From Chromobacterium piscinae (GTDB lineage Bacteria > Pseudomonadota > Gammaproteobacteria > Burkholderiales > Chromobacteriaceae), in NCBI RefSeq assembly GCF_021129175.1, contig NZ_JAJOHV010000026.1, forward strand, positions 1 through 64,000: 64,000 nt of DNA, written 5' to 3'. The position numbers and the translations under genes are program-made. Below, piece after piece: positions 1-64,000 of the stretch (position 1 is its first letter; each line of letters opens with the position of its first letter). The notes under the pieces are model-generated. The model was not told where the DNA came from and did not search any database. It was given only the letters and a program-made list of their open reading frames with translations.

Positions 1-125
1 ATATCGGCCGCCGCCTGCGCGAGGCCGGCGGCTTCGCGCCGCCGCCGGGCAGCGAGGTGCTGTGGAACGACGGCGAGCTGGCGGAGGCCGGGGAGAGGCT
101 GCTGGCGCTGCTGGCTGGCCGTTGA
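1..125 (+). CDS. 3' end of an unidentified protein
   Basis: An open frame enters from the left edge (codon phase starting at base 3) and ends in TGA at 123-125. The visible 40 residues are Gly-, Ala- and Arg-rich and include PPPGSEVLWND and a C-terminal LLALLAGR. I do not recognise the family from this fragment. Its stop codon directly abuts the stop codon of the chemoreceptor on the opposite strand, so the two genes are convergent with no room for a terminator between them. Confidence 0.55.
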   Translation, partial: IGRRLREAGGFAPPPGSEVLWNDGELAEAGERLLALLAGR

Positions 126-1760
126 TCAGCCGTCCACCGCGAAGCGCCGCATTTGCGCCTGCAGCGCGGCGCTCACTTCCTGCAGCCGGCCGCTGCTGTG
201 CCGGGCGTCCTGGCTGGCCTTGAGGCTTTCGTCGGCTGAGCGGGCGATTTCCGACACGCTGCCGGCGATGGCTTGGCTCTCTCGCACTTGTTCCGCGATG
301 TCCGACGTCAGCCGGTCCAGCTCGCCCACGGTGGCGGTGGCGCCGCGCTTCAATTCGGTCAGCGGCTCCACTATCTCGCCTATCAGGGCGACGCCGCGCG
401 CCATTTCGCGCTGGCCCTGTTCGATGCGGCTCATCGCGTCCGATGTCTGCGAGTCCATCGCGCTGATCACGCCGTTGATCTCGCGGGTGGCCTGGGCGGT
501 GCGGGCGGCCAGGTTGCGCACCTCGTCCGCCACCACGGCGAAGCCGCGGCCCATTTCGCCGGCGCGGGCGGCTTCTATCGCCGCGTTCAGCGCCAGCATA
601 TTGGTCTGCTCGGCGATGTCGGTGACGGCTTCGATCATGTCGTGCATGGAGTTGGCGCGCTGGCGCAGCGCGTCCACCGATTCGGCGCTGCCGCGGATCT
701 GGCCGGCGATCAGTCCGATCTCGCGCGAGGCGGTTTCGATCAGGCTTTGGCCGCGGTCGGCCAGCAGCGCCGCGTTGCGGGCTTGCTGCTGCGCCTGGCC
801 GGCGGTGGCGGCGGCGCGGTCCAGCTTGGCGGAGAAGGCGCCCACCACGCCGTTGATCTGGTGGATTTCCGCCTGCTGCCGCTCCACGCCGCCCGCCACT
901 TCCGCCGCGCTGCCGCGCGTAGAGGTGGCGGTGTCGGCCACCACGTCGGCGCTGGCGCGCAGTTCGCGCACCAGGGCGGCCAGTTCATTCTGCATGGTTT
1001 CCATCCGCCGCAGCATCTGCGCCGTCTCATCCTTGCCGGTGGCATGGACCCGGCTGCGCAGATCGCCGCGCGCCATCGCGCCCAGCACCGCCACGCTGTG
1101 CTCCAGCGGCGCGGTGATGCTGCGGGTGACGCCCCAGGCGAGCAGCAATCCAGCCAGCGCGGCCGCGACGCAGCACCCCAGCAGCAAGCCGCGGGTGGCG
1201 CCCATCAGCGACAGCACATCGGCCATTTCCGCGTTCATGTGGCTTTGTTGGACTGCCGCCAGATCAGCGGTGGCGCTGAGCAGCGCCTGCAGCGCAGGCC
1301 GTGTCTGGCTGCCGTATTGCTTGGCCAGGGCCGCCGGGTCGTTGGCTTCGACCAAATCCACGGTATTGCCGAAGGCCTTGACGTAGGCAGCGCGCAGATC
1401 GGCCAGCTTTTGCAGCGCGCCGGTTTGTTCCGCGCTCCATGGCAGCGCTTTCAGCCTTTGCAGCACATCGTTGCTCTTGCGGTTGGCGTCGTCCATCGCC
1501 GCGTACAGCGGCACGCGCTGCGCTTGCTCCGGGGTGGACACAATCTGCAATAGCAGCAAGGCGGCGCTTTGCGAGTAGCGGTCCAGGTCCGCCGCCGCCT
1601 GCTGTTTGCTGGCATCCTCGCTGACGATGACGCGGGTGGCCTGTTCGATTCGGGCCAGCCCACCCCATACGCTGGCGGCAATCGCTAGCAAAAAAGCCAG
1701 CAGCACCATGAAGGAGACGGCGAGTCGGGGACCTACCTTGATTGTTTGCAGTAGCCTCAT
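126..1760 (-). CDS. Methyl-accepting chemotaxis protein
   Basis: A 544-residue chemoreceptor of the inner membrane. The N-terminus ([17 protein letters not shown]) leads into a first membrane helix at about residues 12-34. A periplasmic four-helix-type sensor region follows, then a second membrane helix ending in [11 protein letters not shown], which begins the HAMP domain. The long cytoplasmic coiled coil carries the conserved hairpin tip [20 protein letters not shown] at roughly residues 380-400, where CheW/CheA bind. The frame stays open upstream to about 2021, but that extension has no receptor-like sequence, so ATG at 1758-1760 was chosen. The ligand cannot be inferred. The next gene on the same strand is a diguanylate cyclase 77 bp upstream. 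Confidence 0.93.
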
Positions 1761-1837
1761 CGGAATTTCTCGCGGATTGGGAAACTGAAATGGTTGGTCG
1801 GGACTACGTCGGAAATATGACGATCGGTCGTTGCGGG

Positions 1838-3442
1838 CTACAGGCGTATGGTTTGGCAGCCGCTGCTGCCGGTCTTCTTGACGCGGTACATCGCCTGGTC
1901 TGCCGCCTGCAGCAGGCTGTCCGGATTGCTGTAGCCGTCGCCGATGGCGATGCCGATGGAGATGCCCAACTGGCAGGAGGTGCCGGAGACCAAGAAGGGC
2001 GTGTCGAAGGCTTCCAGGCATTTGCCGGCCACGGTGCGGGCGATGTCTTCGGCCTTGTCGTCCAGATCGCTCAGCAGCAGCACGAATTCATCCCCGCCTA
2101 TCCGGGCCAGGGTGTCGCTCTGGCGCACGGTGCCGGACAGGCGCTGCGCGGCCTGCCACAGCACCTTGTCGCCTGCTTTGTGGCCCAGGGTGTCGTTGAT
2201 CATCTTGAAACTGTCCAGGTCCATGAACAGCAGCGCCAGCCGGGTTTCCCGGCGCTGGGCCTGGGCCAGCGCCACGTGCAGCCGGTCGGACAGCAGCAAA
2301 CGGTTGGGCAGGCCGGTCAGCGAGTCGTGGTGGGCCATCTGGGCCAGTTCCGTCTGCTTGTCTTCCAGCTTGCGCAGCAGGCGGTTGAAGGAGGCGATCA
2401 GATAGCCGACTTCGTCTTTGCGGTGTATCGGCAAGGGCTCCAGCGGCAATTCGCCCCGCGTCATGCGGTCGGCGTGGCGGGCGGCGCGGAACAGCGGGCG
2501 CAGCACGATGTACATGCCGCCGCAGGCCAGCAGCGAGAACACGACGAAGGCGATCAACGCCTGGCGCAGCGTGAAGCTCTGTACACGGGCCACGGTGGCG
2601 AAGGCGTCCCGGCCGGGCAGCTTGGCCACCACCAGCCAGCCGGTGCTGGGCACCTGCACGATGGCGCGGACCTCCTCCTCTCCCTGCAGTGTGGCCGCCA
2701 CCGCCGCGCCGCGATAGCCGGCCATCGCCTGATCGTGCAGCGGGTCGCGCCCGGGCTCAGGCGTCGGCTGCAGCGTCAGCTCGCTTTGCGAGGCGGTGAT
2801 GATCTGATGGTCGCGCGGGGAAATCAGCAGGAAGCTGTCGCGATGGTCGCCGATTCGGGATTGCTGCAGCAAATCAAGGAAACCCGGCGCGGCGATGGCG
2901 GTGACGCCGACCAGCACCGCCGGCACTTCGCCGCTGACCTGCACCGGCGCCGACATCGGCAAAACCGGCACGCCCGAACTGCGGCCGGTTGTCGCCTTGC
3001 CGATGTAGAACCGGCCTTGCAGGGATTGCCGGATATAGTCGCGGTCGCCGTAGTTGACCTGCATCCGGTGCGGCACCTCCGGATAGTCGGCGATCACGCG
3101 GCCGTCCGGCCTCACCACGAACAAGCCGATGGAGAATAGCGGCTGGTACTGGTAACGCTCCTTCAGCCAGGCGCGCAGGGCGTCAGGTTGGTCCAGCAGC
3201 TCAGGCGGCAGCGCGGTGGCCAGGCGGGACAGCAAAGCCTTGCGCTGCCTGATCTTGTCGTCGATGTCGTGGGCGACGTAGCCGGCCAGCGCCAGCTGCT
3301 GCTCGGACACGACCTGGCCCAGATCCTGCCGCAGAAAGGAGCCCAGCGCGTAGTAACGCGATAGCACGCCGAAGATCATGATGGCCAGGGACAGCGCCAA
3401 CAGGCGGATGATGATGCTGTCCGACAGGCGTTTGGACCTCAT
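1838..3442 (-). CDS. Membrane diguanylate cyclase (dCACHE-HAMP-GGDEF)
   Basis: Makes cyclic di-GMP from two GTP. From ATG at 3440-3442 (GGAG five bases upstream) it has 534 residues. An N-terminal membrane helix is followed by a periplasmic double-CACHE-like sensor, a second membrane helix near [19 protein letters not shown], a HAMP segment, and a C-terminal GGDEF domain beginning at [11 protein letters not shown]. The active-site loop is intact (GGDEF, about residues 449-453). The product-inhibition site RxxD (RQSD) lies exactly five residues before it, so feedback inhibition is expected. No EAL domain is present. A longer start at 3514 is possible, but its AAGGAG sits only two bases from the ATG. 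Downstream on the same strand is a chemoreceptor; the two may be co-transcribed. Confidence 0.92.
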
Positions 3443-3802
3443 GTCTGCTCCGCTCCGTTCGCTCGCGTTCCGCCCGGGCTCAGGCCGCCGCTTTTCTCGC
3501 GCAAGGTCAACCATCGCTCCTTCTCGAGGATGCGGAGCGAAGCGCCATTTTCTGAGAGCGGCAAATCTGCTGCGCCGTATGGCTTTGCGGGGTCTTATTC
3601 ATCTGTCGTCGCCTGTGTCCAGTCCTCACTATAGATAAGAGCCGCGGGGCTTTCCGCCCGCATAGGTCTAGCGCGGCAAGACAAGCTTCATGCCGGGTTC
3701 ACCAGCCTGTCATCGCTGGCGCTTATCGTTGCGCTGTTTTGTTTCAATCAGTCCGATGTGTAAGTAGATTTGTCTATACGTCTAACCCAAGGAGCATCGT
3801 CG
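3443..3802. promoter_or_regulatory. Intergenic region, divergent promoters
   Basis: About 360 bp between the diguanylate cyclase and the ABC transporter operon, which are transcribed away from each other, so it must hold both promoters. I see no convincing gene in it. If the cyclase used its upstream ATG at 3514 the gap would be 288 bp. A short direct repeat, GTCTA at 3772-3776 and 3780-3784, lies just before the Shine-Dalgarno of the transporter; its meaning is unknown. Confidence 0.45.
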
Positions 3803-4825
3803 ATGAAAAAGCAGATGGCTGTCGCGGCCGCCCTGGCCGTATCCGGGCTGCTGTCCCCGCTGGCGCAGGCCAAGACCACGCTGACCGTCTACACCGCGCT
3901 GGAAGCGGACCAGGTGAAGGATTACAAGGACGCGTTCGAGAAGGCCAATCCAGACATCGACATCCGCTGGGTGCGCGAATCCACCGGCGTGATCACCGCC
4001 CGGCTGCTGTCGGAGAAAAACCATCCCCAGGCCGACGCCGTGTGGGGCCTGGCCGCCACCAGCCTGATGATCCTGGACCAGCAGGGCATGCTGCAGGGCT
4101 ACGCGCCCAAAGGCGTGGAGAAACTAAGCCCGCAGTTCGTCGACAAGGCCAGGCCGCCGAAATGGACCGGCATGGACGTATGGGCCGCCGCCATCTGTTT
4201 CAACACCGTGGAAGCGGCGAAAAAGAATCTGCCCAAGCCGGAAAGCTGGACCGATTTGACCAAGCCGGTCTACAAGGGCCAGATCGTGATGCCGCATCCG
4301 GCTTCGTCCGGCACCGGCTATCTGGATGTATCCGCCTGGCTGCAGACCCTGGGCGAGAAGAAGGGCTGGGACTACATGGACAAGCTGCACGCCAATATGG
4401 CGCAGTACGTCCATTCCGGCTCCAAACCGTGCAAGATGGCCGCCGCCGGCGAGTACCCGATCGGCATCTCGTTTGAATATCGCGGCGCGCAGTTGAAGGA
4501 GAAGGGCGCGCCGATCGACCTGATCTATCCGAAGGAAGGCTTGGGCTGGGATCTGGAGGCCACCGCCATCATCAAGGGCACCAAGAACCTGGAAGCCGCC
4601 AGGAAGCTGGCCGACTTCTCGGTGAGCCTGCCGGCGATGAAGCTGTACGAGCAGAACTACGCGGTGCTGGCGATGCCGGGCGTGGCCAAACAGAACCCCT
4701 ATATCCCGGTCGACTACTCGCAGCGGCTGTCCAAGAACAACTTCGGCTGGGCCGCCAAGAACCGCGACGCCATCCTGAAGGAATGGTCGCGCCGCTATGA
4801 AAGCAAGGCCGCGCCGAAAGAATAA
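3803..4825 (+). CDS. ABC transporter substrate-binding protein (2-aminoethylphosphonate/Fe3+ type)
   Basis: Periplasmic solute-binding protein of 340 residues. The start ATG at 3803 has AAGGAG eight bases upstream. The signal peptide MKKQMAVAAALAVSGLLSPLAQA is cleaved before KTT. The mature start TLTVYTALEADQ and the segments WVRESTGVITARL and DAVWGLAATS are typical of the family that holds Fe(III)-binding proteins and PhnS2, the putative 2-aminoethylphosphonate binder; I judge the phosphonate subgroup more likely. The gene is followed by an ATPase and a double permease in the same direction, forming a complete importer. A strong hairpin directly after the stop codon may raise its expression relative to the downstream genes. 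No phosphonate-degrading gene is nearby, so the substrate remains an inference. Confidence 0.85.
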   Translation: MKKQMAVAAALAVSGLLSPLAQAKTTLTVYTALEADQVKDYKDAFEKANPDIDIRWVRESTGVITARLLSEKNHPQADAVWGLAATSLMILDQQGMLQGYAPKGVEKLSPQFVDKARPPKWTGMDVWAAAICFNTVEAAKKNLPKPESWTDLTKPVYKGQIVMPHPASSGTGYLDVSAWLQTLGEKKGWDYMDKLHANMAQYVHSGSKPCKMAAAGEYPIGISFEYRGAQLKEKGAPIDLIYPKEGLGWDLEATAIIKGTKNLEAARKLADFSVSLPAMKLYEQNYAVLAMPGVAKQNPYIPVDYSQRLSKNNFGWAAKNRDAILKEWSRRYESKAAPKE

Positions 4826-4838
4826 GGGGCCGCCCGGC

Positions 4839-4863
4839 AGCCGCCCCCACGCCGGGGGCGGCT
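4839..4863 (+). terminator. Intercistronic hairpin in the ABC operon
   Basis: A perfect 10-bp stem (AGCCGCCCCC with GGGGGCGGCT, five-base loop) lies 14 bp after the binding-protein stop codon. No T-tract follows, so it is more likely a processing or mRNA-stabilising hairpin, or a leaky attenuator, than a full terminator. This arrangement is common after the binding-protein gene of ABC operons. Confidence 0.5.
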
Positions 4864-4900
4864 TGTCCCCGCGCATCATCCCAGCTTACTGGAGCACCCG

Positions 4901-6001
4901 ATGAAACCGGTCGATAGCCTGTCCGGCTTGTCCGAGCATTTATCCGTCCATGCGCTCAGCCGCCGTTTCGGCGCCTTCACCGCTTTGGACCAAGCCTCGC
5001 TTTCCATCCGCAAGGGCGAGTTCGTCTGCCTGCTTGGTCCATCCGGCTGCGGCAAGACCACGCTGCTGCGGCTGATCGCCGGGCTAGACCAGCCGGATGC
5101 CGGCGCGATCCGCCTGTCCGGCCGCGATATCACCCGCGCGGCGCCGGCCAAGCGCGACTACGGCATCGTGTTCCAGAGCTACGCGCTGTTTCCCAATCTG
5201 ACCGTGGCCGACAACATCGCCTACGGCCTGACGCCGCGCCGCGACAAGGCCGGCCATGCCCGCCGCGTGCGCGAGCTGCTGGACATCGTCGGCCTGCCGG
5301 GCTCGGAAGGCAAATACCCGTCCCAGCTGTCCGGCGGCCAACAGCAGCGGGTGGCGCTGGCGCGCGCGCTGGCCACCTCGCCCGGCCTGCTGCTGCTGGA
5401 CGAGCCGTTGTCGGCGCTGGACGCGCGGGTGCGCGACAAGCTGCGCGAGGAGCTGAAGGGCCTGCAACGGCGGCTGGGCGTCACCACGCTGATGGTCACC
5501 CACGATCAGGAAGAAGCCCTGTCCATCGCCGACCGGGTGGTGGTGATGAATGCCGGGAGGATCGAGCAGACGGGCACGCCGGCCGAGATCTACCGCAGCC
5601 CGGCCAGCCGCTTCGTCGCCGAATTCGTCGGCGAAGCCAACTGGCTGCCGGCCGAGCGCCGAGGCGGCCGGGAGGCCGCGGTCGGTGGCTGCGTGCTGAG
5701 CCTGGCGCGGGATCTGCCCGATGCCGAGGCGTTGACGCTGTTCATCCGGCCTGAGGACGTCATCGTCAAGCCGCGCTGGGCGCCGGCGGCCAATACCCTG
5801 CTGGCGCGGGTGGAGGATGTGTCCTTCGGCGGCGCAATGACGCGGCTGCGTTTGCGTCCGGAAGGCATGCCCGGCCTGATCCTGCGCGCCGAAATATGCC
5901 CGTCGATGCTGAACCGCCAGCCGCTGGTGCCGGGCGAGATCGTGCCGGTGGAGCTGCCCGCCGCGCAATTGCGCGCCTATCCGGGGGAAGCGGCATGCTG
6001 A
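4901..6001 (+). CDS. ABC transporter ATP-binding protein (PhnT2/FbpC-like)
   Basis: Cytoplasmic ATPase of 366 residues that powers the importer. Walker A is GPSGCGKTT at residues 46-54. The Q-loop region is VFQSYALFP, the signature is LSGGQQQRVALARAL, Walker B is LLLLDEPLSALD and the switch histidine is in VTHDQEEAL. After about residue 240 a C-terminal TOBE-like regulatory region follows (LFIRPEDV, VEDVSFGGAMTRLRL). Length and order fit the TIGR03258-like ATPases of putative 2-aminoethylphosphonate transporters and the related Fe(III) transporters. Its last codons overlap the permease start (ATGCTGA shared), indicating translational coupling. Confidence 0.93.
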   Translation: MKPVDSLSGLSEHLSVHALSRRFGAFTALDQASLSIRKGEFVCLLGPSGCGKTTLLRLIAGLDQPDAGAIRLSGRDITRAAPAKRDYGIVFQSYALFPNLTVADNIAYGLTPRRDKAGHARRVRELLDIVGLPGSEGKYPSQLSGGQQQRVALARALATSPGLLLLDEPLSALDARVRDKLREELKGLQRRLGVTTLMVTHDQEEALSIADRVVVMNAGRIEQTGTPAEIYRSPASRFVAEFVGEANWLPAERRGGREAAVGGCVLSLARDLPDAEALTLFIRPEDVIVKPRWAPAANTLLARVEDVSFGGAMTRLRLRPEGMPGLILRAEICPSMLNRQPLVPGEIVPVELPAAQLRAYPGEAAC

Positions 6002-7692
6002 GCCTGGCGCGACGATGGCTTCCCGCCGCGCTGCGGGTGGATGGCGAGCGCCTGGCCGGCGCCGCGCTGGCCTGGGCGCTGCTGGGATGTCTGGCGCTGG
6101 CGCTGGGGCTGCCGCTGCTGTTCATCCTCGGCAAATCGGTGCTGACCATGGACGGCGATTTCGCCGGACTCGGCAATTTCGCCGAGGTGCTGGCTTCGCC
6201 CGGCCTGATGCGCGCGGCCGGCAACAGCTTGCTGCTGGCCTTGACGGTGTCGGCGCTGGTGGTGCCGTCGGCTTTCGCTTTCGCCTGGGCGCTGTGCCGC
6301 AGCCGGGCGCCGGGCAAGGGGATGTTCCGCCAGATCGCGTTGCTGCCGTTATTGGCGCCGTCGCTGCTGCCGGCCATCTCGCTGGTTTACCTGTTTGGCA
6401 ACCAGGGCCTGTTGAAAGGCTGGCTGGGCGGCGGATCGGTTTACGGCTTCTGGGGCATGGTCGCCGGCGAGGCGTTCTATGCCTTTCCCTATGCCCTCAT
6501 GCTGCTTGCCACGTCCTTGTCCGTCGCCGACGCCAGACTGTACGAGGCGGCGCGGGCGATGGGCGCCGGCGCGTGGCGGCGCTTCGCCACCATCACGCTG
6601 CCGGGCGCGCGCTACGGCCTGGCCTCGTCGGCGCTGCTGGTGTTCACGCTGGTGCTCACCGATTTCGGCGTGCCCAAGGTGGTGGGCGGCGACTGCAATG
6701 TGTTGGCGGTGGAGGCGTTCAAGCAGGTAGTGGGGCAGCAGAACTTTCCGCGCGGCGCGGTGGTGGGTCTGATGCTGCTGCTGCCGGCCGTGCTGTCCTG
6801 CTTCATCGAGCGGGCGATGTCGCACCGCCAGCGCGCGGCCTTGTCCGCGCTGTCGACGCCGTTTGCGCCATCCCGGGCCCCGGCGCGGGACGCGGCCGCG
6901 CTTACCATGCTGGCGATCATGGCCATGCCGTTGCTGGCGCTGATGGGCGTCGGCGTGGCGGCTTCCTTCATCAAGTATTGGCCGTACGATCTGAGCCTGA
7001 CGCTGGCCCACTACCGTTTCGACCAAGTGGACGGCGGCGGCTGGGGCGCGTATTTCAACAGCCTGGAAATGGCCGCGGCCACCGCGCTGATCGGCGCGAC
7101 GCTGGTTTTCCTGGGCGCATACTGTTGCGAGAAGCTGCCGGCCGCGCCGTTGGCGAGGGGCATGCTGCGATTCTTCGCGATGCTGCCGATGGCGGTGCCT
7201 GGCCTGGTGCTGGGCCTGGGCTACGTGTTCTTCTTCAACCACCCCGACAATCCGCTCAACGGCTTGTATGGCGGCCTGGCGCTGATGACGGCCTGCACGG
7301 TCGCCCACTTCTACACCACCGCCCATCTGACCATCGCCACCGCGCTGAAGCAGATGGACGGCGAATTCGAAGCGGTGGCCGCCGCGCTGAAAGTGCCGTT
7401 CTGGATCACGCTGCGCCGGGTGACGCTGCCGGTTTGCCTGCCGGCGCTGCTGGACGTGTCGCGCTTCCTGTTCGTGTCGGCGATGACCACGCTGTCGGCG
7501 CTGGTGTTCATCGCCGGGCCGGAGCGCAGCCTGGCGGCGGTGGCCATCGTGACCATGGACGACGCCGGCGACACCGCCGCCGCCGCCGCGATGGCGACGC
7601 TGATCGTGCTCAGCTCGGCGCTGGCCTCGCTGGCGGCGTCGCTGTTGTCGCGCCGGCTGGTGGGGCGCGGCCAGCCGTGGCGTCCGCGCTGA
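5995..7692 (+). CDS. ABC transporter permease, fused double-domain
   Basis: Inner-membrane permease of 565 residues with two BinPDT-like permease halves in one chain, about 12 membrane helices. The EAA-type loops are recognisable in each half: one around YEAARAMGAGAWRRFATITLPG and one around FEAVAAALKVPFWITLRRVTLP. Such fused permeases occur in FbpB and in PhnU2-type transporters. The start ATG at 5995 overlaps the ATPase stop by seven bases and has GGGGGAAG before it. It completes a three-gene operon with the binding protein and ATPase. Substrate is not decided by sequence: 2-aminoethylphosphonate is favoured, Fe(III) is the alternative. Confidence 0.9.
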   Translation: MLSLARRWLPAALRVDGERLAGAALAWALLGCLALALGLPLLFILGKSVLTMDGDFAGLGNFAEVLASPGLMRAAGNSLLLALTVSALVVPSAFAFAWALCRSRAPGKGMFRQIALLPLLAPSLLPAISLVYLFGNQGLLKGWLGGGSVYGFWGMVAGEAFYAFPYALMLLATSLSVADARLYEAARAMGAGAWRRFATITLPGARYGLASSALLVFTLVLTDFGVPKVVGGDCNVLAVEAFKQVVGQQNFPRGAVVGLMLLLPAVLSCFIERAMSHRQRAALSALSTPFAPSRAPARDAAALTMLAIMAMPLLALMGVGVAASFIKYWPYDLSLTLAHYRFDQVDGGGWGAYFNSLEMAAATALIGATLVFLGAYCCEKLPAAPLARGMLRFFAMLPMAVPGLVLGLGYVFFFNHPDNPLNGLYGGLALMTACTVAHFYTTAHLTIATALKQMDGEFEAVAAALKVPFWITLRRVTLPVCLPALLDVSRFLFVSAMTTLSALVFIAGPERSLAAVAIVTMDDAGDTAAAAAMATLIVLSSALASLAASLLSRRLVGRGQPWRPR

Positions 7693-7698
7693 CCGTTC

Positions 7699-7719
7699 AC
7701 GCCGGCATGGTGCCGGCGT
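7699..7719 (+). terminator. Hairpin after the ABC operon
   Basis: Nine-bp stem ACGCCGGCA/TGCCGGCGT with a three-base loop, beginning six bases after the permease stop. Only a weak T-run follows, so termination efficiency is uncertain. Confidence 0.5.
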
Positions 7720-7865
7720 TCATTGGCAAGAGGGGAGTACGGCGTATTACTTAAGCGGCCTGCAATCGCTTTGCCTTGATTTGATGACGGACTATATCTG
7801 AAAGGCATGTCATCGCCGGCCCCGCCAGGCGGTCCGGTCGTCATCGTCAATCGCGGGGTCGCGCC

Positions 7866-8738
7866 ATGTCCACTCCTTCATTCCTGTTGCCCGCCGCGCT
7901 GCTTCTGGCGCTACTCGCCGGCTGCGCCGGCAGCGTGGACAGCGGAAAATTCATCGCCTTGAGAGACGCCGCCGTCCAGGTGAACCGCGGCGCCCAGGCG
8001 AGCTTCGATCAATTGCAGAGCGACGCGCGCGACAGCGCGGTGCTTGGCTATCCGGACCGCAAGGTCGGCGCGCAGGGCTTCCCGCTGGTGAACGCGCAGG
8101 GCGAAAGCTACGACCTGAGCGCGCCGCTGTCCCGGGTGACGGCTACGCTGGACGCGCTCAGCTGCTACTCGGAAGCGCTGGCCAAGCTGGCGGGCGGCGG
8201 CAAGATGGAGGACATAGACCGCGCGTCGCAGGATCTGGCGGCCAGCCTGCGCGGCCTGCCGGCCGGGACGCTGGACACTCAGGCGGCGAATGGCGTCGCC
8301 GTCGCGGTGGACGCGCTGGGCCAGGCCATGCTCGCGGCCCAACGCCGGGAGGGGCTGCGCGGCGTGATGGACCGCGCCCAGCCCGGCCTGGACGCGCTGG
8401 CGCAGATGATGGAGCGGGTGGACGAGGATTTGAAGCTCTATGTGCTCAATATCCGTTTGCGTTATCTGGGGCTGGTCAACCGCGATGGCGTGCGCCCGCC
8501 CTACCACAGCTGGGATCGTTACCGTTTCGACCAGCAGGTAGCCGCGCAACTGGCCGGCTATGACAGGCTGGAGCAGGCGCTGGCCTCCACCGACAAGGCG
8601 GTGCGGGACTTCCCTGAATTGCATCGCCAATTGCGGGCGAGCCTGGATCAGCCCGGCAAGCCGCTTGACCGCCTGCATGATTTCATCGCGGAGGCGCGCC
8701 GCCTGCGGGCGCTGTACCGCGACCTGCCGAATAGTTGA
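7866..8738 (+). CDS. Predicted lipoprotein of unknown function
   Basis: A 290-residue protein with a lipoprotein signal: hydrophobic segment FLLPAALLLALLAG and lipobox LAGC with Cys20 as lipidated residue. The residue after Cys is Ala, which suggests outer-membrane sorting. The mature part is mainly helical, rich in Ala, Leu, Asp and Arg, with no motif I recognise; it contains one conserved-looking aromatic stretch (RPPYHSWDRYRFDQQ). It is followed 14 bp later by a small helical protein and then by a giant penicillin-binding protein, all in the same direction, so a role in the cell envelope is a reasonable guess only. Confidence 0.8.
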   Translation: MSTPSFLLPAALLLALLAGCAGSVDSGKFIALRDAAVQVNRGAQASFDQLQSDARDSAVLGYPDRKVGAQGFPLVNAQGESYDLSAPLSRVTATLDALSCYSEALAKLAGGGKMEDIDRASQDLAASLRGLPAGTLDTQAANGVAVAVDALGQAMLAAQRREGLRGVMDRAQPGLDALAQMMERVDEDLKLYVLNIRLRYLGLVNRDGVRPPYHSWDRYRFDQQVAAQLAGYDRLEQALASTDKAVRDFPELHRQLRASLDQPGKPLDRLHDFIAEARRLRALYRDLPNS

Positions 8739-8752
8739 CGAGGAGGCAAACC

Positions 8753-9079
8753 ATGGATAGTCATGATCTGGCGGAGCTGCTGACCGGCTTGGCGTCGCGT
8801 CTGAACAACCTGATGGTGGACACTTCGGGCGCCGTCAGCCGTCAATGCTCCGATCTGCAGGAGACTCTTACCGGTCAGGCTTTGGCGGCCATCGCCAAGG
8901 ATCTGGACCATGCCACCGCCCAGTACGCCGCCGCGGTCAACGCGTTGACCGCAGCGACGCAGGAGGCCGATGCGGCGACTGCGGCGCTGGATCAGACCGA
9001 GCGTTCGATCGAGGCTGTGGCGAAAGTGGTGAAGTTCGCCGGCCAGGCGTCCGCGCTGGCGGCGGGCGTGCTGGCCTGA
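8753..9079 (+). CDS. Small helical protein of unknown function
   Basis: A 108-residue protein with a near-perfect Shine-Dalgarno (AGGAGG, 8741-8746) before ATG at 8753. Composition is Ala/Leu/Thr/Asp-rich with heptad-like spacing through residues 45-95 (TAATQEADAATAALDQTERS), suggesting a coiled coil. The C-terminus (FAGQASALAAGVLA) is apolar and could be a membrane-associating helix. No signal peptide is visible. It sits between a lipoprotein gene and a penicillin-binding protein gene. Function unknown. Confidence 0.72.
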   Translation: MDSHDLAELLTGLASRLNNLMVDTSGAVSRQCSDLQETLTGQALAAIAKDLDHATAQYAAAVNALTAATQEADAATAALDQTERSIEAVAKVVKFAGQASALAAGVLA

Positions 9080-9291
9080 GCCGAAGGGGGCGCGCGGGAC
9101 GCAGAAGGTGAGCGTCGGCGCAGGGGAATTGTGAGTAGAGTTGTCCCGGGCTTGTAAAGCCGTAAGGCTGTCCGATAGTGAGATAAAGCCTGTCAGGCGA
9201 GCGATATCCGAGAGGATGCCGCCCGGGGGGCGGAGCGGCGGCGACATTCTCCAGTTCCTGCTAAGGGGGCGGCCCTGAGGGCCGACTGATC
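9080..9291 (+). promoter_or_regulatory. Leader of the penicillin-binding protein gene
   Basis: A 212-bp gap without a gene. Immediately before the ATG at 9292 lies a short strong hairpin, CGGCCC/GGGCCG with loop TGA (9270-9284). No ordinary Shine-Dalgarno stands at the usual distance; the only purine run near the start (GAGGG) is inside this stem. The hairpin could limit translation initiation. No other element was recognised. Confidence 0.35.
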
Positions 9292-12200
9292 ATGATAGAC
9301 ACTTCGGAAGCCAAACTCGGATTGGGCAAGGGCAAACCGTCTTCTTCCGTTTGGTGGGCGTTGGCCGGCCTCGGCATCGCATTGTTCGGTCTGGGCGCCT
9401 CGCTGCTGCTGAACGAAATCCACACATCCCACTTTCAGTCGATGTTCTTCAGCCGCGCCGGCCGCCATGCCACTTTCGCGGTGGAGCAGGGGCCGAGCAA
9501 GGAAATGCGCTTTCCCTCTCCCGGCGGTCCCTACGACCAGCGCATGGGCTATGTCGAGCTGCCGCGCTTCCTGCAGCGGCTGGGGCAGCGCGGCTACGCG
9601 ATAGACGCCCAGGCCAGGCAGTCGCCCGATTTGATCAAGCTGACCGACCGCGGCGTCACCGGACCGCTGCTGCCGCTGGGTTTGTTCCCGCCGTTCCGCG
9701 AGAAGGACCAGGCCGGGCTGCTGGTCAGGGACGGCTACGGCAGGCCCATTTACCAGTCGCAGTATCCGCAGCGGATATACAGCAATTTCGAATCGCTGCC
9801 GCATCTGCTGGTGGCCGGCCTGCTGTACATCGAAAACCATACCCTGCTGGACGATGGCAATCCGCAGCAGAATCCGGCCATCGAATGGTCGCGCTTCGGC
9901 AAGGCGCTGGCCGACGAGAGCCTGCACCTGTTCCGTCCCGGCTACCACTCGGCGGGCGCCAGCACCCTGGCCACCCAGATCGAGAAGTTCCGCCATTCCC
10001 CCGGCGGCCGCACCGGCTCGCCCAAGGAAAAGCTGCGCCAGATGTTGTCGGCCTCGGTGCGCGCCTACCACAACGGCGAGGACACCACCGCTTTCCGCCG
10101 CCAGCTGGTGGTGGAGTATCTGAACACGGTGCCGCTGGCGGCGCGCGCCGGTTTCGGCGAGATATCCGGCATCGGCGACGGCATGTGGGCCTGGTATGGC
10201 CGCTCTTTCGACGAGATGAACCGCACGCTGGACAACGACTCTCCGCTGACGGTGGACGAGCAGGCCACCGTGTTCAAGGAGGCGTTCAGCCTGATGATTT
10301 CCCAGCGCGGACCGTCCGCTTACCTGAATGGCGACATGAAGGTGCTGGAAGACCTGACCAATTCCTATCTGAGGCTGATGGCGCGGGACAAGGTGATTTC
10401 GCAGGAGCTATGCGACGCGGCGCTGAAGGTGTCGCTGCGGCAGCAGAAGGAAAAAGTGAATCCGACGGTCAAGTCGCTGGTAGAGCGCAAGGGCGCCAAC
10501 GCGGTGCGGATCAAACTGGCCGGCATGCTGGGCATGCCCAGGCTGTACGATCTGGACCATGTCGATCTCGAGGTCAACAGCACGCTGGATTCGCAGCTGC
10601 AGCAGTCGGTCACCGACCACTTGATGAAGCTGCGCGACCCCGAGTACGCGAAGTCGGTGGGCCTGGGCGACAAATTCCTGCTGCAGCAGGGCTCGCCGGA
10701 GGGCGTGACCTACAGCTTCACGCTGATCGAGCGCACGCCGTTCGGCAACAAGGTGCGGGTGCAGGCCGATAATTTCGACCAGCCCTTCGACATCAACGAG
10801 GGCACCAAGCTGGACCTGGGCTCCACCTCCAAGCTGCGCACGCTGGTCACCTATCTGGAAGTGATCGCCGATCTGCACCGGCAATACGCGGGCCTGAGCC
10901 CTGAGGCGCTGGGCAAGATCAAGTCGGGCGAGCATGAGTCGGTGCTGCGGCGCTGGGCGATAGACTATCTGCGCCAGAGCGACGACCGCAGCCTGCCGGC
11001 GATGCTGGCGGCTTCCCTGGAGCGCAAGTACAGCGCCAGCCCGGGAGAGAGCTTCTTCACCGGCGGCGGCCGCCACACCTTCGAGAATTTCGACAAGAAC
11101 GACAACGGCCGCATTCTGAGCCTGCGCGAGGCGACCCAGCGCTCGGTGAACCTGGTCTACATCCGGGTGATGCGCGACATCGTCCGCTATTACATGTATC
11201 CGGCCGGCTACGACGACACCCTGATGGGCGACAAGGAAGACCCGCGCCGGCGCGAATACCTGCAGCGCTTCGCAGACAAGGAAGGCAAGACCTTCATGGC
11301 CGGCTTCTACCACAAGTACCGCGGCAAGGATGTGAACCAGATCGACGCGTTGCTGGTGGAGAAGGCGCGGCGCAGTCCCAAGCGGCTGGCGGTGATCTTC
11401 CGCAGCATCCGTCCGACGGAAGACCAGCAGGCGATGGCGGCCTTCATCGCCAAGCACGCCAATCCGCCGGCCAAGCTGGAACCCGCGACGCTGGCCAAGC
11501 TGTACGACGAGCTGGGACCGGACCGCTTCAACCTGGCCGACCGCGGCTACCTGGCCGGCGTCCATCCGCTGGAGCTGTGGATGGTCGCCTATCTGCACGC
11601 GCATCCCGACGCGGGCTGGAGCGAGATGGTCCAGGCCAGCGCCGCCCAGCGCCAGGAAGTGTACCAGTGGCTGTTCAACAGCAAGCACAAGGGCGGCCAG
11701 GACAACCGCATCCGCCAGATCCAGGAAACCGACGCTTTCCGCAAGATACACGCGGCGTGGAAGCGGATGGGCTATCCCTTCGACTCCCTGGTGCCGTCCT
11801 ACGCCACCGCGCTGGGCGCTTCGGCCGACCGGCCGGCGGCCCTGGCCGAGCTGATGGGCATCCTGTCCAATGACGGCGTGCGCCTGCCCACCGTCTACAT
11901 CGACAAGATGCGCTTCGCCGAGGCCACGCCGTACGAGACTTCGCTGGCGCAGGCGCCGACGCGCGGGGTGAGGGTGCTGCCGCCGGAAATCCCGCAACTG
12001 GTGCGCCAGGTGCTGTCCGAAGTGGTGGACAAGGGCACCGCCCACCGGGTGGCCGGCTCTTTCGACCGCAAGAAGGGCGAGCACACGCTGATAGGCGGCA
12101 AGACCGGCACCGGCGACAACCGCTTCAAGACCTTCTCGCGCGGCGGCGGCTTGACCTCGGCGCGGGTGGTCAGCCGCTCCGGCGCCTTCGTGTTCTATAT

Positions 12201-12528
12201 CGGCGACCATTACTTCGGCACCATCGTCGCCTATGTGGCCGGACCCAAGGCGGCCGATTACCGGTTTACCAGCGCCTTGCCGGTGCAGGTGCTGAAAGTG
12301 CTGGCGCCGACCTTGCTGCCGCGCCTGGACTACACCCCGCTCGAAACCAGCCGCGGCGCGGACAGCGTGGCGGAAGGAACGCCGGACGCCGGCCTGCCGC
12401 CGGGCACGCCCTTGTGCCTGGTGCCCAGCATGGGCGGCATGTGCCAACTGCTGCAGCAGCCGGAAATGAAGCCGGGTCCGCCGGCGAGCCAGGATGAGGC
12501 CAGGCGGGGAGGCCGCGGGCTTGCGTGA
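9292..12528 (+). CDS. Giant bifunctional penicillin-binding protein (GT51 + transpeptidase)
   Basis: A 1078-residue inner-membrane protein with one N-terminal anchor (residues 20-40). The glycosyltransferase-51 domain is recognised by IENHTLLDD at 180-188 (Glu181 in place of the usual EDRRF glutamate) and GASTLATQIEKF at 222-233 (usual GGSTITQQ). The transpeptidase domain has STSK with Ser511 as nucleophile, SVN at 618-620 and KTGTG starting at Lys937. The gap from the serine to KTG is about 425 residues, against about 190 in E. coli PBP1b, so a large insertion sits between SVN and KTG. It would polymerise and cross-link peptidoglycan. It follows a lipoprotein and a small helical protein, and ends in a clear terminator. 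Confidence 0.88.
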   Translation: MIDTSEAKLGLGKGKPSSSVWWALAGLGIALFGLGASLLLNEIHTSHFQSMFFSRAGRHATFAVEQGPSKEMRFPSPGGPYDQRMGYVELPRFLQRLGQRGYAIDAQARQSPDLIKLTDRGVTGPLLPLGLFPPFREKDQAGLLVRDGYGRPIYQSQYPQRIYSNFESLPHLLVAGLLYIENHTLLDDGNPQQNPAIEWSRFGKALADESLHLFRPGYHSAGASTLATQIEKFRHSPGGRTGSPKEKLRQMLSASVRAYHNGEDTTAFRRQLVVEYLNTVPLAARAGFGEISGIGDGMWAWYGRSFDEMNRTLDNDSPLTVDEQATVFKEAFSLMISQRGPSAYLNGDMKVLEDLTNSYLRLMARDKVISQELCDAALKVSLRQQKEKVNPTVKSLVERKGANAVRIKLAGMLGMPRLYDLDHVDLEVNSTLDSQLQQSVTDHLMKLRDPEYAKSVGLGDKFLLQQGSPEGVTYSFTLIERTPFGNKVRVQADNFDQPFDINEGTKLDLGSTSKLRTLVTYLEVIADLHRQYAGLSPEALGKIKSGEHESVLRRWAIDYLRQSDDRSLPAMLAASLERKYSASPGESFFTGGGRHTFENFDKNDNGRILSLREATQRSVNLVYIRVMRDIVRYYMYPAGYDDTLMGDKEDPRRREYLQRFADKEGKTFMAGFYHKYRGKDVNQIDALLVEKARRSPKRLAVIFRSIRPTEDQQAMAAFIAKHANPPAKLEPATLAKLYDELGPDRFNLADRGYLAGVHPLELWMVAYLHAHPDAGWSEMVQASAAQRQEVYQWLFNSKHKGGQDNRIRQIQETDAFRKIHAAWKRMGYPFDSLVPSYATALGASADRPAALAELMGILSNDGVRLPTVYIDKMRFAEATPYETSLAQAPTRGVRVLPPEIPQLVRQVLSEVVDKGTAHRVAGSFDRKKGEHTLIGGKTGTGDNRFKTFSRGGGLTSARVVSRSGAFVFYIGDHYFGTIVAYVAGPKAADYRFTSALPVQVLKVLAPTLLPRLDYTPLETSRGADSVAEGTPDAGLPPGTPLCLVPSMGGMCQLLQQPEMKPGPPASQDEARRGGRGLA

Positions 12529-12605
12529 CGGCGGCGCAAGTGATAAGTTAGGCGAACTATATCCGCCGTCAGGCGCAAGCCTGCGGCCGTAAGCGTTTAC
12601 GTCAA

Positions 12606-12652
12606 GCAACGCACCCTAGCCACCCGGCCGTGGCGCGGTGCGTTGCCTTTTT
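12606..12652 (+). terminator. Rho-independent terminator after the penicillin-binding protein gene
   Basis: Ten-bp stem GCAACGCACC/GGTGCGTTGC, with a second small stem (GCCAC/GTGGC) inside the loop, followed by CC and five T. It lies 78 bp after the stop codon and 47 bp before the next start. Confidence 0.8.
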
Positions 12653-12698
12653 GAAGCGACCGCCGCGCAAGCCGGGATCTGCGCGGAGACCGCTGTTC

Positions 12699-13889
12699 AT
12701 GCCCGAAGTCCTGTCATTTTCTCAAGCTTACCGCCGTCTGCTGGCCAAGACGGCGGCGTTGTTCCTGTCTTATCTGGCGGTGGCGATGTCGCTGCCGGTC
12801 ACCTCCATCTATGTGATCGACCAACTGCATTACGGCAACGCGCTGGGCGGGCTGGCAGTGGGCATCACCTTCTTTTCCACCATCCTGACCCGCGGCTACG
12901 CCGGCCGCCTGTGCGATCAGCAGGGTGGCAAGGCCTGCATGCAGCGCGGGCTGTACCTGTACATGCTGGCCGGCGCGGTTTGCCTGGCTTCGTCCTGGCT
13001 GGCCGACCAGCCGGCCCTGGCCTTGGGCGTGCTGCTGTCCGGGCGCTTGCTGCTGGGGCTGGGCGAGAGCCTGGCGATCGTCGGCATGGCGGCCTGGAGC
13101 ATAGGCCTGATGGGGCCGGCCCACTCCGGCAAGGTGATGTCGCTGGTGGGCATGGGCATGTACGGCGCTTTCGCCGCGGGCGGGCCTCTGGGGCTGCTGC
13201 TGTTCCAGCAGGCGGGCTTCCAGCCGTTGATGCTGGCCTGCGCGTTATTACCGCTGGCCGGGTTGCTGCTGATCCGGCGGTTTCCGCGCATCGCGCCGCA
13301 TGCCGGCCAGCGGGAGTCCTTCCTGCGCATTCTGGGGCGGATCGGCAAGCCGGGCGCGGCGGTCTTTCTGCAAGGGGTCGGCTTCGCCGGCTTGGGTGCC
13401 TTCTTCGCCTTGTATTTCTCCAGCCGCGGCTGGGCCTGGGGCAGCCTGGGCCTGACCGGTTTCGGCGTCGGCTTCGTGCTGGTGCGCGTGCTGTGCGGCC
13501 ATCTGCCCGACCGCATCGGCGGCGCGAAGGTGGCGCTGGCCTCGCTGGCGGTGGAGGCCGTCGGCCAGTGGCTGATCTGGAGCGCGGCCACGCCGGCCGC
13601 AGCCCTGCTGGGGGCGCTGCTGACCGGCGTCGGCTGCTCGATGGTGTTTCCGGGCATGGGCGTGGAAGTGATCAAGCGCGTGCCCGCCCATCTGCGCGGG
13701 TCCGCGCTGGGCGGCTTCGCGGCTTTCCAGGATCTGGCCTATGGCTTGACGGGGCCGGTGGCCGGCTTGTTCGCCGACAGCTTCGGCTACGGCGCGGTAT
13801 TTCTGACCGGGGCCGTGGCGGCCATGCTGGGCATGGCCATGGTGGCGCTGATGCTGGCCGAGCGCGCGCCGGAGCCCGCGCGCGGCTAG
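12699..13889 (+). CDS. MFS transporter, YhhS/YfcJ-like
   Basis: Inner-membrane major facilitator protein of 396 residues with about 12 helices. The cytoplasmic loop between helices 2 and 3 carries the MFS signature in the form RGYAGRLCDQQGGKACMQRG, and LSGRLLLGLGESLA matches the YhhS/YfcJ (UPF0226) family, which includes sugar-efflux-like and drug-efflux-like proteins. Start ATG at 12699 was preferred over an upstream ATG-like start at 12630, because the extra 23 residues are Arg/Pro-rich and lie in the terminator hairpin. It is convergent with cynS but is not a CynX homologue as far as can be seen. Substrate unknown. Confidence 0.87.
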   Translation: MPEVLSFSQAYRRLLAKTAALFLSYLAVAMSLPVTSIYVIDQLHYGNALGGLAVGITFFSTILTRGYAGRLCDQQGGKACMQRGLYLYMLAGAVCLASSWLADQPALALGVLLSGRLLLGLGESLAIVGMAAWSIGLMGPAHSGKVMSLVGMGMYGAFAAGGPLGLLLFQQAGFQPLMLACALLPLAGLLLIRRFPRIAPHAGQRESFLRILGRIGKPGAAVFLQGVGFAGLGAFFALYFSSRGWAWGSLGLTGFGVGFVLVRVLCGHLPDRIGGAKVALASLAVEAVGQWLIWSAATPAAALLGALLTGVGCSMVFPGMGVEVIKRVPAHLRGSALGGFAAFQDLAYGLTGPVAGLFADSFGYGAVFLTGAVAAMLGMAMVALMLAERAPEPARG

Positions 13890-13900
13890 CGGCGCCGATT

Positions 13901-13927
13901 CAGCCGCCGGCGCGATGCCGGCGGCTG
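13901..13927. terminator. Hairpin between convergent MFS and cynS genes
   Basis: Perfect 11-bp stem CAGCCGCCGGC/GCCGGCGGCTG with a five-base loop, in the 65-bp gap between two convergent stop codons. Neither side has a T-tract, so it is a plausible but not ideal bidirectional terminator. Confidence 0.5.
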
Positions 13928-13954
13928 CTGCGGACGGTCCGCCCGCGGGGACAA

Positions 13955-14422
13955 TCAGAACGGCTTGGTCGGCAGGTACTTGCCGTCCAGCGTGATCACC
14001 GCGCGTTGGCCGCCGTCCGGGTCTTCCACTTTCTTGATGTCCAGCTTGAAGTTGATCGCGCTGATGATGCCGTCTCCGAATTGCTCATGCACCAGCGCCT
14101 TCAGCGTGGTGCCGTAGATCTGCACCATTTCATAGAAGCGGTAGATGGTCGGATCGGTCGGCACGCCGCCCGGAATGCTGCCGCGCAGCGGGATGGTCTG
14201 CAGCAAGGCGACGGCGTCGTCGTCCAGTTCCAGACGGTCCGCCACCAGGCGGGCGGCCGCTTCCGGCAGCGCGTGCTGGCCCAGCAGCGCGGCGGTGGTG
14301 TAGGCGATGCTGAGGCCGGTGCCCTGGTTTATCTCCTCGAAGCTCAGGCGCTTGCGCGCCTTGGCGGCGATGATGGCGTCGGTCAGGGCTTGGCGCGGGG
14401 CTTGTTGGCATTGGGATTGCAT
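13955..14422 (-). CDS. cynS: Cyanate hydratase (cyanase)
   Basis: Catalyses bicarbonate-dependent breakdown of cyanate to ammonia and CO2 (EC 4.2.1.104) in the cytoplasm. The protein has 155 residues, about the length of E. coli CynS (156). The N-terminal helical DNA-binding-like half ([19 protein letters not shown]) is followed by the catalytic C-terminal half. The active-site residues are all present: Arg95 and Glu98 in [11 protein letters not shown], and Ser121 in GIISAINFK, one position earlier than in E. coli. AAGGAG lies seven bases before the ATG at 14420-14422. It is the second gene of a cynT-cynS operon; the carbonic anhydrase upstream resupplies bicarbonate. Confidence 0.97.
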
Positions 14423-14506
14423 ATTGATTCTCCTTGCTTGGGGTTGAGCGCGGCTGGGGACGGCATGAAAGGCCGGGCGCGCCGCCGCGCGGGGGATGGT
14501 TTCGGT

Positions 14507-15166
14507 TCAGGGCTGGCGGACGGCGTCTTCCAGCATGGCCGCCGTCTGCGGGCAATCCCGCAGCGGCACGAAGCGGCCTTGCTCCGGATCCAGGGCCTGG
14601 ATGTCGCCGCTGGCGATGTCGTACATCCAGCCGTGCAGGCGCAGCCGGCCCTGCCTCAGCGCCAGCGCCACCGAGGGATGGGTGCGCAGATTGGCCAGCT
14701 GGGCGATGACGTTCTCGCGGGCCATGGCATTCACTTTGGCGTCGTGGCCGGCGTGCTCGCCGGCGTCGCTGATCGCCTTGGCGCAGTCGGCGTGGCGCAG
14801 CCAGCCGGCGACGGCGGGCATGCCCGTCAGATCCTTGCCGCAGGCGACGGCCGTCATCGCGCCGCAGTCGGAATGGCCGCAGACCACGATGTCGGCCACG
14901 CCCAGCGCGGCGACCGCGTATTCCACCGAGGCGGACACGCCTCCCGGCTCCTGGCCGTAGCCGGGCACGATGTTGCCGGCGTTGCGGATGACGAACAGCT
15001 CCCCCGGTTCGCGCTGAGTCAGCAATTCCGGCACCACCCGGCTGTCGGAGCAGGCGATGAACAGCGTGGCGGGGGATTGCGAGCCGGCCAGCCGGCGGAA
15101 CAGCTCGGCGCGTTCCGGGTAGGCCTCGCGCTGGAATTTGAGGGTGCCGGCGATGATGTCCTGCAT
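14507..15166 (-). CDS. cynT: Beta-class carbonic anhydrase
   Basis: Interconverts CO2 and bicarbonate, keeping bicarbonate available to cyanase. The 219-residue protein carries the beta-class zinc site: Cys39 with Asp41-Ser-Arg43 (ACSDSR), and His98 and Cys101 in CGHSDCGAM. These positions equal those of E. coli CynT. Start ATG at 15164-15166 has GGAG seven bases upstream. It is the first gene of the operon, 84 bp before cynS, and is divergent from the LysR-type gene at 15276, so it should be induced by cyanate through CynR. Confidence 0.95.
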
Positions 15167-15275
15167 GGCGGTTCTCCGTGTGGTGAAACGATGAACGGAT
15201 GATGCGCCGCTTTTATTATTGGGTCTAAGACTGGTAAATTATGATTTTCATAGGAATAACCAATAGTTTGGACTC
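15167..15275. promoter_or_regulatory. cynTS / cynR divergent promoter region
   Basis: An AT-rich 109-bp gap. It contains a LysR-type T-N11-A box with dyad symmetry, TATGATTTTCATA at 15240-15252 (arms TATGA/TCATA), 24 bp upstream of the cynR start codon. A looser pair, ATTGG near 15217-15221 and CCAAT near 15260-15264, flanks it. Assignment as the CynR operator rests on position and symmetry only. Confidence 0.5.
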
Positions 15276-16163
15276 ATGCTGTTACGACACATCCGCTACT
15301 TCCTCGCGGTAGCCGAACATCTCAACTTTACCCGCGCGGCCGAGGCGCTGCATGTCTCGCAGCCGACGTTGTCGCAACAGATACGCCAGCTGGAAGAGGC
15401 GCTGGGCGCGGAGCTGTTCGACCGTGGAAGCCGCCAACTGCGGCTGACCGATGCCGGCGACGCCTACCGGATTTACGCCTGCCGCGCGCTGCGGGATCTG
15501 GATGCCGGCCGGCGCGCCTTGCACGACGTGGCTTCATTGCAGCGCGGGCAGCTGCGTCTGGCGATGACCCCTACCTTCGCCGCCTGGCTGGCGGGGCCCT
15601 TGCTGGCGCGCTTCCATCAACGCCATCCCGGCATCGCGCTGATCGTGCGCGAGATGTCGCAAGAGGCGATGGAGGCCGGGCTGGCCGACGACGCTTTCGA
15701 TATCGGCATTGGCTTCGCGCCCTCGGGCACGCTGGAGGTGGAGGCCGAGCCCTTGCTGGACGAGCGCCTGGCGCTGGTGGCGGGAGAGGGACACCCGCTG
15801 GCGGGCAGGAGGGACGCCTTGTCGGCGACTGAACTGGAGGCGACGCCGCTGGTTTTGCTGAGCGCGGATTTCATCACGCGCCGCCATATCGACGACTATT
15901 GCCTCCGCCAGGGCATCCGGCCCAGGGCTGCGATCGAGGTGAACGGCATGGGCGCCGCGGTTGAGATCATCCGCCACGGCGGATTGGCCGGCATCCTGCC
16001 CGCGGCCGTCGCCGCCAGCCAGCCTGGGTTGGCGGTGCTGGCATTGGAGCCGGCCTTGCCGGGGCGGCAGGCCGCGCTGTTGACCAAGCGCGACGGCTAT
16101 CGCAGCGCCGCCGCCCGCGCCTTCGCGGAACTGGCGCGGAGCTGCGCGGACGCTATGGCGTAG
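15276..16163 (+). CDS. cynR: LysR-family regulator of cyanate genes
   Basis: A 295-residue LysR-type regulator with an N-terminal winged HTH (FTRAAEALHVSQPTLSQQIRQLE, residues about 18-40) and a C-terminal effector-binding domain. It is divergent from cynTS with a 109-bp shared promoter, the arrangement of E. coli cynR-cynTSX, so the name follows from context and similarity. It probably activates cynTS with cyanate and represses itself. The Shine-Dalgarno is weak (TTTGGA). Its 3' end overlaps the convergent LysR gene by 11 bp. Confidence 0.85.
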   Translation: MLLRHIRYFLAVAEHLNFTRAAEALHVSQPTLSQQIRQLEEALGAELFDRGSRQLRLTDAGDAYRIYACRALRDLDAGRRALHDVASLQRGQLRLAMTPTFAAWLAGPLLARFHQRHPGIALIVREMSQEAMEAGLADDAFDIGIGFAPSGTLEVEAEPLLDERLALVAGEGHPLAGRRDALSATELEATPLVLLSADFITRRHIDDYCLRQGIRPRAAIEVNGMGAAVEIIRHGGLAGILPAAVAASQPGLAVLALEPALPGRQAALLTKRDGYRSAAARAFAELARSCADAMA

Positions 16164-17073
16164 CGGAGCCGTCGCGGAAGGCGGGCAGGGAGCTGGACAG
16201 CATTTCCAGCAGCCTGGCGGCGGCCGGGCTTTGCCTGCGGCCCTGATGGGTGATCAGATGCACCTCGGCCCGCTGCAGATTGCGCTGCTCGATCGGAATG
16301 GCCAGCAACTGGCCGTTTTCCAACTCGCGCCGGACTGCGAAGAGCGGCTGCACCGTCGCCGCCTGCCCGGTCAGCGCGTATTCAATCATCACCCGGTAGG
16401 AGTTGGTGACGATGGCCGGTTCCAGCTGGCATTGTTCGGCCCTTTCCGCATCGCGCAGAATTTGCCGCACGCCGAAGCTCACGTCCGGCAGCGCCAGCTT
16501 GTGCCGCGCCAGCTCTTCCAGGCCGATGGGGCGTTTCGCGCGCGCCAGCGGGTGATCGGGGGCGGCCACCGCGTACAGTGGCTGAACCGAACTGCGGTGC
16601 ACCCTCAACAAAGGGTTGGGCGCGGTATAGAACACGATGCCGATATGCGCCCGGTCTTCCAGCACCGTGCGCACGATGTCGTTGGTGCCGCGGATATCGA
16701 TGCCCACCGTGATCTGCGGATAGCGCTGGGAAAACGGATGGATGGCGTCGATCAGATCGCTGATCACGCCGCCGCCTGTCACCACGGACACGTGGCCGCG
16801 GTGTATGCCTTTCAACTCGCGCAGCGCCGTCATCACCGCTTCCTGCTCGCTCAGTTGCTTGCTGTGATAGTCCAGCAGCAGCCGGCCGGCTTCGGTCGGC
16901 TGGAAGCCGCGGCGGTGGCGTTCGAACAGCGTGGCGCCCAGCTCCATCTCCAGTTGGCGGATCTGCCGGCTGACCGCGGAAGCGGCGATGTCCATGTGGT
17001 CCGCGGCCGCGCGCACCCCGCCCAGGCGGGCCGCTTCGAAGAAGTAGCGGACGCGCTGATCATTGAACTCCAT
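16153..17073 (-). CDS. LysR-family regulator, divergent from M20 hydrolase
   Basis: A 306-residue LysR-type regulator. The HTH is VRAAADHMDIAASAVSRQIRQLE (about residues 20-42), in the variant with SAVSRQI, followed by the periplasmic-binding-like effector domain. It is divergent from an M20 amidohydrolase and DUF3100 membrane protein, with a 168-bp gap that holds a perfect 19-bp palindrome (17093-17111) of LysR type. It is therefore the likely regulator of that pair. The 3' end overlaps cynR by 11 bp in convergent orientation. The effector may be the hydrolase substrate or product, but this is an inference. Confidence 0.88.
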   Translation of the reverse strand: MEFNDQRVRYFFEAARLGGVRAAADHMDIAASAVSRQIRQLEMELGATLFERHRRGFQPTEAGRLLLDYHSKQLSEQEAVMTALRELKGIHRGHVSVVTGGGVISDLIDAIHPFSQRYPQITVGIDIRGTNDIVRTVLEDRAHIGIVFYTAPNPLLRVHRSSVQPLYAVAAPDHPLARAKRPIGLEELARHKLALPDVSFGVRQILRDAERAEQCQLEPAIVTNSYRVMIEYALTGQAATVQPLFAVRRELENGQLLAIPIEQRNLQRAEVHLITHQGRRQSPAAARLLEMLSSSLPAFRDGSATP

Positions 17074-17092
17074 GTTTCATCCTGATTAGTCG

Positions 17093-17111
17093 TGTTGCCT
17101 TAAAGGCAACA
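17093..17111. promoter_or_regulatory. Perfect 19-bp palindrome, LysR-type operator
   Basis: TGTTGCCTT-A-AAGGCAACA, perfect nine-base arms. It contains the LysR box T-N11-A as TGCCTTAAAGGCA. It lies 19 bp upstream of the divergent LysR start codon and about 130 bp before the M20 gene, a position suited to autoregulation and to activation of the divergent operon. Confidence 0.7.
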
Positions 17112-17241
17112 AAGAAACCATTCTATGATGTTGGAGAATTGTTTGTCATTTGCTTACAATCGCCGCTCATAATGACAAGGTACTTAACGTGGCATGGTTA
17201 TTCAGTCCATTGGACTGGCTGCCGCGAATCGGGAGAAGGGT

Positions 17242-18450
17242 ATGCAGGCAGACAGGCAAGGCCGGTTGGGCGGATTCGCGATGCTGTCCGATGCCGCCGT
17301 GCAGGATATGGCGGCATGGCGGCAGGATCTGCACCGCCATCCGGAAACCGCGTTCGACGAGCACCGCACCGCGGGCAAGATCGCCGCTTTGCTGCGCAGC
17401 TTCGGGCTGGAGGTGGCGACCGGCATCGGCCGCACCGGCGTGGTAGGCACCTTGCGCGCCGGCGGAGGCGAGCGCTCCATCGGCCTGCGCGCCGACATGG
17501 ACGCGCTGCATCTGCATGAAGAGGGCGATGCGCCCTACCGTTCGCAACACGCCGGCCGCATGCACGCCTGCGGCCACGACGGACACTGCGCGATGCTGCT
17601 GGGCGCCGCCAGGCACCTGGCCGAGAGCCGCGCGTTCGACGGCACCGTCCAGTTCATCTTCCAGCCGGCCGAAGAGAACGAGGGCGGCGGCCAGGAGATG
17701 CTGGAAGACGGCTTGTTCGAGCGCTTCCCGGTGGACGGCATCTACGGCATGCACAATTGGCCCGGCCTGCCGCTGGGGCAAATGGCCATGCATCCGGGCC
17801 CGATGATGATGGCCTTCGATCTGTTCGAGATCCGCCTGCGCGGCCAGGGCGGCCACGCGGCGATGCCGGAGCGCACCCGCGACGTGGTCGCGGCCCAGGC
17901 CCAACTGGTGACGGCGCTGCAGAGCATCGTCAGCCGCAATGTCGATCCGCTGGATTGCGCGGTGCTGTCTGTCACCCAGGTGGAAGCGGGTTCCACCTGG
18001 AACATCATCCCCGAGCAGGCGCTGCTGCGCGGCACTGTGCGCTACGTCAATCCGGCGGTGCAGGCGGTGATCGAGAGCCGGATGCGCGCGCTGGTCGACC
18101 ACATCGCGCTGGCGATGGGCGTGGAGGCTGAGATCGACTACTGGTACCGCTATCCGGCCACCATCAACGCCGAGGCGGAAACCTGGCGGGCGGCCGACGT
18201 CGCCGCTGAATTGCTGGGCGAGGTGAACGTACGCACCAATATGCGGCCGTCGATGGCGTCCGAAGACTTCGCCTTCATGCTGCAGGAGCGTCCCGGCTGT
18301 TATGCCTGGCTGGGCGTGGACGGTCCGGCGCCCAGCGCGGGGCTGCACAGCCCGCATTACGATTTCAACGACCAGGCGCTGGCGATAGGCGCGGCGTATT
18401 GGATCAAACTGGTGGAAACCACGTTGGCCCCCGCGGCCGCAAAACAATAA
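17242..18450 (+). CDS. M20 family amidohydrolase (hippurate/N-acyl amino acid hydrolase type)
   Basis: A 402-residue cytoplasmic metallohydrolase. Metal-binding motifs: MHACGHDGH (Cys and His ligands), QPAEENEGG (catalytic and metal Glu) and GLHSPHYDFND (C-terminal His). The dimerisation insert starts near FEIRLRGQGGHAAMPE. This set is typical of the IAA-amino acid hydrolase/hippurate hydrolase/aminoacylase group, which cleaves N-acyl or N-aroyl amino acids or related amides. Start ATG at 17242 has GGGAG six bases before it; an ATG-containing extension upstream to 17194 and a later ATG at 17281 are alternatives. It is paired with a DUF3100 membrane protein 13 bp downstream, probably its transporter. 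Confidence 0.9.
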   Translation: MQADRQGRLGGFAMLSDAAVQDMAAWRQDLHRHPETAFDEHRTAGKIAALLRSFGLEVATGIGRTGVVGTLRAGGGERSIGLRADMDALHLHEEGDAPYRSQHAGRMHACGHDGHCAMLLGAARHLAESRAFDGTVQFIFQPAEENEGGGQEMLEDGLFERFPVDGIYGMHNWPGLPLGQMAMHPGPMMMAFDLFEIRLRGQGGHAAMPERTRDVVAAQAQLVTALQSIVSRNVDPLDCAVLSVTQVEAGSTWNIIPEQALLRGTVRYVNPAVQAVIESRMRALVDHIALAMGVEAEIDYWYRYPATINAEAETWRAADVAAELLGEVNVRTNMRPSMASEDFAFMLQERPGCYAWLGVDGPAPSAGLHSPHYDFNDQALAIGAAYWIKLVETTLAPAAAKQ

Positions 18451-18463
18451 CGGGAAGAAAAGC

Positions 18464-19816
18464 ATGGCGCATGCGGGTGTTGGACAATTGCAGGGCGGCG
18501 GGGTGGCCGCGGGCGCGGGATTCAACCGTTTGGCCCACCTGATGGCGATAGGCATCGTGATCGTCGCCGAACTGATTTACGTGCAGAAGTTTTCGGTGGG
18601 CAAGGGCAGCATCATCCTGCTGCCGCTGCTGTACGCCTTCGTGCTGGGCATGATGTGCAACCCTGCTGTCAATCCGCTGGCCGGCCGCTGGGTGAGCCGC
18701 GACGTCAGCGCCACCCTGAGCCAGGTGATCATCGTCGCGGTGCTGCCGCTGGTGGCCAAGCTGGCCACGCTGCTGGGGCCGCAGTTCCAGGCCATCGTCG
18801 CGGCGGGTCCGGTGCTGATCTTCCACGAGCTGGGCAATGTCGCCACCGCGCTGGTGGCGATGCCGGTGGCGGTGTTGCTGTTCCGCATGGGCCGCGAGGC
18901 GGTGGGGGCGACGTTTTCCATCGACCGCGAACCCAATATCGCGGTGATCTCCGAACGTTACGGCCTGCGCAGCCCGGAAGGCATGGGCGCGCTCAGCGTC
19001 TACGCGATCGGCACCATGTTCGGCACCATTTTCTTTTCGCTGATCGTGCCGGTGGTGCATTCCTGGAACCTGTTCAGCGAAAAGGCGCTGGCCATCGCCT
19101 GCGGCGTTGGCAGCGGCAGCATGATGGCGGCCTGCGCCGGCACGTTGATCACCGCCTTGCCGGAGCAGAAAGACACGCTGATGGCGCTGGCGGCGGCCAG
19201 CAACCTGCTGACCACCACCACCGGCGTGCTGTTCGGCATCTATGTGGCGCTGCCGTTCGCCAACAAGCTGTACGCGCTGCTGAGCCGCCTGCGCGCGCCC
19301 AGGCCGCAAGCCGCCATCCGCATGGACGCCGCCGACGCCGAGCTGCTGAAATCGGAAGAGCCCGAGCTGAGCCTGGGCGCTTTCGCCGCCAATCTGCTGA
19401 TGGCCGGCGCCATCATCGTGCTCAGCCACCTGGTCGGACCCAAGAAGGAACTGGCTGCGGTGCTGCCGGGCGTGGCGATGGTGCTGGGCATCTGTTTCGT
19501 CAGCCGCTTGCTCAACCGCTGGCTGCCGCTGAAGATCCCGACGCTGATCTGGCTGTCCATCCTGGGCGTGCTGGCCAGCTTGCCGGGCCTGCCCGGTGGC
19601 GAGTGGCGCAACCAGTGCTTCAGCCAGGTGGATGTGCTGGCCTGCGCGACGCTGGTGCTGGCCTACGCCGGCCTGGCCGTGACCCGGCGCGAAGCGGCCA
19701 TCTTCAAGCGCGACGGCCTGCGCCTGCTGGTGATCGCCATCCTGGTGTTCAGCGGCACTTTCCTGGGATCGGCCTTGGTCAGCGATATTCTGTTTTCGTT
19801 GAAATTTGGACACTGA
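18464..19816 (+). CDS. DUF3100 family membrane protein, putative transporter
   Basis: A 450-residue polytopic inner-membrane protein with about ten helices in two halves, separated by a polar loop (RAPRPQAAIRMDAADAELLKSEEPE). Stretches such as HELGNVATALVAMPVAVLLFRMG and ACGVGSGSMMAACAG match my memory of DUF3100 (PF11299), a family often found beside M20 peptidases. The ATG at 18464 follows the M20 stop by 13 bp with GGAAG before it, so the two are co-transcribed. A role in uptake of the hydrolase substrate is likely but unproven. Confidence 0.82.
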   Translation: MAHAGVGQLQGGGVAAGAGFNRLAHLMAIGIVIVAELIYVQKFSVGKGSIILLPLLYAFVLGMMCNPAVNPLAGRWVSRDVSATLSQVIIVAVLPLVAKLATLLGPQFQAIVAAGPVLIFHELGNVATALVAMPVAVLLFRMGREAVGATFSIDREPNIAVISERYGLRSPEGMGALSVYAIGTMFGTIFFSLIVPVVHSWNLFSEKALAIACGVGSGSMMAACAGTLITALPEQKDTLMALAAASNLLTTTTGVLFGIYVALPFANKLYALLSRLRAPRPQAAIRMDAADAELLKSEEPELSLGAFAANLLMAGAIIVLSHLVGPKKELAAVLPGVAMVLGICFVSRLLNRWLPLKIPTLIWLSILGVLASLPGLPGGEWRNQCFSQVDVLACATLVLAYAGLAVTRREAAIFKRDGLRLLVIAILVFSGTFLGSALVSDILFSLKFGH

Positions 19817-19996
19817 TTGCCAAATGATCGGCATGAAATTCAGTAAAATTGCCAAATTTAATGTAATGGCTTTGTGAACAATCAAGCTTTTCTTAATAAA
19901 AATTAAGTCAAGCAAGCTTGCTAAAGAATGCTTATGTGCTAAATTGTTATTAATGGAATGATCATGTTCGTGACATTCAACCATCTACCCCTTTGC
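19817..19996. other. AT-rich intergenic stretch
   Basis: About 180 bp, strikingly AT-rich against its surroundings, between two convergent genes (DUF3100 on +, A-T-TE synthetase on -). No start codon of an annotated gene is near, so it does not serve as a known promoter. It contains the palindrome AGCAAGCTTGCT (19912-19923) and two promoter-like pairs on the + strand: TTGTGA 19872-19877 with TAATAA 19894-19899, and TTGCTA 19918-19923 with TAAATT 19940-19945, each with a 16-bp spacer. A terminator follows at 19997-20019. Confidence 0.5.
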
Positions 19997-20019
19997 GGCC
20001 GCCTTGCGCGGCCTTTTTT
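19997..20019 (+). terminator. Rho-independent terminator
   Basis: Stem GGCCGC/GCGGCC with loop CTTGC and six T (20014-20019). It faces the + strand and would end transcripts of the M20-DUF3100 operon, or of a small RNA from the AT-rich stretch before it. Confidence 0.75.
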
Positions 20020-20042
20020 CTTTCCGTTCGTTTGTCCTGCAG

Positions 20043-20063
20043 GGAGGGCGGTTGTCGCCCTCC
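20043..20063. terminator. Hairpin after the A-T-TE synthetase gene
   Basis: Perfect eight-bp stem GGAGGGCG/CGCCCTCC with a five-base loop, four bases beyond the synthetase stop codon on the minus strand. It lacks a T-tract in either direction, so it may only protect the 3' end. Confidence 0.4.
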
Positions 20064-20067
20064 GAGT

Positions 20068-22848
20068 TCATTGGCCATTCAGCACGCAGTCGAGCTCCTG
20101 CCTCAACGCGGCTTGGAAGCCGGCCACGTGCCGTGTGTCCAGCATGGTATTGTGCTCGCCGTCCACCTCGATGTAATGATTGGGCTCGCGTGAAAAATCG
20201 TCCCACCGCCTGAGCTCATCGTTCAGCCAGTCAGCTTTGTTGCCATAAAGCGGGTGGGCGTAGAACACGCTCAGCGAGCGGACGCTGCCGCTAGGCTCAT
20301 AGCTGCTTCCCATCGAAGTCAGCGAGTGGGCGAGCAATGACCAGGCCGTGAATTTTTCCAGGTCCAGGTCCAGCTCGGCCAGCCGTTCCGGCGGCGCGTG
20401 GTCTATCAGCCAGCGCCGGAAGTCCTGGTCCGGCAGGGCGCGCAGCTTGTCGGGCAGCTCATCCGCCTGCCTGCGGTCGATCAGCGACAGGAAGAAGGCG
20501 AGGTGGACCGCGCCCTTGACCGGATCGAACTCGCTCATTCGATGACGGATGTGCGGCGGCAGATTGAAGATGCCGACAAAGTCCACTCGTTCGCCGTCGG
20601 CTTCCAATGTCTTGGCTATCTCGAAGGCGACCGCCCCGCCGTAGGAATAGCCGGCGATGGCATAGGGGCCGCGGGCTTGGCGCCCGCGGATGGCGGCGAC
20701 ATAGGCGGCCACCATCTCGTTGAAATCGGTGAAATGGCTTTCTCCTTCGTTGAAGCCGCGCGCGCGCAGCGCATGGAATGGGCGTTCGTTGACGAAGTAT
20801 TGCGCCAGGCTGACGAAGACAAGCACCTCGCCGACGCCGGGGTGGACGCAGAACAACGGCGTCTTGGCTCCGCTGCTTTGCAGCGTGACGATGGGGGCGT
20901 AGGCGGCGCCGCCGGTTTCGCGGCCGGCCTCCAGCCTAGCCGCGAGTCGCCGTACGATGGGGTGGGTCAGAATGTCGAGCACCGGCAGGGGCGCGCAATC
21001 GAAACGCCGTTCCAGCATGTGTTTGAGCTTCAAGATGTCGAGCGAGGTGCCGCCCAGATCGAAAAAGCTGCTGTTGGCGCCGATTGCGTCGCAGGGCAGG
21101 CTGAACATGTCGGCGAAAATGCCGGCGACCGCCTGTTCGGCTTCGCTCTCCGCAGGCTGGAGCTTGCCGAAATAGCGCGTGGCTATCTCGTTCGCATGGC
21201 GGATATGCGCGTCCAGCGCGCCTTCCTCCAACCGTCGGCGCAGCAGCGCGCGCTGGATCTTGCCCAGGCTGGTTTTGGGAAAGGCTTCTTTCGGCAGCGG
21301 CAATACCAGCGAGGGGCGGAAGCCCCACAGCAGCAGGGCGGTGTTGCGGATCGCGATCATCGTCTGGTGCAGCCGGAGTCCGTTTTCGATAGGAAAGGAT
21401 GGGAAGAAGGCCAGCACCAGTTGCTCGGTGTCCGCGGCGGGCGGGCGGGTGGGAAAGGCGGCGATGAAGAGTTTGTCCACGCAGTCCAGCTGCGAGATGG
21501 CGAGCTCCAGTTCCTGGCTGAAGTAATTGACGCCGCTGACGATGATGCTGTCCTTGCTGCGGCCGACCAGGCGCAGCTCGCCGTCGGCCAACTGGCCGAT
21601 GTCTCCACTGCGGAACCAGCCGTCCCGCGAGAAGGCCGCGCGTGTCGCGTCCGGGTTGCGGTAGTAGCCGCGGAAGACCATGGGGCCGCGCAATTGCAGT
21701 TCTCCAGGCTGCCCGTCGGGCAGCGGCTGGTCCGCCTCGTCGACGATGCGCAGTTGCATGCCGCGCACCGGCCGGCCCAGCGCCGCGAGCTCGAAGCCGG
21801 CGTCGGCGGCGGGGAAGTCGTGGGAAAACACCGATCCGGCGCAGGTCTCGGTCATGCCGAAAGCCGGCGATATCGCCGTGGCGGCGAGGCCATGCGGCGC
21901 CAGCAGGCTCAAGAACCGGCTGGCGGTCTCCACCACCACGGCTTCTCCGCCGGAAATGATGCGGCGCAACCGTGACAGGTCTAATGCCGGAGGGGGCGGA
22001 TGGGCTTGGACGAGCGCGCGATTGATCTCGCCGAACAGGAAGTTGGGCGTGAAGGTCAGGGTGGCGCGCTGCGCGCTCAGCAGATGGAGGAACGAGAGCG
22101 GGTGGCTCAGGATGCGCTCGGCGGCCGCATGCGCCTGGATCATGCCGACATGGGTGGGCAGCAGCACGGCTTCGATCAACGCGGCGACGTGATCGAACGA
22201 TATCCAGTTGAAGCCGATGTCTTCCGGGGCCAGGCGCAGGCTTTCCGTCTTGGCGGCCAGGCTGGACAGCAGGTTGGCGTGGCTGAGGATGACGGCCTTG
22301 GCGTTGCCGGTGGAGCCTGAGGTCAGGACCAGGACCGCGGGCGCGTCCGGCGCCGGCGCCTGGACTTTGCCTAGTGCGCGGCTGCGCAGCAGTTGGTCGA
22401 ACTCTAGCGTGTCCAGGCCGTGGGTTCGGAGATTGGCGGGCGCCTTGATTATCAGCGCCGGATGCCCGAGCAACTGGTCAACGTGGGTCAAATGTTTCTC
22501 CCAGCGCTCAGGATCGTTCCGGATGGGGGCGAGGGGGCAGGGCACATAAGCCCCCAGCGCGCAGGCCCAGAAGGCTGGGATGAAATCCTCAGCCTGTTCC
22601 AGCAGCAAGGCAGTCGGCCTGCCGGGTCCAAGTCCGCGGGCCTGCAGGCCCGCCAGGATGCGCAGCGCGAGGCTGAGCAGTTCGGGATAGCGGATCTCCT
22701 TGGCGGTTTTCCAATCATCCGCTACCAGCCGCAGGCCGTGTTCGGGTTGAGACGCCGCGGCGCGGACCAGCAACTCGCCGATGTGAGTCGCGGGGGCTGA
22801 AAGGCGCTCCGCATCCGGGAGCGGAGACGAGGCAAACGAAGCATTCAT
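20068..22848 (-). CDS. RalA-like A-T-TE synthetase (furanone/quinone synthetase type)
   Basis: A 926-residue single-module enzyme without a condensation domain. Adenylation domain: TSGSTG 176-181, SFDHV 217-221, GMTET 331-335, GRSKDSIIVSG 429-439, catalytic Lys530 in PKTSLGK. Thiolation domain: Ser602 in LGGTS for phosphopantetheine. Thioesterase: CVHPGVGEVLVF near 667-678, nucleophile Ser735 in GYSYG, then FNLPPHI and His899 in GEHNTM. This TE, with HPGVGEVLVF, ALRARGFN and FNLPPHI, is what I recall from fungal atromentin, microperfuranone and didemethylasterriquinone synthetases and from RalA (ralfuranone) of Ralstonia. Those join two aromatic 2-oxo acids (phenylpyruvate, 4-hydroxyphenylpyruvate, indolepyruvate) into furanones or quinones. 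The product here is unknown. AAGGA lies eight bases before ATG 22846-22848. An O-methyltransferase gene precedes it in the same operon. Confidence 0.88.
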   Translation of the reverse strand: MNASFASSPLPDAERLSAPATHIGELLVRAAASQPEHGLRLVADDWKTAKEIRYPELLSLALRILAGLQARGLGPGRPTALLLEQAEDFIPAFWACALGAYVPCPLAPIRNDPERWEKHLTHVDQLLGHPALIIKAPANLRTHGLDTLEFDQLLRSRALGKVQAPAPDAPAVLVLTSGSTGNAKAVILSHANLLSSLAAKTESLRLAPEDIGFNWISFDHVAALIEAVLLPTHVGMIQAHAAAERILSHPLSFLHLLSAQRATLTFTPNFLFGEINRALVQAHPPPPALDLSRLRRIISGGEAVVVETASRFLSLLAPHGLAATAISPAFGMTETCAGSVFSHDFPAADAGFELAALGRPVRGMQLRIVDEADQPLPDGQPGELQLRGPMVFRGYYRNPDATRAAFSRDGWFRSGDIGQLADGELRLVGRSKDSIIVSGVNYFSQELELAISQLDCVDKLFIAAFPTRPPAADTEQLVLAFFPSFPIENGLRLHQTMIAIRNTALLLWGFRPSLVLPLPKEAFPKTSLGKIQRALLRRRLEEGALDAHIRHANEIATRYFGKLQPAESEAEQAVAGIFADMFSLPCDAIGANSSFFDLGGTSLDILKLKHMLERRFDCAPLPVLDILTHPIVRRLAARLEAGRETGGAAYAPIVTLQSSGAKTPLFCVHPGVGEVLVFVSLAQYFVNERPFHALRARGFNEGESHFTDFNEMVAAYVAAIRGRQARGPYAIAGYSYGGAVAFEIAKTLEADGERVDFVGIFNLPPHIRHRMSEFDPVKGAVHLAFFLSLIDRRQADELPDKLRALPDQDFRRWLIDHAPPERLAELDLDLEKFTAWSLLAHSLTSMGSSYEPSGSVRSLSVFYAHPLYGNKADWLNDELRRWDDFSREPNHYIEVDGEHNTMLDTRHVAGFQAALRQELDCVLNGQ

Positions 22849-22936
22849 GTTTCTGGTCCTTAACGTGATGAGCGAAGAAAGCGGCGGCTTGCGCGCCGAT
22901 GGCGGACGGAAGCTGGGCGGGGCGAGGGGGGAGGGC

Positions 22937-24004
22937 TTAGCGCCTGACGCTTTCGATCAGGCTCAGGAGGCTTTCGGTGGGAAGGACGCGGGTCGGGCGC
23001 AGGCCAGCGGAGCGATGCAGGCGGTGGAAGTCGTCCAGCGTGCGTTCCCGCCCGCCGGGATAGTTGACCAGCATGTGCAGGTCCAGCAGCTTGGAGAAAT
23101 GAGGCTCGTTCGGCGGCGCCAGAATCATTTCCGCCAGCAGCAGCTTGCTGTCGGGCCGCATCGCCGCGGCGCAGTTGGACAGGAAACGCTGCGCATGCGC
23201 ATCGTCCCAGTCATGGACGATGTGCTTCATGATGTAGAGATCCGCGCCCGGCACCACAGCTTCCAGCGCGTTGGACGTGACCACCTCGGCGCGCGCGGCT
23301 AGCCCGCGCGCGGCGAACAAATGGCGCGCGGACTCCGCCGCATGCGGCAGCTCTTGCAAAATGCCCCGCGCCGACGGCGCGGCGGCGAGGATTTCGGCCA
23401 GCAGCTGGCCGCGGCCGCCGCCGACATCGACGATGAGCCCGGCGTTGGAGAAGTCGTAGGCGCTAACCAGCGCCGGCGCCTCCTGTTCGCTCAGATTGAC
23501 CATGGCGCTGTCGACGATTTCGGCGGCGTCAGGGTGCTCTCCGATGTATTCGAACAGCGTTTGGCCAGTAAGGTGATGGAAGGCGCTCCGGCCAGTTTTG
23601 ACGCTGTAGAGCATGTGGCCCCAGGCGCGCCATATCGGGTCGATGCCCATTTGCCGGACCAGGCTGCGCAGGGAGCCGGGAATATCGCTGCGCAAGGTTT
23701 CACTGAGCGGGGTGTTGCGGAACCGCCGGCCTTCGCTTTCGTGGAACAGGCCAGCGCAGCCCAGAGTCTGCAGCAGGCGGTACAAGGCATCCGGCTGCGC
23801 GCCGCAGGCGGCGGCAAGTTCGTCGACCGATTGTTCTTTTTCGACTAGGCGATCCGCTAGGCTCAGCTCGGCGGCCACCACGATGGCTTGGGATAGCCAG
23901 GCGCCGGTCACCAGCCGCCTCATTGTCTGCTGCGCCTGGGCGGCATCGTTGGACCTTGGGACGGTGTTGACCGGCGAACCGGCTGCAACAGCTGTTTGAT
24001 ACAT
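22937..24004 (-). CDS. SAM-dependent O-methyltransferase (acetylserotonin O-MT type)
   Basis: A 355-residue small-molecule O-methyltransferase of the plant COMT-like/Methyltransf_2 family. It has an N-terminal dimerisation winged helix (residues 28-115), SAM-binding motif VDVGGGRG at 192-199, catalytic base His264 in KHIVHDWDD and the C-terminal DLHMLVNYPGGRERT. Such enzymes methylate phenolic or enolic hydroxyls of aromatic natural products. Start ATG at 24002-24004 has AGGAGGG six bases upstream; the frame continues upstream without family sequence. It is the first gene of an operon with the A-T-TE synthetase, 88 bp apart, so it probably decorates that enzyme's furanone or quinone product. 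Confidence 0.9.
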   Translation of the reverse strand: MYQTAVAAGSPVNTVPRSNDAAQAQQTMRRLVTGAWLSQAIVVAAELSLADRLVEKEQSVDELAAACGAQPDALYRLLQTLGCAGLFHESEGRRFRNTPLSETLRSDIPGSLRSLVRQMGIDPIWRAWGHMLYSVKTGRSAFHHLTGQTLFEYIGEHPDAAEIVDSAMVNLSEQEAPALVSAYDFSNAGLIVDVGGGRGQLLAEILAAAPSARGILQELPHAAESARHLFAARGLAARAEVVTSNALEAVVPGADLYIMKHIVHDWDDAHAQRFLSNCAAAMRPDSKLLLAEMILAPPNEPHFSKLLDLHMLVNYPGGRERTLDDFHRLHRSAGLRPTRVLPTESLLSLIESVRR

Positions 24005-24117
24005 GATTTCCCTCCTGAACCGGTGTCTTTCGGCTAGACGGCGAACGTGCTTCTCGCAATGGAAACGCAAGCGCTTGAACCGGTGATGAGTGGTCGGCGC
24101 GCAGATGGCAGCGACAT

Positions 24118-24148
24118 TTGTAAACGATGTCTAACGAATTGTTTACAA
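24118..24148. promoter_or_regulatory. Inverted repeat upstream of the O-MT/A-T-TE operon
   Basis: Perfect eight-bp inverted repeat TTGTAAAC (24118-24125) and GTTTACAA (24141-24148) with a 15-bp spacer, about 115-145 bp upstream of the O-methyltransferase start. It lies in an AT-rich patch that also has TATATAAG near 24207-24214. The half-site spacing (23 bp, about two helical turns) suits a dimeric regulator. The regulator is not identified. Confidence 0.5.
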
Positions 24149-24300
24149 GCCATTATCATCTGCCGGCTTCGAGCTCATGACACCTGTACTTTTGATAAGG
24201 TATTGATATATAAGTGTTTTTATCGGTTTTGGCAGGGCGTCGGAAGGGGGGGGAGGAGCGTCAGGGGCGCCGGCAGCGTTCTTGGATGCGCCCAGCTGAC

Positions 24301-24558
24301 ATGATGATCTGGCGGCACAATTGCCGGAGGCGGCTGCTGCGCGTCGATGCGCCGATCTCCGTCACCGGGTTGGCGGAGAAGCTGGGCGTGTGGTGGGCGA
24401 CGGCGCAGCATCGCATCGCTAGGCTGGAAGAGAGCGGGGTGATCGTCGGCTACACGGCGAAGGTGAAGCCGGAGCCGGCCGCCAGGCGCATCCGGGGCGG
24501 GATGCGCATCCAGCGAAACCAGCATTCCGCTGTCCACGCGCAAGGCCCGGCGGCCGGC
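24301..24558 (+). pseudogene. Remnant of an Lrp/AsnC-family regulator
   Basis: The + frame from ATG 24301 reads as the HTH half of an Lrp/AsnC regulator: DAPISVTGLAEKLGV, then TAQHRIARLEESGVIVGYT, then the start of the effector domain (ARRIRGGMRIQ). After about residue 75 the similarity stops, and the frame runs on into sequence antisense to the next gene. The first helix is also degraded (MMIWRHNCRRRLLR where LDxxDxxLLxLL is expected), and WW replaces the usual serine-rich turn. A normal member has about 150 residues; here only some 65 are recognisable. I interpret it as a truncated, inactive gene. It is divergent from the O-methyltransferase operon and may once have regulated it. Confidence 0.65.
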
Positions 24559-24951
24559 TTACTTGGCCTGCGGCTTTTCCTGGTAGCAGGTGGTTTCCAG
24601 CAGGGTGGGCAACAGTTTGTCGGCGGCGTCGCGCCCCAGCGCGAATTGAACCTTGCCGGTGTTGATCACGGTCCGGACTACCGGAGCGCTGACGGGCACG
24701 TCGTTGATCACCACTACCATGCTTTGATTCAGGAAGTCGCCGGTGGCCTGCTGCAGGCGCGCGGCTGCAGTCTTATTGAGCGTGGCGCTCAGGGAGAGGC
24801 TGTCGCGCTGGATGTTCAGGCTGCTTTCGGTGAAATCGCAGGCGGAATCCAGACGCAGGATGTTGCCGGTGATGACCGGCTTGTTTGGCGCATCGGCCAT
24901 GGCTGCGGCGGAAACCAGCAGCGCGGCGGAGGCGGGCAGGAGAAACTTCAT
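24559..24951 (-). CDS. Small periplasmic protein with SecD-head-like domain
   Basis: A 130-residue exported protein. Signal peptide MKFLLPASAALLVSAAAMADA, with cleavage after Ala. The mature part ([47 protein letters not shown], in overlapping pieces) follows the layout of the SecD P1-head subdomain: an aggregate of the kind AxxFxxLT, then LAIVLDGxVxSAPVI. No membrane helices of SecD are present, so it is a free-standing head-like domain. Start ATG at 24949-24951 has GGAG six bases before it. It stands alone between a regulator remnant and an AraC-type regulator. Function unknown; export assistance is only a guess. Confidence 0.75.
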   Translation of the reverse strand: MKFLLPASAALLVSAAAMADAPNKPVITGNILRLDSACDFTESSLNIQRDSLSLSATLNKTAAARLQQATGDFLNQSMVVVINDVPVSAPVVRTVINTGKVQFALGRDAADKLLPTLLETTCYQEKPQAK

Positions 24952-25052
24952 CAAACGCTCCGTGTTCAAAGTGTGGCTCATCGCATTATGACCGAGGCCG
25001 CAGCCAGAGGTTGCGTGGACCGCCGGTTAGCTGCCGCAACAAATGCGGCCGG

Positions 25053-25856
25053 TCATTCGGTATCCGAAGCTGGCTCGGTATCGCTCCCGCCCAACTGCTG
25101 GCGGTACTGGCGCGGCGTCAGGCCGGTCAGGGCCTTGAACTGCCGGCTGAAGGCGCTGTGGTCGGCATAGCCGCAGCGCAGCGCCACTTCCGTGATTGCC
25201 ATATTCTCATGCAGCAGCCGGTGCGCGTGCTCCAGCCTGGCCTTGTGTATCATCTGCCGCGGCGACAGGTGGAACACCTTTTTGCAGTAGCGCTCCAACT
25301 GGGCGGCGGACATGCCGGCGATGCCGGTGAGCTCCGCCATGGTGACCGGCTGGCTGAAGTGGCGGCGGATGAACTCATCCACCGCCGCCAAGCGTTTGTA
25401 CGCCGGGTGGGTCTTGCTGGCTGCTTGCAGGTCCAGCGAGATGCCGATCAGGCCGATGATTTGGTCTTGCCGGTCGCGCAAGGGCCATTTGTAGGTCAGG
25501 CACCAACCCGGCTCCCGGTTCTTGAACAGATGCAGCTCCAGCTGGCTTTCCAGCACCAGGCCGTCTTGCAGCACCTTGAGATCCTGCGCCGTATACGCCG
25601 GCCCCAGCTGGGCTGGAAACACTTCCGCGCTGGTCTTGCCCAGCAGCGGCCGCAAATCCTTCAGCCCGCAGCGCTGCACCAGCGTCTGGTTGGCGCAGAG
25701 ATAGCGCGCCTGCCTGTCCTTGATGAAGATGGCCGCATTGGGGATCAGGTCCAGCACAGGCAATAGCGGGGCGATGCCCGCCAGCAGCTCGGCTATCGTC
25801 GCCGGGCGGATTTCGTCCCGCCAGCGGGCGATTTTTTCCACGGCCGCGCTTGTCAT
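25053..25856 (-). CDS. AraC-family regulator with PAS domain
   Basis: A 267-residue regulator. The N-terminal PAS-like fold spans about residues 25-145 (VLDLIPNAAIFIKDRQARYLCAN, then ITGxxSxDLQA-like end IIGLIGISLDLQAA). The C-terminal AraC double HTH spans about 160-258, with VTMAELTGIAGMSAAQLERYCKKVF and the second helix pair ITEVALRCGYADHSAFSRQFKALTGLTPRQYR. Start ATG at 25854-25856 has GAAGG before it; an upstream extension to 25979 lacks domain sequence. It is divergent from the hydroxyproline operon with a 290-bp shared upstream region, so it is the likely activator, perhaps sensing hydroxyproline or an intermediate through the PAS domain. Confidence 0.88.
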   Translation of the reverse strand: MTSAAVEKIARWRDEIRPATIAELLAGIAPLLPVLDLIPNAAIFIKDRQARYLCANQTLVQRCGLKDLRPLLGKTSAEVFPAQLGPAYTAQDLKVLQDGLVLESQLELHLFKNREPGWCLTYKWPLRDRQDQIIGLIGISLDLQAASKTHPAYKRLAAVDEFIRRHFSQPVTMAELTGIAGMSAAQLERYCKKVFHLSPRQMIHKARLEHAHRLLHENMAITEVALRCGYADHSAFSRQFKALTGLTPRQYRQQLGGSDTEPASDTE

Positions 25857-26146
25857 CCCTTCCGCCTTTCTTGACGCGCCAATCGCCGCGCCTGCTCGAC
25901 GGCGTCTATTGCCACGCTTCCATTCCGAATGTTTCTGCGCCGAGGCCCATCGCGCGCGCCAAAACCCCTTGAAACGCAAACTATGCCGATTTCGTCATCG
26001 CAACTGATGATAACCATCAAGATTCCTTGCGGCAACGCAGCCATGCTAGCGGGGTGGAATCGAATACCGATGCGGCGCGGAGATTCAATGGAATCAATGG
26101 GCTGCGAGACGACGGCGCGGTCGGCCGGACTGGATGGAGTGTCAGA

Positions 26147-27085
26147 ATGGACAAGCGAATGAAACAGGTGGAGATCATCGATTCCCACACCGGGGGCGAA
26201 CCCACCCGGCTGGTGCTGAGCGGGTTTCCCGCGCTGGCGGGGGCCTCCATGGCGGACAAGCGCGATGAATTGCGCGAGCGGCACGACCAATGGCGCCGGG
26301 CTTGCCTGCTGGAGCCGCGCGGCAGCGATGTGCTGGTGGGCGCGCTGTATTGCGAGCCGATTTCGCCCGACGCCGCCTGCGGGGTGATTTTCTTCAACAA
26401 CACTGGCTACATCGGCATGTGCGGCCACGGCACCATTGGCCTGATCGCCTCCTTGCATTACCTGGGGCGGATCGCGCCGGGCAGCCACAAGATCGATACC
26501 CCGGTGGGGTCGGTGGATGCCGTCTTGCATGAGGACGGCGCGGTGACGCTGCGCAATGTGCCGGCCTATCGCTACCGCAGGCAGGCGGCGGTGGAGGTGC
26601 CTGGCCATGGAACGGTGATCGGCGACATCGCCTGGGGCGGCAACTGGTTCTTTCTGGTCGCCGAGCATGGCCTGAGCGTGCGGCTGGACAATGTCGAGGC
26701 GCTGAGCGCGTTCAGCTGCGCCACGATGCAGGCGCTGGAGGAGCAGGGCGTCACCGGCGCCGACAGCGCGCGCATCGATCATGTGGAGCTGTTCGCCGAC
26801 GATGAGCAAGCCGACAGCCGCAACTTCGTCATGTGCCCGGGCAAGGCTTATGACCGTTCCCCCTGCGGCACCGGCACCAGCGCCAAGCTGGCCTGCCTGG
26901 CGGCCGACGGCAAGCTGGCCGAAGGCGAAGAGTGGTTGCAGGCCGGAATCACCGGCAGCCGCTTCATCGGCCATTACCAGCGCGAAGGCGACTTCATCCG
27001 CCCCTACATCACTGGCCGCGCCCATGTCACGGCGCGCGCCACGTTGCTGATCGACGAACAAGACCCTTTCGCGTGGGGCATCTGA
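26147..27085 (+). CDS. 4-Hydroxyproline 2-epimerase
   Basis: Converts trans-4-hydroxy-L-proline into cis-4-hydroxy-D-proline (EC 5.1.1.8), the first step of bacterial hydroxyproline breakdown. It has 312 residues from ATG 26147 (GGAG seven bases upstream); the ATG at 26159 gives 308. It belongs to the proline racemase fold. The two catalytic cysteines are in MCGHGTIG and SPCGTGTSA; counted from the second ATG they are Cys88 and Cys236, the usual numbering, which favours that start. The hydroxyproline-specific rather than proline racemase assignment rests on these motifs and on the two following genes for the same pathway. Confidence 0.92.
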
Positions 27086-27143
27086 ACCCCGCGCGTTCCA
27101 ATCCGCCTCTACCACCTGAATGAATGCCGCAAGGAGCAAAACA

Positions 27144-28091
27144 ATGAGCGATAACATTTTCACCGGTTGCATTCCGGCGCTGATGACCCCGTGCACCGCC
27201 GATCGCCAGCCGGATTTCGACGCGCTGGTGGCCAAGGGCAAGGAACTGGTGTCCCTGGGCATGAGCGCGGTGGTGTACTGCGGCTCGATGGGCGACTGGC
27301 CGCTGCTGAGCGAGGCCCAGCGCCAGGAGGGCGTGGCGCGGCTGGCGGCCGCCGGCGTGCCGACCATCGTGGGCACCGGCGCCGTCAACACCCGCGAGGC
27401 GGTTTCCCATGCCGCCCACGCCGCCAGGGTGGGGGCGCATGGCCTGATGGTGATCCCGCGCGTGCTGTCGCGCGGCGCGTCGCCGGCCGCGCAAAAGGCG
27501 CATTTCTCGGCCATCCTGGCCGCCGCGCCCAAGCTGCCGGCCGTGATCTACAACAGCCCCTATTACGGCTTCGCCACCCGCGCCGACCTGTTCTTCGAGC
27601 TGCGCCGCGCTTATCCCAATCTGATCGGCTTCAAGGAGTTCGGCGGCGCCGCCGACATGCGCTACGCCGCCGAGCACATCACCTCCCAGGATGACGAAGT
27701 CACGCTGATGGTGGGGGTGGACACCCAGGTGGTGCACGGCTTCGTCAATTGCAACGCCACCGGCGCCATCACCGGCATCGGCAACGCGCTGCCGCGCGAA
27801 GTGCTGCACCTGGTGGCGCTGAGCAAGGCGGGGGCCAGGGGCGATGCCGTGGCGCGCCGCCGCGCGCAGGAGCTGGAATCGGCGCTGGCCGTGCTGTCCT
27901 CCTTCGACGAGGGCTGCGACCTGGTGCTGTATTACAAGCACCTGATGGTGCTGAACGGCGACCGCGAATACGCGCTGCATTTCAACGAGACCGACGCGCT
28001 GAGCGTCGCCCAGCGCCGCTATGCCGAAACCCAGTACGCGCTGTTCCGCGAGTGGTACCGCCATTGGTCGGCCGAGCAGAACGTCGCCTGA
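27144..28091 (+). CDS. 1-Pyrroline-4-hydroxy-2-carboxylate deaminase (DapA family)
   Basis: A 315-residue class I aldolase-fold enzyme of the DHDPS/NAL superfamily. The Schiff-base lysine is Lys164 in IGFKEFGG and the proton-relay tyrosine is in VIYNSPYYG (about 136-140). In hydroxyproline catabolism this branch deaminates 1-pyrroline-4-hydroxy-2-carboxylate to 2-oxoglutarate semialdehyde (EC 3.5.4.22). The specific function is assigned from neighbours: a hydroxyproline epimerase before it and a semialdehyde dehydrogenase after it. AAGGAG lies seven bases before the ATG. Without context a dihydrodipicolinate synthase-like aldolase would be the call. Confidence 0.9.
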   Translation: MSDNIFTGCIPALMTPCTADRQPDFDALVAKGKELVSLGMSAVVYCGSMGDWPLLSEAQRQEGVARLAAAGVPTIVGTGAVNTREAVSHAAHAARVGAHGLMVIPRVLSRGASPAAQKAHFSAILAAAPKLPAVIYNSPYYGFATRADLFFELRRAYPNLIGFKEFGGAADMRYAAEHITSQDDEVTLMVGVDTQVVHGFVNCNATGAITGIGNALPREVLHLVALSKAGARGDAVARRRAQELESALAVLSSFDEGCDLVLYYKHLMVLNGDREYALHFNETDALSVAQRRYAETQYALFREWYRHWSAEQNVA

Positions 28092-28148
28092 TATCCAATC
28101 CCCGCCGCGTCCTTGGCGGCGCGGCCAGCCCCTTATTGCGCAGGAAAC

Positions 28149-29732
28149 ATGATGAATCTGACAGGCATGATGCTGATCGGCGGGCAGGGTGTGGCCGGCC
28201 GCCGCGACATGATACGGGCGCTGGACCCATCCACCGATCAGCCGCTGGAGCCGGGCTATGCCGGCGCGGACCGCGAACAGGTGGAGCAGGCCTGCGCATT
28301 GGCCTGGGAGGCATTCGACGCCTACCGCGAAACCGCGCCGGAAACGCGGGCGCGCTTGCTCGAAACCATCGCCGACGAGATGGAAGCGCTGGGAGACGGA
28401 CTGATAGAACGCGCGATGGTCGAGACCAGCCTGCCGCGCGCCCGCTTGCATGGCGAGCGCGGCCGCACTTGCGGCCAGCTGCGGCTGTTCGCCCGCACGC
28501 TGCGGGCCGGCGAGTGGCTGGACGCGCGGGTGGACCCCGCCATGCCGCAGCGCCAGCCGCTGCCACGCGCCGATCTGCGCCAGCGCCAGGTGGCTCTGGG
28601 GCCGGTGGCGGTATTCGGCGCCGGCAACTTCCCACTGGCGTTCTCGGTGGCCGGCGGCGACACCGCCTCCGCGCTGACCGCCGGCTGTCCGGTGGTGGTC
28701 AAGGCGCATCCGGCCCATCCCGGGGTATCGGAATTGACCGGCCGGGTCATCCGACAGGCAGTCGCCGACTGCGGCCTGCCTGGCGGCGTGTTTTCGCTGC
28801 TGATCACCGATGGCCACGCGCTGGGCCGGCAATTGGTCGAGCACCCGGCCATCGCCGCCGTGGCCTTCACCGGCTCGCGCCGCGGCGGCGAAGCTCTGAT
28901 GCGCGCCGCCGCGCTGCGCCCCCGGCCGATCCCGGTGTACGCCGAGATGGGCAGCCTGAATCCGGTGCTGGCGCTGCCGCATGCGCTCGCCGCGCGGGCG
29001 GAAGCCATGGCCGCGGCCTGGGTGGACGCGCTGACGCTGAACGCCGGCCAGTTCTGCACCTGCCCGTCGCTGCTGCTGGCGGTGGAGGGAGAAGATCTTG
29101 AGCGGTTCCGCCGCGCCGCGGCAAACGCGGCGGCGGCCAAGCCGGCGGACACCATGCTCACGCCGGCCATCCACGACGCCTACCAGAGCGCGCTGCACCG
29201 GCTGCGCCGCACTCCGGGCGTCGCCGAGCGGGCATTCGGCCAAGCCGGCGGCGGCCCCTACGCGGCGCAGGCGGCGCTGTTCGAAGTCGACGCCGCCGGC
29301 TTCGCCGCGCGGCCGGAGCTGGCCGAGGAGATTTTCGGCCCTTGCGCGCTGACCGTCGCCTGCCGCGATCAAGATGAATTGTTGTCGATCGTGGCCGGCC
29401 TGGACGGCCAGCTGACCGCCACGCTGCAGATGGACGACGCCGACCTGCCGCTGGCGCGCGAGCTGCTGCCGCTATTGGAAGCGCGCGCCGGCCGCGTGCT
29501 GGCCAATGGCTTCCCTAACTGGGTGGAAACCTCGCCGGCCATGGTTCACGGCGGGCCGTTCCCGGCAAGCTCCGACAGCCGCGCCACCTCGGTCGGCCTG
29601 GCCGCGATGGACCGCTTCCTGCGCCCGGTGTGCTACCAGAACCTGCCGGCGGCGCTGCTGCCGCCGCAAGTGGCCGACGACAATCCGCTGCGGCTATGGC
29701 GGCGGGTGGACAGCGCCTGGAGCCAGAGCTGA
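28149..29732 (+). CDS. 2-Oxoglutarate semialdehyde dehydrogenase
   Basis: A 527-residue NAD(P)-dependent aldehyde dehydrogenase that would oxidise 2,5-dioxopentanoate to 2-oxoglutarate (EC 1.2.1.26), the last step of hydroxyproline breakdown. The fold markers are present: AVFGAGNFPLAF for nucleotide binding, FTGSRRGGEAL, the general-base Glu in YAEMGSLNP and the nucleophile Cys303 in NAGQFCTCP. A methionine pair (28149 and 28152) leaves the start uncertain by one codon; the second has the better AGGA spacing. It is the third gene of the operon. Its stop is only three bases from the convergent EamA gene, with no terminator between. Confidence 0.91.
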   Translation: MMNLTGMMLIGGQGVAGRRDMIRALDPSTDQPLEPGYAGADREQVEQACALAWEAFDAYRETAPETRARLLETIADEMEALGDGLIERAMVETSLPRARLHGERGRTCGQLRLFARTLRAGEWLDARVDPAMPQRQPLPRADLRQRQVALGPVAVFGAGNFPLAFSVAGGDTASALTAGCPVVVKAHPAHPGVSELTGRVIRQAVADCGLPGGVFSLLITDGHALGRQLVEHPAIAAVAFTGSRRGGEALMRAAALRPRPIPVYAEMGSLNPVLALPHALAARAEAMAAAWVDALTLNAGQFCTCPSLLLAVEGEDLERFRRAAANAAAAKPADTMLTPAIHDAYQSALHRLRRTPGVAERAFGQAGGGPYAAQAALFEVDAAGFAARPELAEEIFGPCALTVACRDQDELLSIVAGLDGQLTATLQMDDADLPLARELLPLLEARAGRVLANGFPNWVETSPAMVHGGPFPASSDSRATSVGLAAMDRFLRPVCYQNLPAALLPPQVADDNPLRLWRRVDSAWSQS

Positions 29733-29735
29733 GCG

Positions 29736-30623
29736 TCAGCCGCGCCCGCTCCTCGCCGGCGCGGCGCCGCTCCACTGCACGGCAAGCACGCTGGCCAGCA
29801 CCACCGCCATGCCCAGCAGCGACTGCGCCGACAACGCCTGTCCCAGCAGCGCCCAACCCAAAACCACCGCGGTCAGCGGGCTGAGCAGGCCCAGCGACGA
29901 CACCGCCACCGGCGACAGCCGCGCGATGCCGCGGAACCACAGCAGGTAGGCCAGCAAAGCGCCGAACAGCGCCAGGTAGGCGTAGCCGGCCACCTGCGTC
30001 CATCCCAGGCTGGGCAACGGCGGATCGATGGCCATCGCCAGCGGCAGCAGCATCAGGCCGCCCAAGGTCAACTGCCATCCGGTCAGCGCCGTCACCGGGG
30101 CGGGCAGCTGCCAGCGCCGGGTCAGATACGTGCCGCAGGCCATCGATACCGCGCCGCCGAAAGCCGCCAGCATGCCCAGGCCGTCCCAGCGCGAACCCGG
30201 CGACAGCAGCAGCGCCGCCATGCCGGCCACGCCGATCAGGCTGGCCCACAAAGCCAGCGCCGCCGGCCGCCTGCTGTCCAACCGCCAGGCCAACGCCATC
30301 ACCAACAAGGGCTGGCAGGCGCCGACCACCGCCGCCAGGCCGCCCGGCAAGCGGTAGGCGGCGACAAACAGCAGGGCCTGGAACGCGCCGATATTGAGCG
30401 CGGACAGAATCAGCAGCCTGCCCCACTCCTCCCCGCGCGGCCGCCAGCCGCCCATCCACAGCAATAACAGACCCGCCGGCAGCACCCGCAGCAAGGCGGC
30501 GGTGAACGGCCGGTCCGGCGGCAGCAGCTGGGTGGTGACGATGTAGGTAGAGCCCCAGATCATCGGCGTGAGCGCGGTGAGCAACACATCGCGCCAGTGG
30601 CCGGTTTCATTTTTCGCAGACAT
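29736..30623 (-). CDS. EamA/DMT-family transporter
   Basis: A 295-residue inner-membrane protein with ten predicted helices in two EamA repeats, as in RhaT/YdcZ-like drug/metabolite exporters. The first repeat has MIWGSTYIVTTQLLPPDRPF near the N-terminus; the second contains LLSPLTAVVLGWALLGQAL. Start ATG at 30621-30623 has AAGGA upstream. It is divergent from a MarR regulator, and the 112-bp gap contains three operator-like boxes, so export is probably repressed by that regulator until a toxic ligand appears. Substrate unknown. It is unlikely to belong to the hydroxyproline pathway because it is convergent with it. Confidence 0.9.
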   Translation of the reverse strand: MSAKNETGHWRDVLLTALTPMIWGSTYIVTTQLLPPDRPFTAALLRVLPAGLLLLWMGGWRPRGEEWGRLLILSALNIGAFQALLFVAAYRLPGGLAAVVGACQPLLVMALAWRLDSRRPAALALWASLIGVAGMAALLLSPGSRWDGLGMLAAFGGAVSMACGTYLTRRWQLPAPVTALTGWQLTLGGLMLLPLAMAIDPPLPSLGWTQVAGYAYLALFGALLAYLLWFRGIARLSPVAVSSLGLLSPLTAVVLGWALLGQALSAQSLLGMAVVLASVLAVQWSGAAPARSGRG

Positions 30624-30665
30624 GGGCAATCCTTCCGATTGAGCTTATAATCCAGACGCAATTAA

Positions 30666-30722
30666 CTTGAATTCAAGATAACATTTATCTCAAATTCAAG
30701 GCAAATTAATCTTGAAATCAAG
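30666..30722. promoter_or_regulatory. Three phased MarR-type operator boxes
   Basis: Three related 12-bp boxes: CTTGAATTCAAG (30666-30677, perfect palindrome), CTCAAATTCAAG (30689-30700) and CTTGAAATCAAG (30711-30722). Their centres are 23 and 22 bp apart, about two helical turns. They fill the gap between the EamA gene and the MarR gene, and the last box ends three bases before the MarR Shine-Dalgarno. The layout fits cooperative repression of both promoters by the MarR protein. Confidence 0.75.
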
Positions 30723-30735
30723 ACAAGGAGACGGC

Positions 30736-31248
30736 ATGAGCGATGCCATGTCCGGCGACGCGGTGGACCGCATACTCAAACAATGGGCGCGCGAGCGCCC
30801 GGACCTGGACGTCAGTCCGATGGGCGTAATAGGCCGGCTCAGCCGCTGCGCCGCGTTGTTGTCGCAACGGCTGGACGGCGTGTTCGCCGAATACGGCCTC
30901 AGCGGCTGGGAATTCGACGTGCTGGCCACGCTGCGCCGCGCCGGCGCGCCTTACCAGTTGGCGCCGACCGAATTATTCTCGTCGCTGATGGTCACCTCAG
31001 GCACGATGACCCACAGGCTGAAGGTGCTGGAGGGCAAAGGCTGGATCGTGCGCGAAGCCAGCAATCAAGACGCGCGCAGCACGCTGGTGCGCTTGAGCGG
31101 CGAAGGTTTCGCCTTGCTGGAGCGCGCGTTGGAAGGACACGTCGCCAATGAGCACGCGATACTGTCCGCGCTGCCGGCCCGCAGCGTGGACGCGCTGGAG
31201 AAGCGGCTGGCGGAATTGCTGGCGGCGCTGGAAACGCCGCGCGGCTGA
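30736..31248 (+). CDS. MarR-family transcriptional regulator
   Basis: A 170-residue winged-helix regulator. The recognition part is YQLAPTELFSSLMVTSGTMTHRLKVLEGKGWIVRE (quoted in parts of the domain, residues about 83-117), followed by the wing with DARSTLVRLSGEG, a MarR hallmark (DxRxxxVxLT). The dimerisation helices at both ends are intact. AAGGAG lies five bases before ATG 30736. Divergent from an EamA exporter and preceded by three operator boxes, it most likely represses the exporter and itself, with release by a small phenolic-type ligand as is usual in the family. Confidence 0.92.
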   Translation: MSDAMSGDAVDRILKQWARERPDLDVSPMGVIGRLSRCAALLSQRLDGVFAEYGLSGWEFDVLATLRRAGAPYQLAPTELFSSLMVTSGTMTHRLKVLEGKGWIVREASNQDARSTLVRLSGEGFALLERALEGHVANEHAILSALPARSVDALEKRLAELLAALETPRG

Positions 31249-31362
31249 ACCGGTTTATTTCGAATCATGGAATAATCCATTGCCTGCGATGGGTGTTTAT
31301 GTTTTCGTCATCCTCAGGCAGAGTGAAGGCCTGAATTCCGCTTTCGCCCCTAGGAGAAACGC

Positions 31363-31977
31363 ATGACCCGCCCTGCCCTCAAACTGTACGATTTCGCCCT
31401 GTCCGGCCACAGCCACCGCGTCCGGCTGATGCTGTCGCTGCTGGGCCTGGAGTACGAAACCATTCCGGTCAATCTGCGCGAAGGCGAGCATAAGCGGCCG
31501 GACTTCCTCAAGCTCAATCGCTTCGGCCAGATTCCGGTGCTGGCCGACGGCGACGAAACGATTCCCGACTCCAACGCCATCCTGGTCTACCTGGCGCGCC
31601 GCTACGGCCACGGCGACTGGCTGCCGGCCGATCCCCTCGGCGAAGCGCGTGTGCAGCGCTGGTTGTCCGCCGCCGCCGGCCCGCTGGCGTTCGGCGCCGC
31701 CCAGGCCCGGCTGCACAAATGGCGCGGCGTGCCGCTGGACTATGAATTGGCCGCCAGCCGCGCCAAGGCGCTGTTCCAGGTGATGGACGAGGAACTGGCC
31801 GAGCGCCCCTTCCTGGCCGGCGACACCGCCACCATCGCCGACGTCGCGCTGTATACCTACACCGCGCGCGCGCCGGAAGGCGAGATCCCGCTGGAGCCCT
31901 ACCCGCATGTCCGCGCCTGGCTGGCCCGCGTCGAGGCGTTGCCCGGCTTCCTGCCCATGCCAGCCATCAACGCTTAA
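31363..31977 (+). CDS. Glutathione S-transferase
   Basis: A 204-residue cytoplasmic GST. The N-terminal thioredoxin-like domain contains LSGHSHRVRLMLSLLGL with the likely catalytic Ser near residue 14, the cis-Pro in GQIPVLADGD and the glutathione-contacting DSNAILVYLARRYG. The C-terminal helical domain ends with LAGDTATIADVALYTYTARAPEG, which holds the N-capping box (TIADVAL). AGGAG lies six bases before the ATG. It is followed 16 bp later by a fused flavin/iron-sulfur oxidoreductase, so the two probably act together in detoxification or in reduction of an electrophile. Confidence 0.93.
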   Translation: MTRPALKLYDFALSGHSHRVRLMLSLLGLEYETIPVNLREGEHKRPDFLKLNRFGQIPVLADGDETIPDSNAILVYLARRYGHGDWLPADPLGEARVQRWLSAAAGPLAFGAAQARLHKWRGVPLDYELAASRAKALFQVMDEELAERPFLAGDTATIADVALYTYTARAPEGEIPLEPYPHVRAWLARVEALPGFLPMPAINA

Positions 31978-31993
31978 GCGACAGGAACATCGG

Positions 31994-33982
31994 ATGTCCG
32001 ACGCCCGCCCCGCCGCCACGCCCTGGCACCCTGGCGAACAGGAAATGCAGCGCCGCGCCGGCAGCCAGCAGAGGATGGCCGCCGCGGGTCCGCGCGTGGT
32101 GCGCGACCACATGCCGGAACAGCATCGCGACTTCTTCCGCCAACTGCCCTTCATGGTGATGGCGGCGGTGGACGAAGCCGGCAGGCCGTGGGCGGGCATC
32201 GTCGAGGGCAGGCCCGGCTTCGTCGACTCGCCCGATCCGCGATTGTTGCGGATCAACACTCAGCCGAGCCCGGCCGATCCGCTGCGCGATTGCCTGCGCG
32301 CCGGCGCGGCGGTGGGTCTGCTCGGCATAGAGCTGCACACCCGCCGCCGCAACCGGATGAATGGCGAAGTGGCGGCGCTGGACGACGATGGCTTCACCGT
32401 CGCCGTCGGCCATTCCTTCGGCAACTGTCCCAAGTACATCCAGCTGCGCGAGTTTGAATTCACGCGCGAACCGGGCCCGCGCATCCTTGGCTCGGTGGAA
32501 TGGATGCACGAGCTGGATGACGACGCGCGCGCCGCCATCGCTGCCGCCGACACCTTCTTCATCGCCAGCGCCTGGGCCGGCGCCGACGGCCGCTGGCAGG
32601 CCGACGCGTCGCACCGCGGCGGCAAGCCCGGCTTCGTCAAAGTGGACGGCGACACGCTGACCATCCCCGACTTCGCCGGCAACGGCTACTTCAACACCCT
32701 GGGCAATCTGCTGCTTCAGCCGCGCGCCTGCCTGCTGTTCATCGACTTTTCCACCGGCGACACGCTGCAACTGGCCGGCCGCGCCGAAGTGCCGGATGAC
32801 GGCGCGCCGCCTCCGTTCGCCGGCGCCGAGCGGCTGTGGACCTTCCGCGTCGAACGCGTGGTCCGCCGGCGCAACGCGCTGGCCCTGCGCTGGACGCTGC
32901 GCGAGTACTCGCCGTTCGCGCTGGCCACCGGCGCCTGGCCTCAGCAAGCGCCGGAGCGGCAGTGGCTGCCGTTGCGGGTACGCCATGTGGAAGACGAAAA
33001 CGAAACCGTCCGATCCATCTATCTGGAACCCGCCGATGGCTCCGCGCCGCCGGACTTTATCCCCGGCCAACACCTGAGTCTGAAAGTGGCGGGCGTGGAC
33101 GGCGCGCGCATGCGCAACTACACGCTATCGCAGACCGGTGGCTACCGCATCAGCGTCAAACGCCAGGGCAAGGCGTCCGCCCGGCTGCACCAGCTGGCGC
33201 CCGGCGACATCGTCGAAGCGCTGCCGCCGCGCGGCGACTTCACGCTCGCGCGCGCCGACCGCCCGATTACGCTGCTGGCCGGCGGCATAGGCATCACCCC
33301 CTTGCTCGCCATGCTGCATCAACTGACGGAAAACCCCGCCGCGATGCCGCCGACGCTGCTGGTCTACGCCACCCGCGCGGTGGCCGAGCGCGCGTTCGAC
33401 GCGGAGCTGGAAGCCCTGCGGGCCAAGGCCGCCGGCCGGCTGCGCATCGTCACCGCCGCCAGCCAGCCGGAAACCGGCCGCCGGCTGGGCGTCGACTACC
33501 AGCACGCCGGCCGCGCCGACATCGGACTGTTGCTCCGGTCCGGCGCGGACCTGGCCGGCGATTTCTACCTGTGCGGCCCGGCCGGCTTCATGCAGGCGCT
33601 GTACGAGCAACTGATCGCCGCCGGCGTGGAGGATGTCTGCATCCATGCAGAAGCTTTCGGCCCCGCCGGGCTGCAGCGCACCGGCCATGCCGCGCATGCG
33701 CTGCCGCCGCCGGCCGACGGCGCGGTGCCGGTCCGGTTTTCCGCGTCCGCCGTCGACGCCGAATGGCAGCCCGGCCAGAGCCTGCTGGAACTAGCCGAAT
33801 CCTGCGGCCTGAACCCCGACTTCAGCTGCCGCGGCGGCACTTGCGGCAGCTGCCGCGCCGCGCTGCTTGCCGGCCAGGCCACCTATCTGCAGCCGCCGGA
33901 CTATTCAACCCGGCCCGGCGAGATCCTGCTGTGCTGCGCCTACCCGGCCGCGGGCGCGGTCAAGCTGGAAATCAATCTGTAA
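31994..33982 (+). CDS. Fused PNPOx-like / ferredoxin reductase / ferredoxin protein
   Basis: A 662-residue three-part oxidoreductase. Residues about 40-300 are a pyridoxamine-phosphate-oxidase-like flavin-binding split barrel (FFRQLPFMVMAAVDEAGRPWAG; GGKPGFVKVDGDTLTIPDFAGN). Residues about 320-560 are a ferredoxin-NADP reductase module with FAD site RMRNYTLSQ and NAD(P) site LLAGGIGITPLLAML and CGPAGFM. The C-terminus is a plant-type [2Fe-2S] ferredoxin (CRGGTCGSC, then LLCC). Electrons would pass from NAD(P)H through FAD and the cluster to the N-terminal flavin or an external acceptor. It forms an operon with a GST. The AGGA site before ATG 31994 supports the start. The physiological substrate is unknown. 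Confidence 0.9.
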   Translation: MSDARPAATPWHPGEQEMQRRAGSQQRMAAAGPRVVRDHMPEQHRDFFRQLPFMVMAAVDEAGRPWAGIVEGRPGFVDSPDPRLLRINTQPSPADPLRDCLRAGAAVGLLGIELHTRRRNRMNGEVAALDDDGFTVAVGHSFGNCPKYIQLREFEFTREPGPRILGSVEWMHELDDDARAAIAAADTFFIASAWAGADGRWQADASHRGGKPGFVKVDGDTLTIPDFAGNGYFNTLGNLLLQPRACLLFIDFSTGDTLQLAGRAEVPDDGAPPPFAGAERLWTFRVERVVRRRNALALRWTLREYSPFALATGAWPQQAPERQWLPLRVRHVEDENETVRSIYLEPADGSAPPDFIPGQHLSLKVAGVDGARMRNYTLSQTGGYRISVKRQGKASARLHQLAPGDIVEALPPRGDFTLARADRPITLLAGGIGITPLLAMLHQLTENPAAMPPTLLVYATRAVAERAFDAELEALRAKAAGRLRIVTAASQPETGRRLGVDYQHAGRADIGLLLRSGADLAGDFYLCGPAGFMQALYEQLIAAGVEDVCIHAEAFGPAGLQRTGHAAHALPPPADGAVPVRFSASAVDAEWQPGQSLLELAESCGLNPDFSCRGGTCGSCRAALLAGQATYLQPPDYSTRPGEILLCCAYPAAGAVKLEINL

Positions 33983-34871
33983 GCCGGGGGTCGGCGCGCA
34001 GCCGCTCGGCCAGGTAGTCGATGAAGCGCCGCATCCGCGTCGAGCCGTAACGGCTTTCGGCGTGGACGATGTGTATCGGCAGCGGCGCGCTCTCGTAAGC
34101 TGTCAGCACCCGCTCCAGCTTGCCCGCCGCCAGCGCCTCCGCCACCTGGTAGGACATCACCCGGATCAGGCCGAAGCCGCCCTGCGCCGCGTCTATCGCC
34201 ACGTCGTTGCCGCTGACCGTCAGCCGCGGCCGCACCCTCACCCGCCGTTCTCCGTCAGCGCCGAACTTCCACTCCAGCGAAGCCGACGCGGCGGTGGACG
34301 CGATCACCGTATGCCGCAGCAAGTCTTCCGGCGCTTCCGGCGCGCCATGCCGCGCCAAGTAATCCGGCGAAGCGCACACCAGCCGCCTCACCTCGCCCAC
34401 CCTGACCGCCCGCAGCGACGAATCGGGCAGATGGCCGATGCGCACAGCCGCGTCCAGCCCTTCCTCCATCAGGTTCACCACGTTGTCGCGCAGCTGCGCC
34501 GACACCTCCACCAGCGGGTGCTGGCGCAAAAAGTCCAGTACCGCCGGCATCACGTACAGCCGGCCGAACAAAACCGGCGCGGTCAGGCGGATCAGGCCGC
34601 GCGGCTCGGCGTTGCCTCCGGCCGCAGCTTCCTCCGCCTCGGCCACCGCCGCCAGGATGCGGCGCGCGTCGTCCAGATAACGCGCGCCGGCCTCGGTCAC
34701 CCTGACGTAACGGGTCGTCCGGTTAAGCAGGCGCACGCCCAAATTTTCCTCCAGCGCCGCCACCGCGCGCGTCGCCGCCGGCGGCGACAACTTCAGCCTG
34801 CGCGCCGCGCCGGCGAAACCCTCTTCCTCGGCCACGGCGACGAAAACGCCCATCAAATGGAAACGATCCAC
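33972..34871 (-). CDS. LysR-family regulator
   Basis: A 299-residue LysR-type regulator with HTH GFAGAARRLKLSPPAATRAVAALEENLG (about residues 18-45) and a C-terminal effector domain of the CrgA/DsdC-like subgroup (LIRLTAPVLFGRLYVMP). The start is a GTG codon at 34869-34871 with GAGGA seven bases upstream; this gives the usual MDRFxxMxVFVAVAE beginning. A later ATG at 34853 is the alternative. Divergent from an AhpD-like protein gene (117-bp gap), which it probably regulates. Its 3' end overlaps the preceding oxidoreductase gene by 11 bp, convergently. Confidence 0.9.
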   Translation of the reverse strand: MDRFHLMGVFVAVAEEEGFAGAARRLKLSPPAATRAVAALEENLGVRLLNRTTRYVRVTEAGARYLDDARRILAAVAEAEEAAAGGNAEPRGLIRLTAPVLFGRLYVMPAVLDFLRQHPLVEVSAQLRDNVVNLMEEGLDAAVRIGHLPDSSLRAVRVGEVRRLVCASPDYLARHGAPEAPEDLLRHTVIASTAASASLEWKFGADGERRVRVRPRLTVSGNDVAIDAAQGGFGLIRVMSYQVAEALAAGKLERVLTAYESAPLPIHIVHAESRYGSTRMRRFIDYLAERLRADPRLTD

Positions 34872-34914
34872 TCACTATTCCTCTTAACGGAACAATCAAT
34901 TAAATAAAACAGAT

Positions 34915-34934
34915 ATTCTTCCACAATCAAGAAT
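34915..34934. promoter_or_regulatory. Inverted repeat between LysR and AhpD-like genes
   Basis: ATTCTT (34915-34920) and AAGAAT (34929-34934) with eight bases between, in the AT-rich divergent promoter region. A candidate LysR operator by position only. Confidence 0.35.
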
Positions 34935-34989
34935 TTGGCAAAGTGCTCTCCATGGCGGAAACGTTCCGCCCCACTTCAGGAGACTTGCC

Positions 34990-35514
34990 ATGAACCGCAT
35001 CGCCATCCCCGCCGCCAGCCAGCCGCTGCTGGCCGCCGTGCAGCAACAACTGGGCATGGTGCCCAATCTGATGAAGCTGCTGGCCCGCAGTCCGGCGGCG
35101 CTGGAAGGCTATCTGTCGCTGAACGGCGCGCTGGGCAAGGGCAAGCTGAGCGCCGGGCTGCGCGAGCGCATCGCTCTAGCCGTGGCCGAATTCAACGGCT
35201 GCGATTACTGCCTGTCCGCCCACAGCTATCTGGCCAAACATGTGGCCAAGCTTGGCGATGACGAAATCGCCGCCGCGCGCGATTTTTCCAGCGCCGACGC
35301 TCGCCAGGCCGCCGCGCTGCGCTTCGCGCTGCAAGTGGCTGAGCAGCGCGGCCGTGTGGATGACGCGGAGCTGGCCGCGCTGCGCGGCGCCGGCTTCGAC
35401 GAAGCGGAAACGCTGGAAATCGTGCTGACGGTGGCGTTGAACATTTTGACCAACTACGTCAATAACGCCGCCGCCACCACAGTAGACTTTCCGCTGGTCC
35501 AGGCCCGCGCGTAA
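34990..35514 (+). CDS. Carboxymuconolactone decarboxylase/AhpD-family peroxidase-like protein
   Basis: A 174-residue all-helical protein of the AhpD-like superfamily. The redox centre is EFNGCDYCLSAH: Glu67, Cys71, Cys74 and His78, the ExxxCxxCxxxH pattern of alkylhydroperoxidase AhpD-core proteins. Such proteins reduce peroxides or act as thiol-disulfide partners. CAGGAGA stands before ATG 34990. It is divergent from a LysR regulator, which suggests inducible expression under oxidative or electrophile stress. Whether it is a true peroxidase is not shown by sequence. Confidence 0.88.
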   Translation: MNRIAIPAASQPLLAAVQQQLGMVPNLMKLLARSPAALEGYLSLNGALGKGKLSAGLRERIALAVAEFNGCDYCLSAHSYLAKHVAKLGDDEIAAARDFSSADARQAAALRFALQVAEQRGRVDDAELAALRGAGFDEAETLEIVLTVALNILTNYVNNAAATTVDFPLVQARA

Positions 35515-35524
35515 GCCCGCCATC

Positions 35525-35548
35525 GCCGGGAGCCTGCGGGCTCCCGGC
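35525..35548 (+). terminator. Hairpin after the AhpD-like gene
   Basis: Perfect ten-bp stem GCCGGGAGCC/GGCTCCCGGC with loop TGCG, 11 bp after the stop codon. The following CCTTCC is a poor T-tract, so it is a probable rather than certain terminator. Confidence 0.55.
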
Positions 35549-35669
35549 CCTTCCATGCCCATGGTCTTTTATTGGCCGCCACGCTGCCCCATTCGTCCCC
35601 ATGCCTTAAAATAGCGGCAACCATTCCGGTTTCACCGATTTCCCAGCCGCCGCCGCGGCTCTGCTTCCG

Positions 35670-37343
35670 ATGATAGAAAACAACCCGAATATGTTGCTGC
35701 TGGCGGTGTTCGAGCGCGCCGCGCTGATGCTGATGGCGCTGTTCTTCCTCACCCGCGTCCGGCCGTTCCAGGATTTGCTGCGCCAGCAACGCCATACGCC
35801 GGCGGAGCTGGCCGGCGTATCGCTGCTGTTCTGCCTGTTCGCCGTGTTCAGCACTTATACCGGCATCCCGGTGGACGGCTCGCTGGTCAATGTCCGCACC
35901 ATCGCCATCCTGGCCGGCGGCATATTGTTCGGCCCCTGGGTGGGCATACCGGCCGGCATCGTCTCCGGCCTGCACCGCTACCTGATAGACATTCACGGCT
36001 ACACCTCGCTGCCCTGCCTGATCTCCAGCATCTGCGCCGGGCTGCTCGCCACCGCCATTCACTACCGCGCCGGCCGCCAGCGGCTGTGGCTGTACGGCAT
36101 CGCCGCCGGCGTGGCCTGCGAGAGCCTGACCATGGCGCTGATCCTGTGGTTCACCGAGCCGGCCGTCGGCCAGGCCATCGTCAGCCACATCGCCTACCCG
36201 ATGATCACCGGCACGGTCTGCATTGGTCTGATCATCAAGCTGGTGCAGGATCTGGATGACGAGAAGGAGCTGCTGGCGGCCCGCCAGGCCAAGCTGGCGC
36301 TGACCATCGCCAACCGCACCCTGCCCTATTTCCAGAACGTGGACCGCGATGCGCTGGTGGAGGTGTGCACCGTGATCCGCAACCACATCGGCGCCGACGC
36401 GGTGGCCATCACCGACACCCGCGACGTGCAGGCCTACGTCGGCCTGGGCAAGGACTATTACGAACCGGCCGCCCATTCCGCCATCGGCGAAATCACCCGC
36501 CGCGCGGTGGAACAGGACCAGATCATCATCGAGAACGACCTGCGCCAGTACCGGGTGGCGGACTTCCACTCGGTGATCATCATCCCGCTGCGCGAAAACG
36601 GCCGCGTCACCGGCACGCTGAAAATCTTCTTCCGCAAGAGCGGCGGCATCACCGGCTCGCTGCGCGAACTGGCCGTCGGCCTGTCGCAGCTGATCTCCAC
36701 CCAGATGGAGGCGTCGCGCATCAAGCAGCTGCAGGAGATGGCGCGCAAAGCCGAGTTCGCCGCGCTGCAGAGCAAGATCAACCCGCACTTCCTGTTCAAC
36801 GCGCTGAACGCGATCTCGTCGCTGATCCGCATCCGGCCGGCCGACGCGCGCCAGCTGATCGCCCAACTGGCCGACTACCTGCGCTACAACCTGTCGCTGG
36901 GCGACACGCTGATCGACATCCAAGAGGAGCTGAAACAGGTGCGCGACTACGTGGCCATCGAACAGGCGCGCTTCGGCAGCAAGCTGTCCGTCGCATTCGA
37001 TGTCGACGAAGTCCACGCCCGCGTGCCCAGCCTGCTGCTGCAGCCCTTGGTGGAAAACGCGATATTGCACGGCATCCAGCCGCGCAAGGAGGCGGGCGAG
37101 GTGCGCATCGCGGTGAAGAAGCTGGACGACCGCATCCGGGTATCCGTGCGCGACACCGGCTACGGCATCAGCCAGGAAGTGATGGACGGCATCGCCGAGG
37201 GCAAGGTGGAGAGCCGCAGCATCGGCCTGTCCAACGTCAACGAGCGCATCAAGCTCTTGTACGGCGAGGGCCTGCGGCTTACCCGGCTGGAGCCGGGCAC
37301 CGAGGTGAGTTTCGAACTGCCACTGGAGGACGCCGCATGCTGA
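35670..37343 (+). CDS. LytS-family sensor histidine kinase, YpdA-like
   Basis: A 557-residue inner-membrane sensor kinase. Residues 1-200 form a 5TM-5TMR_LYT sensor (GGILFGPWVGIPAGIVSGLHRY). A GAF domain spans about 215-350, followed by a His_kinase domain with the phospho-acceptor His373 in INPHFLFNALNAI and a HATPase with LLQPLVENAILHG and VRDTGYGI. The order and length match E. coli YpdA (565) and BtsS (561). The next gene is a LytTR response regulator whose start overlaps the stop codon (ATGCTGA). A YhjX-like transporter follows, the known YpdAB target in E. coli, so the YpdA assignment and sensing of extracellular pyruvate are favoured. Confidence 0.9.
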   Translation: MIENNPNMLLLAVFERAALMLMALFFLTRVRPFQDLLRQQRHTPAELAGVSLLFCLFAVFSTYTGIPVDGSLVNVRTIAILAGGILFGPWVGIPAGIVSGLHRYLIDIHGYTSLPCLISSICAGLLATAIHYRAGRQRLWLYGIAAGVACESLTMALILWFTEPAVGQAIVSHIAYPMITGTVCIGLIIKLVQDLDDEKELLAARQAKLALTIANRTLPYFQNVDRDALVEVCTVIRNHIGADAVAITDTRDVQAYVGLGKDYYEPAAHSAIGEITRRAVEQDQIIIENDLRQYRVADFHSVIIIPLRENGRVTGTLKIFFRKSGGITGSLRELAVGLSQLISTQMEASRIKQLQEMARKAEFAALQSKINPHFLFNALNAISSLIRIRPADARQLIAQLADYLRYNLSLGDTLIDIQEELKQVRDYVAIEQARFGSKLSVAFDVDEVHARVPSLLLQPLVENAILHGIQPRKEAGEVRIAVKKLDDRIRVSVRDTGYGISQEVMDGIAEGKVESRSIGLSNVNERIKLLYGEGLRLTRLEPGTEVSFELPLEDAAC

Positions 37344-38083
37344 AGGCGCTGATCGTAGAGGACGAATACCTGGCGCGCGAGGAGCTCGCCTATCTGATCC
37401 GCGAGCACAGCAAGATCGAGATCGCCGCCAGCGTCGAGGACGGGCTGGAAGCGTTCAAATTCCTGCAGGAAAACGACGTGGACGTGGTGTTCCTGGACAT
37501 CAACATCCCGTCGATAGACGGCCTGCTGCTGGCCAAGAATCTGCACAAGACCACGCGGCCGCCGCGCATCGTCTTCGTCACCGCCTACAAGGAGTTCGCG
37601 GTGGACGCCTTCGAGCTGGAAGCCTTCGACTACATTCTCAAGCCTTACAACGAGACCCGCATCATCGGCCTGCTGCGCAAGCTGGAGGCATTGGAGCAGG
37701 CCCCGCCGCCCATCACCGCGGTAAGCGCACCGGCCGCCGACGCCGCCCCGGCCAACCGCACCGTCAACCTAGCCAAGGGCGACAGCATCATCGTCACGCC
37801 CTGCGACGACATCTACTACGTCGAAGCCGATGAAAAGGTCACCCTGGTCTACACTGCGCACGACCGCTATGTGATGGCGATGAGCATCAGCGAGTTCGTG
37901 TCGCGGCTGCCGGCCGACAGCTTCTTCCGCTGCCACCGCTCGTTCTGCGTCAACATCCACAAGATCCGCGAGATCGCGCCGTGGCAGAACAGCACCTACA
38001 TCATCAAGCTGTACGATCTGAAGGCGGAAATCCCGGTCAGCCGCAGCAACATCAAGGCGTTCAGGCAGTTGATGCATCTCTGA
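37337..38083 (+). CDS. LytTR response regulator, YpdB-like
   Basis: A 248-residue response regulator. The receiver domain has acidic pocket VEDE, phospho-acceptor Asp54 in VFLDINIP and Lys in YILKPYNETR. The C-terminal LytTR DNA-binding domain (about residues 140-248) includes YYVEADEKVTLVYTAHDRYVM and FFRCHRSFCVNIHKI. It overlaps the kinase gene by seven bases and is translated by coupling. Two direct repeats resembling the YpdB target begin right after its stop codon, before the YhjX-like gene. By analogy with E. coli, phosphorylated regulator should activate that transporter. Confidence 0.93.
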   Translation: MLKALIVEDEYLAREELAYLIREHSKIEIAASVEDGLEAFKFLQENDVDVVFLDINIPSIDGLLLAKNLHKTTRPPRIVFVTAYKEFAVDAFELEAFDYILKPYNETRIIGLLRKLEALEQAPPPITAVSAPAADAAPANRTVNLAKGDSIIVTPCDDIYYVEADEKVTLVYTAHDRYVMAMSISEFVSRLPADSFFRCHRSFCVNIHKIREIAPWQNSTYIIKLYDLKAEIPVSRSNIKAFRQLMHL

Positions 38084-38084
38084 T

Positions 38085-38115
38085 TGCAGTTCATTCCGCG
38101 CCGCCTGCATTTCAT
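38085..38115 (+). promoter_or_regulatory. YpdB-like direct-repeat binding site
   Basis: Direct repeats TGCAGTTCAT (38085-38094) and TGCATTTCAT (38106-38115), separated by exactly 11 bp. This is close to the published E. coli YpdB site in the yhjX promoter as I remember it (GGCATTTCAT-N11-GGCATTTCAT). A -10-like TATAGT lies at 38149-38154, so the boxes sit just upstream of the -35 region, where a LytTR activator normally binds. Confidence 0.78.
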
Positions 38116-38189
38116 TCCCTGGCTGCGCCGCCTTTATAAGGGCGGGCTTATAGTCATGCCAACAGTAATGACTTTAAGCGAGCAGCGCC

Positions 38190-39413
38190 ATGACCGCCTC
38201 AAGCAACGCCATCCGCTACCGTACCCTGGCCGGTACCGTCCTCACCCAGTTCGCGCTGGGTTCCGTCTACACCTGGAGCCTGTTCAACGCCCAGCTGTCG
38301 CATAAGCTGGGCGAGCCGGTCAGCCAGGTGGCCTTCGCCTTCGGCCTGCTCAGCCTCGCGCTGGCGGTGGCTTCGTCGATGGCCGGCAAGCTGCAGGAAC
38401 GCTTCGGCGTGCGCAAAGTGGCCATCGCCTCCGGCCTGATGCTGGGCCTGGGCTTCTATCTGACCTCGCAAGCCAACAACCTGATCATGCTCTACCTGTG
38501 CGCCGGCCTTCTGGTGGGCTTCGCCGATGGCGCCGGTTACCTGATGTCGCTGTCCAATTGCGTGAAATGGTTCCCGGAGCGCAAGGGCTTGATCTCCGCC
38601 TGCGCCATCGGCGCCTACGGCCTGGGCAGCCTGGGCTTCAAGTTCATCAACCTGGCGCTGCTGTCGCATTTCAGCCTGGAAGCCACCTTCCAGCTATGGG
38701 GCCTGATCGCCATGGCCATGGTGGTGGCCGGCGCGCTGTTGATGACCGACGCACCCAAGCAACCGGCCGCTGCGCAAACCGGCGGCAACCGCGACTACTC
38801 GCTGGCCGAAGCGATGCGCCAACCGCAGTACTGGATGCTGGCGCTGATGTTCCTGACCGTGTGCATGAGCGGCCTGTACGTGATCGGCGTGGCCAAGGAT
38901 ATCGGCGAGAGCTTCGTCCACCTGTCGGCCGCCACCGCCGCCAACGCGGTGGCTGTGATCGCGGTGGCCAATCTGTCCGGCCGCCTGGTGCTGGGCGTGC
39001 TGTCCGACAAGATGCCGCGCATCCGCGTGATCACCATCGCCCAGATCGCCGCGCTGGCCGGCATGCTGACCCTGCTGTTCGCGCCGCTGAACGCCGGCCT
39101 GTTCTTCGCCGCCATCGCCTGCATCGCCTTCAGCTTCGGCGGCACCATCACCGTCTACCCATCTCTGGTCAGCGATTTCTTCGGCCTGAACAACCTGACC
39201 AAGAACTACGGCGTGATCTACCTGGGCTTCGGCATCGGCAGCATCGTCGGCTCCATCGTGGCCTCGCTGTTCGGCGGCTTCCTCGCCACCTTCCACCTGA
39301 TCCTGGCGCTGCTGATCGTCGCCCTGCTGTTCTCGCTGACCATCCGCCAGCCGGGCGCGGCCCAGGCCAAGCGGGAAGACTTCGATGCCGAGCCGCATTT
39401 GGGCAAGGCCTGA
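38190..39413 (+). CDS. MFS transporter of the OFA family, YhjX-like
   Basis: A 407-residue inner-membrane carrier with 12 helices. The N-terminus YRTLAGTVLTQFALGSVYTWSLFNAQLS is characteristic of oxalate/formate antiporter (OFA) family members such as E. coli YhjX; QERFGVRKVAIASGLMLGLGF is the MFS loop 2-3 signature region. In E. coli YhjX is induced by pyruvate through YpdA/YpdB and is linked to pyruvate transport. Here the gene follows a LytS/LytTR pair and carries YpdB-like boxes in its promoter, so the same regulatory unit appears to be preserved. Start ATG 38190 has a weak Shine-Dalgarno. A clear terminator follows. Confidence 0.9.
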   Translation: MTASSNAIRYRTLAGTVLTQFALGSVYTWSLFNAQLSHKLGEPVSQVAFAFGLLSLALAVASSMAGKLQERFGVRKVAIASGLMLGLGFYLTSQANNLIMLYLCAGLLVGFADGAGYLMSLSNCVKWFPERKGLISACAIGAYGLGSLGFKFINLALLSHFSLEATFQLWGLIAMAMVVAGALLMTDAPKQPAAAQTGGNRDYSLAEAMRQPQYWMLALMFLTVCMSGLYVIGVAKDIGESFVHLSAATAANAVAVIAVANLSGRLVLGVLSDKMPRIRVITIAQIAALAGMLTLLFAPLNAGLFFAAIACIAFSFGGTITVYPSLVSDFFGLNNLTKNYGVIYLGFGIGSIVGSIVASLFGGFLATFHLILALLIVALLFSLTIRQPGAAQAKREDFDAEPHLGKA

Positions 39414-39437
39414 GCCTCTCGTCTTCCAGGTAAGACC

Positions 39438-39461
39438 AAGCCCCCGGACTCGGGGGCTTTT
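39438..39461 (+). terminator. Rho-independent terminator after the YhjX-like gene
   Basis: Stem AAGCCCCCG/CGGGGGCTT with loop GACT followed by TTTT, 24 bp after the stop codon. Confidence 0.85.
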
Positions 39462-39804
39462 CTCATGCAATGTGATAGTGACAGCTTGTTGGCTTTTCCA
39501 ATTCAGGCGCATGATCATCCATGCGACCATATCCCCTTCAGCACGCGCCGGTAAAAAAGCGCCTGGCCAGGTTTTAAGACGCCGACTTGTTCGACGCCGC
39601 GTGACGGTAGCGCGCGGCTAGTTTCGGCGGCTCCTGGCCAGGCGCTTTTTTACCGGGGTTTCACGGGCTGCAGGGGCGGCCTGGGGGTGTCGGGGGCTGG
39701 CCGCGCAGCCCCCTGACCCGCCTACCAGGCGGAATTAGTGCCAGGACATCATCACCCTGCGGCCATGGCTTAAGGGAACGCCCGGCCTGAGCCGGACTTC
39801 CGCC
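39462..39804. other. Structured non-coding region
   Basis: About 340 bp between convergent genes without a credible ORF. It holds a perfect long inverted repeat (listed separately) and two further hairpins: GGGGGCTG/CAGCCCCC with a six-base loop (39692-39713), and CCGCCT/AGGCGG (39719-39733). The density of palindromes is well above that of other gaps in the window. Confidence 0.5.
39548..39656. repeat. 109-bp element with perfect 24-bp terminal inverted repeats
   Basis: The arms at 39548-39571 and 39633-39656 are exact reverse complements of 24 bases; each contains the palindrome CCTGGCCAGG and an A6/T6 tract. A 61-bp centre separates them. The T6 tracts lie at the outer part of each arm, so RNA from either strand would form a stem ending in U6, as in a bidirectional terminator, but the neighbouring + gene already has its own terminator. 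The size and layout also resemble a REPIN (two inverted REP sequences) or a small MITE. No target-site duplication is visible. Confidence 0.7.
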
Positions 39805-40248
39805 CTACCGCCGCGCCAACCAGATATCCAGCTGGCGGGCAAAAGCCTGCCGATCCCCCTGGCTCAAGGGCGGCGGCCCCTCGGTCTGCACCCCGCTCGC
39901 GCGCAGATTGTCCATGAAATCCCGCATCGTCAGCTGGGCCGCGATGGTCTCCTTGGAAAACGCGTCGCCGCGCCAATTCAGCGCCTGCGCGCCCTTGGCC
40001 AACACTTCGGCCGCCAGCGGGATGTCGCCGGTGATCAACAGGTCGGTCGGCGCTATGCGGCGGGCGATCTCGTTGTCGGCCACATCGAAGCCCTTCGGCA
40101 CCTGCAGCGCGCGGATATTCGGCGCCTTCGGCACCGTCAGCAGCTGGTTGGCGACGAACACCAGCTCCACGCCGGTGCGCTGCGCCGCGCGGCATAGCAC
40201 TTCCCTTATCACCTTGGGACAGGCGTCGGCGTCTACCCAGATCGTCAT
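39805..40248 (-). CDS. UPF0178 family protein, YaiI-like
   Basis: A 147-residue member of the YaiI/YqxD (UPF0178) family, related to PIN/NYN nuclease-like folds. Conserved signatures visible: [18 protein letters not shown] at the N-terminus, [37 protein letters not shown] and [20 protein letters not shown]. The Asp residues of WVDADAC and TGDIPLA could form an acidic metal site. Start ATG at 40246-40248 begins the family consensus; the frame stays open upstream to 40311. The biochemical role of the family is not established. It is divergent from the liu operon. Confidence 0.92.
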
Positions 40249-40379
40249 GGCGGTTTCTTTCTCTATCGATAGCCCGCCATGATACCCGTCAATCTCGACA
40301 ACCGTATCCAAAGCGTCGCGGCAGCCGCCGTTTGCGAGTACAAGCGCCCATCTCCTCAGCTCGCTGTCATCGCGCCATA

Positions 40380-40410
40380 TTGACGCTTACGTAAACGTAA
40401 GCGATGATGT
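40380..40410 (+). promoter_or_regulatory. liu promoter with LiuR-like palindrome
   Basis: A -35-like TTGACG at 40380-40385 is followed by the palindrome GCTTACGTAAACGTAAGC (40385-40402, arms GCTTACGT/ACGTAAGC) and a -10-like GATGAT (40403-40408). An operator placed between -35 and -10 is typical for MerR-family regulators, and the ACGTAAACGT core resembles the LiuR sites known from leucine-degradation operons of proteobacteria. The liuR gene itself is not in this window. Confidence 0.7.
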
Positions 40411-40456
40411 GTTCATCAGGCGCCGAGCCGCGCCGCACGCCAACGAGGAGAATTCC

Positions 40457-41626
40457 ATGTACAGCAGCCTGCGCTTCGCCTTCGGCGAGACTTACGACCT
40501 CCTGCGCGAATCGGTGCGCGACTTCGCCGAACGCGAAATCGCGCCACGCGCCGCCGCCATCGACCAGGACAATCTGTTCCCGGCCGACCTGTGGCGCAAG
40601 TTCGGCGAGCTGGGCTTGCTCGGCATCACCGTCAGCGAGCAGTACGGCGGCGTGGACATGGGCTACCTCGCCCACATGATCGCGATGGAAGAAATCAGCC
40701 GCGCCAGCGCCTCGGTGGGCCTATCCTACGGCGCGCACTCCAATCTGTGCGTCAACCAGATCTACAAGAACGGCAACGACGCCCAGCGCAGCCGTTACCT
40801 GCCCAAGCTGATCACCGGCGAGCACGTAGGCGCCTTGGCGATGTCCGAGCCCAACGCCGGCTCCGACGTGGTCAGCATGAAGCTGAAAGCTGACAAGACC
40901 GACGGCGGCTATCTGCTCAACGGCAGCAAGATGTGGATCACCAACGGCGGCGACGCCGACACGCTGGTGGTTTACGCCAAGACCGACGTCAACGCCGGCC
41001 CCAAGGGCATCACCGCCTTCATCATTGAAAAAAGCTTCGCCGGCTTCAGCCACGGCAGCAAGCTGGACAAGCTGGGCATGCGCGGCTCCAACACCTATCC
41101 CATCTTCTTCGACAACTGTTTCGTGCCGGACGAAAACGTGTTGGGCGGCGAAGGCAACGGCGTGAAAGTGCTGATGAGCGGCCTGGACTACGAGCGCTCG
41201 GTGCTGGCGGCCGGCCCCCTGGGCATCATGCAGGCCAGCCTGGACATCGTGGTGCCCTACCTGAACGACCGCAGCCAGTTCGGCCAGCCGATAGGCGACT
41301 TCCAGCTGATGCAGGGCAAGCTGGCCGACATGTACGTCAAGCTGTCCGCCAGCCGCGCCTACGTCTACGCCGTCGGCCAGGCGCTGGACCGAGGCGAGAC
41401 CGGCCGCCAGACGCGCAAGGACGCCGCCGGCGCCATCCTGTACGCCGCCGAGAACGCCACCCAGCTGGCGCTGGACGCCATCCAGTGCCTGGGCGGCAAT
41501 GGCTACATCAACGAATACGCGACCGGCCGCCTGCTGCGCGACGCCAAGCTGTACGAAATCGGCGCCGGCACCAGCGAGATCCGCCGCTGGCTCATCGGCC
41601 GCGAATTGATGGCCGAAACCCGCTGA
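40457..41626 (+). CDS. liuA: Isovaleryl-CoA dehydrogenase
   Basis: Oxidises isovaleryl-CoA to 3-methylcrotonyl-CoA with FAD, passing electrons to ETF; third step of leucine breakdown. 389 residues, the acyl-CoA dehydrogenase layout: N-terminal helices, beta domain with [15 protein letters not shown] and WITNGG, C-terminal helices with [12 protein letters not shown]. The catalytic base is Glu246 in [14 protein letters not shown], on the helix position specific to isovaleryl-CoA dehydrogenases. GAGGAG lies six bases before ATG 40457. It is first in the liu operon, behind a LiuR-like palindrome. Confidence 0.96.
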
Positions 41627-41729
41627 GCGCGGCGGATAAAATGCCTGATGCCGCGTTGCGCAGCCTTGCCTCAGGCCTTTTCTCCTGCCGCCCCACACTA
41701 CTTTCCGGCAACGCTCAGGAAACAAGAAC

Positions 41730-42074
41730 ATGAACGCCGCCGAACGCATCGTCCAGGCCCAGCTGGACGCCTACAACGCCCGCAACCTGGACGCCTTCGC
41801 CGCCTGCTACGCCGAGGACGTCAAGGTCTACCGCCTGCCATCGATGGCGCAGAGCCTATCCGGCCGCGCCGCGCTGGCCGACCATTACGCCAGCAAGCGC
41901 TTCCATCTGCCCAAGCTGCACGCCGCGCTGCTGCACCGCATCGTGCAAGGCAGCCGCGTCATCGACCACGAGGACGTGACGCTGGACGGCGAAACCCGCT
42001 TTCGCGCCGTCGCCATCTACGACGTCAACGCCGATGGATTGATCGCCTCGGTGTGGTTTGTGGATGAGGCCTGA
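41730..42074 (+). CDS. NTF2-like/SnoaL-like protein
   Basis: A 114-residue protein of the nuclear transport factor 2-like cone fold, as in SnoaL and steroid isomerase-like proteins. It begins ERIVQAQLDAYNARNLDAFAACYAEDVKVY and has the later strands LHRIVQGSRVIDHEDVTLDG and RAVAIYDVNADGLIASVWFV. The fold binds small hydrophobic ligands or acts as an isomerase/hydrolase; no catalytic residue can be assigned. AGGA stands before ATG 41730. It sits between liuA and liuB, in the direction of the operon, but is not a standard liu gene. Confidence 0.82.
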   Translation: MNAAERIVQAQLDAYNARNLDAFAACYAEDVKVYRLPSMAQSLSGRAALADHYASKRFHLPKLHAALLHRIVQGSRVIDHEDVTLDGETRFRAVAIYDVNADGLIASVWFVDEA

Positions 42075-42088
42075 ACTGGAACAACTCA

Positions 42089-42355
42089 ATGAGAAAATTG
42101 CACCATCCGCCCTTTAATATCAGTGCGCTCGCAGACGAGGTGGAAAACGATGGCATCGCAGTCATTGTTTCCAATACCTCGCATCAACGCCAAGCTGGCC
42201 AAGAAGTCATAGAAGCCCTCTCAGCGCGAGCCGTCACCGCCCGTTCCGTCGAGGCGGGAGCGCCCAATTTCGTACATTGCATCTACAACAGTGACGAAAT
42301 GACCTCCTCCGAGGCTCAATCCATTGGTCAATCCCTAGATATTGAGGATCTGTAA
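42089..42355 (+). CDS. Small orphan protein within the liu operon
   Basis: An 88-residue frame that exactly fills the space between the NTF2-like gene (14 bp upstream) and liuB (its stop is two bases before the liuB ATG). Base composition is clearly less GC-rich than the neighbours and third positions are not GC-biased. The protein ([22 protein letters not shown], cut short here) is acidic and has no motif I know. It may be a recently acquired gene, or the frame may be fortuitous over inserted DNA; the liuB Shine-Dalgarno (GAGGA) lies inside it. Moderate confidence that it is translated. Confidence 0.5.
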
Positions 42356-42357
42356 CC

Positions 42358-43956
42358 ATGCCCATCCTCGAATCCAAGCTGTCGCCGCGCGCCGCTGACT
42401 TCGTCGCCAACGCCGACAAGATGCGCGCGCTGGTGGACGATCTGAAACAGAAAGTCGCCCAGGCGGCCTTGGGCGGCGGCGAGAAAGCCCGCGCCAAGCA
42501 CACCGCGCGCGGCAAGCTGCTGCCGCGCGAGCGCATCGACCTGCTGCTGGACCCGGGCGCGCCGTTCCTGGAACTGTCCCAGCTGGCCGCCTACGGCATG
42601 TATGGCGACGACGCGCCTGGCGCGGGGATGATCGCCGGCATCGGCCGCATTTCGGGCATCGACTGCCTGATCATCGCCAACGACGCCACCGTCAAGGGCG
42701 GCACCTATTACCCGATGACGGTGAAAAAACATTTGCGCGCGCAGGAAATCGCCCGCGACAACCACCTGCCCTGCGTCTACCTGGTGGATTCCGGCGGCGC
42801 CTTCCTGCCGCTGCAGGACGAGGTGTTCCCGGACAAGGAGCACTTCGGCCGCATCTTCTACAACCAAGCCAATCTGTCCGCCGCCGGCATCCCGCAGATC
42901 GCCGTGGTGATGGGCAGCTGCACCGCCGGCGGCGCCTATGTGCCGGCGATGAGCGACGAAACCGTCATCGTCAAGGAACAAGGCACCATCTTCCTCGGCG
43001 GCCCGCCGCTGGTGCGCGCGGCCACCGGCGAGGTGGTCAGCGCCGAAGAATTGGGCGGCGGCGATGTACACACAAAAATCTCCGGCGTCGCCGACCACTT
43101 GGCCCAGAACGATGCCCACGCGCTGTCCATCGCCCGCCGCATCGTGTCGGACCTGAACTGGAAAAAACAGGGTGAACTGGACCGCGCCGAGCCCAAGCCG
43201 CCGCGCTACGCCGCAGAAGAAATCTACGGCGTGATCCCGGCCGATCCGAAAAAACCGTTCGACGTGCGCGAGATCATCGCCCGGCTGGTAGACGATTCCG
43301 ACTTCGACGAGTTCAAGCAGAACTACGGCACCACGCTGGTGACGGGCTTCGCCCGTTTGAATGGCTACCGCGTCGGCATCCTCGCCAACAACGGCATTCT
43401 GTTCTCCGAGTCGGCGCTGAAAGGCGCGCACTTCGTCGAGCTATGCTGCCAACGCGGCATTCCGCTGATCTTCCTGCAGAACATCACCGGCTTCATGGTA
43501 GGCAAGAAATACGAAAACGGCGGCATCGCCAAGGACGGAGCCAAGCTGGTGACGGCGGTGGCTTGCGCCAAGGTGCCCAAGTTCACCGTGCTGATAGGCG
43601 GCAGCTTCGGCGCCGGCAACTACGGCATGTGCGGCCGCGCCTACTCGCCGCGCTTTTTGTGGATGTGGCCGAACAGCCGCATCTCGGTGATGGGCGGCGA
43701 ACAGGCCGCCGGCGTGCTGGCCCAGGTGAAGAAAGAACAACTGGGCGACGCCTTCACCCCAGAGCAAGAAGAAGCGCTGAAAGCCCCAGTGCGCCAGCAG
43801 TACGAAGAACAAGGCCACCCCTACTACGCCAGCGCCCGCTTGTGGGACGACGGCGTGATCGACCCGGCCCAAACCCGCGACGCGCTGGCGCTGGCGCTGG
43901 AGGCCGCGCTGTCGGCCCCGGTCGAAGCCACGCGCTTCGGCGTGTTCCGGATGTAA
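42358..43956 (+). CDS. liuB: Methylcrotonoyl-CoA carboxylase, carboxyltransferase (beta) subunit
   Basis: Transfers CO2 from carboxybiotin to 3-methylcrotonyl-CoA, giving 3-methylglutaconyl-CoA (EC 6.4.1.4, with liuD). 532 residues with two crotonase-fold carboxyltransferase halves. The N half has [18 protein letters not shown] and [16 protein letters not shown]; the C half has [27 protein letters not shown], cut into known motif pieces, and [16 protein letters not shown]. The Gly-rich oxyanion loops are intact. The start ATG is two bases after the upstream ORF. Biotin is carried by the subunit encoded two genes downstream. Confidence 0.96.
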
Positions 43957-43966
43957 GGAGCGGATG

Positions 43967-44755
43967 ATGAGCTACACCACGCTGCAAATCGAACAGAACG
44001 GCAAGGTGGCCACCGTCTGGCTGAACCGGCCGGAGCTGCACAACGCGCTGAACGAGGTGCTGATCGCCGAGCTGACCGAGGCGATGCGCCAGCTGAACCG
44101 CAAGCAGGACGTGCGCGTCATCGTTCTGGCCGGCCGCGGCAAAAGCTTCTGCGCCGGCGCGGACCTGGACTGGATGCGCCGCGCCGCCGGCTACAGCGAA
44201 GCTGAAAACCTGGCCGACGCGCAAAAACTGGCGGCGATGCTGAAGAGCGTCTACCGCAGCGCCAAGCCGGTGATCGCCCGCATCCACGGCGCGGCGATGG
44301 CCGGCGGCACCGGCCTGGCGGCGGTCTGCGACATCGCCATCGCCACCGACGCCGCCAAGTTCGCGCTGACCGAGGTGCGGCTGGGCCTGATTCCGGCCAC
44401 CATCGGCCCCTATGTCGCCGACGCCATCGGCCCGCGCCAGGCGCGGCGCTACTTCCTGTCCGCCGAGCGCATCACCGCCGGCACCGCGCTGAAGCTGGGC
44501 CTGATCCACGAGCTGGTCAGCGAGGAGCTGCTGGACGAACGGGTGGCCGAGATCGCCGAGGAACTGGCCAAGGGCGCGCCCGGCGCGCTGCGCGAGGCCA
44601 AGCTGCTGCTGGCCGAACTGCGCGAAGGCTCGCCCTGGGACGACCAGTTGCTGGAGCGCACCGCCGGCCGCATCGCCTCCATCCGCGCCGGCGACGAGGC
44701 GCGCGAAGGACTGGCGTCGTTCTTCGAGAAACGGGCGCCGCAATGGCAGGAATGA
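43967..44755 (+). CDS. liuC: Methylglutaconyl-CoA hydratase
   Basis: Hydrates 3-methylglutaconyl-CoA to HMG-CoA (EC 4.2.1.18). A 262-residue crotonase-family protein; oxyanion-hole elements are GKSFCAGADLDWM and HGAAMAGGTGLAAVCDIAIA, and the catalytic region is FALTEVRLGLIPATIGPYV. There are two adjacent ATGs at 43964 and 43967; the second has TAAGGAG at six bases and is preferred. Position between liuB and liuD fixes the substrate; by sequence alone enoyl-CoA hydratase would be the call. Confidence 0.94.
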   Translation: MSYTTLQIEQNGKVATVWLNRPELHNALNEVLIAELTEAMRQLNRKQDVRVIVLAGRGKSFCAGADLDWMRRAAGYSEAENLADAQKLAAMLKSVYRSAKPVIARIHGAAMAGGTGLAAVCDIAIATDAAKFALTEVRLGLIPATIGPYVADAIGPRQARRYFLSAERITAGTALKLGLIHELVSEELLDERVAEIAEELAKGAPGALREAKLLLAELREGSPWDDQLLERTAGRIASIRAGDEAREGLASFFEKRAPQWQE

Positions 44756-44832
44756 GATGAACAGACGGCAGCTTCGCCGCCCGGTCATCCGCAACAAGAC
44801 AACGCCCAACTGGCAGACCATGAAAGATTGCC

Positions 44833-46788
<1,956 letters not shown>

Positions 46789-46822
46789 CGAAGTCATTTA
46801 ACTAACCACCAAAGGCAAGGAC

Positions 46823-47305
46823 ATGCACATCGCCCTGGAGAACATCCAGCAACTGCGCCAGCGCGGCGAGCACGAAGCCGCGCGCAGCCAGGCGCTGGAG
46901 CTGTTGCGGCACCAGCCCCAGCATGCCGACCTGCATTACCTCGCCGCCTGCATCCACGACAGCCTGGGCCTGGAAGAGGAAGCCATCCCCCATTACCAGC
47001 AGGCGCTGGAGCTGGGGCTGAGCGGCGATACCGCGGCCGACGCCTGGCTGGGCCTGGGCAGCAGCCATCGCGCGCTGGGCCGCTTCGACCAAGCCGAAGC
47101 CGCGCTGCGGGAAGGCTTGCGGCTGTTCCCGGAACACCACGCGCTGCGCGCCTTCCTGGCGATGGCGCTGTACAACAGCGGCCAGCACAAGGAAGCCACG
47201 CAAAGCCTGCTGACGCTATTGGCCGACGGCAGCGCCGACCACGGCATCCGCGCCTACCGCCGCGCCATCCGCTTCTACGCGGAAGACCTTGACCGCACCT
47301 GGTAA
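46823..47305 (+). CDS. Tetratricopeptide-repeat protein
   Basis: A 160-residue soluble helical protein with about four TPR units, seen as ARSQALELLRHQPQHADLHYLAACI, EEEAIPHYQQALELG, AWLGLGSSHRALGRFDQAEAALREGLRLFP (in consecutive pieces) and ALYNSGQHKEA. TPRs are protein-interaction scaffolds. No signal peptide. It lies 34 bp after liuD and about 10 bp before an effector-binding-domain gene, within the liu operon. It is not a known part of leucine degradation; it may help carboxylase assembly or be unrelated. Confidence 0.85.
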   Translation: MHIALENIQQLRQRGEHEAARSQALELLRHQPQHADLHYLAACIHDSLGLEEEAIPHYQQALELGLSGDTAADAWLGLGSSHRALGRFDQAEAALREGLRLFPEHHALRAFLAMALYNSGQHKEATQSLLTLLADGSADHGIRAYRRAIRFYAEDLDRTW

Positions 47306-47315
47306 CGAGACCGAC

Positions 47316-47825
47316 ATGGACCCCGTCATCATCAATCATCCCGGCCTGTCCCTGGCCGGCTACAGCATCGCCACCCAGTTGGAGAATGGCGACAACCTGC
47401 GCCAGATCCCCGCCTTCTGGGACGATTACGCCAAGCGGCTGCGCCAGCCGCTGCTGGACGCGCTGGGCAGGCCCCACGCGCCGGAATACGGCGTCACCTG
47501 CGACTTCAATCCGCAAACCGGCGGCTTCCGCTACCTGATCGCGATGGAATGTCCGGCGGACGGCGCGCCGCCGCCGGACAGCGAACGCCGCAGCGTGAGG
47601 CCCGCCAAGTACGCGGTGTTCACCACGCCGCCGGCGGCCGACCCGGCCAGCTTCGGCGACGCCATCGTCGCCACCTGGCAGCACATCTACCAGACCTGGC
47701 TGCCCGCATCCGCCAAGTGGGAACATGCGCCAGGCGAATCCTTCGAACGCTATGACGGGCGCTGCGCGCCCGGCCAGGACAGCCTGCAGATGGACATCTA
47801 CATTCCCATCCAGCCCAAGCGCTGA
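47316..47825 (+). CDS. GyrI-like/AraC effector-binding domain protein
   Basis: A 169-residue stand-alone small-molecule-binding domain of the GyrI-like/SOUL-like superfamily. Markers: HPGLSLAGYSIATQLENGDN, IPAFWDDYAKR, YGVTCDFNPQTGGFRYLIAMECP, AKYAVFTTPP, WQHIYQTWLPAS, ESFERYDGR and the terminal DIYIPIQPKR. No DNA-binding domain is attached. ATG 47316 was chosen over a TTG at 47289. Such domains bind hydrophobic ligands in AraC- and MerR-type activators, and stand-alone members can hydrolyse or sequester toxic compounds. Situated in the liu operon before liuE; role unknown. Confidence 0.85.
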   Translation: MDPVIINHPGLSLAGYSIATQLENGDNLRQIPAFWDDYAKRLRQPLLDALGRPHAPEYGVTCDFNPQTGGFRYLIAMECPADGAPPPDSERRSVRPAKYAVFTTPPAADPASFGDAIVATWQHIYQTWLPASAKWEHAPGESFERYDGRCAPGQDSLQMDIYIPIQPKR

Positions 47826-47834
47826 AGGAAAGCC

Positions 47835-48728
47835 ATGCAAAGCGTCAAGCTAGTGGAAGTGGGCCCGCGCGACGGGCTGCAGAACGAGAAACAGCCGCTG
47901 AGCGCCGAAATCAAGCTGGAACTGATCCGCCGCCTGGCCGAAACCGGCCTGTCCGCGATCGAGGCCGGCGCCTTCGTCTCGCCCAAATGGGTGCCTCAGA
48001 TGGCCGGCAGCGCCGAGGTGCTGGCCGCGCTGGACGCGTCCGGCCCCATCGCCTACCCGGTGCTGGTGCCCAACGACAAGGGGCTGGACGCGGCGCTGGC
48101 GGCAGGCGCGCGCGAGATCGCCGTGTTCGGCGCCGCCAGCGAGAGCTTCAGCCAGAAAAACATCAACGCCAGCATCGCCGAAAGCCTGCAACGCTTCGAA
48201 AGCGTGGCCCGCCGCGCGTTGGACGCTGGCGTCAGGGTGCGCGGCTACGTGTCCTGCGTGGTCGGCTGTCCGTACGAGGGACGGATCGCGCCGCAAAAAG
48301 TGGCCGAGGTGTCCCGGGCGCTGGCCGACCTGGGCTGCTACGAGATCTCGCTGGGCGACACCATAGGCGTGGGCACCCCGGCCTCGGTGCGCGAGATGCT
48401 GGACGCCGTGCTGGACGCGGTGCCGGCCAAGCAGCTGGCCGGCCATTTCCACGACACCTACGGCATGGCTGTCGCCAACATCCGAGCGGCGCTGGACATC
48501 GGCCTGCGCGTGTTCGACGCCTCGGTGGCGGGATTGGGCGGCTGCCCGTACGCGCGCGGCGCGTCCGGCAACGTCGCCACAGAAGACGTGGCCTACCTGC
48601 TGGCGGGCGAGGGCTACCACACCGGCATCGATCTCACTAAACTGGTGGACGTCGCCTGGTTCATCGCCGACGCGCTGGGCAAGCCCCCCGCCTCCAAACT
48701 GGCGCACGCGCTCGGCCGCCAGGGCTGA
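47835..48728 (+). CDS. liuE: Hydroxymethylglutaryl-CoA lyase
   Basis: Cleaves HMG-CoA into acetyl-CoA and acetoacetate (EC 4.1.3.4), the last step of leucine breakdown. 297 residues, a DRE-TIM-family barrel starting VKLVEVGPRDGLQNEK. Metal ligands include the Asp of PRDG and the histidines of HFHDTYGM. The signature loop GLGGCPYARGASGN holds catalytic Cys237. AAGGAA precedes ATG 47835, nine bases after the previous stop. It is immediately upstream of the acetoacetyl-CoA synthetase that recycles its product. Confidence 0.96.
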   Translation: MQSVKLVEVGPRDGLQNEKQPLSAEIKLELIRRLAETGLSAIEAGAFVSPKWVPQMAGSAEVLAALDASGPIAYPVLVPNDKGLDAALAAGAREIAVFGAASESFSQKNINASIAESLQRFESVARRALDAGVRVRGYVSCVVGCPYEGRIAPQKVAEVSRALADLGCYEISLGDTIGVGTPASVREMLDAVLDAVPAKQLAGHFHDTYGMAVANIRAALDIGLRVFDASVAGLGGCPYARGASGNVATEDVAYLLAGEGYHTGIDLTKLVDVAWFIADALGKPPASKLAHALGRQG

Positions 48729-48792
48729 AACCATACCGGCGGGTCCGCTCCCCCAAAGCAAAAGAAACAGGCGGGCCGCCACAGGAGAAACC

Positions 48793-50754
<1,962 letters not shown>

Positions 50755-50780
50755 ACTCCCACCCCGCGCGCGATTCAGCA

Positions 50781-50809
50781 AACGAGGGCCGCCGCCCTCG
50801 TTTTTTTTT
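50781..50809 (+). terminator. Rho-independent terminator of the liu operon
   Basis: Stem CGAGGGC/GCCCTCG (extended by AA/TT) with loop CGCC and nine T. It begins 27 bp after the last stop codon of the operon. Confidence 0.92.
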
Positions 50810-51051
50810 GGCCGATCCATCCGCAACGGCCCAGCCAAAATCCATCCAACGCGACGGCTTCATTCCAAAATCCGCCAAATGCGCCAGGCGGAGGCAATAT
50901 CGGGATGTTTTCAAGCGCTGGAAGCCTGGAACTGAATTATTATGAATAGAAGGCTAAAGCGCTTGCCTGGCAGCGATGGATTCCGCGAATGCAGGCGGAA
51001 TGCGCCGATCGCGCGAGCAAAACGAAGCGCAACGATTCACGGAGCGGAAAA

Positions 51052-51900
51052 ATGTTGAGCCGGCACCAGCAAGGCTGGGGTGTTGAACAATGGGCGGCCT
51101 ACCTGAAAGACAAGGACATTCCCGTTTTATCGGCGACGCGGGATATTTTCCAGTCGCTGAAATCCCAGGGGAAAGAGGCGCCTGAATTTTCGCCGCGAGA
51201 ACTGGTGGAAATGGTTCACGACGATCCCTATCTGGCCGTCAAATTGCTGATAGAGGCCGAGCGGCACCGCTCCAGGCGGCTTGGCAAGGAAACCACCACC
51301 CAATTGGCCACCATCCTCCAGCTAGGCAGCGATGAATTATATTCGTTGATTTCCAGAAGCCCGGTCGTGAATGTGGATCATCCCGGCTGGAAAGCGGCGG
51401 TTTCCACCGCCGTCATGGCGTCCAGCATCGCGCGGGCGTGGTCGAATTTCCGTGCAGACACCTCGCCCGAGGAAATCTCCCTAGCCACGCTGCTTTCCGA
51501 AACTGGTGATTTGCTGCTTTGGCATTTCGCGCCGGAATTGCCGACCGCGGCCATCGCGGAATTCGAATCCGGACGCGCCAACCGAACCGGCTTGGCCCAA
51601 TTGAACACCGCCGGATTCACCTTCCGGCAATTGACGCTGGCGCTGGCCGACATCTGGCAATTGCCGCAGATGATCAGCCAGCTGATCCGGGGCGTCGACC
51701 GGCCGCGCACCCATATCGCGCAAATAGCCATCGACTGCGCCCGCCACCTGACCCAGGATCCGGATAACCCGGCCCTGCCTTTCGACATCGACAATATCTC
51801 CCAGTACATACCAGGCGTCGCCAAGGAAAAACTGATCTCGGTCCTGCCGCTTTCCGATGAGCAGAAGACTCATATTCTCGCTGGCCAGCAAGGAGCATGA
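51052..51900 (+). CDS. HDOD-domain protein
   Basis: A 282-residue cytoplasmic protein dominated by an HDOD domain, a relative of HD phosphohydrolases without the metal site. It starts IPVLSATRDIFQSLKSQG and has FSPRELVEMVHDDPYLAVKLL, ATLLSETGDLLLWHFAP and LALADIWQLPQMISQLI. HDOD proteins act in signalling to c-di-GMP, chemotaxis or secretion systems; no GGDEF or EAL domain is attached. Start ATG 51052 has GGAG seven bases upstream; the frame is open to 50989 but without a Shine-Dalgarno. It stands alone, with about 240 bp of leader after the liu terminator. Confidence 0.85.
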   Translation: MLSRHQQGWGVEQWAAYLKDKDIPVLSATRDIFQSLKSQGKEAPEFSPRELVEMVHDDPYLAVKLLIEAERHRSRRLGKETTTQLATILQLGSDELYSLISRSPVVNVDHPGWKAAVSTAVMASSIARAWSNFRADTSPEEISLATLLSETGDLLLWHFAPELPTAAIAEFESGRANRTGLAQLNTAGFTFRQLTLALADIWQLPQMISQLIRGVDRPRTHIAQIAIDCARHLTQDPDNPALPFDIDNISQYIPGVAKEKLISVLPLSDEQKTHILAGQQGA

Positions 51901-51992
51901 AAAGCCGGCGGCAATGCGCTGCCCAATACATGGCACCGCAAGCCCCTCAGCGCGCGCCGACCCGTCAATTAATCCCCGCCCTATTTTCCGGT

Positions 51993-52961
51993 TTAATCCG
52001 GCAGACAACCCAAGCCCTTCAGCGTCGCCTCCACCGCCTCGTCCAGCGGCGTCACCCGCTCCCGCCCCAGCGCCCCCAACAGCTTGCCGTTGTCCATTCG
52101 CACCGGCTTGCGCCACAGGTAACGCATTTCCATCACTTCCCGCAGCGTGGCGTTGAACGGCGCGATCAGCTGGATCAGCCACCAGGGAAAGGCATCCACC
52201 TTGGCGTTGACGCCGTGCTTTTGCAGCGCGCGGCGGATGGCCTGCGCTATCTGGGTGCCGTCCGCGTCCCAATAGCCGCCCAGATGGAAAGTGGCAAACG
52301 GCTCCAGAGATTCGCGCCGCGCCAAGAGCTCTACGATATTGCTCGCCACGTCCGGCAGGTATGACCACTGGTGGCCGATGCCGGGCATGGCCGGATTCTG
52401 GATGCGGCGGGTGGTCTTGCCGGGCTGGATCAGGCCTTGCGAGAACCAGTTGTTGCCGGCCTTGGGGCCGAAAAAGTCGCCGGCGCGCACGATCAGCACC
52501 CTGCCGCCACCGGCCGCATAAGCGCGCAGGCGGGCCTCCATCTCCACCCGGATGGCGCCCTTGCGCGTCAGCGGGCGTTGCGGCGAGTCTTCCCTGAGAA
52601 TGGGGAAGGCATCTGGCCCGTAGTTGTACACCGTGCCCGGCAGCACAACAGTAGCGCCCTCGCTTTTCGCCGCGGCGATGGTGCTGTCCAGCATCGGCAG
52701 CACCAGCTCGGCCCAGCGCTTATAGCCGGGAGGGTTCACCGCATGGACGATCACCGCGCAGCCCTCGGCCGCCTTCGCCACATCGTCCGGCCGCATCGCG
52801 TCGCCCCGGATCCAGGCGATGCCATCGCGCGTCTGGACCGGCTGCTCCAGGCTGCGCACCAGGCCGCGCACTTCCCACCCCGCGTCGCGCAACTGGCGGG
52901 CCAGCTCCCCGCCGATGCCGCCTGCCGCTCCCACCACCAGCGCCGTTTGTCGAGTCGTCAT
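51993..52961 (-). CDS. NAD(P)-dependent epimerase/dehydratase-like oxidoreductase
   Basis: A 322-residue short-chain/atypical SDR protein. The N-terminal Rossmann motif is VVGAAGGIGGELARQL (GxxGxxG), followed by VIVHAVNPPGY and a Tyr-containing stretch TVYNYGPDAFPI in place of the classical YxxxK. It is related to NmrA-like/sugar epimerase-like proteins; the C-terminal half sets specificity and is not diagnostic. AAGGAG lies eight bases before the ATG at 52959-52961. It is divergent from a LysR regulator (97-bp gap), so it is probably induced by an effector of that regulator. Substrate unknown. Confidence 0.85.
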   Translation of the reverse strand: MTTRQTALVVGAAGGIGGELARQLRDAGWEVRGLVRSLEQPVQTRDGIAWIRGDAMRPDDVAKAAEGCAVIVHAVNPPGYKRWAELVLPMLDSTIAAAKSEGATVVLPGTVYNYGPDAFPILREDSPQRPLTRKGAIRVEMEARLRAYAAGGGRVLIVRAGDFFGPKAGNNWFSQGLIQPGKTTRRIQNPAMPGIGHQWSYLPDVASNIVELLARRESLEPFATFHLGGYWDADGTQIAQAIRRALQKHGVNAKVDAFPWWLIQLIAPFNATLREVMEMRYLWRKPVRMDNGKLLGALGRERVTPLDEAVEATLKGLGCLPD

Positions 52962-53058
52962 GATCTTGCTCCTTGGTTTGTATTTGGTGGAGTCATCTTA
53001 TGGCGGCGCGGATCAATACGGAATTGACTAAAACAGCATACATTCCATACATTTACGT

Positions 53059-53973
53059 ATGGATACCACGATAGACTGGCAGCTGTACCGCTCCTTCCTC
53101 GCCGTGCTGCGGGAAGGATCGCTATCCGCGGCGGCGCGCGCGCTGGGCCAGGCCCAGCCCACCCTCGGCCGTCATATCGACGCGCTGGAGGCCGCGCTGG
53201 GCATCCCGCTGTTCACCCGCTCCCAGGGCGGGCTGCTGCCGACGGACGCGGCTCGGGCGCTGCGCCCGCATGCGGAGGCGATGGCCAGCCACGCGGCCGC
53301 GCTGGAGCGCATGGCCTCCAGTCAGGGGGATGCGCCGCGCGGCGTGGTGAGGATCACCTCCAGCGAGGTGGTGGGCGTGGAGGTGCTGCCGCCGATGCTG
53401 GCCGAGCTGCGCCGCAGCCATCCGGCGGTCACGATAGAACTAGCGCTGAGCAACCGCGCGCAGGACCTGCTGCAACGAGAGGCGGACATCGCCGTGCGCA
53501 TGCTGGCGCCGCTACAGGCGCAGTTGATCGCCCGCCAGGTGGGCGTCATCGAGATTGGCTTGTTCGCCGCGCCAGCGTATCTGGCCGAGCATGGCGAGCC
53601 CGCTTCCGTGGATGATCTGAACAAGCACAGCCTGATTGGTTTCGACCAACCCAGCGCCTTCCAGCGGGAGGCCGCCAAGCGGATGCCCGGCATGGCGCGG
53701 GAAGGATTCGCCTTGCGCAGCGACAGCGACCTGGCCCAGCTGGCGCTGTTGCGGGCCGGCGCCGGCCTCGGCTTCTGCCAGTTGCCTCTGGCGCGGCGCG
53801 ACGGGTTGCGGCGCATTCTGCCCGAGCATTACGCGCTGCGCCTGGACACCTGGATCACCATGCATGAGGACCTGCGCCACAATCGCGCCTGCAAGGCCGT
53901 ATTCGACGCGCTGGTGGAGGGCATGCAGCGCTACGCCGGCCATCGCCCGCCTGATCGGCCAAAATCCGAATAG
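53059..53973 (+). CDS. LysR-family regulator
   Basis: A 304-residue LysR-type regulator. HTH GSLSAAARALGQAQPTLGRHIDALEAALG (around residues 20-47) and a C-terminal effector domain with ITSSEVVGVEVLPPMLAELR. No good Shine-Dalgarno precedes ATG 53059, so it may start on a leaderless or weakly translated mRNA. Divergent from an NAD-dependent oxidoreductase gene, its probable target. The shared 97-bp region is AT-rich (CATACATTCCATACATTTACG), without a clean palindrome that I can find. Confidence 0.9.
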   Translation: MDTTIDWQLYRSFLAVLREGSLSAAARALGQAQPTLGRHIDALEAALGIPLFTRSQGGLLPTDAARALRPHAEAMASHAAALERMASSQGDAPRGVVRITSSEVVGVEVLPPMLAELRRSHPAVTIELALSNRAQDLLQREADIAVRMLAPLQAQLIARQVGVIEIGLFAAPAYLAEHGEPASVDDLNKHSLIGFDQPSAFQREAAKRMPGMAREGFALRSDSDLAQLALLRAGAGLGFCQLPLARRDGLRRILPEHYALRLDTWITMHEDLRHNRACKAVFDALVEGMQRYAGHRPPDRPKSE

Positions 53974-53991
53974 CGCCCAGCCTCCATGAAA

Positions 53992-54024
53992 AAAGCCGCC
54001 CCGGCATGCGTCCGGAGCGGCTTT
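53992..54024. terminator. Bidirectional terminator
   Basis: Stem AAAGCCGC/GCGGCTTT extended inward by CCGG/CCGG after one mismatch, loop CATGCGT, with A/T tracts on both sides. It lies between the convergent LysR and GT39 genes and would serve both. Confidence 0.8.
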
Positions 54025-54041
54025 CATTTCAATGGCAGCGC

Positions 54042-55700
54042 TTATTTGGGCGATTTCGGCGGCGGCAGGCGCTGCAGCAGCGCGAAGGTCATGTTCTGCT
54101 CGCGTGGGCGATTCCCCGTCCACAACACCTGCCAGCCAGGCTCGGCCACGCCCTCCTCGCTGCTGCGCACCACCAGCCAGTAGTCGCACGGCGGCGTCTC
54201 CCCGGCGGGGAAGGACAACAGATCGATGCCGGCGTAGTAGCGCCAGCTGATCATGGCCAGGCTGTTGCGGTTTTCCGTGGCGATGCAGGTGGCGGTGGCC
54301 GGCAGCTTGCGCAGCATGCTGTCCACCACCGGCCGGTAACTCTTGGCGGCGTCGAACCAGGGCAGCCACAAGGTCATCCCCAGGCCCCACAGCAGCGTCA
54401 GGCCGGCCGCCCAGTTGGTGATCGCCTGGCGGCCCCGCAGGTGCGGTCGGGTCAGCGCCCACAGCCACACCAGGGTGGCGATCAAGCCGCCGGCCGCCTG
54501 CAGCCAGGACACGTGCGGATGGTAAAAGGGGCTGAAATACTGCGCGCGCCCGGCCAGGCCCTCCGGCCAGCCATAGTTCATCGCCGCCCAGCCCAGCCAC
54601 ACCAGCAGGCCGAACAGGCCGAAGGTCATCAGCGCGAACCAGTTGAGGAAGGCGGCGGCGCCGCGGCGCAGATTGTCCAGCTCCACCGCGGCCAGCACGG
54701 CCAGCGGCAGCAGCAGCGGCATCGCGTCGGTGATGCTGGCGCGATCGGACAGCGTCAGCAGCACCGCGATCATCAGCGTGAACAGCAGCGGCAGTTGCAG
54801 CTTGGGTGACTGCAGCTGACGGTTGCGGTACAGCGTCCACATCGCCAGCGGCCACGCGGGGAACGCGAACCACAAGACGTTCAGGCTGTAATAGCCGAAG
54901 TCATGGAACAGCCTGACATGGCGGAAACCGCTGGAGCCGCCCAGCGCGTAATTGCCCCACCACTCGGCGTACACCGCCGGGTACAGACGCTGCAGCAACA
55001 TCGGCCACACCAAGATGGCGGGCAGGGCCAGCAGCAATCCCAGCAGCAGCGTGATCGCGTAATTCTTGCGTCTCCAGCCGCTGAAGGCCGGCAGCATCAC
55101 CGCCACCAGCCAGATCAGCAACAAGTCCGCCAGGCTGCCGCCCAGAAAGGTCATCACGCTGGCAGCGCCCAACAGCGCGCCGGCGAGGCCTGGCGAACGC
55201 AGGGTCAGCGACAGCGCGTAAAACGCGGCGGTAAGGCCGGCGAAACTAGCGACGATGGGGGTCAGCTGATGGCCTGACTCAACCAGGCCGATGCAGCCTA
55301 TCAGGATCATCACCACGCTGCGGCCGTGGCGGCGGCCTATCAGGTCGCGGCCCGCCATGCCGGCCAGCAGCAGCGACAGCGACATCAGCAGCGGCGTCGC
55401 CAGCCGGGCGGCGTCGTGCGCGGGCAGCAGCCAGGGCGAGAACAGCTTGATGCAGCCGGCGACCAGCCAGTAATACAAGGGAGGATTGTCTAGATAGGGC
55501 GCGCCATTGAGCATGGGCAGCAGCCAGTTGCCGCTGTCCAGCATGCCTTGCGCGATAGCCAGCACGAAGGGTTCGTCCGGCTTCCAGGGATCGTGTCCGA
55601 GGATGCCGGGCCACAGCCAGATGAAACACAGCAGCAGCAGCACCCAGGGTTTTTCAGTCGGCTTGGCCAGCGTGCTGGCCTGAGCGGAATAAGTCAGCAT
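54042..55700 (-). CDS. Glycosyltransferase family 39-like membrane protein
   Basis: A 552-residue inner-membrane protein with about 12 helices, of the PMT/ArnT-like GT-C superfamily. The N-terminal periplasmic loop contains GHDPWKPDEPFVLAIAQGM; the Asp-Glu pair (DEP) is the typical catalytic acidic site of GT39/ArnT enzymes. YLDNPPLYYWLVA matches the following conserved loop. These enzymes move a sugar from a polyprenyl-phosphate donor to lipid A, protein or another acceptor; acceptor unknown here. No polyprenyl-glycosyltransferase or ArnT-pathway gene is adjacent. Start ATG at 55698-55700. Confidence 0.87.
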   Translation of the reverse strand: MLTYSAQASTLAKPTEKPWVLLLLCFIWLWPGILGHDPWKPDEPFVLAIAQGMLDSGNWLLPMLNGAPYLDNPPLYYWLVAGCIKLFSPWLLPAHDAARLATPLLMSLSLLLAGMAGRDLIGRRHGRSVVMILIGCIGLVESGHQLTPIVASFAGLTAAFYALSLTLRSPGLAGALLGAASVMTFLGGSLADLLLIWLVAVMLPAFSGWRRKNYAITLLLGLLLALPAILVWPMLLQRLYPAVYAEWWGNYALGGSSGFRHVRLFHDFGYYSLNVLWFAFPAWPLAMWTLYRNRQLQSPKLQLPLLFTLMIAVLLTLSDRASITDAMPLLLPLAVLAAVELDNLRRGAAAFLNWFALMTFGLFGLLVWLGWAAMNYGWPEGLAGRAQYFSPFYHPHVSWLQAAGGLIATLVWLWALTRPHLRGRQAITNWAAGLTLLWGLGMTLWLPWFDAAKSYRPVVDSMLRKLPATATCIATENRNSLAMISWRYYAGIDLLSFPAGETPPCDYWLVVRSSEEGVAEPGWQVLWTGNRPREQNMTFALLQRLPPPKSPK

Positions 55701-55763
55701 CCCGTTGCCACCTTGTTGTTCCTAAGGATCTGATGATTATCCCACGCATGCGGCGCAGGCATG

Positions 55764-55791
55764 AAAAAAGGCAGCCGCAGGCTGCCTTTTT
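55764..55791 (-). terminator. Rho-independent terminator of rpmE
   Basis: Stem GGCAGCC/GGCTGCC with loop GCA, flanked by A6 on one side and T5 on the other. It lies 25 bp after the rpmE stop on the minus strand. Confidence 0.88.
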
Positions 55792-55815
55792 CGAAGTCCA
55801 GATACGGCAACGCGC

Positions 55816-56031
55816 TTAGCGCTTGAAGAAGCCGCCGAATTTCTGGTTGAACTTGTCCACGCGACCAGCGGTGTCCACGATCTTCTGCTTGCCGGTGTAG
55901 AACGGGTGGCAGTTGGAGCACACTTCGATCGAGAAAGCGTCTTTGCCCATGGTGGACTTGGTCACGAACTGGCTGCCGCAGGAGCAGGTAACGGACAGTT
56001 CTTTGTAGTTCGGGTGAATATCGGTTTTCAT
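55816..56031 (-). CDS. rpmE: 50S ribosomal protein L31
   Basis: A 71-residue ribosomal protein of the zinc-binding (C+) L31 type. It starts MKTDIHPNY; the four zinc cysteines are in TCSCGS (Cys16, Cys18) and [14 protein letters not shown] (Cys37, Cys40), and it ends in KFGGFFKR. L31 bridges the two subunits of the ribosome, and C+ forms store zinc. The frame is open to 56118, but the ATG at 56029-56031 begins the family consensus. Monocistronic, with its own terminator. Confidence 0.97.
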
Positions 56032-56139
56032 CTCTCTACCTTTCATAACGGGTACAGGGGTTTTGCCTGTACTGCTTGCGAAACATGGCATTATCCGCCG
56101 TTTGGCCGCCGTTGACAAGCGCCAGCGGCCAAACCCGGA

Positions 56140-57513
56140 TCAGGCGCGGCGCCAGGTGGTGCCGCCTGCGCCGTCTTCCAGCGCGATGCCCTTGGCGATC
56201 AGCTCGTCGCGGATGCGGTCGGATTCGGCCCAATTCTTGGCGGCTCGCGCGTCCTTGCGCGCCTGGATCAGCGCTTCCACCTGTTCCGCCGACAGCTCGC
56301 CCTCGCCTACGCCGCCTTGCAGGAAGGCTTCCGGATCGCGCTCCAGCAGGCCCAGCACGCCGCCCAGATCTTTCAGCAGGCGTGCCAGCTGCGGGTCGCG
56401 GCTCTTGTTCACTTCGCCGGCCAGCTCGAACAGCACCGCCACCGCCTCGGACGAGTTGAAATCGTCGTCCATGGCCGCCTTGAAGCGGGCGGCGTAGACG
56501 TTGCTCCAGTCCAGGCCCGCGGACGCCGGCAACTCGATGCCGCGCAGCGCGGTGTACAGGCGGGTCAGGCCGTGCTTGGCGTCGTTGAGGATGCCGTCGG
56601 TGTAGTTGACCGGGCTGCGGTAGTGGCTGCGCACGATGAAGAAGCGGATCACCTCGCCGTCGAAGTGCTGCAGCACATCGCGGATGGTGAAGAAGTTGCC
56701 CAGGCTCTTGGACATCTTCTCGCCGTCGACATTGATGAAGCCGTTGTGCAGCCAGTAGTTGACGTACTGGTGACCGTGCGCGCCCTCGGATTGGGCGATC
56801 TCGTTCTCGTGGTGCGGGAACTGCAGGTCCTCGCCGCCGCCGTGAATGTCAAATTGTTCGCCCAGATGGTGGCAGCTCATCACCGAGCACTCGATGTGCC
56901 AGCCCGGACGGCCCTTGCCCCACGGGCTGTCCCAGGACGGCTCGCCCGGCTTGGCGGCCTTCCACAGCACGAAGTCCAGCGGATCGCGCTTGTTCGGGTC
57001 CACTTCCACGCGCTCGCCGGCGCGCAGCTTGTCCAGCGTGCGGCCGGACAGCTTGCCGTAGCCTTCGAATTCGCGCACCGCGTAGTAAACGTCGCCGTTG
57101 GCGGCCGGGTAGGCCTTGCCGTTGGCGATCAGCTGCTCGATCATCGCGACCATGCCGCCCACGTGATGGGTGGCGCGCGGCTCGTGCGTTGGCGGCAGCA
57201 GGCCCAGCGCCGCGGCGTCCTGACGCATGTCGGCGATGGTTTCCTCTACCAGCTGCTCCGGCGTGATGCCGCGCTCCAGCGCGCGCTTGATGATCTTGTC
57301 TTCGATGTCGGTGATGTTGCGCACGTAGTTCACATCGTAGCCGGAGGCCTTCAGCCAGCGGTAGATCACGTCGAAGGCGGCCAGCATGCGCGCGTGGCCG
57401 ATGTGACAGAGGTCGTAAACGGTCATGCCACAGACGTACATGCTCACTTTGCCGGGTTCGATGGGTTTGAACGCTTCCTTCTGGCGGGTCAGTGTGTTGT
57501 ACAGGCTCAGCAT
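56140..57513 (-). CDS. cysS: Cysteine--tRNA ligase
   Basis: A 457-residue class Ia aminoacyl-tRNA synthetase that charges tRNA-Cys. HIGH motif in LCHIGHARM; zinc site with Cys in [10 protein letters not shown] and in [13 protein letters not shown] plus the following His; KMSKS motif in [12 protein letters not shown]; the DALR-type anticodon region lies in the last 120 residues. Start ATG at 57511-57513; an in-frame TTG two codons earlier (57519) is unlikely. The Shine-Dalgarno is weak. Length equals that of E. coli CysS (461) closely. Confidence 0.98.
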
Positions 57514-57668
57514 GATCAAAAAAACCTATGGTTGATGATTCAAAGGAAAGAGATTGTAACAGAGCGGCGCCGGCTTCTGTCATTCGAGCCGCGACATTAC
57601 GCGCTGAAATGCGCAAACGGCCGCCGCGCCTTGCGACGCGGCAGCCGTTTCTCGCCGTCAATCGCGAA

Positions 57669-58886
57669 TCAGACCCGCGGCCAGGCGATCGGGCGGTAAT
57701 CCGGCAGGCCGTCCTTGAACGGCGGGATGCGCTCGCCCTCCATCAGCGGCTTCACGTAGTCCAGGAAAGCCTGGGTGACGCTGAAGCCGTCCGCGCCGAT
57801 GAACTCCGGCGGCAGCCGTTTTTCCTTGTCGCCCACCGCCGACAGCGGCACTTCGGCCACATCCCAGCAGTAAGGATGATCGTTCAGGCGCTTGATGCCG
57901 GCCATCAGCCCGGTTTTGCCGGCCAGCAGCCATTCCACCGCCTTCTCCCCCATCACATAGGCCTGGCGGACGTCGGTGGCCGAAGCCAGATGGCCTCCCG
58001 CGCGCTGTAGATAGTCCACCTGGGCCACGTGGGCGGAAATGCCGCGCTCGCGCAGGATCAGCTGGGCCAGCCAGTGGCCGGCGCCGCCCAGCTGCTCATG
58101 GCCGTAGGTTTCCGATTTCTTGGCTTCGGCGACGAAACGGCCGTCCGAGCCGGTGATGCCCTCGGCCACCGCGATCGCGCACTGGCCGTGCTTGGCCAGG
58201 CTGGCGTCCAGCGCGGCCAGGAAGCGCTCCTGGTCGAACGGCACCTCGGGCAGCAGCAACAGATGCGGCGCTTCCTGCGGGCTGCGCGAGGACGCGGCGC
58301 AGGCGGCGGCCAGCCAGCCGGTGTGTCGGCCCATGGTTTCCATGATGAACACCCTGCCCCAGCCCATGCTGGTCATGTCCAGGCCCACCTCGCGCATCGC
58401 GCTGGCCAGGAACTTGGCCGACGAGCCGTAGCCGGGACTGTTGTCGGTGCCCATCAGATCGTTGTCTATGGTCTTGGGGATGCCGATCACGCCCAGCTTG
58501 TAGCCGGTGCGCTTTTCAAAATCCGCCAGCCGCTCGGCGCAGCCCAGCGAGCCGTTGCCGCCGTTGATCAACAGATAGCGGATGTCGTGCTTGGCCAGCA
58601 CGTCGCGCAGGCGCAGCCAGTCCTCCGGAGCCTCCTCGAACGTGCCTATCATGCGGCGGCTGACGCCGAAGCTGCCGCCCGGCATGAAGGCGAGCTGGGC
58701 GATGGCGGTGTCCGACACGCCGTCGGTATCGCACAGGCGATCATCCAGCAAGCCGGCCAGGCCATCGTAGGCGGCGTACAGGGAAAGCCCCAGGCGGCGC
58801 GCGGTTTCAATCGCCCCTTGGGCGGAAGCGTTCAGAACGGCGGTGGGTCCGCCGGATTGCAGATATACAGCTCTTGGCTTGGTCAT
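57669..58886 (-). CDS. 6-Phosphofructokinase, PPi-dependent/clade X type
   Basis: A 405-residue phosphofructokinase, longer than ATP-type PfkA (320). The N-terminus YLQSGGPTAVLNAS is the nucleotide/PPi loop. The donor-binding motif reads GGNGS (109-113) where PfkA has GGDGS, and PKTIDND (137-143) has Lys138 where ATP-type PfkA has Gly. METMGRHTGW at 182-191 binds fructose 6-phosphate. The lysine favours a PPi-type or clade X enzyme, while the Gly after Asn is found in ATP users, so the phosphoryl donor cannot be fixed from sequence. It catalyses fructose 6-phosphate phosphorylation in glycolysis (reversibly if PPi-dependent). ATG at 58884-58886 begins the family consensus. Confidence 0.88.
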   Translation of the reverse strand: MTKPRAVYLQSGGPTAVLNASAQGAIETARRLGLSLYAAYDGLAGLLDDRLCDTDGVSDTAIAQLAFMPGGSFGVSRRMIGTFEEAPEDWLRLRDVLAKHDIRYLLINGGNGSLGCAERLADFEKRTGYKLGVIGIPKTIDNDLMGTDNSPGYGSSAKFLASAMREVGLDMTSMGWGRVFIMETMGRHTGWLAAACAASSRSPQEAPHLLLLPEVPFDQERFLAALDASLAKHGQCAIAVAEGITGSDGRFVAEAKKSETYGHEQLGGAGHWLAQLILRERGISAHVAQVDYLQRAGGHLASATDVRQAYVMGEKAVEWLLAGKTGLMAGIKRLNDHPYCWDVAEVPLSAVGDKEKRLPPEFIGADGFSVTQAFLDYVKPLMEGERIPPFKDGLPDYRPIAWPRV

Positions 58887-59167
58887 GATCGCAACCTGGA
58901 TGAGAAACTGACGGAACAGGCGCGCCGTCGTCCGGGCCGCGCCGATAACGCCACCACCATACCACTTGGACGAAAGCCGCCTCAAGACCGATGAGCGCGG
59001 CAAAAAACGCTTCCTTGACCAGCGGCAAACTCGCTCGCCGGCGCGCCAGGGGAAAAGCGCGAAACCATGCCCCGCCCTAACGATCAGTACTTTTTCACGC
59101 TCAACGGCGGCAGGATGGCCGCGGCGACCGACACGCCAGCCCGATACCCCTTCCCTCAGGAGGCACC

Positions 59168-60016
59168 ATGTCCAAACGACACGCCGCGCTTTTCCCGCGC
59201 GCCCTTCACGCCCTGATCCCCGCCGCGGCGCTGGCCATCAGCCTCTCCGGCCACGCAGTCGCCGCCGACAAGTGGACCAGCCCTCAAGACGCGATCGGCC
59301 AGCTCTGGTCCGCCCGCATGCCGCTGGGCGCTCGCTGGACGCCGCAGCAGTGCAGCAATTACAACGCATTGCCGGCGGATGTCCGGGCCGTGGTCAGCAA
59401 TACCGGCTCCGGCCTGGTGGTGCCCCAGGTCAAGCAAGATCGCGCGGTGCTGACCAACGGCCTGAGGCAGATGGCTTCCTCGCTGCTGCAATACCAGTTG
59501 GCCACCGTCGCCGCCGGCCAGTTCTACCCCCCGCAAGTGGACGGCCCGTTCCTCATGAACGCCGCCTACTGGGCCGAATATGCCCGCTCGCCGCACGGCA
59601 ACGAACGCAACCACCTGCCGGCAGTCAACATCGCCGGGCTGAATCTGAATCAATGCCCCAATCTGGCGAATCTGGGACGGCAACCCGCGATGGATCTGCT
59701 GAATCGCACCGCCGGCATCAGCAACAGCCTGCGCTGGCATTGCTACGCCAACCGCTTCCGCACGGTGGGCGGCGCGCAGATCCCGCTGACCGGTTACGTG
59801 GAGCTGACCCAGGCCGAATACCCCGGCGACAATCAGTACGCCTACGCCGCATCGGACGGCCGCGTCGTCTACGACTACGTCAACAGCCGCGTCTACTACA
59901 CGGCTGCCCATTACAAGCAATGGAAAAAGAGCGACTTCGCGCCGGACCAGACCGGAGGCTACGGCTGCACCCCGGCCGGCAGCTGCTGCGACCCGTTCTT
60001 CGAAATCATACGCTGA
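59168..60016 (+). CDS. Secreted cysteine-containing protein of unknown function
   Basis: A 282-residue exported protein. The signal peptide runs to about residue 32 (LIPAAALAISLSGHAVAA). AGGAGG stands five bases before ATG 59168. The mature chain has six cysteines (62, 163, 192, 267, 273, 274), enough for three disulfides; the last three cluster in GCTPAGSCCDP near the C-terminus. An aromatic-rich stretch, DGRVVYDYVNSRVYYTAAHYKQW (cut in two: DGRVVYDYVNS and RVYYTAAHYKQW), is reminiscent of small secreted nucleases, but no catalytic triad can be named. I do not recognise the family. Convergent with the UshA-like gene. Confidence 0.78.
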   Translation: MSKRHAALFPRALHALIPAAALAISLSGHAVAADKWTSPQDAIGQLWSARMPLGARWTPQQCSNYNALPADVRAVVSNTGSGLVVPQVKQDRAVLTNGLRQMASSLLQYQLATVAAGQFYPPQVDGPFLMNAAYWAEYARSPHGNERNHLPAVNIAGLNLNQCPNLANLGRQPAMDLLNRTAGISNSLRWHCYANRFRTVGGAQIPLTGYVELTQAEYPGDNQYAYAASDGRVVYDYVNSRVYYTAAHYKQWKKSDFAPDQTGGYGCTPAGSCCDPFFEIIR

Positions 60017-60037
60017 TCGCGTCTGCCGCCCATGCGA

Positions 60038-60070
60038 AACGGGCCGCTCCTTCCACAGGAGCGGCCCGTT
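60038..60070. terminator. Bidirectional hairpin terminator
   Basis: Perfect 14-bp stem AACGGGCCGCTCCT/AGGAGCGGCCCGTT with a five-base loop (TCCAC), between convergent stop codons. T-tracts are short (GTTCTT), but stem strength makes termination in both directions likely. Confidence 0.8.
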
Positions 60071-60096
60071 CTTCCCAAAGCCGCAGCGGCCGAATC

Positions 60097-61743
60097 TTAC
60101 TCCCGCGCCACCGCCCCGGCCGGCGCGTAACGCTCGGCCCAGATCGGCGAATGCTTGGCCACGTAGTCCTTGAGCACTTCGGCGTCGACGAAGCCGGTGT
60201 TCACATAGCCCGGATGCTCCATCATCTTCGGATAGCCGTCGCCGCCCGAGGCCATGAAGCTATTGATCGCCACGCGGTAGCGCTTGGCCGGAGCTATGGC
60301 CTTGCCCCCCACCTCGGCCTGCTGCAGCTCGCCGCCGACGATGCGCAGCTTGACGCCGGCGAACTGGGCGAAGGCGCCCGCGCCCGGCGTCATCCGCGCC
60401 GCGGCCTTCAGGTAGTCCAATGCCTCGACCCCGCTCATGTCCACATAGGCCAGCGTGCTGCCGAACGGGAACACCTTGAGCACGTCCTTGTAGCTGACCA
60501 CGCCCGCCGGCAGCGAGTCGCGGATGCCGCCGGAGTTGATCACCGCGAAGTCGGCCTGGGTTCTGGCCATCATCGCCTCGCCGACGAACACGCCCAGATT
60601 GGTGGGCTGGCCGCGCACCACCGAACGATCGCCCTCCAGCTTGGCCGACAGTTCGCCCACCTTGACGCCCAGCTCGGCCTGGCCCTTGTCCTGATAGGCC
60701 TTGAGAAAGCTGCGCAGCTTGTTGTCTTCCGGGATCAGCTCGGTGTACGGCACCTTCTCGGTCTTGCCATCGGCGGTCTTCACCGTCTTTTTCAGATTGA
60801 CCGGAATCAGCTGGTACTTGGCCAGCTTGAGCTTGCCGTTGCGGAATTCGAAATCGGCGCGGCCGACATATTTGCCCCACTCGTGAGCCTGCACGATCCA
60901 GGCGCCGTTCTGGCGGTCTGGCGCGCAGGGCGCGCCCGGCACGTAAGCGTCGTCGCGGACGTTCTCTGCCTTCATGCACACCGGGTTCTGGCTATGGCCG
61001 CCGACGATCAGGTCCAGCCCCTTCACCGCGCGCGCCATTTCCACGTCGCCCGGCGCGTTGACGCCATGATTGCCGTCGGCGTAATGGCCCATGTGGGTGG
61101 CGGCGATGACGATGTCGGCCTGCTGGCGCAGCTCCGGCACCAGCTTGGCCGCCTCGGCGATCGGGCTCTTGAATTCGATGCCCTTGATCTGGGCCGGGTT
61201 CACCATCTTCGCGGTATCGTCGGTGGTCAGGCCCATCACCGCCACCTTGACGCCGCCCAGGTTGAACATGGCGTAGGGATCGAACATCCGCTTGCCGTCC
61301 TGGTAGATGTTGGCTGACAGCATCGGGAAATTGATCCACTTGCGCTGCTGCATCAGCACCGGCACCGGCTTGTCGAACTCGTGGTTGCCCACCGCCATCG
61401 CGTCGTAGCCGATGCGGTCCATGCCGCGAAAATCGGGCTCGGCGTTCTGCAGATCGGACTCCGGCACGCCGGTGTTGATGTCGCCGCCGGACAGCAGCAG
61501 CATGTAGCCGCCTTCGGCCTTCACCTCGGCGCGCACCTTGTCCACCACCGTTTTCTGCGCGGCGAGTCCGTATTCGCCGTCGCTGTTGGGCCAGAAACGG
61601 CCATGGTGGTCGTTGGTGTGCAGGATGGTGATCTTGTAGACCTTGCCGCTGTCGTAATTGCCCTTGCCCGGCGGGGTCGCGCAAGCGGACAGCAGGCCGG
61701 CGGCCAGCAGGGATACGGCGATGGATTTGAGCTCGGTGCGCAT
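60097..61743 (-). CDS. UshA-like 5'-nucleotidase/metallophosphatase lipoprotein
   Basis: A 548-residue exported enzyme of the 5'-nucleotidase family. Lipobox LSAC with Cys21 indicates a lipoprotein. The dinuclear metal site motifs are in order: ITILHTNDHHGRFW, LLLSGGDINTG, AVGNHEFD, AATHMGHY and VGGHSQN. The C-terminal nucleotide-binding domain includes VINSGGIRDSLPAG and NSFMASGGDGYP. It hydrolyses nucleotides or UDP-sugars (UshA-type) in the periplasm or at the cell surface, releasing nucleoside and phosphate. AAGGAG lies before the ATG at 61741-61743. Immediately downstream of glnS on the same strand (86-bp gap). Confidence 0.93.
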   Translation of the reverse strand: MRTELKSIAVSLLAAGLLSACATPPGKGNYDSGKVYKITILHTNDHHGRFWPNSDGEYGLAAQKTVVDKVRAEVKAEGGYMLLLSGGDINTGVPESDLQNAEPDFRGMDRIGYDAMAVGNHEFDKPVPVLMQQRKWINFPMLSANIYQDGKRMFDPYAMFNLGGVKVAVMGLTTDDTAKMVNPAQIKGIEFKSPIAEAAKLVPELRQQADIVIAATHMGHYADGNHGVNAPGDVEMARAVKGLDLIVGGHSQNPVCMKAENVRDDAYVPGAPCAPDRQNGAWIVQAHEWGKYVGRADFEFRNGKLKLAKYQLIPVNLKKTVKTADGKTEKVPYTELIPEDNKLRSFLKAYQDKGQAELGVKVGELSAKLEGDRSVVRGQPTNLGVFVGEAMMARTQADFAVINSGGIRDSLPAGVVSYKDVLKVFPFGSTLAYVDMSGVEALDYLKAAARMTPGAGAFAQFAGVKLRIVGGELQQAEVGGKAIAPAKRYRVAINSFMASGGDGYPKMMEHPGYVNTGFVDAEVLKDYVAKHSPIWAERYAPAGAVARE

Positions 61744-61829
61744 TTTTTCTCCTTATGAGCCGGCGTTGCCGCTTGCGCATGCAAAAATGGCGAACCCTGG
61801 GGCTCGCCATCCGGCAGTGCTGCGATGAT

Positions 61830-63512
61830 TTACTTCCAGCTGTCCTTCAAACCGACGGTGCGGTTGAACACCGCCTTGTCGCCCTTGCGGTGTTCGTAGC
61901 GGTCGGTGACGAAGTACCCCAGGCGCTCGAACTGGAAGCGCGACTCCGGCTCCGCCTGCAGCACCGACGCCTCCACGAAGGCAGGCACCAGTTTCAGCGA
62001 TTCCTGGCTCAGGAACTGGCGGAAGTCGACGTATTCGCCATCCTCGCCGCGCACTGCGTCCGGACGCTGCTCGGTGAACAGGCGCTCGTACCAGCGAACG
62101 TCGGCCTGGATCGCATGCTCGGCCGACACCCAATGGATCACGCCCTTGACCTTGCGGCCTTCCGGGTTCTTGCCCAGCGTGTCGTGGTCGATCGAGCACT
62201 TCAGCTCGATGATCTCGCCATTGGCGTCCTTCACCACTTCGTCGCACTTGATCACGTAGGAGTAGCGCAGGCGTACTTCGCCGCCGGCGGTCAGGCGCTG
62301 CCATTTCGGCGGCGGCACCTCGGCGAAATCGTCGCGCTCGATCCAGATCTCGCGGGCGATCGGCACCTCGCGCTCGCCGAATTCCGGATGGTGCGGGTGG
62401 AACGGCGCGCTGCGGCTGGCAGTGACGGCGGCGTCGTAGTTGCTCAGCGTCACTTTCAGCGGATTGACCACGGCCATCACGCGCGGCGAGTCGTTTTCCA
62501 GCGTCTCGCGCACCGCGCCTTCCAGAATGGCCATGTCGATGATGTTTTCGCTCTTCGACACGCCGATGCGCTGGGCGAACAGCTTGATGCCGGCCGGGCT
62601 GTAGCCGCGGCGGCGCATGCCGGCGATGGTGGGCATGCGCGGGTCGTCCCAGCCGGTGACGGCGCCGTCGTTGACCAGCGCCTGCAGCTTGCGCTTGGAA
62701 GTCAGCGCGTACAGCAGCTCCAGGCGGGAGAATTCGATCTGCTGCGGATGGTGGCCGATGCTGATGTTGTCCAGCACCCAGTCGTACAGCGGGCGGTGGT
62801 CTTCAAACTCCAGCGAGCACAGCGAGTGGGTGATGCCCTCGATGGCGTCGGAAATGCAGTGGGTGTAGTCGTACATCGGGTAGATGCACCACTTGTCGCC
62901 GGTGCGGTGGTGATGCACGCGGCGGATGCGGTAGATGGCCGGATCGCGCAGATTGATGTTGCCGGAAGCCATGTCGATCTTCAGGCGCAGCGTCTTGCTG
63001 CCGTCCGGGAACTCGCCGTTCTTCATGCGGGTGAACAGATCGAGGTTTTCTTCCGGCGTGCGGTCGCGGTAGGGGCTGTTCTTGCCCGGCTCGGTCAGGT
63101 TGCCGCGGTACTGGCGCATTTCCTCGGCGGACAGATCGTCCACATAGGCCTTGCCGGCCTGGATCAGCTCGACGGCGTAGCCATACAGGCGGTCGAAGTA
63201 GTCGGATGCGTAGCGCACCTCGCCGTTCCACTTGAAGCCCAGCCAGGAGATGTCCTGCTTGAACGCCTCGACGAACTCGTCCGATTCCTTCTCCGGATTG
63301 GTGTCGTCCATGCGCAGATTGCACTGGCCGTTGTAGTCCTCGGCCAGACCGAAGTTGATGCAGATCGCCTTGGCGTGGCCGATGTGGGCGAAGCCGTTCG
63401 GCTCGGGCGGGAAGCGGGTCACCACCGATTTGCGGCGGCCGGTGGCCAGATCCTCGTCGATGATGCTGCGAATGAAGTTGTTGACAACCGGCGCGTTGTT
63501 TTCCGTGCTCAT
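61830..63512 (-). CDS. glnS: Glutamine--tRNA ligase
   Basis: A 560-residue class Ib synthetase that charges tRNA-Gln. HIGH is at residues 43-46 in [15 protein letters not shown]; the KMSKS counterpart is LTSKRKL; the N-terminal ligase ends in the C-terminal anticodon-binding beta barrels ([37 protein letters not shown]). Length agrees with E. coli GlnS (554). ATG at 63510-63512 begins the family consensus; the open frame upstream to 63749 has none. GlnS is typical of beta- and gammaproteobacteria, consistent with the organism call. Confidence 0.98.
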
Positions 63513-63624
63513 GTTCTGGCTGTGGGTATGGATAGCGAATCGGCCATTGTAACCGATTTTCCCGCCATTTTCGCCAAGCGGCCGATTCCTCGCTCCGCCC
63601 ACCGTTCGGACGGAGCCGGCGGAC

Positions 63625-64000
63625 TCAGCTCGACCGCTCCAGCACCGCCTCCCACAGGGCTTTCGGCAACGCGTATTTGCCGCTGACATGGTGCTCCAGC
63701 GACAGAATGCGCCAACCGCCGGCGAACAGCTCGCGCACCGCCCGCTCATTGAAAAACCGCTTGGGCGCGCCGTCCACCAGATAATAATCCTGCGCGATTT
63801 CGGGATGGCCGCTGGCGCCGTAATGATGGTCGTCGGCCGCGTTCAGCCGGCACAGCAGCTTGCCGCCGGGCGGCAGACACTGGCGGATGCGCTCCGCGAT
63901 CTCCACCGTTTCATCCCAGGGAAAATAATGCAGCGACAGACTAGCCACCACCGCGCCCGGCCGCACGCCGCCCAGTGGAAACGGCTGCCGAACATCCCGG
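63625..64000 (-). CDS. SAM-dependent methyltransferase, 3' part
   Basis: A reading frame runs from the right edge of the window to the stop at 63625-63627; the 5' end lies outside. The visible 125 residues start [11 protein letters not shown] and include [38 protein letters not shown], here read as post-motifs II and III of a class I Rossmann methyltransferase (cut: LSLHYFPW and [12 protein letters not shown]). The terminal part ([23 protein letters not shown]) fits the last strands of Methyltransf_11-type enzymes. Substrate unknown. It is upstream of glnS in the same direction, 112 bp apart. Confidence 0.8.

Follow-up and report, generated by a model that had tools for sequence, protein, structure and literature searches.

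Terphenylquinones are classic mushroom pigments, and the same core is made by bacteria. The enzymes that build such cores, and those of the related furanones, share a compact architecture: RalA, MicA and TdiA consist of an adenylation, a thiolation and a thioesterase domain (A-T-TE), a layout that fungal AtrA also has and that the synthetase described here shares with all 4 by description. Among bacteria, the polyporic acid synthetases include Streptomyces EchA and DatA (echosides and daturamycins, respectively), with DatA reported to convert phenylpyruvate and ATP to polyporic acid in vitro (PMC9379647). In related clusters, polyporic acid is then reduced and dehydrated by an enzyme pair, the EchB-type epimerase/dehydratase and the EchC-type SnoaL-like protein. 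Four-gene operons in Methylocapsa aurea and Burkholderia combine the A-T-TE synthetase, EchB and EchC with an O-methyltransferase (OMT), and we infer that they correspond to the BTH_II0204-207 "betulinan"/terphenyl cluster.

The window (the whole 64,000-nt stretch of Chromobacterium piscinae DNA analyzed here) contains what looks like a stripped-down form of this kind of cluster, with the two usual follow-up enzymes missing. Its minus strand carries an intact 926-residue NRPS-like A-T-TE synthetase gene (20068..22848, ATG start), predicted from its open reading frame, Pfam matches, relatives and tree position to encode a terphenylquinone or polyporic acid synthetase. Full-length relatives reaching 62% identity rule out a chance open reading frame. 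Pfam matches AMP-binding at residues 43-396, PP-binding at 572-639 and Thioesterase from 664, and no condensation domain anywhere in the 926 residues, in agreement with the first-pass annotation, which had also placed Lys530, Ser602, Ser735 and His899 correctly. Combining Pfam with an alignment to McyG and mapping of the specificity code, the adenylation domain extends over roughly residues 43-541 (21226..22722, minus strand) and includes Val221, Ile298 and Lys530. The thiolation domain (residues 572-639; 20932..21135, minus strand) bears the phosphopantetheine serine Ser602, invariant in a 21-row alignment, and the thioesterase domain (residues 664-926; 20071..20859, minus strand), delimited by Pfam and comparison with relatives, contains Ser735 in a GYSYG motif and His899. 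Lys530, Ser735 and His899 are identical in all 47 relatives checked.

At code positions 1 and 5, the adenylation domain has the residues expected of an enzyme that activates an aryl 2-oxo acid. We mapped the code positions with GrsA numbering, in which we take Val221 to be code position 1 and Ile298 code position 5. Position 1 is Val in 48/48 synthetases (the window enzyme and its 47 relatives). The window's Val221 aligns with the Asp that amino acid-activating NRPS domains carry at the GrsA Asp235 position, as seen in same-genus A domains (L006, L008, L010 and L011). At position 5, where the window has Ile298, the relatives have Val (31) or Ile (16). Val at position 1 is described as a mark of 2-oxo-acid enzymes, and at position 5 Ile or Val is associated with phenylpyruvate and Asn with 4-hydroxyphenylpyruvate, in PMC10316625, which also describes a single swap at code position 5 of CorA that left its substrate unchanged. 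The window enzyme differs from the atromentin synthetases, for which Asn is reported at position 5 in that source, and shares with the polyporic acid synthetases of the EchA/DatA kind its A-T-TE layout without a condensation domain, Val at position 1 and Ile/Val at position 5.

The relatives of the synthetase point in the same direction. A single genome scan returned 97 of them, of which 80 were kept, so that bacterial members, earlier supposed to be rare, are not. The closest come from the four-gene operons of M. aurea (62% identity) and Burkholderia (58%-59%), the nearer full-length relatives as a whole spanning 54%-62%; next are Streptomyces clusters with a dat/ech layout at 51%-57%, a comparison in which EchA and DatA themselves are represented by these clusters. 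Two Streptomyces relatives that we inspected have a trio of A-T-TE, NAD(P)-dependent oxidoreductase and NTF2-like genes, which is the datA-datB-datC layout. In a tree of the window synthetase and 26 of 89 loci, for which L134 and L135 were chosen as the root and in which ech-type Streptomyces synthetases stand in for EchA and DatA, the window groups with Methylocapsa (support 91/91) inside a 100/99 set. That set also takes in the Burkholderia operons and the Streptomyces synthetases of the ech type, and the Xenorhabdus enzymes lie outside it. The window therefore falls among EchB/EchC-linked synthetases, a placement to be read with caution because its end branch is long (0.75 versus 0.23 for Methylocapsa). 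A single clade of the window, Methylocapsa and 5 Burkholderia sequences was neither shown nor rejected (p-AU 0.060). At L134, a related stand-alone synthetase is preceded by a prephenate dehydratase/chorismate mutase gene, a source of phenylpyruvate.

On the same strand, across an 88-bp gap upstream of the synthetase gene, is an intact gene for a 355-residue OMT (22937..24004) with Pfam Dimerisation and Methyltransf_2 domains and His264 in an HDW motif. Shine-Dalgarno-like sequences precede both start codons (AGGAGG and AAGGA). The first-pass annotation had correctly described an OMT with His264 ahead of the synthetase; its placement of both genes in one operon rests on strand and spacing, as a search of 19900-24600 found no sigma-70-type promoter (0 versus 0.8 expected). 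In a tree of 21 rows, the window OMT groups with those of the Methylocapsa and Burkholderia operons (support 96/90), to which it is 54%-57% identical. The gene order differs, the OMT being last in the four-gene operons. The pairing with an OMT had been regarded as distinctive, yet an adjacent OMT occurs at 17 of the 87 loci surveyed. At 52 of the 87, all actinobacterial, EchB and EchC occur without an OMT within 4 kb, an arrangement unlike that of the window.

What is unusual about the window is its reduced gene set, which has an OMT related to those of the four-gene operons, with no EchB or EchC ortholog found in the genome. An EchB search of the window genome (194 contigs) gave only 27%-31% matches, whereas the same query recovered its own genome (G409) at 100% and a second one (G410) at 80%. 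For EchC, the same 194 contigs gave one match of 30%-33% (G000:C83). This protein is an unlikely partner, because similarly generic matches (28%-33%) occur in 14 of 18 genomes of the genus, all of which lack the synthetase. With the assembly in 194 contigs, an EchB/EchC pair could still lie in a gap. The same two-gene state is found in Burkholderia stagnalis (L028 and L031), where it arose through a clean 1,348-bp deletion that left no adjacent EchB or EchC; in two strains, the two genes left behind appear to be intact. There the synthetase precedes the OMT, in contrast to the window, and a topology pairing the window with B. stagnalis was rejected (p-AU 2e-71). The B. stagnalis state is a separate, recent loss nested within the four-gene Burkholderia clade.

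The gene pair was apparently acquired. The synthetase was found in none of the 18 other genomes of the genus, and G012 and G006, in which the flanking DNA runs colinear with that of the window, lack the segment at 20023..24332, which holds only these two genes. To one side, on the plus strand, is a piece of an Lrp/AsnC regulator gene (24333..24510) that is intact in G012 (L131:7955-8377) and lacks about 175 bp here. An AsnC-like open reading frame at 24214-25170 was considered as a cluster regulator and set aside because it covers this piece of a gene from the pre-insertion site. Nucleotide composition was not telling as a sign of transfer (GC3 of 0.80-0.82 for the two genes versus 0.82-0.90 for 8 neighbors), and no tRNA was found in the 64,000-nt window.

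We infer that the pair forms a two-enzyme route whose product is an O-methylated terphenylquinone, a polyporic acid synthetase being followed by an OMT that acts on its product, with a probability of about 0.6. The A domain would adenylate an aryl 2-oxo acid and load it onto Ser602, the likeliest substrate being phenylpyruvate. The TE domain, through Ser735 and His899, would retain the first unit during loading of the second and then join the two by a double Claisen-Dieckmann condensation to a 2,5-diaryl-3,6-dihydroxybenzoquinone, which would be polyporic acid if the substrate is phenylpyruvate. Because the EchB/EchC pair appears to be absent, the OMT may take polyporic acid itself, or the corresponding hydroquinone, as its substrate and yield a mono- or dimethyl ether of the betulinan A type. 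The earlier description of a 2-oxo-acid A-T-TE enzyme with a cognate OMT agrees with Val221, the relatives and the OMT grouping. Of the product classes then proposed, the bis-aryl quinone or terphenyl-like one is best supported, and the furanone was not borne out.

A furanone synthetase of the ralfuranone/xenofuranone type, whose TE domain would form a lactone from two phenylpyruvates and whose OMT would cap a hydroxyl, has the same domain layout and seems unlikely to us. It draws on A-T-TE enzymes 52% identical in Xenorhabdus, a genus that includes the reported xenofuranone producer X. szentirmaii (xenofuranones being phenylpyruvate dimers according to a title cited in PMC5313471), and a grouping of the window with Xenorhabdus was only marginally rejected (p-AU 0.0405). 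Against this, the Xenorhabdus loci found belong to species other than the named producer, the comparison covers relatives other than the characterized furanone synthetases, and in the tree the window lies among synthetases mostly neighbored by EchB and EchC, which act on polyporic acid. The RalA label given earlier is not supported, the relatives being of the ech/dat/Burkholderia terphenyl kind; RalA was in none of the 80 kept scan loci, and no Ralstonia was among 22 plasmid records (E <= 1e-40), so that the likeness to RalA was one of description. A synthetase of the same class might instead use a different aryl 2-oxo acid, such as 4-hydroxyphenyl- or indolepyruvate, for an atromentin- or asterriquinone-type core that is then methylated. 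Two substitutions unique to the window among 48 synthetases lie near the code positions in sequence: Val228 (22165..22167, minus strand), which is His in 47/47 relatives, and Ser327 (21868..21870, minus strand), which is Trp in 46/47 and Ala in one. Since both residues are conserved in the relatives, H228V and W327S may alter the substrate, and the long branch fits such a shift. The mapped code positions are within family variation, with Ile rather than Asn at position 5, the divergence extends over A, T and TE alike rather than being confined to A, and L100 departs from near-invariant positions more often (34 versus 13), leaving a changed substrate a rather doubtful reading, if a slightly less doubtful one than the furanone.

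The full reductive route to terferol-type p-terphenyls, with unrelated enzymes elsewhere in the genome in the EchB and EchC roles, is improbable given that no ortholog of either was found in the genome and that the inserted segment holds only the pair. It would suit the grouping of the OMT with those of the four-gene operons, which may methylate a reduced core, and addition of an OMT to the fungal AlfA-AlfC-AlfD set is reported to yield terferol (PMC12105029). An amino acid- or fatty acid-activating enzyme unrelated to aryl 2-oxo acid dimerization is very improbable. The best 25 of 101 NCBIfam families are led by fatty acyl-AMP/CoA ligase models, all far under their cut-offs (at best 235.7 bits versus 572), and we set that reading aside. 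Using a structure model from the 21-row alignment (mean pLDDT 78.7, pTM 0.57) for fold neighbors only, the nearest solved A domains were the McyG A-PCP and a keto-acid-selecting A domain (6ULX/6ULY/6ULW), with fatty acyl-AMP ligases ranking behind them. The structure of the best match, McyG (4R0M), contains phenylalanyl-adenylate, which derives from an amino acid, whereas the keto-acid-selecting module was bound to a keto acyl adenylate, and the window has Val221, not Asp, at the amino-binding position. These nearest solved structures cover part of the check proposed earlier, on whether the A domain groups with amino acid- or fatty acid-activating enzymes.

The most far-reaching version of the two-enzyme route remains speculative: a horizontally acquired, minimized pathway whose OMT was redirected from a reduced terphenyl to the quinone by the loss of EchB and EchC, and in which an A-domain pocket remodeled by H228V and W327S would accept another aryl 2-oxo acid, giving a methylated terphenylquinone undescribed from bacteria. 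A two-gene system without the reductase and dehydratase is a minimal case for finding the true substrate of these OMTs, and both enzymes are small and easily expressed. The two-gene version suggests that a quinone ether can be an end product. At least two separate lineages, those of the window and of B. stagnalis, have kept the OMT with EchB and EchC missing next to it, which hints that the cell benefits from the methylated quinone itself.

Two intact genes on the minus strand of the Chromobacterium piscinae window (20068-24004) make up the system: an upstream COMT-type O-methyltransferase (OMT) of 355 aa (22937-24004), with Dimerisation and Methyltransf_2 domains and His264 within an HDW motif, and an A-T-TE synthetase of 926 aa (20068-22848), with AMP-binding, PP-binding and thioesterase domains, in which a domain search found no condensation domain. 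K530, S602, S735 and H899 are all found in the synthetase, and every checked detail of the first-pass annotation, which had described an A-T-TE enzyme without a condensation domain, its catalytic residues and a COMT-type OMT, was borne out. Strand and spacing are the basis for assigning both genes to one operon, the gap from OMT to synthetase being 88 bp; a Shine-Dalgarno-like sequence precedes each start. By sequence, the nearest solved structures to the OMT are 6c5b (listed solely as "Methyltransferase"), AlpH, MmcR and CalO6.

The first-pass annotation called bacterial synthetases of this type rare. They are not: when a four-row alignment was run against 84,980 species genomes, 97 relatives came up; among the best 80 of these, which were analysed, the closest was from Methylocapsa aurea (62%). 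Relatives are rare close to the window's own genome. In 40 other genomes, 18 of them from the same genus, no synthetase match was better than 1.1e-59, and in a 369-genome sample of the class 15 other genomes matched at E <= 1e-56, none beyond query residue 666, thus spanning A or A-T (two candidates per genome scored). Among 398 genomes from the Burkholderia stagnalis family, seven held full-length A-T-TEs, at eight loci. One Burkholderiaceae genome (G771) carries two A-T-TEs (L136 and L137), of which the 59% match belongs to a four-gene terphenyl-type operon and the 46% match lacks such neighbours. At three Sporolactobacillaceae loci (L107, L108 and L109) the synthetase match falls in two pieces with a few-base overlap, in frames shifted relative to each other, and the gene may be split or broken. 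A plasmid collection gave 22 matching records at E <= 1e-40, and in six of them a match spanned at least 80% of the query: B. stagnalis at the top (59%), followed by five plasmids from Streptomyces (54-55%). In both Streptomyces records examined, genes for an NAD(P)-dependent oxidoreductase and an NTF2-like protein come next after the synthetase. The same layout is reported for datA-datB-datC, a cluster described as closely resembling that for echosides, and whose DatA converts phenylpyruvate and ATP to polyporic acid (PMC9379647).

The partners of the synthetase were surveyed by tblastn at 87 loci (83 loci, L028-L110, and four stretches from Burkholderiaceae, with B. stagnalis entered twice), with identity floors of 30% for the OMT, 45% for the reductase EchB and 40% for the NTF2-like EchC, within 4 kb. 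EchB and EchC accompany the A-T-TE at 52/87 loci, and EchB, EchC and an OMT at three; eight have EchB and an OMT, six an OMT alone, one EchB alone, and 17 none of the three, although in one of these the contig stops just past the synthetase. A methyltransferase pairing thus occurs at 17/87 loci. Two Burkholderiaceae loci beyond the 87 (L139 and L140) have the four genes A-T-TE/EchB/EchC/OMT. We infer that the four-gene Burkholderia operons are the cluster BTH_II0204-207. A review lists a "betulinan" from that cluster (PMC9958762), and a paper on B. thailandensis appears to refer to it as its terphenyl cluster (PMC7042699).

Other gene combinations were also seen. Eight Streptomyces loci (L035, L050, L053, L061, L065, L079, L084 and L099) have an A-T-TE, an EchB-type reductase and an OMT 34-36% identical to that of the window; EchC had no match there, and these loci may rely on another dehydratase or on a different chemistry. 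Two-gene A-T-TE and OMT arrangements occur in Hyalangium, Kibdelosporangium, Streptomyces canus and Lentzea albida (L036, L082, L087 and L089), with OMTs more distant from that of the window (39-41%). In Xenorhabdus mauleonii (L047) an SMP-30/gluconolactonase-like gene (11763-12731, +) follows the A-T-TE and, on the opposite strand, an OMT-family gene (6856-7830, -) is found roughly 1 kb upstream; these neighbours may be informative on whether the product is a furanone or a quinone. We found no description of a two-gene bacterial synthetase-OMT system in the open-licence literature in the portions available, which is weak evidence of absence.

An EchB ortholog was not found in the window genome, where the matches are 27-31% identical, nor in B. 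stagnalis LMG 28156 (just 29-33%); for reference, B. ubonensis, from which the query came, matched at 100% and M. aurea at 80%. The single EchC-like match in the window genome (30-33%) is probably generic, because comparable matches (28-33%) occur in 14 of 18 further genomes from this genus, and the synthetase is absent from all 18.

In a tree of the window synthetase and 26 of 89 loci, with the root set by choice on L134 and L135, the window groups with Methylocapsa (91/91), within a set (100/99) that also holds the synthetases of the Burkholderia operons, of actinobacteria and of Hyalangium and leaves Xenorhabdus outside. The window branch is long (0.75), which calls for caution on its placement. 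A clade of the window, Methylocapsa and five Burkholderia was not rejected but not shown either (p-AU 0.060), and a window-Xenorhabdus grouping was rejected by no more than a narrow margin (p-AU 0.0405). Since the window OMT groups with those of the four-gene Methylocapsa and Burkholderia operons (96/90; 21 rows), synthetase and OMT probably travelled together. The synthetase tree requires at least five changes for EchB and three for the OMT, counts that do not separate gain from loss. B. stagnalis is nested in the four-gene Burkholderia clade, and compared with B. ubonensis a clean 1,348-bp deletion takes out EchB and nearly all of EchC. A topology test strongly rejected pairing the window with B. 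stagnalis, so the two-gene state arose separately in each line; in the window line, its place beside four-gene loci suggests that this too was through loss.

For 6.8 kb on the left of the operon, ending at window position 20022, a same-genus genome (G012) matches at 96% identity; the match resumes from 24333 (87-89%), where a piece of an Lrp/AsnC regulator gene (24333-24510, +) forms the right edge of the apparent insertion; the G012 site (L131) has a dimethylarginine-hydrolase-family gene and the intact regulator. In a second such genome (G006) the flanks match to 20026 and from 24578, with about 215 bp between them. Because the flanks are colinear with both genomes and the operon segment has no counterpart, the operon is best read as an acquisition of the window's lineage. 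A third genome (G015) matches in the left flank alone within the 19 kb examined; the left neighbour gene is missing at E <= 1e-40 from the other 15 same-genus genomes, which are uninformative on the site, and base composition is not telling on transfer.

The nearest solved A domains, by sequence and fold, are McyG A-PCP and a "keto acid-selecting" module with bound keto acyl adenylate; McyG was solved with phenylalanyl-adenylate, and taken alone an amino acid would fit too. Val221 aligns with the conserved Asp of same-genus NRPS A domains, which we take to be GrsA Asp235. Val occupies position 1 of the specificity code in 48/48 synthetases compared. One study gives this Val as a mark of 2-oxo-acid enzymes, and associates Ile or Val at code position 5 with phenylpyruvate and Asn with 4-hydroxyphenylpyruvate, a position that contributes to substrate choice without strictly determining it (PMC10316625); the window residue mapped there is Ile298. 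The window departs at 13 of the positions that show at least 95% conservation across 47 relatives (34 departures for L100, by its own count); two of the 13, H228V (His in 47/47) and W327S (Trp in 46/47), lie, by sequence, near code positions. Divergence is spread across domains: the window and Methylocapsa enzymes are 58% (large A part), 55% (T) and 70% (TE) identical, versus 65%, 78% and 79% between Methylocapsa and B. ubonensis. An altered substrate is possible, of which the code positions give no indication. Elsewhere, at the related locus L134, a chorismate mutase/prephenate dehydratase gene (3420-4649, +), a phenylpyruvate source, lies upstream of a stand-alone A-T-TE and is possibly a dedicated supply.

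The most likely pathway, with all steps predicted for the window enzymes, would begin with an aryl 2-oxo acid, probably phenylpyruvate, adenylated and loaded onto Ser602, transferred to the TE and coupled with a second unit to give polyporic acid. In echoside biosynthesis two enzymes then work together to reduce and dehydrate this intermediate (PMC12105029). Because EchB/EchC-type enzymes were not found, the OMT should here meet polyporic acid or its hydroquinone and would yield a mono- or dimethyl ether. The datA strain is reported to contain betulinan A alongside terferol and daturamycins, and the proposal made there is that betulinan A and terferol derive from polyporic acid by methylation and oxidation (PMC9379647). 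The system is genuine and belongs to a known kind, and a reduced terphenylquinone operon describes it better than the RalA-like furanone cluster of the first-pass annotation.
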